DNA of 32,618 bases from Bryobacterales bacterium (GTDB taxonomy: Bacteria; Acidobacteriota; Terriglobia; Bryobacterales; UBA6623), in assembly GCA_022824585.1 (NCBI GenBank), contig JAJDZN010000216.1:1-32618 (forward strand), given 5' to 3'. Of the stretch, positions 1-32,618 are shown piece by piece. The position numbers were made by a program, and so were the translations under genes. Position 1 is the stretch's first letter, and each line of letters starts with the position of its first letter. The notes under the pieces were generated by a model. The model did no database searches and had not been told where the DNA came from. It worked only from the letters and a program-made list of their open reading frames with translations.

Positions 1-56
1 CGTCCGGACCCGCACGCCGATTGAGTGAAATCGCCGCCTGTTGAAACAAGATGTAG

Positions 57-89
57 TGACATACTGGATGTGTGCAAAATGTTATGTCA
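57..89. repeat. Short inverted repeat in AT-richer intergenic DNA
   Basis: TGACATA at 57-63 and TATGTCA at 83-89 form a perfect 7-bp inverted repeat with a 19-base spacer. The surrounding 1-177 stretch has no convincing gene and is less GC-rich than the coding DNA. It could be an operator for a gene beyond the left edge or chance; nothing in the sequence decides this. Confidence 0.25.
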
Positions 90-148
90 TTGGTGTGTCA
101 CGACTTATGTGTCCGCGAAAACTTAAAATGACGAACTCAGGTTAACGT

Positions 149-173
149 CGCTGACGCGGCGGTCCGATCAGCG
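149..173 (-). terminator. Weak hairpin downstream of the EEP gene
   Basis: CGCTGA (149-154) pairs with TCAGCG (168-173) around a 13-base loop, just beyond the stop codon of the minus-strand operon. There is no clear T-run after it on the minus strand, so termination here is only a possibility. Confidence 0.2.
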
Positions 174-177
174 GCTG

Positions 178-1029
178 TCAACTCTCGCCGTTGCCCTTCA
201 CCTCGATCAGCAGGCGGCAGTGATCGCTCGATCCCCACTGGTCGATCTCATTCATCGCGCGCACCGATACCTTCTCGTGAAATCCACGCGACGCGAACGC
301 GTAGTCCAACTGATTCACCGCAGCTTCCGGCCCGCCCCGGTGATAGTACGTCGGTACGTTCTTCGTGTCCGGCGGTACATCGTCTGGATCGGATTCCGCT
401 TCACGACCGTGCGGCAACTGCGGCCCCAGAAACTCCAGCCCAAGCGCCTGCATCCTATCCCACACCGTGCGCTCGCGATCCGGCAGCGACAACCTCCAAC
501 CGGTCGACCCGTAGAACATGTTCAGATCGCCCGCAGCCAAGATCCTGTGCTTCGCAGGGTCGGTGTGACCAATGAACGTGGACAAGTCCGAAATGATTCG
601 ATGTGCGGAGGCGTCCGAGTAGATCCAACTGCTGTTGGTAGACGGATGAACCGTCAGCCAGCTTGCGTACATCGAGACTGCCACAAATGACTCTTCCTCG
701 TTGCCGTGCGGGAGCACTCTCGCGGCGGCGATGGTACCGATTCCACTGACTCCGATCAAGTCCTCACCGAGTTCGCCGGTCGGAGGCACTTGTCGGTACG
801 GCTCGACGGTGACTCGGTCAGTCAGCTTCACGACCAGCGGCCAACGGTCGTACAGCTGCCGGTTCCAGAACACCCCGTCCATGTGACCGATCTGATCCAC
901 CAACTCTCCCGGCGGGCTTCCCGCTTCCTGCAACAGCGCCAAATCCGCGTCACCGTCACGAGCCATCTGCACCAGTTCGCGCCACGGCTCCAGCCGCCTG
1001 CCGATGTTCCAGCACACCAGCTTGATCAT
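178..1029 (-). CDS. Endonuclease/exonuclease/phosphatase (EEP) family hydrolase
   Basis: This 283-aa protein has the EEP (DNase I-like) fold signature: N8 in CWNIG near the start, the metal-binding E35 in LLQEA, GDLN at 167-170, QLDYAF at 240-245 and the terminal SSDH at 267-270. These enzymes hydrolyse phosphodiester or phosphomonoester bonds with a divalent metal; substrates range from DNA to inositol phosphates and lipids, and this sequence does not say which. The start at 1029 is preferred over an upstream in-frame one (1074) because its ATG overlaps the stop of the SIS gene as ATGA, the usual sign of translational coupling, and because the EEP fold begins right there. It is the last gene of a five-gene operon of sugar-phosphate enzymes, so a phosphatase or phosphodiesterase role on a pathway product is possible. 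No signal peptide is seen. Confidence 0.85.
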   Translation of the reverse strand: MIKLVCWNIGRRLEPWRELVQMARDGDADLALLQEAGSPPGELVDQIGHMDGVFWNRQLYDRWPLVVKLTDRVTVEPYRQVPPTGELGEDLIGVSGIGTIAAARVLPHGNEEESFVAVSMYASWLTVHPSTNSSWIYSDASAHRIISDLSTFIGHTDPAKHRILAAGDLNMFYGSTGWRLSLPDRERTVWDRMQALGLEFLGPQLPHGREAESDPDDVPPDTKNVPTYYHRGGPEAAVNQLDYAFASRGFHEKVSVRAMNEIDQWGSSDHCRLLIEVKGNGES

Positions 1030-1589
1030 CCGACCACTTGTCCGTCCATGAAGTGATAGCAGACCATGTGGCACACGACGAAGTGCGCGTCTTCCACGCG
1101 GCCCATGTGGTCGTCTGAGATGTGGACGCTGAGATCGACGCTGGGGCGCAGACGCCCGCCACTGAGGCCGCTCAGGCCCACGGTGTAGCAGCCGATCGAG
1201 TTTGCGTAGTTGATCGCCTGCACCACGTTCTCCGAGTTTCCGCTCCCGCTAATGGCCATGGCGATATCACCGGGCCGGGCGAAGTTCTTCAGGGGCTCCA
1301 CGAATACGCTCTCGTAGCCCACATCGTTCGAGTAGGCGGTCAAGGTCGGGACCTGTTCCGCCAGCGACATGATCTTGAAGCGCTTCTGCTGGCCGTAGCT
1401 CGCGCCCTTCACGATGTCGCAGGCGAAGTGGTTGGCGGTCGCAGCGCTGCCGCCATTGCCGAACACAAAGATCTGCCGATCCTCGTCGCGCGCCCTGCGG
1501 AACACATCGATCAGAGCCTCGACGCGATCCAGATCGACTGTCTCTAGAGCGGCCAACAACCGCTGCTTGTAGTCCCTAGCGAAGGCCAT
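1026..1589 (-). CDS. SIS-domain sugar-phosphate isomerase, GmhA-like
   Basis: At 187 aa this is the usual size of single SIS-domain isomerases of the GmhA (sedoheptulose-7-phosphate isomerase) type. The phosphate-binding loop FGNGGSAA is at 43-50, a second sugar-phosphate loop SGSGNSENV at 114-122, and the C-terminal helix VEDAHFVVCHM (165-175) carries acid and histidine residues placed like the catalytic ones of GmhA. The likely reaction is a ketose/aldose phosphate isomerisation in the cytoplasm. It begins three bases after the PfkB kinase stop and ends in an ATGA overlap with the EEP gene, so it is certainly in the same operon. The pairing with a PfkB kinase and a HAD phosphatase recalls ADP/GDP-heptose synthesis, but no nucleotidyltransferase is present here, so the true substrate is uncertain. 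Confidence 0.85.
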   Translation of the reverse strand: MAFARDYKQRLLAALETVDLDRVEALIDVFRRARDEDRQIFVFGNGGSAATANHFACDIVKGASYGQQKRFKIMSLAEQVPTLTAYSNDVGYESVFVEPLKNFARPGDIAMAISGSGNSENVVQAINYANSIGCYTVGLSGLSGGRLRPSVDLSVHISDDHMGRVEDAHFVVCHMVCYHFMDGQVVG

Positions 1590-1592
1590 CGC

Positions 1593-2588
1593 TCACATGC
1601 CCTGCCCCGCGGTCGCGGCCAAGGCGAGCACCTCGTCGGGAGTCGCCCTGCCCGTGCCTAGTTTGCCGACCGTAACGCCGGCTACGATTATCCCAAACCG
1701 CAGTGCCGCTTCAGTCTCCGCACCCGCCGCTAACGCGAGCGCGAACCCTGCGGAAAGACTGTCCCCCGCTCCGCACGGATCCACTGCCTTTGCAGCTTCC
1801 GGCACCGGGAGCAAACGCTTCCCGTCCCTGTCGAAGAGCCACGCTCCCCGCTCGGCCGCCGTGACCACAAGCGCCGGCCCTCCGATCGTCCGGCGCAGCC
1901 GCTCGAAGTCGACCACTCCGAATTGCCTCTGGCAGGCGGCCGCAGCCTCCGACTCGTTCGGCGTGACAACGACGTCGCGAAAGTGCTCTACGCGCCGGCG
2001 AGAATCGGCTACGAAGACGGCACGGCCGGCCACGGACGCACTCCGACAAACGGCCTCCCGGATCGCACGCGTGACAGTCCCGCCGTGATCGGTCTCCGCT
2101 TGATCGGCCACGATCACAGCGTTGAAATCGTCCAAGCACTCCTCCATCCTCGCAACGATTGCCTGCTCGGCATGAGGGCACAGCGGCGCTGTGTTGACGA
2201 AATCGACCCGGGGAAGATCCTCGATGCCTGTCTCGCAGTTGATCAGCTTGGTGTAGGTAAAGGTTTGCAGGTCTGCGGACTCGACCAGTAGCTCATGCTC
2301 GATTGAGGCCCTCGCCAGCGCACGGCGCAAGTCCAGCCCGGCGCCATCCGCTCCGACGGCTCCGAGGACGCTGACCCGGCCGGCGCCCAAGGCTGCCAAG
2401 TTGCCGGCCACCGTGCCTCCTGCCCCTGGCGTCGACGTGGTCTCCCGGACCGCGCACCGCGGGATTCCGGTCTCGCGCGAGGGCTCCCCCAACTCTGGGT
2501 CGTACTTGCACCATCGATCGAGGCAGATATCGCCGATCACCAGCGCTCGGACGCTCGACGCACGTGCCAGGATTTCGGAACAAGTCAT
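1593..2588 (-). CDS. PfkB-family carbohydrate kinase, HldA/RfaE-like
   Basis: This 331-aa protein is a ribokinase-fold sugar or sugar-phosphate kinase. It opens with VIGDICLDRW (17-26), which resembles the VGDVMLDRY start of heptose-7-phosphate kinases (HldE/RfaE N-domain). The glycine-rich sugar-binding stretch PGAGGTVAGNLAALGA is at 54-69, TPNESEA at 209-215, and the ATP-site anion hole with catalytic base GAGDS at 273-277 (D276). The start at 2588 is chosen because this ATG overlaps the previous gene's TGA as ATGA and lies right before the domain; a frame open to 2660 would add 24 residues without domain character. There is no fused nucleotidyltransferase domain as in HldE. It acts with the neighbouring SIS isomerase, which starts three bases after its stop; the phosphoryl acceptor is inferred to be the isomerase product. 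Confidence 0.86.
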   Translation of the reverse strand: MTCSEILARASSVRALVIGDICLDRWCKYDPELGEPSRETGIPRCAVRETTSTPGAGGTVAGNLAALGAGRVSVLGAVGADGAGLDLRRALARASIEHELLVESADLQTFTYTKLINCETGIEDLPRVDFVNTAPLCPHAEQAIVARMEECLDDFNAVIVADQAETDHGGTVTRAIREAVCRSASVAGRAVFVADSRRRVEHFRDVVVTPNESEAAAACQRQFGVVDFERLRRTIGGPALVVTAAERGAWLFDRDGKRLLPVPEAAKAVDPCGAGDSLSAGFALALAAGAETEAALRFGIIVAGVTVGKLGTGRATPDEVLALAATAGQGM

Positions 2589-3571
2589 TCCGTGCGGCTG
2601 TCGGCCGCCGCCAAGACTGCCTTGCGAAGCGCCGGAACCGTGACGCGATGGTCTCCGCAAACGTAGAGGCTTTGGCCGCCATCTGCGACCGTCCGCACGA
2701 GAATCGTCTTGTGCGGGCGGAAGTAGTAGCCGGGGTCGGACTTGGGCAGCTCCGTGTGGACGTCGCCCTGGATCGGCACCAAGTCGAAGACCGCGGTCAT
2801 GAAGTTGGCGATTCGGCGGCCTTCTTGGTGTGCCACGTTGCGGGCCATCGCCAGCGCCTTGAGATAGACCTCGGGGCCCATGATCGCCGACCCGAGGCTA
2901 ACCATGATGCCGCCTTCCAGGCTCTCAACCGCCTTGGTGTATACGAGAAAGTCCCGGTAGCTGGCCTGCCCGTAGGCCGCGCCGTCGCAGTTGGGATGCT
3001 CGTGGGTGATGTCGTAGCCGACGCCCACGTGGACGGTGACCGGGATGTCCAATTCGTAGGCGTTGGCGAGGATGCTTACGTCGCGATGCGGGAGTTCCTC
3101 GGCCACAATGCGGCGCCCGAAGTTCTCTCCCAAGCCCAAGCCCAGCCGAGCCGCGTCCACCGCCCAATCGTTCAGGATCGAGGTCTCGTCCCAGAGCCCG
3201 AACTCCCCGGTGCGGATGTAGCGCGCGACGCTCTCGGTGGTGGCGCCGATGCGCGCCAGCTCAAAATCATGAATGGCACCGGCGCCATTCATGGCCACGT
3301 GCGTGAACGCTCCGCGCCGCAGCAGGTCGATCACCTGTCGCGAGACGCCGGACTTGATCACGTGCGCGCCCATCATCAAGATCCGCGCACTGCGGTCGCC
3401 GGCAACGAGCCTTGGCGCAACGACTTCGAGGGATTCCCGCAACCGCTGGTCAGCCTCCTCAACTTGCTGGTCAAGCTCCAGCAGATAACCGAGATCCATG
3501 TCGTGCGCGCGCTCGGCCAGCGGGCGGATGTTCAGACGCGAACGGTCAAAGGCCGGGAATTTCGATTGCAT
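2585..3571 (-). CDS. Deoxyhypusine-synthase-like protein of unknown role
   Basis: This 328-aa protein shows the deoxyhypusine-synthase fold by pattern: GAHVIKSGVSRQVIDLL (68-84) followed by VAMNGAGAIHDFELA (92-106) matches the NAD-binding block of DHS, VSILANAYELDIPVTVHVG (165-183) its tunnel region, and GGIMVSLGSAIMGPEVYLKAL (220-240) the block holding the catalytic lysine in true DHS. Here the lysine position appears to be glycine (G232), with K238 a few residues later, so normal spermidine transfer to eIF5A is unlikely; bacteria generally lack eIF5A anyway. It sits between a HAD phosphatase and a sugar kinase, overlapping the latter by ATGA, so it more likely acts on a sugar or cyclitol phosphate, perhaps through NAD. 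That role is inference. The family assignment is by eye and needs a profile search. Confidence 0.62.
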   Translation of the reverse strand: MQSKFPAFDRSRLNIRPLAERAHDMDLGYLLELDQQVEEADQRLRESLEVVAPRLVAGDRSARILMMGAHVIKSGVSRQVIDLLRRGAFTHVAMNGAGAIHDFELARIGATTESVARYIRTGEFGLWDETSILNDWAVDAARLGLGLGENFGRRIVAEELPHRDVSILANAYELDIPVTVHVGVGYDITHEHPNCDGAAYGQASYRDFLVYTKAVESLEGGIMVSLGSAIMGPEVYLKALAMARNVAHQEGRRIANFMTAVFDLVPIQGDVHTELPKSDPGYYFRPHKTILVRTVADGGQSLYVCGDHRVTVPALRKAVLAAADSRTE

Positions 3572-3609
3572 GTTGAAGAGCCACGGAGGCGGAACTTCGG
3601 GCAGTCCGG

Positions 3610-4494
3610 TCAGGAAGCGCCGAACATGGCCGCCATAAGTTCATTGTGCGCATTGAAGTTGGGCACGATCCAATCAGCGCCGACAGCAGCAAGCCGGTCG
3701 CGCTTGACCTTGTCCACGGCCACGCAGTCGGGCTCATCGGTGGCGACACCCACCGCGCTGCCACCAACTGTCTTGACGACCTCGATCTCCACGAAGCCAT
3801 CGCCGAAGCCCAGGAACTCGGATCCCTCGTAATCGCTTTCGCTGATGATGCGCTCCACCAAGATCTTCTTCGAGAAGTTCTTGTAGTCGTCCAACGCTCC
3901 GTGCATTCCGCCGGCAAAGTACGAGTCGATGCGCAACAGGCGCGCCTCTTCCTGCATGTACGGCTGGTCAGTACCGCTTGCCAAGTACAGCCTCAACCCG
4001 CGCTCCAGCATGGCATCCAGCAGGCGGCGCGCACCGGGCACCATCAATTCGTCAGGATCGACGCGCCCAGACCGCAAGTCCTCGCGACGATGGCGGATCT
4101 TGTCCATCAACAGGTCCAAGTAGACGTGCTTGTATTCCAGCGGATCCTTGGGCGTCCCGCCCCGCTTGGCAATCTGCTCGGCGAACTCGATCATCTGGTA
4201 AATCGTCTGCCGCCCGGTCAGGTGGCCGACATACCCCTCGACCAGCTCCGTAAGCTCCTGCTCCGACTCGCCAGTGCGCAGATCGAGCAGCGTCTCGACC
4301 ATCATCGGCACCATGACGTCGAACCATCCCGCGCGGATCAGGGATAGCGTCCCGTCGAAGTCGAAGAGCCCGACCCTGGCACCGGCCGCGCTCGACGCCG
4401 GGTCGAGGATCTCAAGGGGTGTGCAAGCCAAGCTCCAGTGTGGCAAATCCCGGTTGGAGGTACTGCAAGTCGGCTCCCCTCGGCCTCGCTGCAT
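3610..4494 (-). CDS. HAD-superfamily phosphatase
   Basis: The four HAD motifs are visible (numbering from the start used here, 294 aa): I, LFDFDGTLS with D45 nucleophile and D47 acid/base; II, ASGT at 172-175; III, lysines in KNFSKK (205-210); IV, GFGDGFVEIE (229-238). A helical cap of roughly 90 residues lies between motifs I and II, as in phosphatases acting on small sugar phosphates. It leads the operon, 38 bases before the DHS-like gene. The start is uncertain: the frame stays open to 4689, but residues upstream of about 4494 look non-domain-like. ATG 4494 has a GGGG stretch 6-10 bases before it; a TTG near 4431 would give a shorter protein beginning about 20 residues before motif I. A GmhB-like role with the SIS and PfkB partners is a guess. 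Confidence 0.78.
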   Translation of the reverse strand: MQRGRGEPTCSTSNRDLPHWSLACTPLEILDPASSAAGARVGLFDFDGTLSLIRAGWFDVMVPMMVETLLDLRTGESEQELTELVEGYVGHLTGRQTIYQMIEFAEQIAKRGGTPKDPLEYKHVYLDLLMDKIRHRREDLRSGRVDPDELMVPGARRLLDAMLERGLRLYLASGTDQPYMQEEARLLRIDSYFAGGMHGALDDYKNFSKKILVERIISESDYEGSEFLGFGDGFVEIEVVKTVGGSAVGVATDEPDCVAVDKVKRDRLAAVGADWIVPNFNAHNELMAAMFGAS

Positions 4495-4708
4495 CTGGGA
4501 CACCCCGTTGGCGTGCCACGGGCAGGCTGGACCCACGGCTCGAATCGGCCGCCTCCGCCCCGCCGACAGATGCACGCCCGCGGCGGCCAAGTACCAACGC
4601 AGCGGTTTGCTACACTGCCAGCGGCCTGCGGGGTGCGGGATTCGCGTCGGACGAGACCTCTCGCACACACGCCCAGGCCGCTCCAACAACGGCTAGCAGC
4701 CCCGTGGC

Positions 4709-4738
4709 TTGACGCTCTCGGCTGGGCATGGCTAGCAT
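4709..4738 (+). promoter_or_regulatory. Candidate sigma-70 promoter of the Gfo/Idh/MocA gene
   Basis: TTGACG (4709-4714, five of six to consensus) is followed after 18 bases by TAGCAT (4733-4738, four of six). It lies 25 bases before the start codon, and a ribosome-binding AGAGGA sits at 4748-4753. It is in the divergent gap facing the HAD operon. Confidence 0.45.
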
Positions 4739-4762
4739 TACGGAATCAGAGGAAATCCACTC

Positions 4763-5926
4763 ATGGCAAAAGAACTGCGCATCGGAATGATCGGCTACGG
4801 CTTCATGGGCCGCGCCCACTCGAACGCCTACAAGCGTCTCAACGACTTCTTCCCAGTCGAGCACCGACCGGTGCTGCAGGCAGTCGCAGCCCGCAATCGG
4901 GATAACGCGCAATCATTCGCCGACAACTGGGGCTACCAGCGGATCGAGACCGACTGGCGCAAGGTGGCCACCGCCGATGACGTGGACTTGGTGGACGTCT
5001 GTGCCCCCAATCACCTGCACCTGGACATCGTCCTCGCAGCCGCCGAAGCGGGCAAGATGATCTGCTGCGAGAAGCCGTTGGCGATGTCCGTCGCCGAAGC
5101 CGAGCAGATGGTCGAAGCCGTCGAGAAGCACGGCGTGCCCAACATGGTCTGGTACAACTACCGGCGCGTGCCCTCGATTTCGCTGGCCAAGCAGATCGTT
5201 GACGAGGGTCGCATCGGCAAGCCGTTTCACTACCGCGCCACGTACTTGCAGGACTGGACCATTTCCGAGGACGTCCCCCAAGGGGGCGCTGGAACGTGGC
5301 GCCTAGATGTGGACGTGGCCGGCTCCGGCGTCACCGGCGACCTGCTCGCCCACTCCATCGACTCGGCGATGTGGCTAAACGGTCCCATCGCCCGGGTCGT
5401 CGCCAGCACGCGCACGTTTGTCACCGAGCGCATGCATGCCGATACTGGCGATGTGCAGCCCGTCGGTATCGACGACGCCTGCATGTTCCTAGCCGAGTTC
5501 GCAAACGGGTCGATGGGCACGTTCGAATCCACGCGCTATGCCCGCGGCCGCAAGAACTACAACACGCTCGAGCTCAACGGGGCGGACGGGTCGGTGTTCT
5601 TCGACTTGGAGGACCCAGAATACCTGCACTTCTTCGAGTACCAGCAAAAGCAGTCGGGGAAAAAGGTCGAGGATCACCTCACGGGCTGGCGCAAGATCCA
5701 CGTGACGAATTCGGAGCACCCCTACATGGACAAGTACTGGGTGCCCGGGACAACGATCGGATACGAACACACCTTCCTCAATGCTCTTGCGGACTTCGTC
5801 GCAGGCGTCGAGTCCGGCAACCACACCCAGCCCGATTTCAAGTGCGCGCTCCAGACGCAAAGGGTGTGCGACGCAGTGATCGAGTCCGGCCGCACTCGAG
5901 AATGGGTTGAGACCGGAGCAGAGTAG
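4763..5926 (+). CDS. Gfo/Idh/MocA-family NAD(P)-dependent oxidoreductase
   Basis: This 387-aa protein has the complete family layout: a Rossmann domain with IGYGFMG (10-16, GxGxxG), the hallmark CEKPLAMS (102-109) whose lysine is at the active site, and a C-terminal alpha/beta domain with GDLLAHSIDSAMWL (192-205) holding the usual D/H catalytic pair. Such enzymes oxidise or reduce sugars, inositols and related polyols in the cytoplasm; the substrate cannot be read here. The start is supported by AGAGGA nine bases upstream. It diverges from the HAD/DHS-like/PfkB/SIS/EEP operon, so the two may share a regulatory region and a sugar pathway. It ends 23 bases from the end of the convergent M24 peptidase gene. 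Confidence 0.92.
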   Translation: MAKELRIGMIGYGFMGRAHSNAYKRLNDFFPVEHRPVLQAVAARNRDNAQSFADNWGYQRIETDWRKVATADDVDLVDVCAPNHLHLDIVLAAAEAGKMICCEKPLAMSVAEAEQMVEAVEKHGVPNMVWYNYRRVPSISLAKQIVDEGRIGKPFHYRATYLQDWTISEDVPQGGAGTWRLDVDVAGSGVTGDLLAHSIDSAMWLNGPIARVVASTRTFVTERMHADTGDVQPVGIDDACMFLAEFANGSMGTFESTRYARGRKNYNTLELNGADGSVFFDLEDPEYLHFFEYQQKQSGKKVEDHLTGWRKIHVTNSEHPYMDKYWVPGTTIGYEHTFLNALADFVAGVESGNHTQPDFKCALQTQRVCDAVIESGRTREWVETGAE

Positions 5927-5949
5927 CTCCGGATAGCCCTCCCCGTCGC

Positions 5950-7119
5950 TCAGATCCGCACGATTTCGGCCTGGACCGCGCCGGTGGCCACCGCGCTATC
6001 CGCCTGAACGAAGCAGTCGATCTCGCTGCGGACGCCGAACTCGGGCAGGTACACCCCCGGCTCGATCGAAAAGCACGTGTCCGGGATCACTGGGCGCTCG
6101 TCGCGCATCTCCAGGTTGTCCATGTTGGCACCGTTGCCATGGACCTCTTCACCGATGGAATGGCCGAGGCGGTGGACGAAGGCGTCGCCGTAGCCGCTGG
6201 CGGCGATATGGTCCCGAGCGACCTTGTCAATCTCCCAGCCCCGGATCGCCTTTCCCTCGCGCATCGCCGCATCAGCGGTGCGCAGGGCCAGATCGCGAGC
6301 GCCGGTGACGACCTCGAAGACCCTTTGCATGTGCTCGGAGGGGCGTTCGCCGCAGAAGCCTGTCCACGTGATGTCGTAATACACGGCTCCGGGGGCATCC
6401 AGCTTGGCCCACAGGTCGATGAGGACAAAGTCCCCGGTCCGAATGGGCCGCGAGCGTTCCGGATCCGGTCCGTAGTGCGGATCGCCGCTGTTGGAGTTGA
6501 CAGCGACGATGGGGCCGTCAACCGTCACCATGCCAGATTCCCGGAAGCGCCGAACGATGAACTGTGCGATGCGGTACTCGCCGCTGGCTCCGTCCGCGTC
6601 GATGTCGTGGCGGATCTGCTGAAACGCCTCCTTGAGGATCGAGTCGACGCGACGGCCGGCCTCGAAGTGGGAGTCTCTCTGGGCCTCGCTCCAGCGCGCC
6701 TCGAAATACTGCACGAGCGCAGCTGACGACACGACCTCGGCGCCGAAGGAGCGCACCAAGTCGACGGTGCCCGCATCCACCAGCGAGACGACCGGAATCA
6801 TGCACTGCGGCGAAAATTGCATGGCGACGCTGGCCTTGCCCGCCAAGATCGCTCCGAGGTGCTCATGATGCGACTGCCAACTGGAGTAGACGAGCTTGGA
6901 ACCGGGCAAGCTGTCGAGCCGGGCATCTTCGATCGCGTGCACGAGTTTGGCCGGCTCTCCGGTCGCGGGGATCCAGTAGTACCAGCGACGCGAGACATGC
7001 CCGCCGGAATCTAGCCCCAGCACGCGATAGGCGATGGGGTCGCGCACGTGGTGGTCGAACAGCAGCCAGCCGTCAAGCCCTTGGGCGGACAGCTGAGCCT
7101 GGATCTCGGAAACCTGCAT
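5950..7119 (-). CDS. M24-family metallopeptidase (Xaa-Pro aminopeptidase-like)
   Basis: With the start at 7119 this is a 389-aa two-domain protein: an N-terminal creatinase-like domain (about 1-150) and a pita-bread catalytic domain (about 160-389). All five metal ligands of the family are present: D235 in LIDLWAK, D249 in YYDITWTG, H320 in HRLGHSIG, E353 in SIEPGVY and E366 in RSEIDC. It probably cleaves the bond before proline in peptides, with a dinuclear metal centre, though creatinase-like or dipeptidase substrates are possible. The start at 7119 is preferred to 7182 because the extra 21 residues would run into the lexA promoter region and do not resemble the fold. No signal peptide is visible, so it is likely cytoplasmic. 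Confidence 0.9.
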   Translation of the reverse strand: MQVSEIQAQLSAQGLDGWLLFDHHVRDPIAYRVLGLDSGGHVSRRWYYWIPATGEPAKLVHAIEDARLDSLPGSKLVYSSWQSHHEHLGAILAGKASVAMQFSPQCMIPVVSLVDAGTVDLVRSFGAEVVSSAALVQYFEARWSEAQRDSHFEAGRRVDSILKEAFQQIRHDIDADGASGEYRIAQFIVRRFRESGMVTVDGPIVAVNSNSGDPHYGPDPERSRPIRTGDFVLIDLWAKLDAPGAVYYDITWTGFCGERPSEHMQRVFEVVTGARDLALRTADAAMREGKAIRGWEIDKVARDHIAASGYGDAFVHRLGHSIGEEVHGNGANMDNLEMRDERPVIPDTCFSIEPGVYLPEFGVRSEIDCFVQADSAVATGAVQAEIVRI

Positions 7120-7174
7120 AAATCCCGATTGTAGCTTCAAAATTCGAACAGAAATAAGAAATTTCACAATGGGG

Positions 7175-7203
7175 TTGCGCAATCATCGCTAGTGTTCTAG
7201 AAT
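7175..7203 (+). promoter_or_regulatory. Candidate lexA promoter
   Basis: TTGCGC (7175-7180) and TAGAAT (7198-7203, five of six to TATAAT) are spaced by 17 bases, 25 bases before the GTG start of lexA. The -35 match is poor, which is common when an element is repressor-controlled, but the call rests mainly on the -10 and its spacing. Confidence 0.4.
7195..7202. promoter_or_regulatory. Candidate LexA operator overlapping the -10 element
   Basis: TTCTAGAA is a perfect 8-bp palindrome embedded in the presumed -10 of lexA, an ideal place for autorepression. A second palindrome, TTCGAA, lies at 7143-7148 near the start of the divergent peptidase gene. Neither matches the well-known E. coli or Bacillus boxes exactly; LexA sites vary widely among phyla, so this is a positional inference. 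Confidence 0.35.
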
Positions 7204-7228
7204 AAATGGCAAAGAAAGGGAGGGCATC

Positions 7229-7876
7229 GTGGCTCTAACCAAAAGGCAGAAGCAAGTGCTGGACTTCTTGGCGGAGTTCATCGCCGAGAATCACTACAGC
7301 CCGAGCTTCGAAGAAATCGCTCAGAACATGAACCTGTCGTCCGTCGCGACAGTCCACAAGCACTTGCAGGTGCTGCAGGAGAAGGGCTACCTCGAACGTA
7401 GCTTCAATCGCAGCCGCGCGCTGGAGATCTCGCCGAAGTACTACGACGAGATGCGTGCCAACCGGCAGAAGCTCTACTCGTTCCACAAGGGGCGGGATGA
7501 GCTGACCGCCCCGCTCGTGGGCACGATCACGGCGGGCGCGCCGCTGCAGCAGTACCCGGAGCGCGAGACCCTGTCGTTCGCTCCGCTGCTCACCGTGGAC
7601 AACGTCTTCGCGTTGCGGGTGACGGGGCAGTCAATGATCGACGACCACATCCTCGACGGGGACTACGTCCTGCTCGAGAAGACCCGTCATGCGCACAACG
7701 GCGAGATCGTGGTCGCGGTCGTGGACGGGACGGAGTCTACGCTCAAGCGCTTCTATCTCGAAGGCGAAATGGTGCGCTTGCAACCGGCCAACGTCGACAT
7801 GGACCCGATCATCGTTCCCGCCTCGCAGGTGGAAGTGCAGGGCCGCCTCCTCGCGGTCCACAGGCGCTACCACTAG
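7229..7876 (+). CDS. lexA: LexA repressor
   Basis: This 215-aa protein is a LexA-type SOS repressor and autoprotease. The winged-helix DNA-binding domain fills residues 1-70 (TKRQKQVLDFLAEF start, then SPSFEEIAQNMNLSS recognition region). The hinge carries the self-cleavage site A102-G103 in ITAGAP, and the S24 protease dyad is S135 in VTGQSMID and K173 in STLKRF. RecA filaments on single-stranded DNA would trigger cleavage and release SOS genes. The start codon is GTG at 7229, supported by GGAGG at 7219-7223. The hinge between the domains is about 20 residues longer than in E. coli LexA (202 aa, cleavage at 84-85). It is divergent from the peptidase gene and convergent with the ligA pair. 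Confidence 0.95.
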   Translation: MALTKRQKQVLDFLAEFIAENHYSPSFEEIAQNMNLSSVATVHKHLQVLQEKGYLERSFNRSRALEISPKYYDEMRANRQKLYSFHKGRDELTAPLVGTITAGAPLQQYPERETLSFAPLLTVDNVFALRVTGQSMIDDHILDGDYVLLEKTRHAHNGEIVVAVVDGTESTLKRFYLEGEMVRLQPANVDMDPIIVPASQVEVQGRLLAVHRRYH

Positions 7877-7908
7877 CCGCACCGCCGACACTACGTTCAA
7901 GGCGATCC

Positions 7909-7956
7909 GCCGGGCCCCTGCCCCGGCCGGGCGTCACTGGGGTTTGCTGCCCGGCC
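7909..7956. terminator. Overlapping GC hairpins between convergent genes
   Basis: GCCGGG (7909-7914) can pair with CCCGGC (7922-7927), or GGCCGGGC (7925-7932) with GCCCGGCC (7949-7956). The two stems share bases and are mutually exclusive. They lie between lexA and the convergent ligA unit, where a bidirectional terminator is expected, but no T-run follows. Confidence 0.35.
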
Positions 7957-8013
7957 AACGGATCCGGCGACACCCAGCGCCCAAAGGCCGCAGACCAGCC
8001 AGCATCCCGGTCG

Positions 8014-10907
<2,894 letters not shown>

Positions 10908-10936
10908 CTATCGAGGCTATCATCGAAAAGTCACAG

Positions 10937-11863
10937 ATGACCTACCGCCGGGCTGTGTGTATCTGTAATCCTTCTGCCGGGCGCGGTCTCGGACAGTCGA
11001 AGCTAGACGCCATTCGACAGATCCTCTCGGCAGACGTCCGGGACGTGAGCCTGACACGTACTGAACTGCCCGGCCACGCGACCGAGCTGGCCGAGAGGGC
11101 CGCCGCCGGAGGCTGTGATCTAGTCGCGGTCTACAGCGGCGATGGCACGGTCAACGAAGTCGTGCAGGCCTTGGCGGGCAGAGAGTCTCCTGCCCTGTTG
11201 GTGCTGCCCGGCGGCACCGCCAACGTGCTGGCCAACGAGGTCGGTCTTCCGACGGATCCGCTCAGGGCCGCCCGCATGCTCCCCCAGCTCACAGCCAAGC
11301 CGGTTCGCTTAGGCCGGGCCGTCTTCGGTGGCGATGGCTCGAGCCGCTACTTCCTCCTGATGTGCGGTGCGGGCTTGGACGCCGCCGTTGCGGATCGCGT
11401 GTCCAAGCCACTGAAGCGCAGCATCGGCCAAGCCGCATACTGGCTGGCGGGCGCGCAATTCTCCGTTCAGCGGTTTCCCCGGGTGAGGATTTCGGCCGCG
11501 ACCACCAGCACGGGCAGCCCTTCGTGCGGCTTGATCGTGGTTTCGAAGAGCCGCCTGTACGGCGGCGGACTCGTGCTCACACCCGGTGCGAATCTCCTGG
11601 CCAACCACTTTGTGACGGCCCAGTATCCTGGCGCTAATCGGCTCGCGTACGGCAGTTACCTGACAGCCGCGAGGTGCCGCCTGATGTCGAAGTGGCCCGG
11701 CGTCCGATTGGAATCTCGCGAGGACTTGGTGCTCGAGCCAGCTGCGGCAGACCCGGTGCAAGTCCAAGTCGATGGCGAGGTCGTTGGCAACTTGCCCGCG
11801 CGTATCACGCTCAGCGATGCCACCTGCACGGTCTTGATGCCCAAGGGCTACATGAGTGCCTAG
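10937..11863 (+). CDS. Diacylglycerol kinase-like (YegS/LCB5) lipid kinase
   Basis: This 308-aa protein has the DAGK catalytic domain: NPSAG at 11-15, the nucleotide-binding YSGDGTVNEV at 66-75, and PGGTANVLA at 91-99, followed by the beta-sandwich C-terminal domain typical of YegS and BmrU. These enzymes phosphorylate diacylglycerol, phosphatidylglycerol or sphingoid bases at the membrane; the lipid cannot be told from sequence. It diverges from ligA with a gap of only 35 bases, so both promoters must be compact or overlap the coding starts. Its last codons overlap the start of the lactonase-like gene, suggesting one transcript. Confidence 0.88.
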   Translation: MTYRRAVCICNPSAGRGLGQSKLDAIRQILSADVRDVSLTRTELPGHATELAERAAAGGCDLVAVYSGDGTVNEVVQALAGRESPALLVLPGGTANVLANEVGLPTDPLRAARMLPQLTAKPVRLGRAVFGGDGSSRYFLLMCGAGLDAAVADRVSKPLKRSIGQAAYWLAGAQFSVQRFPRVRISAATTSTGSPSCGLIVVSKSRLYGGGLVLTPGANLLANHFVTAQYPGANRLAYGSYLTAARCRLMSKWPGVRLESREDLVLEPAAADPVQVQVDGEVVGNLPARITLSDATCTVLMPKGYMSA

Positions 11864-13028
11864 CATAGAAGGGATGACGCGCCGGGCAGCGAACGCAACA
11901 TTCTTAGTGGCACTGCTGGCAAGCTGCGGCAGCGACAAGCCCATGCCTTCTAGAACCATTGACTCACAGCACCTGATGTACGTCGGAACCTACACTCGCG
12001 AGACGAGCGCAGGCATCTATGCCTATCAGTTCGACTCCGAATCCGGAACGGCGGAAGAAATCGGGCTGGTAGCGGAAATGCGGGAACCGTCGTTTCTCGC
12101 CCTACATCCGACAGGACAATACCTCTATGCGGTGAGTGAGACTGACGATTTCGACGAAGAAGGAAGCGGGTCGGTTGTGTCGTTTCGGGTCAGCGCGAAC
12201 TCCGGGGCACTGACCAAGTTGAACGAGGTCTCGTCCCGCGGAGGCCGGCCTTGCCATCTCAACGTCGACGCGAGCGGAAGCATGCTGATCGTCGCCAACT
12301 ACAAGGGAGGTAACGTCGCTTCGTTTCCGATTCACGAGGACGGCTCCCTCGGCGAGGCAAGCTCGTTCTTCCAACATGAAGGCAGCAGCGTGCACGAGCG
12401 GCAAGACCAGCCCCACGCCCACTCGGCCGACTTCTCGGCAGACAGCGGTTTCGCATTCTTCTCCGATCTCGGCCTGGATCAAGTCAAGATCTACCAAGCC
12501 GATCCGGAGGCGGCCACGCTGGCACCGCACGACCCGCCCAGCGTGAGCGTCGAGGCGGGGTCCGGCCCAAGACACTTCGCTATTCACCCAAGCGGGCGGA
12601 GTGCCTACGGGGTGAACGAACTAGCGTCCACCGTGACGGTGTACGACTACGACGCTGAAGCCGGAGCGCTCAGCGTCGCACAAACAGTCTCCACTCTGCC
12701 GGAGGGGTTCGAGGGCGAGAACTACACCGCCGAGATCCACGTGCATCCTTCGGGCAAGTTCGTATATGCCTCCAACCGCGGCCACGATTCCATCGCGGTC
12801 TTCGCCATCGACCCGTCCACGCATCGGCTAACGCCCAAGGAACAGGTGGCGACCGACGGTCAATGGCCGCGCAACTTCGCATTCAGCCCCGACGGCCGCT
12901 ACGTCCTCGTTGCCAACCAGAACTCCGACAACATCGTCGTCTTCGCTCTCGACGAAGTGACCGGGGCGCTCACGCCGACCGGAGTCGAGCTCTCGATTGA
13001 CGCACCGGTGTGTCTGCTTTTCATATAG
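11856..13028 (+). CDS. Lactonase-family seven-bladed beta-propeller lipoprotein
   Basis: This 390-aa protein belongs to the 6-phosphogluconolactonase (YbhE/Pgl) beta-propeller family: MYVGTYTRETSAGIYAY opens the fold and repeats such as FLALHPTGQYLYAVSE, HFAIHPSGRSAYGVNE, IHVHPSGKFVYASNRG and FAFSPDGRYVLVANQN mark the blades. The N-terminus is a lipoprotein signal with lipobox LASC (C24), so it is probably exported and anchored in a membrane, which argues against a purely pentose-phosphate role. The GTG at 11856 has AAGGG eight bases before it, inside the preceding gene, and overlaps that gene's end; an ATG at 11874 would also keep the signal peptide but has no spaced ribosome site. The substrate is unknown. 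Confidence 0.88.
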   Translation: MPSIEGMTRRAANATFLVALLASCGSDKPMPSRTIDSQHLMYVGTYTRETSAGIYAYQFDSESGTAEEIGLVAEMREPSFLALHPTGQYLYAVSETDDFDEEGSGSVVSFRVSANSGALTKLNEVSSRGGRPCHLNVDASGSMLIVANYKGGNVASFPIHEDGSLGEASSFFQHEGSSVHERQDQPHAHSADFSADSGFAFFSDLGLDQVKIYQADPEAATLAPHDPPSVSVEAGSGPRHFAIHPSGRSAYGVNELASTVTVYDYDAEAGALSVAQTVSTLPEGFEGENYTAEIHVHPSGKFVYASNRGHDSIAVFAIDPSTHRLTPKEQVATDGQWPRNFAFSPDGRYVLVANQNSDNIVVFALDEVTGALTPTGVELSIDAPVCLLFI

Positions 13029-13508
13029 GTCGCGCAATTATAGGTTCAGCTACCGGCCTGCCCGTTCGCCGGCGCCTGCCGCCGAGATTCTCGGGCACGA
13101 ATCTCGCTCTTGCGACGGGCTCGACTCAGACTGCCACTAACCTTGGGCACACAACACGCCGGTGGACACAAAGACTATGTGGAGTCGAAGATCCTGCTCT
13201 CGTGCGGAGATCGGCACCAGATTGCGCGTTGACTACCGTCGGCAAGGTAGTGCTTGGCAACAGTAGGTGATCGGAACGCGAACCGCTTCGTCCTCAAGGC
13301 GGCCCTCATCGTCGAGGCAGATCGCCAAAACGTCTCACGCGGTCGGCTGATAGGTCGTCCGTATCGTTCATGTCAATTTCCCTAGCCAAGCTCAACGACC
13401 CACCAAAGATGTCGCGCAGTCATCTCCAAGTCCGGAGCGTGGAGGGCCAGCCAAGCGAGCTATGGGTTGATGTATCGATGCCTTTCTGAACGATGCTAGG
13501 ATGCGCTA
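13029..13508. other. Intergenic stretch holding repeat copy A
   Basis: No convincing gene is seen in these 480 bases. They hold one copy of a 57-bp repeat (13085-13141). No terminator was recognised after the lactonase-like gene, and no good promoter was found before the antitoxin; a TAGGAT at 13497-13502 lies only six bases from its GTG start, which would imply a near-leaderless transcript if real. Confidence 0.5.
13085..13141 (+). repeat. 57-bp imperfect direct repeat, copy A
   Basis: It matches 14459-14515 at 47 of 57 positions without gaps, beginning with AGATTCTCGGGC. Read in the plus frame both copies encode RFSGxNLALATGxTQTAxN, and several of the differences are lone third-codon-position changes. 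The pair brackets the toxin-antitoxin module. Confidence 0.8.
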
Positions 13509-13775
13509 GTGAGAACAACACTCGCCCTGTCCGAAGATATACTCCGAGATCTTAGGGCGCTAGCCCAGTCCAAGGGCGTTTCTCTTTCGAAGGTGGCCAA
13601 CACCGTCTTGCGCGCAGGACTCGCAACCGCAAACGATTCCTCGCGGCGCCCTCCTCGTTACGTTGAGGAGGTGGTTGATTTGGGCGTTCCAGCGGTGGAG
13701 CTTGATCGAGCACTGTTGATCGCAGCGAGCTTAGAAGACGAGCACACGATCCGGAAGTTCGAACAGCACAAGTGA
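13509..13775 (+). CDS. Ribbon-helix-helix antitoxin, VapB-like
   Basis: This 88-aa protein starts with RTTLALSEDILRDLRALAQSKGVSLSKVANTVLRAGL, a ribbon-helix-helix DNA-binding domain as in CopG/VapB antitoxins, followed by a flexible charged tail likely to wrap the toxin. It would neutralise the toxin and bind its own promoter. The start is GTG at 13509; no ribosome-binding site is obvious. Its TGA overlaps the toxin's GTG as GTGA. The toxin next to it is broken, so today it may only act as a regulator or be drifting. Confidence 0.8.
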   Translation: MRTTLALSEDILRDLRALAQSKGVSLSKVANTVLRAGLATANDSSRRPPRYVEEVVDLGVPAVELDRALLIAASLEDEHTIRKFEQHK

Positions 13776-14222
13776 AGATCGCAGACCACACTGTCTTGCT
13801 CTACGAATTAACCGTTCGGCGAAGCATCACAAGAAGGCACGCTCCTGTTGGGAAGGGGCGTTGGGAAACGACGAGCCCGTCGGAATTGCCTGGAACATGA
13901 TTCTGGGATTCCTGCGTCTAACCACTCGGCCGTCGATCTTCCCCAGACCACTTGATGCCGGGAGGCTTGCAAGCGGGTGGATCGGTGGCTCGCCCGTCCC
14001 AACGTTCGCATCGTCCAAGAGCCGGAAGAACACATGCGGCTTCTCCGGGGCTTGCTAGAGGAGACCGGGGCGGCCGATAACTTGACAAGCGACGCGCACC
14101 TAGCAGCGCTTGCACTTTCCCACGGGGCAACGCTGCTCTCCTTCGACAACGACTTCGCCCGATTCCCGCGCCTGCAGTGGATCAACCCGCTGACCGACAA
14201 GGAGTTGCCTCAAGATCCATGA
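13772..14222 (+). pseudogene. VapC-like PIN-domain toxin, frameshifted
   Basis: Three reading frames must be joined to restore a PIN-domain ribonuclease of about 150 aa. Frame one (from GTG 13772) reads KIADHTVLLY; after a one-base loss near 13805 the next frame reads INRSAKHHKKARSCWEGAL and then IAWNMILGFLRLTTRPSIFP; after another loss near 13975 the third reads VDRWLARPNVRIVQEPEEH to LLSFDNDFARFPRLQW. The C-terminal acidic residues (TSDAHL, DND) are intact, while the usual Asn of the DxN start motif is Thr. Either the toxin is dead, or the sequence holds two assembly errors; both shifts are single-base deletions, so error cannot be excluded. It overlaps the antitoxin by GTGA. Confidence 0.82.
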
Positions 14223-14543
14223 TTCGTGTTGCTGTCCGATGAAGAACACGACGAACTGTGGGCTACGTTCCCAAGGACTAGCGACAATCTGCTCGGATCG
14301 TGTGCCGAATTTCGAGCGGTCTCGCAAAATCGGCCAGCTGCAAATTCGGGGCTATGGGACCTTTCGTTCCGGATGATTGTGAGCGGTGATTCTAAGCCGC
14401 GGGCCTATTCCCGCCCCTAGCTGTGAACTTCGGTCTACTTCGATGACGCTTGCTACTTAGATTCTCGGGCGGTAATCTTGCTCTTGCGACCGGCGCGACT
14501 CAGACCGCAAGCAACTGCAGGCGCTCGAGGGAGCGCAGCGGGC
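14223..14543. other. Intergenic stretch holding repeat copy B
   Basis: Apart from repeat copy B (14459-14515) and a ribosome-binding GAGGGAG at 14527-14533 for the following gene, nothing convincing is seen. A 64-codon open frame at 14226-14420 has no recognisable features and is not called. Confidence 0.45.
14459..14515 (+). repeat. 57-bp imperfect direct repeat, copy B
   Basis: Second copy of the element at 13085-13141, in the same orientation, 29 bases before the start of the enolase-superfamily gene. The two copies lie 1374 bases apart. Confidence 0.8.
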
Positions 14544-15854
14544 ATGAAAACAATGCTAAATCGACGATCCTTCTTCCGTGCCGCGGTTGGAACAAGCCTC
14601 CTTGGCGGCACTACGGGCTTCGCTCCCCTGCGGTCCGCCGCTGCATCGATCGGGCTGCCGCTGCGGATCACTGATATCGAGACGCTGATCCTGAGGGACC
14701 CGCCAGAGCGCAAGCCTGAAGACCAGTTCGTCTCGATGACGCCGGTCGGTGCCACCACCGGCGGCCCCGGTCTATGGAATCGCCTCGAACGCGCCGAGAC
14801 CGTTCGGCAGGGCGGCTATCGGCAGACGCTGCTGGTCAAGGTCACCACCGACCAAGGCATTGTCGGCTGGGGAGAGTCCCATGCGGTGATGACGCCACGC
14901 GTCGTGCAAACCGTCATCACGGATATGTTCCGGCCGATCCTGCTTGGCCAGGACGCTCGCCAGATCGAGGCGCTTTGGGAGAAGATGTACTCGACACAGC
15001 GCTTGCGCGGCTACGGCAGCGGCTATTACACGCGCGCCATGGCAGGCATCGACATCGCCTTGTGGGATATCGTCGGCAGGGCGGCAAGCATGCCCGTGTA
15101 CCAATTGCTGGGCGGCAAGTTTCGGGACAGTATTCCCACCTACCAAGGCGTTGGCGGCGGATCGCCGGAGGAAGTGCGCGACAACTCCCAAGCACTCCTC
15201 GACCGTGGCTTTCCGAATCAGAAAATGAGTCTCGCGAAGGGCCGGGGAGAGCAGGCCCGCGACGTCAATCGCGTCTTCGCGGCAGGCGAGGTGCTCTTGG
15301 GCAAGGGACAGATATTGGTCGATTCGCTCGCGGGCTACACCCTCGCCGAAGCCACCCGGGTCGGGCGCAAGCTGGACGAGATCGAGAATCTGGGCTGGTG
15401 GGAGGACGTGCTCATGCCCGAGGACTACGGCGCCTACGCCATTTTGGCGGACCGCGTGGACGTGCCGATCTGTGCGGGGGAGCAGTATTCGAATCGATTC
15501 CAGTTCCGCGATCTATTCGAGAAGCGCGCCTGCGACATCGTCAACCCCGACACTTCGCGCGTCGGCATCACTGAAACCAAACGGATCGCCGTGATGGCGG
15601 ACACTTACAATATCCTGTTCTCACCGCACTCTTCCATGGGCTCGGCACCGTACCGGGCATCTGCGATCCACCTCTGCGCCGCGACACCCAACGCCGTCAT
15701 CTTGGAAGGTGGAGAATCCTACGTTCGGGCCTTCGGCAATGCCATTCTCAGCGTGCCGCTGCCCTACAAGCCGGGCCACGTGGAGGTGCCGGAAAGCCCC
15801 GGCCTGGGATTCGAGTTCGACGAGAGAGAGCTGGCCAAGCTGGTGGTCGGCTGA
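14544..15854 (+). CDS. Tat-exported enolase-superfamily (mandelate racemase-like) enzyme
   Basis: This 436-aa protein begins with a twin-arginine signal, NRRSFFRAAVG at residues 6-16, then a hydrophobic stretch ending near SAAAS (31-35), so it is probably exported folded to the periplasm. The mature part is a mandelate racemase/muconate lactonizing enzyme barrel: capping domain 40-180, then lysines K227 and K232 at the KxK position region, metal ligands D260 (LVDS), E287 (WWED) and E313 (CAGEQ), and H362 in SPHSSMG. Such enzymes abstract a proton next to a carboxylate, typically dehydrating sugar acids. ATG 14544 is chosen because it yields a clean Tat signal and has GAGGGAG ten bases upstream; the frame is open further 5' through repeat copy B. 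Export of this family is not the rule and is worth noting. Confidence 0.88.
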   Translation: MKTMLNRRSFFRAAVGTSLLGGTTGFAPLRSAAASIGLPLRITDIETLILRDPPERKPEDQFVSMTPVGATTGGPGLWNRLERAETVRQGGYRQTLLVKVTTDQGIVGWGESHAVMTPRVVQTVITDMFRPILLGQDARQIEALWEKMYSTQRLRGYGSGYYTRAMAGIDIALWDIVGRAASMPVYQLLGGKFRDSIPTYQGVGGGSPEEVRDNSQALLDRGFPNQKMSLAKGRGEQARDVNRVFAAGEVLLGKGQILVDSLAGYTLAEATRVGRKLDEIENLGWWEDVLMPEDYGAYAILADRVDVPICAGEQYSNRFQFRDLFEKRACDIVNPDTSRVGITETKRIAVMADTYNILFSPHSSMGSAPYRASAIHLCAATPNAVILEGGESYVRAFGNAILSVPLPYKPGHVEVPESPGLGFEFDERELAKLVVG

Positions 15855-16114
15855 CCTTTGCAGGCATCAGAAGCTGTACGTCGAGCAGTGGAACAAGAGC
15901 GGTCGCTGACGGCCGGCTGCCCGTCCGATCTCCTGATCGATGCTCTCGCACACTCGCTGCCCGTTTGGCCTCCGGCATCATCCGACCGAAGTAGCTCGAA
16001 CCGGGCGAAGATCGTTCCCGATTGAGGCGGGGGAAGTCGTCCGAATCACTTCCGGCAGCGCGGTGCCGCTGTGGTACCGTTGGAGTCTGAGGGGCTCGCT
16101 GCTCCCAGTTTCCC

Positions 16115-16393
16115 ATGCAAGCCCTGGGCATGATCGAGACTCTGGGGATGGTGTCGGCCGTCGAAGCCTCCGACGCCATGGTCAAGGCGGCCGAGGTAAC
16201 GCTGGAAGGGAAGCGATTGATCGGCGCCGGACATGTTACGGTCACGTGTCGCGGCGATGTCGGCGCGGTCAAGGCCGCCACCGACGCCGGTGCCGCCGCC
16301 GCCCGCAGGCTGGGCGAACTCATTAGCGTCCATGTCATCCCAGCGCCCTATTCAGAGGTGGCGCTAGTGCTGCCCGAGGGGCCCGACGACTAG
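16115..16393 (+). CDS. BMC-H microcompartment shell protein
   Basis: This 92-aa protein is a single-domain bacterial microcompartment hexamer subunit of the PduA/EutM/CcmK type. It runs ALGMIET at the start, AADAMVK-like helix ([12 protein letters not shown], 17-28), the pore loop IGAGH (36-40), and the conserved [18 protein letters not shown] (46-63) and VHVIPAP (72-78). The start matches the PduA start, though no ribosome-binding site is evident. It stands nine bases before an aldehyde dehydrogenase gene, the usual cargo. No pentamer (BMC-P), trimer shell gene, PduL or alcohol dehydrogenase is present in the window, so a working compartment would need genes elsewhere. Confidence 0.95.
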
Positions 16394-16402
16394 CCAAGCG
16401 CG

Positions 16403-18241
16403 ATGCTGGAAGATCGCGATCTGCGTTCCATTCAAGAGGTACGCACCAAGGTCGAGGCCGCTCACGCTGCTTTCCGGGCCTTTGAGAGTTTCAGCCAAGA
16501 GCAGGTGGACGCCATTGTCGCCGCAATGGCGCAAGCGGCGCGGGAGCACTCCGAACGCTTGGCACGCATGGCGGTCGAAGAGACCGGCTATGGCAACGTC
16601 CGGGACAAGATTGCCAAGAACCTGCTCAACTCCGACCTGCTGCACCAGAAGATCGCCCCGCTGAAGACGATCGGCGTGCTGGGCGAGAAACCCGAGCTGG
16701 GAATTACCGAATTGGCAGTGCCGGTGGGCGTGGTGGCGGCCGTGCTGCCCACCACCAACCCAACTTCGACGGCCTTCTTCAAGTGCTTGATCGCGGTCAA
16801 GGCGGGCAATGCCATCGTCAACAGCCCGCATCCCCGCGCGCGCAACTGTACGTGCGAGTCAGCGCGCATCCTCGCCGAGGCCGCCGAGGCGGCCGGGGCG
16901 CCGAAGGGCTTGATCCAATGCGTGGACGAGGCCACCATCGCCGGCACCAACGAGTTGATGCAGCACAGGCGCGTCGGCATCATTCTCTCCACCGGCGGCG
17001 CGGGCATTGTCAAGGCCGCCTACTCCAGCGGCAAGCCGGCGCTAGGCGTGGGCGCCGGGAACGTGCCCGTGCTAGTGGACGACTCGGCCGATATCGAGGC
17101 CGCGGTCGCATCCATAGTGGACGGCAAGTCGTTCGATTTCGGCACGGTGTGCTCGAGCGAGCAGACCCTCGTCGCCCACCGCAAGCACAGCGATCGGATC
17201 TGGGCGGCTCTGGAAGCCAACGGCGCCCACCGCTGCGACGCGGCGCAGTCCGAGCTGCTCGCGGCCCGCCTGTTCACGGAGTCGTTTCGCATCCATCCGG
17301 ATTGCGTGGGACAGGCGCCGCAGAAGATCGCCCAGATGAGCGGCTTCGAAGTGCCGCAGTCGGCCCGGATCCTCGCGCTGCAGATCGATGGCGTCGGCCG
17401 GGAGCATCCCATGTCGGCAGAAAAGCTCTCGCCCGTGCTGTCGGTGTATTTCGTCGACAGTTTCGAGGAAGCGGTCAATGCCTGCGTCGCCGTCCTCAAC
17501 TTCGGCGGGCGCGGGCACACCTGCGTGATCTACTCCGAGGATGAAGAGCACATCCGCGAGTATGGCCGTCGAGCGCCGGCATTCCGCGTGCTGGCCAACA
17601 CCCCGGCGCCCCAAGGGTCCACGGGCATCACCACCGGCATCGAGCCCTCGATGACCTTGGGCTGCGGCGCGATCGCCGGCAATTCGACCGGCGACAACAT
17701 CGGGCCGACGCACCTGTTCCACGTCAAGCGGATCGCCCGCCACGTGCGCTCGGCCGAAGAAGCGTTCGTGAGCGAGGAGGCCAAGCGCTACTTTGCGGCG
17801 GTCACCAGCGGCAGTGACTTCGGAGGCGGGCCGACCGACTCCGCTTCCGCCGCATCGTCCGAGAACGGCAGATCCGGAGTCGCGGCACGCGTAGACCAGT
17901 ATCTGGCCAGCCGCGGGGAGCAGGCGCCTGCCGGCGCACCGGCCGCGGCAGCTTCCCCGGTCGCGGCCGTTGTGGACCGTTTCCTACAACGAAGAGCGGC
18001 TGCGGCGCCCGGCCCGGAGGCTACGGTTCCGGCCGTTGCGCCGCCAGCGCCAACGGCCACAACAGCTGACCCTCCGCCGCCGGCACCGAAAGTCCGCCCG
18101 GTGGCCTTCGTGTGCGAGGGAGACATGCGCAAGGCCATGCACACGGGCGCGAAGATCTACGTCTCCAAGAACACGATTGTGACTCCGGCGGCTCGGGATC
18201 TCGACAACGGCGGTGACATCCTGGTCCAGACCGAGGCTTAG
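16403..18241 (+). CDS. CoA-acylating aldehyde dehydrogenase (EutE/PduP-like) with long C-terminal tail
   Basis: Residues 1-465 form an acylating aldehyde dehydrogenase that converts an aldehyde, CoA and NAD+ to acyl-CoA; the catalytic cysteine is C250 in FGTVCSSEQT, with VGAGNVPV (217-224) and TLGCGAIAGNSTGDN (418-432) as family landmarks. The protein is 612 aa, about 150 longer than EutE/PduP. The tail has two short amphipathic helices, GVAARVDQYLASRG (492-505) and PVAAVVDRFLQRRA (519-532), spaced by Ala/Pro-rich linkers and resembling encapsulation peptides that dock cargo in microcompartments. A Pro/Ala linker (534-563) leads to a final 50-residue module (PVAFVCEGDMRKAM to TIVTPAARDL, 566-600) resembling the short TPxAR segment in EutQ- and EutT-type proteins. 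The aldehyde is not identifiable; lactaldehyde or propionaldehyde are reasonable guesses. Confidence 0.92.
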   Translation: MLEDRDLRSIQEVRTKVEAAHAAFRAFESFSQEQVDAIVAAMAQAAREHSERLARMAVEETGYGNVRDKIAKNLLNSDLLHQKIAPLKTIGVLGEKPELGITELAVPVGVVAAVLPTTNPTSTAFFKCLIAVKAGNAIVNSPHPRARNCTCESARILAEAAEAAGAPKGLIQCVDEATIAGTNELMQHRRVGIILSTGGAGIVKAAYSSGKPALGVGAGNVPVLVDDSADIEAAVASIVDGKSFDFGTVCSSEQTLVAHRKHSDRIWAALEANGAHRCDAAQSELLAARLFTESFRIHPDCVGQAPQKIAQMSGFEVPQSARILALQIDGVGREHPMSAEKLSPVLSVYFVDSFEEAVNACVAVLNFGGRGHTCVIYSEDEEHIREYGRRAPAFRVLANTPAPQGSTGITTGIEPSMTLGCGAIAGNSTGDNIGPTHLFHVKRIARHVRSAEEAFVSEEAKRYFAAVTSGSDFGGGPTDSASAASSENGRSGVAARVDQYLASRGEQAPAGAPAAAASPVAAVVDRFLQRRAAAAPGPEATVPAVAPPAPTATTADPPPPAPKVRPVAFVCEGDMRKAMHTGAKIYVSKNTIVTPAARDLDNGGDILVQTEA

Positions 18242-18950
18242 GTTCCTGCAGGCGCTGTCGGCAGCGGCTCTCGCAGCAGCCGGCCTGCATCTGGCGCCCG
18301 TGGCAGCGCAGGCGCCTCCCGGCCCGATTCCCGCGAGCGAGGAGCTGCGCTATTCCATCCATTGGCCGAGCGGGCTCAGCTTCGGCTCGGCGCTGTTCAA
18401 GGCGCGCTTCACCGATCCGGGTTGGCGCTTCGAATTCGACCTCCGGGCCAGCCTGCCCAAGATCGAGATCAACGACCGGGCCGTCTCGCGCTCCGACGCG
18501 CAGATGTGCGGCCAGGAGTTCACGAAGCACATCCTCCACGGCAACAAGCGAGCCAACGAACTGCTGCGCTTCCGACCGAGCGCGGTCGAGCGCATCAACC
18601 TAGAGCAGGCCGAGGAAGCGCGCCCCGGCGTGACGCCGGTCCAAGACTGCGCCCGGGACGCCTTGGCCTTCCTGTACTTCCTGAGGACCGAGCTCGCGAC
18701 CGGGCGCATCCCGCCTCCAAGCACGGTCTTCTTCGGCGCGGGCTATCGGGTCCGGCTCGAACATGCCCAGACCCGCTGGCTGGTATGGGACGGCCAGCGC
18801 CAGCTGGCCGACGAGATCCGGGTCTCCGTGCGCGGGCCGGGATCTCAGCATGAGCTGTCGGCATATTTCGGCCGCGATGAGTCGCGGGCACCGCTGCTGT
18901 TTCGCATGCAATTCGACGCCGAGAGCTTCACCATGCGCCTGCAGGAGTGA
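18213..18950 (+). CDS. Exported DUF3108-like protein
   Basis: This 245-aa protein starts with a signal peptide (RPRLRFLQALSAAALAAAGLHLAPVAAQA, cleavage likely near residue 33) and continues with ELRYSIHWPSGLSFGSALF and DALAFLYFLRT, patterns typical of the DUF3108 family of periplasmic or outer-membrane beta-rich proteins of unknown function. The GTG start at 18213 lies inside the end of the aldehyde dehydrogenase gene (29-base overlap); an alternative start just after that gene would cut the signal. It may be cotranscribed with the shell and dehydrogenase genes, but an exported protein is unlikely to work in the compartment. Confidence 0.7.
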   Translation: MTSWSRPRLRFLQALSAAALAAAGLHLAPVAAQAPPGPIPASEELRYSIHWPSGLSFGSALFKARFTDPGWRFEFDLRASLPKIEINDRAVSRSDAQMCGQEFTKHILHGNKRANELLRFRPSAVERINLEQAEEARPGVTPVQDCARDALAFLYFLRTELATGRIPPPSTVFFGAGYRVRLEHAQTRWLVWDGQRQLADEIRVSVRGPGSQHELSAYFGRDESRAPLLFRMQFDAESFTMRLQE

Positions 18951-18986
18951 CAGCTGCGCCGCGCCGATGCCAGCTTGCGGGCCCGG

Positions 18987-21740
18987 TTACCAGAACAGCT
19001 TCAGCTGGAACCGAAACGTCCTTCCGTCATTGAGCGTGTTGTTGATCTGCCCAAAGCTGGGAGAGGTCAGTGTCTTGCCCGGCTCCGCGAATTGCGGAGT
19101 GTTGAAGAAATTGATCGACTCGGCCCGAAATTCCATCGAATTGTCCGATCCCAGCGCGAAGCGCCGGGAGAGCGACGCATTGACATTGGCAATCTTGCCC
19201 TTACGAAAGGTGTTGCGGCCGAGGTCGCCCGCCTGCTCGAGCGGGGCGTCGACGAAGCGGAACGCGCTGGCGGGGAGCAGTTCTTCAGAAGTGTCCGGCG
19301 AGCCGATGATGCGTCCCAGCGCGGTCGGATCCAGCAGCACGGGCCGGTCACCGGTGCGCCCGTCGACATTGCCGATGCCGGGGCCGTCCGACCCCGACTC
19401 GATGGTAAAGGGCGTGCCCGACTTGAGCAGCGAGACAGTGGAGATCATCCACCCCCCCAAGACCTTCCCAGCCCAGCCCCCGAGAGCTTTCCGCGGCACC
19501 GTGTAACCAGCCTGCAGGAGGAAGGCGTGCGGCTGGTCGAAGTCACTGAGGGCCTTGAGATCGCGGTGCGAATCGAACTCGGTCTGAGAAACCGCCACCC
19601 GCGCGTCCGGCCCGGAAGCAGTGTTGGTGTAGGAACCGCCAAGATCGAGGGACTTGCTCAGCCAATACGAGGAGTTGAGCGTAAAGCCCCGCCAATTCGG
19701 GGTCGTGAGCGTGACCCTGCCCGCATCAAAGTAGGCGCGCGAGCCGTTGTGGATGAACAGGTGCTCGTAGATGCTCTGGTCAGCGCGCCGATCATTCAGA
19801 TTGGCGACGGTAGACAGCATGCCCGGCACCTCGCGGCCGCGATTGAGGAAGTAGGTGATGATCAGCTTGTGGGCGCGGCTGCCGACATAGCCCAGCTGCA
19901 GCCTCCAGTCCGAGCCAAGCCGCCGCTCCCAGCTGAAGTTGTATTGGTGGGAGTACGGCACAGTCAGGTCCGGCCCAGGCTCGATCTTGCTCGAGCGGGC
20001 GCCCGGCTGCCGCTTGGAGTGGTCGAGCAGCGAACGATACGTGGCGAGGTCGGGCCGGAGGATCACCGATGTGACGGTGTGCGGCGGGTTGAGCCGATCC
20101 TGCCCATAAGTTACCGGGAAGATGTCGCCGTAGTGCGTGCCGTAGGCGGCACGAATCACGCCTGCCTCGCCCGGCAGTCGGTAGGCGAATCCGAATGTGC
20201 CGGCGAGATTGTTCAGATCCGAGCCCATGGCCAGCTCGCTCCGACCGGTCACGTCGATCGGGCGCGTGAACGGCTGGTAGCGCAGCCCCAGATAGAACGT
20301 GAGTCGGTCGCTGGCCTGCCAGCGGTCGCCGAGGAAGAAACTGTTGTGCCAGTTGCGGAAGCCGCGATACGTGGATCCGAGCGAAGCGATCAACCGACTC
20401 GGCAGCCCGAAGCGCACGTTGGTGATGGCATCATTGCCGAAATTGGGGCGGAATACCAAGATGCCCCGCGCTCCGTCAGGCTCCTCGCCGTTGTACTGCA
20501 GTCGCGTCAGCGCGAATCCGGCGGTGATCTCGTGCTTGCCACGGGTGTGCCGCAGAGTGGCGGCTTGGCGGAATCGATTCTGGGCACGATCCAGCGGGAT
20601 GATCGGGAACGGCCCGAGATTGGTTAGCGCGCGGCCAATCATGATCGGGCCCAGCGCCCCCTCGGCCGGGAGCAGCAGCGACCCGAGGCGATCCAGCCCC
20701 GACGAAAGCTCCAAGATCGTGGAAGGCGTGAAGGAGCGGCTCCAAGTGATGCGCGCGGCATGCGACTTGGTGTCCGTATCGGGATTCTGTCCAACCACAA
20801 GCTGGAAGGCATCGACATTTTGCGCGGTCCACGCGTAGCGCAGCGCCAGATTGCCGCCAAGCGGCCCCGCACGATCGAGTTGGATCCGGGCCGCATCCGT
20901 ATTGATGCTCTGCAAGCTGTTTGTGTTCAGTGCGCGGTCAGCGATGTCCGGACGGTTCGGCGCATCTTTGGGATACGCTCCGAGAATCCGCTCAACTGCA
21001 GCGCGGGTGGCAGGGTCGCGAGCCAGCGGCGTGCGCTCCTCGGGCAGCGGCACCAGCACGTTGCCGTTGACGTTGCCGCGAATCTTGTTCTGCGAGGCGC
21101 CCAGGGTAAGCGCTCCGAGCGGGCCGGCGTGGGCGCTTAGATTGAGGCCGTAGAAGTTCTCGCGGGCTGGCTTGACCGGGCCGACTTGGAAGAACGAGCG
21201 GGCCGAGAAGACGCTGTTGTTGTGGCGCCAGAACGCATCGCCGTGAAACCCGGACCCCCGCGCGGGCCCGGCATGCACCGGAGGGGTGGGCGGCTTGCCG
21301 TACTCGGAGCCGAAATACCCGCGATCCACGGCGAACTCCGAGACGATCGTGGCGGTCGTGCCTAGGCGGATGTTGAGCTCCTTCAGCGCGTTGTTATCCA
21401 CCAAATTGAACTGGACGTTCTCGTTACGCCGGCTCTCTCCTGCCTCGGAGGAGGTCTCCCCGAGCAGGTTCATGTCGGTGCGGTCCGACCCGGTGAGCGG
21501 CTCAGTCTCGCCTGCCTCGCCCTCCGGCTCGGTCGCGGCGGGTTCGGGAACCTGCTCCGCCGGCTCGCCAGCCGCCGCCGGCAGTGGGAGGGCGATCGTC
21601 GCAACGACCACGACGGCCCAAAGGCAACTCTGCCTCGACGAAGACACCGCGGAATCCCATGCTACCAGCGCACGCCACAGGCGGCTGAGCAGAGTGGGCG
21701 GACCGCACCTGCGCGGTCCGCGCCGCGGGACTACGTTCAC
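18987..21740 (-). CDS. Oar-like TonB-dependent receptor-type outer-membrane barrel
   Basis: This 917-aa protein has a signal peptide (hydrophobic VVVVATIALPLPAAAG, ending near residue 58), a Pro/Glu-rich linker, the segment NLLGETSSEAGESRRNENVQFNLVDNNALKELNIRLG, then a large beta-barrel rich in aromatic strands, ending in FRFQLKLFW with the terminal aromatic needed for outer-membrane insertion. It lacks the usual N-terminal carboxypeptidase-regulatory-like domain and a recognisable full plug. It probably binds or imports a substrate. GTG 21740 overlaps the upstream gene's TGA as GTGA, but a GTG at 21647 would give a cleaner signal peptide. It is about half identical, by eye, to the divergent protein at 24547-27267. 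Confidence 0.85.
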   Translation of the reverse strand: MNVVPRRGPRRCGPPTLLSRLWRALVAWDSAVSSSRQSCLWAVVVVATIALPLPAAAGEPAEQVPEPAATEPEGEAGETEPLTGSDRTDMNLLGETSSEAGESRRNENVQFNLVDNNALKELNIRLGTTATIVSEFAVDRGYFGSEYGKPPTPPVHAGPARGSGFHGDAFWRHNNSVFSARSFFQVGPVKPARENFYGLNLSAHAGPLGALTLGASQNKIRGNVNGNVLVPLPEERTPLARDPATRAAVERILGAYPKDAPNRPDIADRALNTNSLQSINTDAARIQLDRAGPLGGNLALRYAWTAQNVDAFQLVVGQNPDTDTKSHAARITWSRSFTPSTILELSSGLDRLGSLLLPAEGALGPIMIGRALTNLGPFPIIPLDRAQNRFRQAATLRHTRGKHEITAGFALTRLQYNGEEPDGARGILVFRPNFGNDAITNVRFGLPSRLIASLGSTYRGFRNWHNSFFLGDRWQASDRLTFYLGLRYQPFTRPIDVTGRSELAMGSDLNNLAGTFGFAYRLPGEAGVIRAAYGTHYGDIFPVTYGQDRLNPPHTVTSVILRPDLATYRSLLDHSKRQPGARSSKIEPGPDLTVPYSHQYNFSWERRLGSDWRLQLGYVGSRAHKLIITYFLNRGREVPGMLSTVANLNDRRADQSIYEHLFIHNGSRAYFDAGRVTLTTPNWRGFTLNSSYWLSKSLDLGGSYTNTASGPDARVAVSQTEFDSHRDLKALSDFDQPHAFLLQAGYTVPRKALGGWAGKVLGGWMISTVSLLKSGTPFTIESGSDGPGIGNVDGRTGDRPVLLDPTALGRIIGSPDTSEELLPASAFRFVDAPLEQAGDLGRNTFRKGKIANVNASLSRRFALGSDNSMEFRAESINFFNTPQFAEPGKTLTSPSFGQINNTLNDGRTFRFQLKLFW

Positions 21741-24346
21741 CGAGCGGCTTCCTCTGCCCTCTGGACAAAGATCGCCCGAGCTTCCTCAAATTGCGCCAGC
21801 ACGTGCTCGCGCTCGCGCTCCGAACGCCACCCCGGATGGGCGCCGGCCTGCCGCGCTATGTCATCGATCCATCGAACGAAGTACTCTGCATCGTTACGGG
21901 AGCGGATCTGCTGATCGCCGCAGTACACGTAGATCGGCCCGGTCTCGGCATACAAACGGCTGTCGTCAACGGGCAGCACCGGGCCCGAGGTCGATGCCCG
22001 CAACGTGTACCACCCGCTTTTCTCGACTCGGATCCGTTTGCGCAGACTGCCTGAGAGGCCACCGTCATCCAGCGGGATCTGCTCCACCACGTTGCCTTTG
22101 CGGATCAACTCGAGCCTGTCGGCGGGAAAAGCGGAATCCATGCGCGCGACCACCTCAACGCTCCCGCCTTCGGCCGGCAGCAGGATCTCGCCGCCCGGAA
22201 TCTGCCCGTCGACGGCCAGCTGGAGCAGAGGGCCGTTCGTCACGAAGGTGCGCCCCGCTCGGACCGCCGCGACCCAGCGACCCCACTCGAGCCTGTCGCC
22301 CAGGTAGGCGTACATGCGGGCCGCTCCGATGATGGGCGTGCGGTGGAGGTCCGTGATCGAGTCTTCCCCTCCCGACGCCGTAACCTTGAAGCCGCAATTC
22401 AGGGCCCGGTGCCAGACGGCAGCCGTGTGTTCGGCGTGCCGCGCGCTGGTCATCACCTCGAGATATGCAAAGCTGCCAAGGGCCAAATCGACGGGAAAGC
22501 CGCGGGCCGCCGCGTAGCCTCTCGATTCGGGATCGGACGAGAAGGGATGCACGTAGCCGCCCAGCGCACCCTGGTTCCGAGCCAAGCGGAAGATATCGGT
22601 GTTGCTCGGATACAGGCTCTCGATGGCAGTGCCTTCGTAGCCGGTGGTGTAGGGGGAGAGCAGGTGCTCGGTGAGGTTGATGAAATTGATGTGCCCATAG
22701 AACGGCGGCCGGTACTCTTGTCCCCAAGACAAGATCTGTCCAGCCGTCGAGCGCAGCTCGTCGAAAGGCCCCCGGTAGGAGTGGTGGTCGAAGATGCGGT
22801 TGTCCTTGTTGGCGATCTTCTCGCCGACCACGTCCAGATCCTCGGCCGCGGCCATGAAGAGGAGGTTCTCCGGAGTGTTGCGCAGGTTGCCGCCGTAGTT
22901 CATGTGCACGTGGTCGCTGCCGCTGTACCATCCCAGCGCGCCGAAGTCCGTGAATTGCTCGAGATCGATCATCACCGAGGCCACGGCTCCTGATTCGATC
23001 TGAGCGGTCAGCTGCACCGGATAGCGCTCGAAACCCTTCATGGCCAGCAGGGACACCTCGCCCACCGGCAGCTTCAGCGAGAACTCGCCGGTGGTGTGAA
23101 AGGCATCCAAGTCCAGAGCGCGTGCCGCGACCCTGTGGAAGGCGTCGGCGGGCGCATACGCCTTGCCGTCGGACGCGCGCAATTGGATTCTGGCCTCCGT
23201 CAACTGGCCGGACTCCGCTTCCCTGACCCGGACACGAAGCGTGCCCATCGGTCGGCGGTACACCCGCCTGCGGATCTCGACCGGCCGATCCTCGCCGCCG
23301 AACGTCTGCAGCAACCGCAGCTCTGAGAGTCCTGCGCGATTCGAGACGTAGACGATCCAGTCGCCATCCGGCGACCAGCGAGGATCAAACCGATCCCAGT
23401 CACCGAACGTCAGCTGGTAGGGCTCACCGCCCTTGACCGGAAGCACATAGAGATTGCTGTATTGGCTGCCGCGGTGGGAACTGTAGAGGATGCGCGCGCC
23501 GTCCGGCGACCACTGGGGGCGAGTGCGGTAAAGGGTCTCTTCGCGCAGTATGCGCGTCGCGCTGGACATCGCATCGGGTTGTATCGGTGCGCGCCACAAA
23601 GCCCCCGAGCCGAGCGGGATGCCTCGATTGGACACGAGGATCATCGCGCTGCCATTCGGGGAAATCGTCGGTTGGATGTGCAGGTCATGAGACCCGAAGT
23701 ACAGCCGCTCGTTGGCGTAGTCGTGGTTCTCGGTCAGCCTGAGCGGCTGGCCCGGAACGCCGTTCTCGATCGGCATGGAGTAGAGGTGGTACCAGCCGTC
23801 CGGCGCGGTCGACACGTACAGCAACGCCGAGCCATCCGGGGTCCACACAGGGTCGAGATTGAGGTCGTCGCCTCGCGTGAGCCACGCACTCTCCCCCGTG
23901 CGCGTGTCCAGCAAGCGCAAGTTCACGCTTCGGTAGCCTTCGTCTGCGGTGTACGCGATCCAGTGCCCGTCAGGAGACCATGCGGGAGTCGAATCGTAGG
24001 TCGAGTTGGCCGTGAGCTCGTAGGCGTCGCCGCCGTCGACACGGACCTTCCAGATCGACCCGGACATCGAGAACGCAATCCACTCGCCGTCTGGCGAAAA
24101 GCACGGCCGCCAAGGCGTGCTCGCAACAGGTGGCAAGTAGTAGTTGTGCATGTAGTTGCCGCCGGTGAGGGCCGCCGGGTACGCCTGCTGCAGTGTTGGC
24201 GGTTCGGTCCCGAGCCCCGCCTCTCGCGCCGTGTCCGGGCGAAGCGGAGCCTGGCCGAATCCAAGCGTGGCCATTCCGCCCTCGATCGCTAGGAGAGCCG
24301 CGAGGGTCAGCGGCGGTAAGAGTGTTTGACGCAACGTTGCGGGCAT
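21737..24346 (-). CDS. TolB-like propeller fused to CehA/McbA-type metallohydrolase
   Basis: This 869-aa exported protein has a signal peptide (LLPPLTLAALLAIEGG), then six PD40/WD40-like blades, each with an SPDG-type turn (FSPDGEWIAFS, WSPDGHWIAYT, WTPDGSALLYV, ISPNGSAMILV, WSPDGARILYS, WSPDGDWIVYV), a middle beta domain, and a C-terminal hydrolase domain of the CehA/McbA (PHP-like) type. Its metal-site candidates are HVHMN after GWYSGSD, YVHPFSSDP and TASGGEDS. CehA/McbA are known for hydrolysing carbamates, but the family is broad. ATG 24346 is chosen for the AAGGGA shortly upstream and the clean signal; the open frame extends to 24403. It is coupled to the barrel gene by GTGA, suggesting the pair handles one substrate at the cell envelope. 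Confidence 0.85.
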   Translation of the reverse strand: MPATLRQTLLPPLTLAALLAIEGGMATLGFGQAPLRPDTAREAGLGTEPPTLQQAYPAALTGGNYMHNYYLPPVASTPWRPCFSPDGEWIAFSMSGSIWKVRVDGGDAYELTANSTYDSTPAWSPDGHWIAYTADEGYRSVNLRLLDTRTGESAWLTRGDDLNLDPVWTPDGSALLYVSTAPDGWYHLYSMPIENGVPGQPLRLTENHDYANERLYFGSHDLHIQPTISPNGSAMILVSNRGIPLGSGALWRAPIQPDAMSSATRILREETLYRTRPQWSPDGARILYSSHRGSQYSNLYVLPVKGGEPYQLTFGDWDRFDPRWSPDGDWIVYVSNRAGLSELRLLQTFGGEDRPVEIRRRVYRRPMGTLRVRVREAESGQLTEARIQLRASDGKAYAPADAFHRVAARALDLDAFHTTGEFSLKLPVGEVSLLAMKGFERYPVQLTAQIESGAVASVMIDLEQFTDFGALGWYSGSDHVHMNYGGNLRNTPENLLFMAAAEDLDVVGEKIANKDNRIFDHHSYRGPFDELRSTAGQILSWGQEYRPPFYGHINFINLTEHLLSPYTTGYEGTAIESLYPSNTDIFRLARNQGALGGYVHPFSSDPESRGYAAARGFPVDLALGSFAYLEVMTSARHAEHTAAVWHRALNCGFKVTASGGEDSITDLHRTPIIGAARMYAYLGDRLEWGRWVAAVRAGRTFVTNGPLLQLAVDGQIPGGEILLPAEGGSVEVVARMDSAFPADRLELIRKGNVVEQIPLDDGGLSGSLRKRIRVEKSGWYTLRASTSGPVLPVDDSRLYAETGPIYVYCGDQQIRSRNDAEYFVRWIDDIARQAGAHPGWRSEREREHVLAQFEEARAIFVQRAEEAAR

Positions 24347-24546
24347 CTCGTCCCTTAGTTTCTCGCATGTCCCGGGCTGGTCGAAGCCAAAGTTGGCGGA
24401 CACCGCGACGATGTGTCCCCCCGAGATACCAATGCGTGGGCCCGCAGCCCGGATACCTTCGCGATCTCGGATACGTCATTGAAGAGTAGACATCAAAGGC
24501 GCTCCCGGCGAGTTCGACTGCGGGCGCGAGGAGCTATCCCGATTCC
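24347..24546. other. Divergent control region of the two barrel units
   Basis: This 200-base gap separates the minus-strand hydrolase/barrel pair from the plus-strand barrel. A ribosome-binding GAGGAG is at 24528-24533 for the plus gene. No clear promoter pair was found on either strand. Confidence 0.4.
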
Positions 24547-27267
24547 ATGGCCCGCATTGGATTGAAGCGCTGCTTAGGTACGGCACTCGCTGTTGCATGC
24601 ATTACTGCTTGGCCGGTGGCGAGGGCCGCAGGTCAAGACCCGGCGAATTCGGCCGAGGAGGCGCCGAATCCGGCTGCCGAGCCAGAGCAAGACAGCACGG
24701 AGCAGGCCCCAGATGAAGCCGCCGATTCCTCGGACGGCGGGGCCGCTGCCCAGCGCACTAACCTGAACTTGCTCGGCCAGGAGGACACAAGCTCCGGCGA
24801 AGCGCGCCGCAACGAGAACGTTCAGTTCAACTTGGTCGACACGAACACCCTGCAGGAGCTCAACATCCGCCTGGGCGCGACCGCCACGATCGTCACGGAC
24901 TTCCAGCCAGGCCGCGATTACTACGGTGCCGAATACGGCCGGCGCCCGCGCCCGGGCCTGCACCTGCCGCCTGCGCGCGGGCAGGCAGTCCACGGCAATG
25001 TCTTTTGGACCCACGGCAACAGCGCGTTTTCGGCCCGCTCGTTCTTCCAAGTCGGGGATGTCCAGCCTGCGAACGAGAACCGCTACGGATTCCGCGTCGG
25101 CCTCCCGGCATGGAAGGGGGCGCGCCTGACGATCAACGGTTCCCAGCAAAAGATCCGGGGGCAGGTCAACGGCAACGTCCTCGTGCCGCTGCCTAGGGAA
25201 CGCACGCCCCTGCTCATCGACCCGTCCAGCGGGGAACGCACCGACGATGCCACTCGCGAGATCGTCCAACAGCTGCTAGGGGCCTACCCGACCGAACTGC
25301 CCAACCGGACCGACATCGCACCCCGGGCGCTCAACACGAACGCGCCCCAGCGAGTCGACACCGACTCGGCCAACCTGCGCCTCGACCAAGGCCTGGCCGA
25401 CCACGGAAAGCTCGGCTTCAGCTATGTCTTCACATCCCAAAGCGTGGATGCGTTTCAGTTCGTGCGCGGCGCGAACCCAGACACCGAGATCAAGAACCAT
25501 CGTCCCCGCGTGACGTGGACGAAGGATTGGTCAGCTCGGACCGTGACAGACTTTTCGATCGGATTTGATCGAATCGGCTCGCTGCTGATCCCCGAACCGA
25601 ACAACTTCGGGCCGACGGTGGGTGTCGGCAGGGCGATCGACGGGCAGGGCCCTTCGCCGCTGATCCCCGTGGACCGGGCGCTGAACACGTTCCGGGGCGC
25701 CGGGCAGGTCGCGCGGGAGACCGGCAGACACAGCCTCAAGGCCGGGTTCCACCTCGGCCGCATCCAGCTCAACGGCGTGGAGCAGCAGGCCATTCGCGGC
25801 AACACCCAGTTCTCGGACAACTTCGGCAACGACGCGATCACCAACTTCCGACTGGGCAAGCCCACCCGCTTGCTCAAGACCGTTGGCAGCTTCCATCGCG
25901 GTTTCCGCCAGTGGGTCAGCCAGTTCTACGTAGCGGACACATGGAAGCCCCTGCCCGACCTGACCCTAAGCCTCGGCCTGCGCTACGAACTCGTTACCAC
26001 GCCTCAGGAGGTGAACGAGTTCGAGACCCTGCCCTACGGCTGCGACTGCAACAACTTCGCGCCGCGTTTCGGCTTCGCCTATCGACTTGGCGACCGCATG
26101 GGCACCTTGCGCGGAGCTTACGGCCTCTCCTACGGCGAGATTTACCCCGTCACCTACAGCCAGTACCGCATCAACGCCCCCAATGTCGTGCGTCTCGTGG
26201 TGTTGCGGCCAGAGCTGGTGGACATCATCAGCGGAGCGGCCTTTGCCAACGTGACGCCGGGATCCCGGTCGACGCTGTTCGACATCGCGGACAACTTGGT
26301 CGAACCCTACAGCCACCAGTACAGCCTGAGCTGGGAGTTCGGGCTGTCCCGGACCATGAACCTGCAGCTGGGCTATGTCGGCAGCCGGACTCACAAGGTG
26401 TTCCAAGCCTGGTTTCTCAATCGCGGGGAACGCCCGCCGGAAGTGCCGGTCACGGTGCGCACCACCAACGTCCGGCGGCCAGACTCCCGCTACAACGACG
26501 TGTTGCGACTGCACAACGCCTCGCGGGCATATTTCGACGCGGCCCGGGCGGCCTTCGTGATGCGGAACCTGAAGGGATTCACGATCGACGCCGCGTACTG
26601 GTTCAGCAAGTCGATCGACCTGGGCAGCGACTATACCAACACGATGAACGGCGGCGACGCCCGCAGGGCGGTCAGCCAGACTGCGAACAACATCCATTCA
26701 GACGTGAAGTCGCTGAGTTTCTTCGACCAGCCGCACGCCCTTCTACTGCGCGCCGTGTACAAGTCCCCGGCCGGCCGGAGCTGGGCCGGCCGCATGTTCG
26801 GCAACTGGGAGGTATCGACCGTGACGCTGCTCAAGACGGGCACGCCATTCACGGTCCAGACCGGATCCGACGGCCCGGGCTTCGGAAACGTCGATGGCGC
26901 GATGGGCGACCGCCCGCACCTGCTCGACCAGTCGCTGCTGGGCCAAATCGTTGGCGATCCCGACACTTCGCGGCAGATCCTCTCCCTAGACAAGTTTGCA
27001 TACCAATCCGTCGGGGACTTGGCCGGCGATCTGGGACTGCGCACATTCCGCAAGGGCAAGATCGCTAACGTCAACGCCAGCCTCTCGCGCAGCTGGACCG
27101 TCAGCGGGGAGAACCGCCTCACGTTGAGGGCCGAGTCGCTCAACTTCTTCAACACCCCTCAATTCGCCGACCCCACCACCAGCATGACGTCGCCCAGCTT
27201 CGGGCGCATCACCAACACGCTCAACGACGGGCGCACCTTCCGCTTTACGCTGCAGCTCGATTTCTGA
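24547..27267 (+). CDS. Oar-like TonB-dependent receptor-type outer-membrane barrel, paralogue
   Basis: This 906-aa protein has a signal peptide (KRCLGTALAVACITAWPVARAAG), an acidic linker, the shared NLLGQEDTSSGEARRNENVQFNLVDTNTLQELNIRLG segment, and a large barrel ending in FRFTLQLDF. Long stretches correspond to the protein at 18987-21740, including DRTDIAPRALNTN-type turns, YSHQYSLSWE, LQLGYVGSRTHK, WFSKSIDLGSDYTNT, TLLKTGTPFTVQTGSDGPGFGNVDG and RKGKIANVNASLSR. Like its paralogue it has no carboxypeptidase-regulatory domain and only a short plug-like part. It is divergent from the hydrolase gene, so the two barrels flank it as a mirror-image set. Substrate unknown. Confidence 0.87.
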   Translation: MARIGLKRCLGTALAVACITAWPVARAAGQDPANSAEEAPNPAAEPEQDSTEQAPDEAADSSDGGAAAQRTNLNLLGQEDTSSGEARRNENVQFNLVDTNTLQELNIRLGATATIVTDFQPGRDYYGAEYGRRPRPGLHLPPARGQAVHGNVFWTHGNSAFSARSFFQVGDVQPANENRYGFRVGLPAWKGARLTINGSQQKIRGQVNGNVLVPLPRERTPLLIDPSSGERTDDATREIVQQLLGAYPTELPNRTDIAPRALNTNAPQRVDTDSANLRLDQGLADHGKLGFSYVFTSQSVDAFQFVRGANPDTEIKNHRPRVTWTKDWSARTVTDFSIGFDRIGSLLIPEPNNFGPTVGVGRAIDGQGPSPLIPVDRALNTFRGAGQVARETGRHSLKAGFHLGRIQLNGVEQQAIRGNTQFSDNFGNDAITNFRLGKPTRLLKTVGSFHRGFRQWVSQFYVADTWKPLPDLTLSLGLRYELVTTPQEVNEFETLPYGCDCNNFAPRFGFAYRLGDRMGTLRGAYGLSYGEIYPVTYSQYRINAPNVVRLVVLRPELVDIISGAAFANVTPGSRSTLFDIADNLVEPYSHQYSLSWEFGLSRTMNLQLGYVGSRTHKVFQAWFLNRGERPPEVPVTVRTTNVRRPDSRYNDVLRLHNASRAYFDAARAAFVMRNLKGFTIDAAYWFSKSIDLGSDYTNTMNGGDARRAVSQTANNIHSDVKSLSFFDQPHALLLRAVYKSPAGRSWAGRMFGNWEVSTVTLLKTGTPFTVQTGSDGPGFGNVDGAMGDRPHLLDQSLLGQIVGDPDTSRQILSLDKFAYQSVGDLAGDLGLRTFRKGKIANVNASLSRSWTVSGENRLTLRAESLNFFNTPQFADPTTSMTSPSFGRITNTLNDGRTFRFTLQLDF

Positions 27268-27268
27268 T

Positions 27269-27334
27269 AACCGACCGGGACCGCTTGGAACTCAGCGCGC
27301 CGGGGAATCGGCGCTCGGTCGTGTCCCGGCGGTT
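27269..27334 (+). terminator. Long branched hairpin after the barrel gene
   Basis: AACCGACCGGGAC (27269-27281) pairs with GTCCCGGCGGTT (27323-27334) with one bulged base; inside it AGCGC (27294-27298) can pair with GCGCT (27311-27315). It directly follows the TGA. No T-run follows, so it may protect the mRNA end or act with Rho rather than terminate alone. Confidence 0.4.
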
Positions 27335-27399
27335 GGCGCCCCGTTGCAGCGGTGCGCCGGCGCGGGCCTTGTGCCAAGCAGATGCCGGCTCTGCATGCG

Positions 27400-27403
27400 C
27401 TAG
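27400..27403. repeat. Target-site duplication CTAG, left
   Basis: CTAG directly precedes the left inverted repeat and is repeated at 29545-29548 directly after the right one. This is a 4-bp duplication, as left by a staggered cut at insertion. CTAG is palindromic, so a chance extension of the repeat is the alternative reading. Confidence 0.75.
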
Positions 27404-27421
27404 CCTGAATTCCCAAGAGAG
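27404..27421 (+). repeat. IS left terminal inverted repeat
   Basis: CCTGAATTCCCAAGAGAG is the exact reverse complement of the right end. A further TGTGAC match occurs inside, 8 bases beyond the perfect part, at both ends, which may be an inner transposase-binding site. Confidence 0.93.
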
Positions 27422-27763
27422 GTCCGAGATGTGACGGCCCCGGGGTAGGCCTCTGGTTCTGAGCCATACAATTCGAGAAGACTGCGACAAACTGGCTGTA
27501 CGATTGTCAGACACAATGTGAATGCATGAATATATAATCATACTTCTACCTTCATCCATCCAGAGGCACGCCACCCGCCCCCGAGCAACTCCGATCCGCC
27601 TCGATCCCGCCTCGATTCGGACGAAACTCCCGCGGGTTCTGCCATTTGCTGCCTGTTTTGGCCGAAAAACGGCCTGCCTTGGCCAAATTTCTCCTCCATG
27701 CCTTGATTTCCCGCTTGACGCAAACATTCTATTGTGATATTGTTTCATTGTGTTCATGGATTC
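27422..27763 (+). other. Noncoding 5' leader inside the IS
   Basis: About 340 bases separate the left end from the transposase start, long for an IS. The stretch is less GC-rich than the gene. It contains a TATAAT at 27533-27538 and a small perfect hairpin, GGCCG (27660-27664) with CGGCC (27670-27674) around AAAAA, nested in a TTTGGCC/GGCCAAA pair ending at 27687. These lie just upstream of the presumed transposase promoter. Confidence 0.5.
27715..27743 (+). promoter_or_regulatory. Candidate transposase promoter
   Basis: TTGACG (27715-27720, five of six) and TATTGT (27738-27743, four of six) are spaced by 17 bases and lie 20 bases before the transposase ATG, leaving a very short leader. Confidence 0.5.
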
Positions 27764-29503
27764 ATGAAAAAAATGACCGATCCGGCCGACCGCTTCCTCC
27801 AGCCAGCCTCCCCCCGCCAACGCCGCTACGAGGCCCTCCGCGCCCGCTTCGTCGACGGCTGCTCCACGGCCGATGCGGCCGACCGCTTCGGCTACGCGCC
27901 CGGCAGCTTCCGCAATCTCTGCTCGCAGTTCCTGCGCAGCGACGATCCGGATTTCTTGTTCCCCCCCGAGCGGCCCGCGGCCGCGGCCGCCAGCCCCGCC
28001 TCCGACTCCGCCGCCAGAGCCCGCGAGCGGATCCTCGCCCTGCGCCAGGACGAGCTCTCCGTCCACGACATTTCCGCCCTGTTGCGCCGCGAGGGCCTGC
28101 CCCACAGCGTCGGCTTTGTCCACAAGGTCCTGCGCCAGCAAGGCCTGCCCAAACTCGCCCGCCGCCCCCCCGAACAGCTGCCCGCCGTGCTCAACGCCCC
28201 GCTCGCCGACCGCCGCGCCCTCGACCTGACCCCGCGCCGCTTGCGCACCGCCTTCGGCGGCCTGTTCCTGTTCGCCCCCGACCTGGCCCGGCTCGGCCTG
28301 CCCGGCCTCGCAGCCGGCCTGCCCGGCTCGCGCATGATCCCGGCCGAGTGCGCCCTGCTGGCGCTGCTGGCCCTCAAGCTGTGGGGCATCGGCCGTCCCT
28401 CCCGCATCATGCCCGCCGTGCTCGACGAGGGCATCGCGCTGTTCGCCGGCCTCAACGCCATGCCCAAGCGCTCCAGCCTCACCGAGTACTCCTGCCGCTA
28501 CGACCCGCGCCTGCTCGAGCCCTTCACCCAGCGCTGGCACCACGCCCTGCGGGCTGTCCACAGCGGCCTCGGCGCGGGGCGCTCCTTCGACCTCGACTTC
28601 CACGCCATCCCCTACCACGGCGACGACGCGCTGGTGGAGAAGCACTACGTCTCGAAGCGCTCCCGCAGCCAGCAGGCGGTGCTCTGCTTCCTGGCCCGCG
28701 ACGCCGACGCGCGCAGCTTCGCCTGGGCCAGCGCCCGCCCCAGCAAGCGCACCCAGAATGACCAAGTCCTGCGCTTCGTCGAGGCTTGGAAGCAGCGCAC
28801 CGGCAGCCCGCCCGCCGAACTCGTCTTCGACTCCCGCCTGACCACCTACGCCAACCTGGCCCGGCTCGAGGCCGACGGCATCGCCTTCTTGACCCTGCGC
28901 CGCCGCAGCGCCAAGATGGTCGAGCAATTGCTCGCCCTGCCCCGCCACAGCTGGCGCAGCATCCGTCTCACCAATGTCGGCCGCCGCTTCCGCAACCCGC
29001 GCATCCTCGACCAGACCGTGCGCCTGCGGGACTACCCCAAACCTGTCCGCCAGATCGCCATCCGCGATCTAGGCCACGACCAGCCCACCCTGCTGCTCAC
29101 CAACCAACTCGAGGCCTCCGCAGCGGAGCTGATCGACCGCTACGCCCGCCGCATGCTGATCGAGAACACGATCGCCGATGCGGTCAACTTCTTCCACCTC
29201 GACGCGCTCTCAGCCGCCGTGCCGCTGCGCATCGATCTCGACGTGCAACTCACCCTGATGGCCTCCGCCCTGTACCGCCTGCTCGCCAACCGGCTCGGCC
29301 AACGCTTCCGCAGCGCCGAGCCCGCCAGCCTGTTCCGCAAGTTCGTCCAGGCCAGCGCCACGGTCGACATCCAGCCGCATCAGATTGAGGTCACGCTCGG
29401 TCGCCGGGCCCACAACCCGCACCTCATCGCGGCCGGCTACGCTGACTCCACGACCGCCATCCCCTGGCTCCACGATCGCGCCCTGAAAATCAACTTCGCT
29501 TGA
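27764..29503 (+). CDS. DDE transposase, IS4-superfamily-like
   Basis: This 579-aa protein has an N-terminal helix-turn-helix (RARFVDGCSTADAADRFGYAPGSFRNLCSQF) and a second HTH-like segment (LSVHDISALLRREGLPHSVGFVHKVLRQQGL), then an RNase H-like catalytic core. Candidate catalytic acids are D in SFDLDFHAIPYHG, D in LVFDSRLTTYANL and E in YARRMLIENT, the last fitting the YxxRxxxE signature. It cuts and joins the IS ends. The gene is even more GC-rich than its surroundings, with heavy CGC, GCC and CCC codon use, suggesting a different source. ATG 27764 follows the presumed promoter; a GTG at 27734 and an ATG at 27773 are other options. The reading frame is intact. Confidence 0.9.
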   Translation: MKKMTDPADRFLQPASPRQRRYEALRARFVDGCSTADAADRFGYAPGSFRNLCSQFLRSDDPDFLFPPERPAAAAASPASDSAARARERILALRQDELSVHDISALLRREGLPHSVGFVHKVLRQQGLPKLARRPPEQLPAVLNAPLADRRALDLTPRRLRTAFGGLFLFAPDLARLGLPGLAAGLPGSRMIPAECALLALLALKLWGIGRPSRIMPAVLDEGIALFAGLNAMPKRSSLTEYSCRYDPRLLEPFTQRWHHALRAVHSGLGAGRSFDLDFHAIPYHGDDALVEKHYVSKRSRSQQAVLCFLARDADARSFAWASARPSKRTQNDQVLRFVEAWKQRTGSPPAELVFDSRLTTYANLARLEADGIAFLTLRRRSAKMVEQLLALPRHSWRSIRLTNVGRRFRNPRILDQTVRLRDYPKPVRQIAIRDLGHDQPTLLLTNQLEASAAELIDRYARRMLIENTIADAVNFFHLDALSAAVPLRIDLDVQLTLMASALYRLLANRLGQRFRSAEPASLFRKFVQASATVDIQPHQIEVTLGRRAHNPHLIAAGYADSTTAIPWLHDRALKINFA

Positions 29504-29526
29504 CCTCGAGATGTCACACGCAACTG

Positions 29527-29544
29527 CTCTCTTGGGAATTCAGG
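29527..29544 (-). repeat. IS right terminal inverted repeat
   Basis: CTCTCTTGGGAATTCAGG is the exact reverse complement of the left end and lies 23 bases after the transposase stop codon. Confidence 0.93.
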
Positions 29545-29548
29545 CTAG
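29545..29548. repeat. Target-site duplication CTAG, right
   Basis: Matches the CTAG at 27400-27403, closing the 4-bp duplication around the insertion sequence. Confidence 0.75.
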
Positions 29549-29692
29549 CTGAAGCGCCTACGCAGCATCGATAACGAGAGCGGTGGTCGCGGGTCCGTCA
29601 ATGAGTTCAAGGGAACGAGCCGAAGCGCAGACGGGCGCCAATCTCCAGCTTCGTGGCCGACGGTGGTATCGCTGAGAGCCTAGGCTTGGCAG

Positions 29693-30505
29693 CTAGCGGT
29701 CACGCTCGGATGGAGTGGTGTTGGCGGTGAGGGCGCGGAGTTGCTCCTCAAGTGCCCGCACCCGCTCCTCTGCTGCGCTCGCCCGCTGCTTCGCCGCAAT
29801 TGCCTCCTGCTTGGCTGCCCGCGAATCACGCTCCGCGATCCGCCTCCGCCGCTCGGCTTCTTCCGGTGCACCGTCGGTCTCTTCCCCGGTGCGCGGGTCC
29901 CGGAACACCAGCACCGTCGCCCGGGCTTGCCTCCGGCTGCGCAGTTCCAGCCCCAGCACCCGGCTCCGGAACCACCGATCCCGATCGCTGCTCGCCACGG
30001 GCCGCACCGGGTCATACATCCCCCCGCTGGCCTCGTAGCCCTCTAGGGATGACCCCATCAAGGTTCCCTCCGGGTCCAGCCGCCAATACTCCCGAACCCC
30101 CATCCGGGAGTACTCCCGCATCTTGTGGTCGGCATCCCTTTCCGCCGTCGCCGGCGACGCCACCTCTAGCACGAAATCCGGGGCTTTGCCTTCCTCCCAG
30201 GTCCGGTACGACCTGCGATTCTCAGGGCTCACCCCGAACACGACCTGCACGTCGGGCTGCAGCCAGTGATCGTTGTCGTCACGCCGGTAGTACACCGCCA
30301 GTTCCATGGCCACGAGCACGTCCGTGCGGTCCCGGAAGTGGTTCCGCAAGGCCGCCGCCGCTTGCAACACTGCATCGCCGTGCGCGATGCTCTGCGCGAT
30401 CCAATTCCGTTCCGGGTATTCGATCTCGTCCGGCTCCGGAGACGCCCCGGCAACGGCTGTGGCCAGCCCGGAACGTTCGGTGTCTGTGGCGGTCGTGACG
30501 GGCAT
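29693..30505 (-). CDS. Uma2-family (DUF820) PD-(D/E)XK nuclease-fold protein
   Basis: This 270-aa protein matches the Uma2 family: QPDVQVVFG (83-91), DFVLEVASPAT (110-120) and DADHKMREYSRMGVREYWRLDP (124-145), with D85, D110, E114 and K128 forming a candidate restriction-endonuclease-like site. The C-terminal 60 residues (about 213-260) are a predicted coiled coil of Arg, Glu and Ala heptads, common in this family. Uma2 proteins are very abundant in cyanobacteria, Acidobacteriota and similar genomes but their function is unsettled. It is divergent from aroDE with a 194-base gap and lies 144 bases after the insertion sequence. Confidence 0.88.
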   Translation of the reverse strand: MPVTTATDTERSGLATAVAGASPEPDEIEYPERNWIAQSIAHGDAVLQAAAALRNHFRDRTDVLVAMELAVYYRRDDNDHWLQPDVQVVFGVSPENRRSYRTWEEGKAPDFVLEVASPATAERDADHKMREYSRMGVREYWRLDPEGTLMGSSLEGYEASGGMYDPVRPVASSDRDRWFRSRVLGLELRSRRQARATVLVFRDPRTGEETDGAPEEAERRRRIAERDSRAAKQEAIAAKQRASAAEERVRALEEQLRALTANTTPSERDR

Positions 30506-30699
30506 GTCGCAGCGGGCAGAGCACGAACGCGTTGCCCGAAGATGATACTAGCACCGTATCAGGGTTCGTCTCCCGACCCGCCGCTGTGCTTGCATGCACC
30601 CTACGCCGGCGTGCCGGGCCCGTCCCTAGCGGTCCGATTCGAGCACGGCAAGGCCCCTTAAGGTGCCTGTGATAGCCTACTCAGAACGTCGCTGGCGCG

Positions 30700-32235
30700 A
30701 TGCCCGTACCGCTTCAACTGCCCAAGATTTGCGTATGCATCGGGCATGCTGACGCCCGCCACGCCGCAGACCTAGCCGTGGCCAGCTGCGACCGCGGCGA
30801 GAGTTTCTTGGAGCTTCGGATCGACCATTTGGACGATCCTTCCGCGGGCCCCGGGATTGTAGAGCGGATCGCTCGCAGCCACCCCGCGACCACGATTGTC
30901 GCGACTTGCCGTCGCGCGCCCCACGGGGGCCAGTTCGCGGGTCCGCTCGATCAGCAGGTCTCGATGCTCCTCAACGCCGTCGCCGCGGGTGCTGCGATTG
31001 TGGACGTCGAGATCGAGGCTTTCGCGGACCGCCCCGACGTGCTGGCTCCGTTTCGCGGGATCTGTACGACGCTGGCTTCCTTCCACGACTTCGCGCGGAC
31101 GCCCGAGCTCGCGCCGGTAATCCGCCGCTTGGCAGCGACTGGAGCGGACATCCTCAAGGTGGCGACGCACGTGCAGCGACCCAGCGACAACCTGCGGCTG
31201 CTTGCCCTCTGCCAGGATCGCGACAACGTCGTCGTTGCAGGGATGGGAGAGACGGGTTCGGTCGCCCGCTTGGTTTCTCCGGCACGCCGCAGCCTGTTCA
31301 CCTATGCCGCTCCGGATGCGCATCCGCCCGCCAGCGGACAGGGTTGCGCTGAACTGACTGCCGCGCCCACGGCGCCCGGGCAAACCTCGGCTGCCGCTGC
31401 CCGAGATTTGTACCGCGTCGAGTCCGCCTCGGCCGACACGCGAGTCTTCGCCGTGATCGCAAAGCCGGTCGGGCACTCGATGTCGCCCCTGATCCACAAC
31501 CGTTCGTTCCAGGCGCTGGGATACGACGGGCTCTATGTTCCCCTGCTGGTCGAGCCCGACGACATCGCCGATTTCTTCCATACCGCCCGGAACCTGCCGG
31601 TACACGGTGCCAGCGTGACCATCCCCCACAAACAGAGCGTCATCCCCCATCTGGATCGGGTCGACGAAGCCGCCCTGGAAATTGGCGCTGTCAACACGAT
31701 CTACTGGGACCAAGGCCGGATGTGCGGTACCAACACAGACGCGCGGGGCATCGTCGAGCCGCTCAGCCAGCGGGTCAAGCTCGACGGGGCGCAGGTTCTG
31801 GTCGTTGGAAACGGCGGCGCCGCCAGAGCGGCCATCGTCGCTCTCAGGAGGGAGGGAGCGAGGGTCGCTGTGACCGGGCGCCATCCCGAGCGAGTCCGCC
31901 AGCTAGCCGGCCAGCTCGGAGCGGACGCCGTGGAATTCGAAGGGCTGGCAGGCGAGTACTTCGACGTGCTGGTCCAAGCGACTTCCGTCGGCATGCTGCC
32001 CGATTCCGAGGGAAACCTGTTCCCCGGCAGGATTCCAGCCGATGTGGTCTTCGACCTTGTCTACAACCCAGTGGAGACGGCCCTGCTCAAGCGTGCCCGC
32101 GCCGACAACAAGGTCGCGATTAGCGGCGTCGAGATGTTTGTCGAGCAGGCCGCCGCGCAGTTTCGGATTTGGACCGGGATGGATGCCCCGCGCGATGTCA
32201 TGCGATCGGCTGTCCTAGGACGTAGAGTGGGATAA
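30700..32235 (+). CDS. aroDE: Bifunctional 3-dehydroquinate dehydratase / shikimate dehydrogenase
   Basis: This 511-aa fusion carries two consecutive steps of the shikimate pathway. The N-terminal half (about 8-215) is a type I dehydroquinase with catalytic H129 in SFHDFART and the Schiff-base lysine K153 in DILKVATHV. After a linker of about 25 residues the C-terminal half (about 245-511) is shikimate dehydrogenase: SMSPLIHN (260-267), catalytic K311 in TIPHKQS, NTDARG (345-350) and the NADP-binding GNGGAARAA (370-378). It makes shikimate from 3-dehydroquinate in the cytoplasm. Plants and several bacterial groups have the same fusion order. It is followed after 19 bases by trpE, so the two likely form one aromatic amino-acid transcript. 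Confidence 0.95.
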   Translation: MPVPLQLPKICVCIGHADARHAADLAVASCDRGESFLELRIDHLDDPSAGPGIVERIARSHPATTIVATCRRAPHGGQFAGPLDQQVSMLLNAVAAGAAIVDVEIEAFADRPDVLAPFRGICTTLASFHDFARTPELAPVIRRLAATGADILKVATHVQRPSDNLRLLALCQDRDNVVVAGMGETGSVARLVSPARRSLFTYAAPDAHPPASGQGCAELTAAPTAPGQTSAAAARDLYRVESASADTRVFAVIAKPVGHSMSPLIHNRSFQALGYDGLYVPLLVEPDDIADFFHTARNLPVHGASVTIPHKQSVIPHLDRVDEAALEIGAVNTIYWDQGRMCGTNTDARGIVEPLSQRVKLDGAQVLVVGNGGAARAAIVALRREGARVAVTGRHPERVRQLAGQLGADAVEFEGLAGEYFDVLVQATSVGMLPDSEGNLFPGRIPADVVFDLVYNPVETALLKRARADNKVAISGVEMFVEQAAAQFRIWTGMDAPRDVMRSAVLGRRVG

Positions 32236-32254
32236 GCGGGCGGGGTCGCCGGGC

Positions 32255-32618
32255 ATGGTCAAGCCAGATTTTCAATCCTTCCGCGAACTCGCGGCTCAGG
32301 GCAACCTGGTTCCTGTTTGGAAAGTGATCACGGCCGATCTGGAGACGCCGGTATCGGCGTACCTGAAGCTGGCCGAGGGCCGAGAGTACGCCTTCTTGCT
32401 CGAGAGCGTCGAGGGCGGCGAGCGGATCGGACGCTTCACCTACATCGGCACGGATCCGTTCTCGGTCGTCACGGCGTACGGCGACGAGGTGGAGATTCGT
32501 GAAGGCGGCGCCGTGACCCGCCGTCAATCCGATGTCTTCGCCGTCTTGAAGGAGCATGCCGGGCGTTTCACGCCTGCCGGGGCCGACGCCCTGCCTCCCT
32601 TCAGCGCGGGAGCGGTCG
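32255..32618 (+). CDS. trpE: Anthranilate synthase component I, N-terminal part (cut by window end)
   Basis: From ATG 32255 the frame is open to the window edge, giving 121 residues. FQSFRELAAQGNLVPVWKVITADLETPVSAYLKL and FLLESVEGGERIGRFTYIG are characteristic of the TrpE N-terminal domain, including the LLES segment that takes part in tryptophan feedback binding. The protein makes anthranilate from chorismate together with a glutaminase subunit. The catalytic C-terminal domain lies outside the window, so confusion with the related PabB is possible but less likely. It starts 19 bases after aroDE. Confidence 0.88.
   Translation, partial: MVKPDFQSFRELAAQGNLVPVWKVITADLETPVSAYLKLAEGREYAFLLESVEGGERIGRFTYIGTDPFSVVTAYGDEVEIREGGAVTRRQSDVFAVLKEHAGRFTPAGADALPPFSAGAV

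Follow-up and report, generated by a model that had tools for sequence, protein, structure and literature searches.

A conserved gene module around a GSU2086-family protein points to a heptose-like but distinct sugar-phosphate pathway

Gene content and conservation of the operon

The window analysed here, the whole 32,618-nucleotide stretch of the Bryobacterales contig JAJDZN010000216.1, carries five genes on the minus strand that had been described in an earlier sequence-only reading. In order of transcription they encode a HAD-superfamily phosphatase, the first gene of the module (3610..4494; Pfam Hydrolase, 35.4 bits), a deoxyhypusine synthase (DHS)-like protein of the GSU2086 family, hereafter DHSL (2585..3571), a PfkB-family kinase forming its own HldA-like subfamily (1593..2588), a GmhA-like SIS-domain sugar-phosphate isomerase (1026..1589) and an EEP-family hydrolase (178..1029; PF03372, 29.5 bits). 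Direct reading of the junctions revealed ATGA overlaps between DHSL and PfkB (2588-2585) and between SIS and EEP (1029-1026), a gap of three bases between PfkB and SIS, and 38 bases between HAD and DHSL. Together with the profile families found in the window (Exo_endo_phos, SIS_2, PfkB, Hydrolase/HAD and GFO_IDH_MocA), this bears out the positions, order and junctions as first read. Since the window begins at contig base 1, EEP is the last visible gene of the transcription unit and genes beyond it lie out of view.

Divergent from this set is a gene for a Gfo/Idh/MocA oxidoreductase, a probable functional partner (4763..5926, plus strand), as had also been noted. The intergenic region (4495..4762), flanked by gene starts at 4494 on the minus and 4763 on the plus strand, is a probable promoter region for both the operon and the oxidoreductase. 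A scan of positions 1-6200 against shuffled sequence found three sigma-70-like sites (0.9, sd 1.0, in shuffles), all on the plus strand, and none on the strand of the operon; a weak match, 9 of 12, lies at 4709-4738 on the plus strand. Terminator-like sites in the same stretch numbered one, with 3.5 expected. The oxidoreductase scores 332 bits against the levoglucosan dehydrogenase model LevoglcsnDh (cut-off 650), is the divergent neighbour in four of the five genus loci fetched, and shares 41-43% identity with the Gfo gene inside HAD-DHSL-PfkB operons of three further loci (L113, L092 and L108). The association thus recurs beyond this operon, with a Gfo/Idh/MocA gene near DHSL in 9 of 80 named loci.

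In these 80 loci DHSL is present by construction of the search, and neighbouring gene families were assigned from scanned representatives of sequence clusters. A HAD, PfkB-type kinase or SIS gene lies near DHSL in 61/80, with HAD just upstream in 41/80 and SIS nearby in only 25/80; none of the three is found in the remaining 19/80, six of which lack sufficient sequence on one flank. The HAD-DHSL-PfkB order occurs in loci of Acidobacteriota, Bacillota, Chloroflexota, Armatimonadota, Planctomycetota, Acetothermia and Aminicenantes, and DHSL family loci are labelled with 12 phylum-level groups, ten of which have heptose-type or module enzymes adjoining. Several one-frame fusions were also found: SIS-HAD (L110, L124 and L139), HAD-DHSL (L194), PfkB-HAD (L192) and DHSL-nucleotidyltransferase (L182). 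Because the order is kept in distant phyla and natural fusions recur, sequence comparison supports HAD, DHSL, PfkB and SIS as a conserved module whose genes act together.

This upholds the earlier claim of joint action for four genes of the five. The EEP hydrolase, considered as a fifth pathway enzyme, was ruled out: it is near DHSL in 0/80 named loci and, among the five genus loci, appears only in the near-identical L023. Against a dedicated pathway stand the 19 loci without partners and the many GSU2086-type paralogues that, among the scanned representatives, lie among housekeeping genes. As these paralogues sit mostly beside housekeeping genes, no function was read from their neighbours, except where they lie beside a GmhA-like SIS gene.

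Fold and invariant residues of DHSL

DHSL belongs to the GSU2086 family, scoring 353 bits against NF052581 (curated cut-off 250) over profile positions 2-300 of 301; the curated NCBIfam name carries no assigned function. Its AF2 model (pLDDT 95) was compared with known structures using Foldseek, which returned DHS (7cmc; E 2.9e-7, TM about 0.5), a LOR/SDH structure (3c2q) and AgrE (6lrh), so that the predicted model has a DHS-type fold. A DHSL family set also aligned with DHS by hhalign (E 4.6e-6) over the first two thirds. The Pfam deoxyhypusine-synthase model PF01916, in contrast, left the window DHSL unmatched up to E 10, and some GSU2086-type relatives match it weakly (28-31 bits, neighbours included in frame). 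The description of this protein as DHS-like therefore holds for predicted fold and profile-profile comparison but not for the Pfam model or for the catalytic motif: WG[KR] is present in 7/7 DHS and in 0/64 and 0/18 DHSL sequences. In DHS the catalytic lysine belongs to the SWGK motif. A separate, true DHS is encoded elsewhere in the same genome.

The fold is likewise common to the C-terminal ornithine cyclodeaminase and LOR/SDH domain of AgrE/ArgZ, and a stretch around NGAG..IHDFE is common to DHSL and ArgZ (E 1.5e-4), but DHSL differs from these domains in being a standalone protein of ~325 residues encoded in sugar operons. Judging from PDB titles, the best-matching folds include NAD-bound enzymes, namely human DHS with NAD and spermidine and AgrE with ornithine and NAD+. 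DHSL is probably an NAD-dependent enzyme acting on a sugar phosphate.

An alignment of 64 of the 81 group members contains 41 invariant columns, many of them polar, including H70, H101, E104, E113, H181, D187, D207, E234, K238, R244, D263, R285 and K288. R285 and K288 fall on the last long helix of the AF2 model (285-296), where R293 is nearly invariant; as modelled, this helix would suit an anion. We infer that it corresponds to the catalytic helix of DHS, a region in which the profile alignment is unreliable. For that reason an earlier guess from helix and strand positions, that R293 is the counterpart of the DHS catalytic lysine, was dropped. With the GSU2086 type the window DHSL, which belongs to another clade, shares 33-38% identity.

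Relation to the ADP-heptose pathway

The isomerase scores 101.3 bits against the gmhA equivalog (cut-off 209.45), while GmhA-like genes in 11 DHSL-less Acidobacteriota genomes, at 155-201 bits, likewise fall below it; its closest PDB structure is GmhA (5i01, E 7e-22). The zinc ligands of GmhA are H61, E65, Q175 and H183, according to PMC5387315. In place of this H-E-Q-H site the module isomerase has H-D-E-H, with E65 replaced by D and Q175 by E. The D..E pair is found in 36/36 isomerase rows beside window-type DHSL and in 0/7 beside GSU2086-type DHSL, all seven of which have the E..Q pair.

The kinase shows a comparable departure, with 152.8 bits against rfaE_dom_I (cut-off 345) and HldA as its closest PDB structure (4e84, E 8e-16). 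The normal HldE pattern of EAP, GGAAN, DY.K and DP, positions that presumably contact the sugar, is absent from the module kinases; their rows instead have E in 51, T in 50 and G in 46 of 51, and T59, Q163 and D195-S196-R197 in 51/51, a uniformity partly built in by the selection, because membership of the kinase and HAD groups was decided by scoring against profiles that started from the window proteins. With scores well short of the thresholds for HldA and GmhA and active-site patterns of their own, neither enzyme matches a characterised one, an outcome that the sequence-only reading had named as decisive against a new pathway had it gone the other way. The phosphatase (AF2 pLDDT 91.5; 40 of 43 sequences aligned) has as its best PDB folds the alnumycin-P phosphatase AlnB, other C1-type HADs and beta-phosphoglucomutase. 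It had no NCBIfam match and is not GmhB-like, GmhB being of the HAD-IIIA/histidinol-phosphatase type.

The module therefore has the core enzyme types of the ADP-heptose pathway (GmhA, HldE and GmhB), namely a SIS isomerase, a PfkB kinase and a HAD phosphatase, but its isomerase and kinase each fall in a subfamily of their own, with residue changes, its phosphatase is C1-type, DHSL is extra, and the operon has no nucleotidyltransferase. That last absence, pointed out earlier, holds for this operon, but a nucleotidyltransferase is found in sister DHSL operons, joined to the kinase or, in L182, to DHSL. In one locus (L134) DHSL lies beside GmhA-like, GmhB-like and domain-swapped HldE-like genes and a split transketolase, all under curated cut-offs, and on a Solidesulfovibrio plasmid it again lies beside heptose-type enzymes. 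By gene number, Geobacter GSU2086 falls between hldE and gmhA, and the Tn-Seq log2 ratios given in PMC5585712 are similar, -3.1 for hldE, -3.2 for GSU2086 and -3.7 for gmhA. These defects may include polar effects. The Geobacter set has the protein family (through the NF052581 profile) and partner types in common with the module; the window DHSL differs in belonging to another clade and being paired with another isomerase type.

Given these relatives, the operon might be the organism's own lipopolysaccharide ADP-heptose pathway, with GmhA and HldA diverged, the nucleotidyltransferase elsewhere and DHSL taking over a step that is otherwise absent, for example that of the C-6 epimerase HldD. In 7/7 genomes searched, no GmhA-like isomerase outside the operon exceeds 30 bits, no HldA-like kinase outside it exceeds 67 bits (against 130-161 for the one inside), and one strong HldC-like nucleotidyltransferase lies elsewhere; the position of GSU2086 in Geobacter agrees with this, and HldD exceeds its cut-off in only 3/35 genomes, a lead that covers DHSL genomes alone. 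The HldC-like gene, however, was ruled out as evidence for the missing step: it occurs in 19/20 Acidobacteriota genomes without DHSL and 20/20 with it (39/40 in total) and therefore does not track the operon, and 11/40 DHSL genomes, including Chloroflexota and Oscillospiraceae, have no HldC-like match at E 0.001. With the changed metal-site pair of the isomerase, the changed kinase pattern and a phosphatase that is not GmhB-like, we consider this explanation unlikely. In the window's own genome the HldC-like gene adjoins LigT-like and Mfd-like genes.

A proposed sugar-phosphate pathway

The gene content and residue patterns point instead to a sugar-phosphate pathway that resembles the heptose one yet differs from it, with DHSL at its centre. 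We propose that the four enzymes act on a sugar (or cyclitol-derived) phosphate by heptose-type logic, with a different substrate, an NAD-using DHSL and a lineage-dependent use, and put the probability of this reading at about one in two. SIS would reversibly convert a ketose phosphate to an aldose phosphate, PfkB would place a phosphate on a second position, and HAD would take one phosphate off. DHSL, holding NAD+ in its DHS-type fold, would act on the sugar phosphate without net redox change: transient oxidation would allow epimerisation or elimination before re-reduction. In this acidobacterium, Chloroflexota and Bacillota the module may work with Gfo/Idh/MocA enzymes to take up or degrade an uncommon carbohydrate; elsewhere a DHSL of the same type may feed a nucleotide sugar via a kinase-nucleotidyltransferase. 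Breakdown or modification is a better fit for this organism than synthesis of ADP-heptose. The original suggestion, a new route by which a modified sugar is made or broken down, fits.

On the Chloroflexota plasmid CP069395, HAD-DHSL-PfkB-SIS closes a putative sugar-uptake operon comprising an ABC importer, two Gfo enzymes, a sugar isomerase/epimerase and DeoC (189 bits, cut-off 117), with a GntR gene ahead. Genes of Rbs-type importers also occur in L139 and L119, where a Pfam scan adds binding proteins; a single-sequence search near DHSL (n=80) found four permeases, one binding protein and one DeoC, and neither importer nor DeoC genes in the window's genus loci. Levoglucosan/inositol-type Gfo-AP_endonuc_2 catabolism has in common with the module an oxidoreductase nearest to levoglucosan dehydrogenase and the AP_endonuc_2 and Gfo genes that precede the module in Chloroflexota and Bacillota, but the module-side scores fall below family cut-offs. 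To our knowledge the HAD-DHSL-PfkB-SIS set is no part of those routes.

The CP069395 operon would also suit degradation of an imported sugar through a deoxy-sugar phosphate, in which DHSL would be a dehydratase-type enzyme dependent on NAD and its product would be cleaved by a DeoC-like aldolase; an altronate-dehydratase-type gene lies in L113. We regard this as likewise unlikely, as the sole DeoC among the 80 named loci lies about 5.5 kb off (L078), the genus loci have none, and a phosphatase is unusual for a breakdown route.

Both DHS and AgrE catalyse reactions at C-N bonds (their ligands appear in the PDB titles), and fructoselysine use involves SIS and PfkB enzymes. DHSL could thus have retained amine chemistry, its substrate being an amino sugar or a product of glycation, while SIS would serve as the deglycase and PfkB as the accompanying kinase, as in the fructoselysine route, yet the kinase scores only 32.2 bits against the fructoselysine 6-kinase model, far below its match to the heptose kinase model, DHSL lacks WG[KR], and the R285/K288/R293 helix would suit an anion, which makes this improbable. 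A non-catalytic role for DHSL, as a scaffold for the kinase and isomerase or as their regulator, is very improbable: the protein accompanies three different kinase classes, as a scaffold might, but its many polar invariant columns are more active-site-like than surface-like.

Returning to the proposed sugar-phosphate pathway, no open-access paper searched contained both 'deoxyhypusine' and 'heptose', a single one named GSU2086, no description of the pathway was found in the open-access literature searched by title and the start of the abstract, and the pathway appears undescribed. We further suggest, as a tentative view that is nearly as likely right as wrong, that GSU2086-family proteins represent a so far undescribed lineage within the DHS/ornithine-cyclodeaminase fold, one whose chemistry shifted from amines to sugar phosphates. 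They may be the defining enzyme of a set of pathways, to heptose-type nucleotide sugars in some lineages and, as here, in a new carbohydrate-use route with its own isomerase and kinase subfamilies in others. The four-protein set is small enough for one-tube reconstitution. If DHSL is a sugar-phosphate enzyme, it would represent new chemistry for a fold known from hypusine and ornithine; the proposal, if true, would explain the common phenotype of Geobacter hldE, GSU2086 and gmhA and offer a way into an unknown sugar pathway of soil bacteria.

The operon and its deoxyhypusine-synthase-like protein

The window's left edge is base 1 of contig C104 of the genome bin, and the operon runs on the minus strand through genes for a HAD phosphatase (4494..3610), the deoxyhypusine-synthase-like protein, DHSL (3571..2585), a PfkB kinase (2588..1593), a SIS isomerase (1589..1026) and an EEP hydrolase (1029..178), each called as a gene and assigned by profile match or, for DHSL, by membership of the NCBIfam GSU2086 family. 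The two ATGA overlaps and the three-base gap from which the sequence-only reading had argued for joint action were confirmed in the sequence, where a further junction has a 38-base gap. A Gfo/Idh/MocA oxidoreductase gene (Gfo), identified by profile search, is divergent from the operon.

DHSL gave no Pfam match in a profile search and is a clear member of the GSU2086 family (353 bits versus a cut-off of 250), with its closest named relatives, among the best 80 of at least 581 listed, in Bryobacterales and other Acidobacteria bins. An AlphaFold2 model using 64 relatives as input (mean pLDDT 95) had deoxyhypusine synthases, one LOR/SDH protein and AgrE/ArgZ as its ten top PDB matches (E 2.9e-7 to 1.4e-6), with a TM of ~0.5 for the deoxyhypusine synthases. 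In a profile comparison against seven same-phylum deoxyhypusine synthases, an 18-sequence DHSL family set matched with E 4.6e-6 and a probability of 87%, and the window's own clade with E 9.2e-5 and 59%. The genome also encodes a true deoxyhypusine synthase, which scores 301.5 bits against PF01916, so that DHSL is a paralogue in its own right. The catalytic lysine of deoxyhypusine synthases sits in a WG[KR] motif, which was present in 7/7 of their rows and absent from the DHSL rows (0/64 and 0/18). The 64-sequence DHSL alignment has 41 invariant columns, including H70, H101, E104, H181, D187, K238, R244, D263, R285 and K288. According to their entry titles the PDB relatives bind NAD, and DHSL itself probably does so too.

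A third DHSL type, on a very long branch, has a profile match in two pieces, as if interrupted by an insertion, and was seen in the window's order (L033, L039, L040 and L041, in genomes G022, G059, G029 and G028). Elsewhere in the window, an NAD-dependent DNA ligase (8223-10901, minus strand) is 892 aa long with two HHH_2 stretches; such ligases are usually shorter, and a segment may have been inserted before the second helix-hairpin-helix part. A PD40/DPPIV-like protein lies between two large outer-membrane barrel proteins (OMP_b-brl_4; 18990-27264), followed on the plus strand by a gene resembling a DDE transposase (27722-29500) and a 3-dehydroquinase-shikimate dehydrogenase fusion (30679-32232).

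Conservation of the gene set

A family-profile scan of the genome collection yielded at least 581 confirmed relatives, and because only the best 80 were kept, the sample is skewed to near relatives of the window DHSL. Among these 80 loci, HAD lies directly upstream of DHSL at 41 and a PfkB-type kinase nearby at 55; SIS is found at 25, a nucleotidyltransferase domain at 12, ROK kinases at 9 and Gfo at 9. The EEP hydrolase, which had been counted as a member of the set, was found at 0/80 and is not retained. HAD, PfkB and SIS were all missing by our counting rules at 19/80 loci, six of which have short sequence on one side and two of which (L146 and L148) have HldE farther away or on the opposite strand; among the 64 loci whose sequence extends 1.0 kb or more ahead of DHSL and 1.2 kb or more beyond it, 51 have one or more of the partners. 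The HAD-DHSL-PfkB set was found in, among others, Acidobacteriota, Planctomycetota, Armatimonadota, Chloroflexota, Bacillota, Acetothermia and Aminicenantes. Of the nine loci retrieved from the window's genus and family, DHSL, PfkB and SIS occur at 9/9 and HAD at 7/9.

Reading open frames without assigned start codons, we found natural fusions of SIS with HAD (L110, L124 and L139), the sole kind met more than once, and single cases of HAD with DHSL (L194), PfkB with HAD (L192) and DHSL with a nucleotidyltransferase of the HldE type, then a kinase (L182). At loci of the GSU2086-type clade (L031, L034, L036, L038 and others), a UvrA-like gene of ~930 aa directly precedes DHSL, and a CAAX-protease-like and/or IF-2B-like gene follows at several, with gene families taken from L036 as the scanned representative.

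Isomerase and kinase types

The zinc ligands of GmhA are given as H61, E65, Q175 and H183 in PMC5387315. For the isomerase encoded next to window-type DHSL, the second and third of these residues are D and E in 36/36 rows (32 HDEH, 3 QDEH and 1 HDEQ, with two genomes occurring twice), a pattern shared by two further plasmid-borne rows and common to sugar-use and nucleotide-sugar surroundings; beside GSU2086-type DHSL it is HEQH (7/7). The kinase patterns form three groups, comprising 51 window-like rows, 9 reversed HldE and 12 filed as normal HldE, 4 of which (L083, L110, L113 and L129) are cut-short rows that belong to the window's kinase kind. A GmhA-like gene of 155-201 bits is present in 11/20 Acidobacteriota genomes without DHSL, the rest being one with 121 bits and eight with none above 30 bits, and in 0/20 with DHSL, where the best isomerase scores 90-129 bits.

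That the operon is this organism's own ADP-heptose route, as would agree with its holding the sole GmhA-like isomerase above 30 bits and the sole strong HldA-like kinase in 7/7 genomes that each have one strong HldC-like transferase outside it, appears unlikely. The transferase occurs in 39/40 Acidobacteriota genomes, including 19/20 without DHSL, and is therefore uninformative about the operon; moreover, 11/40 DHSL genomes have no HldC-like match, and the operon phosphatase is a C1-type HAD with AlnB as its best fold, not GmhB.

Genomic surroundings and proposed role

The surroundings are of two kinds, the first of them pointing to sugar use. Plasmid CP069395 of a Chloroflexota bacterium carries an operon, preceded by a GntR regulator gene, that starts with a sugar isomerase/epimerase, Gfo, DeoC, a binding protein, an ABC ATPase and two permeases, and ends with Gfo, HAD, DHSL, kinase and SIS; its annotation lists the kinase and DHSL as hypothetical proteins. 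Importer genes of the Rbs type adjoin the module at L139 and L119, the ROK kinases counted above belong to this kind of setting, and Gfo, AP_endonuc_2 and SDR genes were found at L092, L108, L113 and L120, as judged from scanned representatives. The window Gfo is 41-43% identical across its length to those of L113, L092 and L108.

The second kind relates to nucleotide sugars. At L134 (Lachnospiraceae), DHSL is accompanied by a GmhA-like SIS, a GmhB-like HAD, an HldE-like protein of reversed domain order, radical-SAM-type proteins and a split transketolase, all recognisable and all below curated cut-offs. A similar cluster on the Solidesulfovibrio plasmid pDCAR1 (L215) adjoins pseudaminic-acid genes, several radical SAM proteins and a split transketolase, and is a candidate surface-sugar island. 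HldE-like proteins with the nucleotidyltransferase before the kinase, the reverse of the usual order, and with an altered kinase pattern were seen at L134, L127, L128, L118, L122, L135, L140, L141 and L144. In a DHSL tree built by a quick method from 156 rows (135 different), the reversed-HldE context occupies two distinct clades (support 100 and 98), and the normal HldE context a planctomycete clade (support 94). In Geobacter, the gene number of GSU2086, which is placed in the family by its NCBIfam name, falls between those of hldE and gmhA; PMC5585712 reports similar electrode-growth defects for hldE, GSU2086 and gmhA (log2 -3.1, -3.2 and -3.7).

From the gene content, gene order, predicted fold and residue patterns observed, we propose substrate, reactions, cofactor and pathway direction: the substrate of the conserved four-enzyme module would be a sugar phosphate, handled in a heptose-like way by isomerase and kinase types peculiar to the module. 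Its NAD-dependent enzyme is most likely DHSL, which would most likely alter the sugar phosphate in a redox-neutral step.
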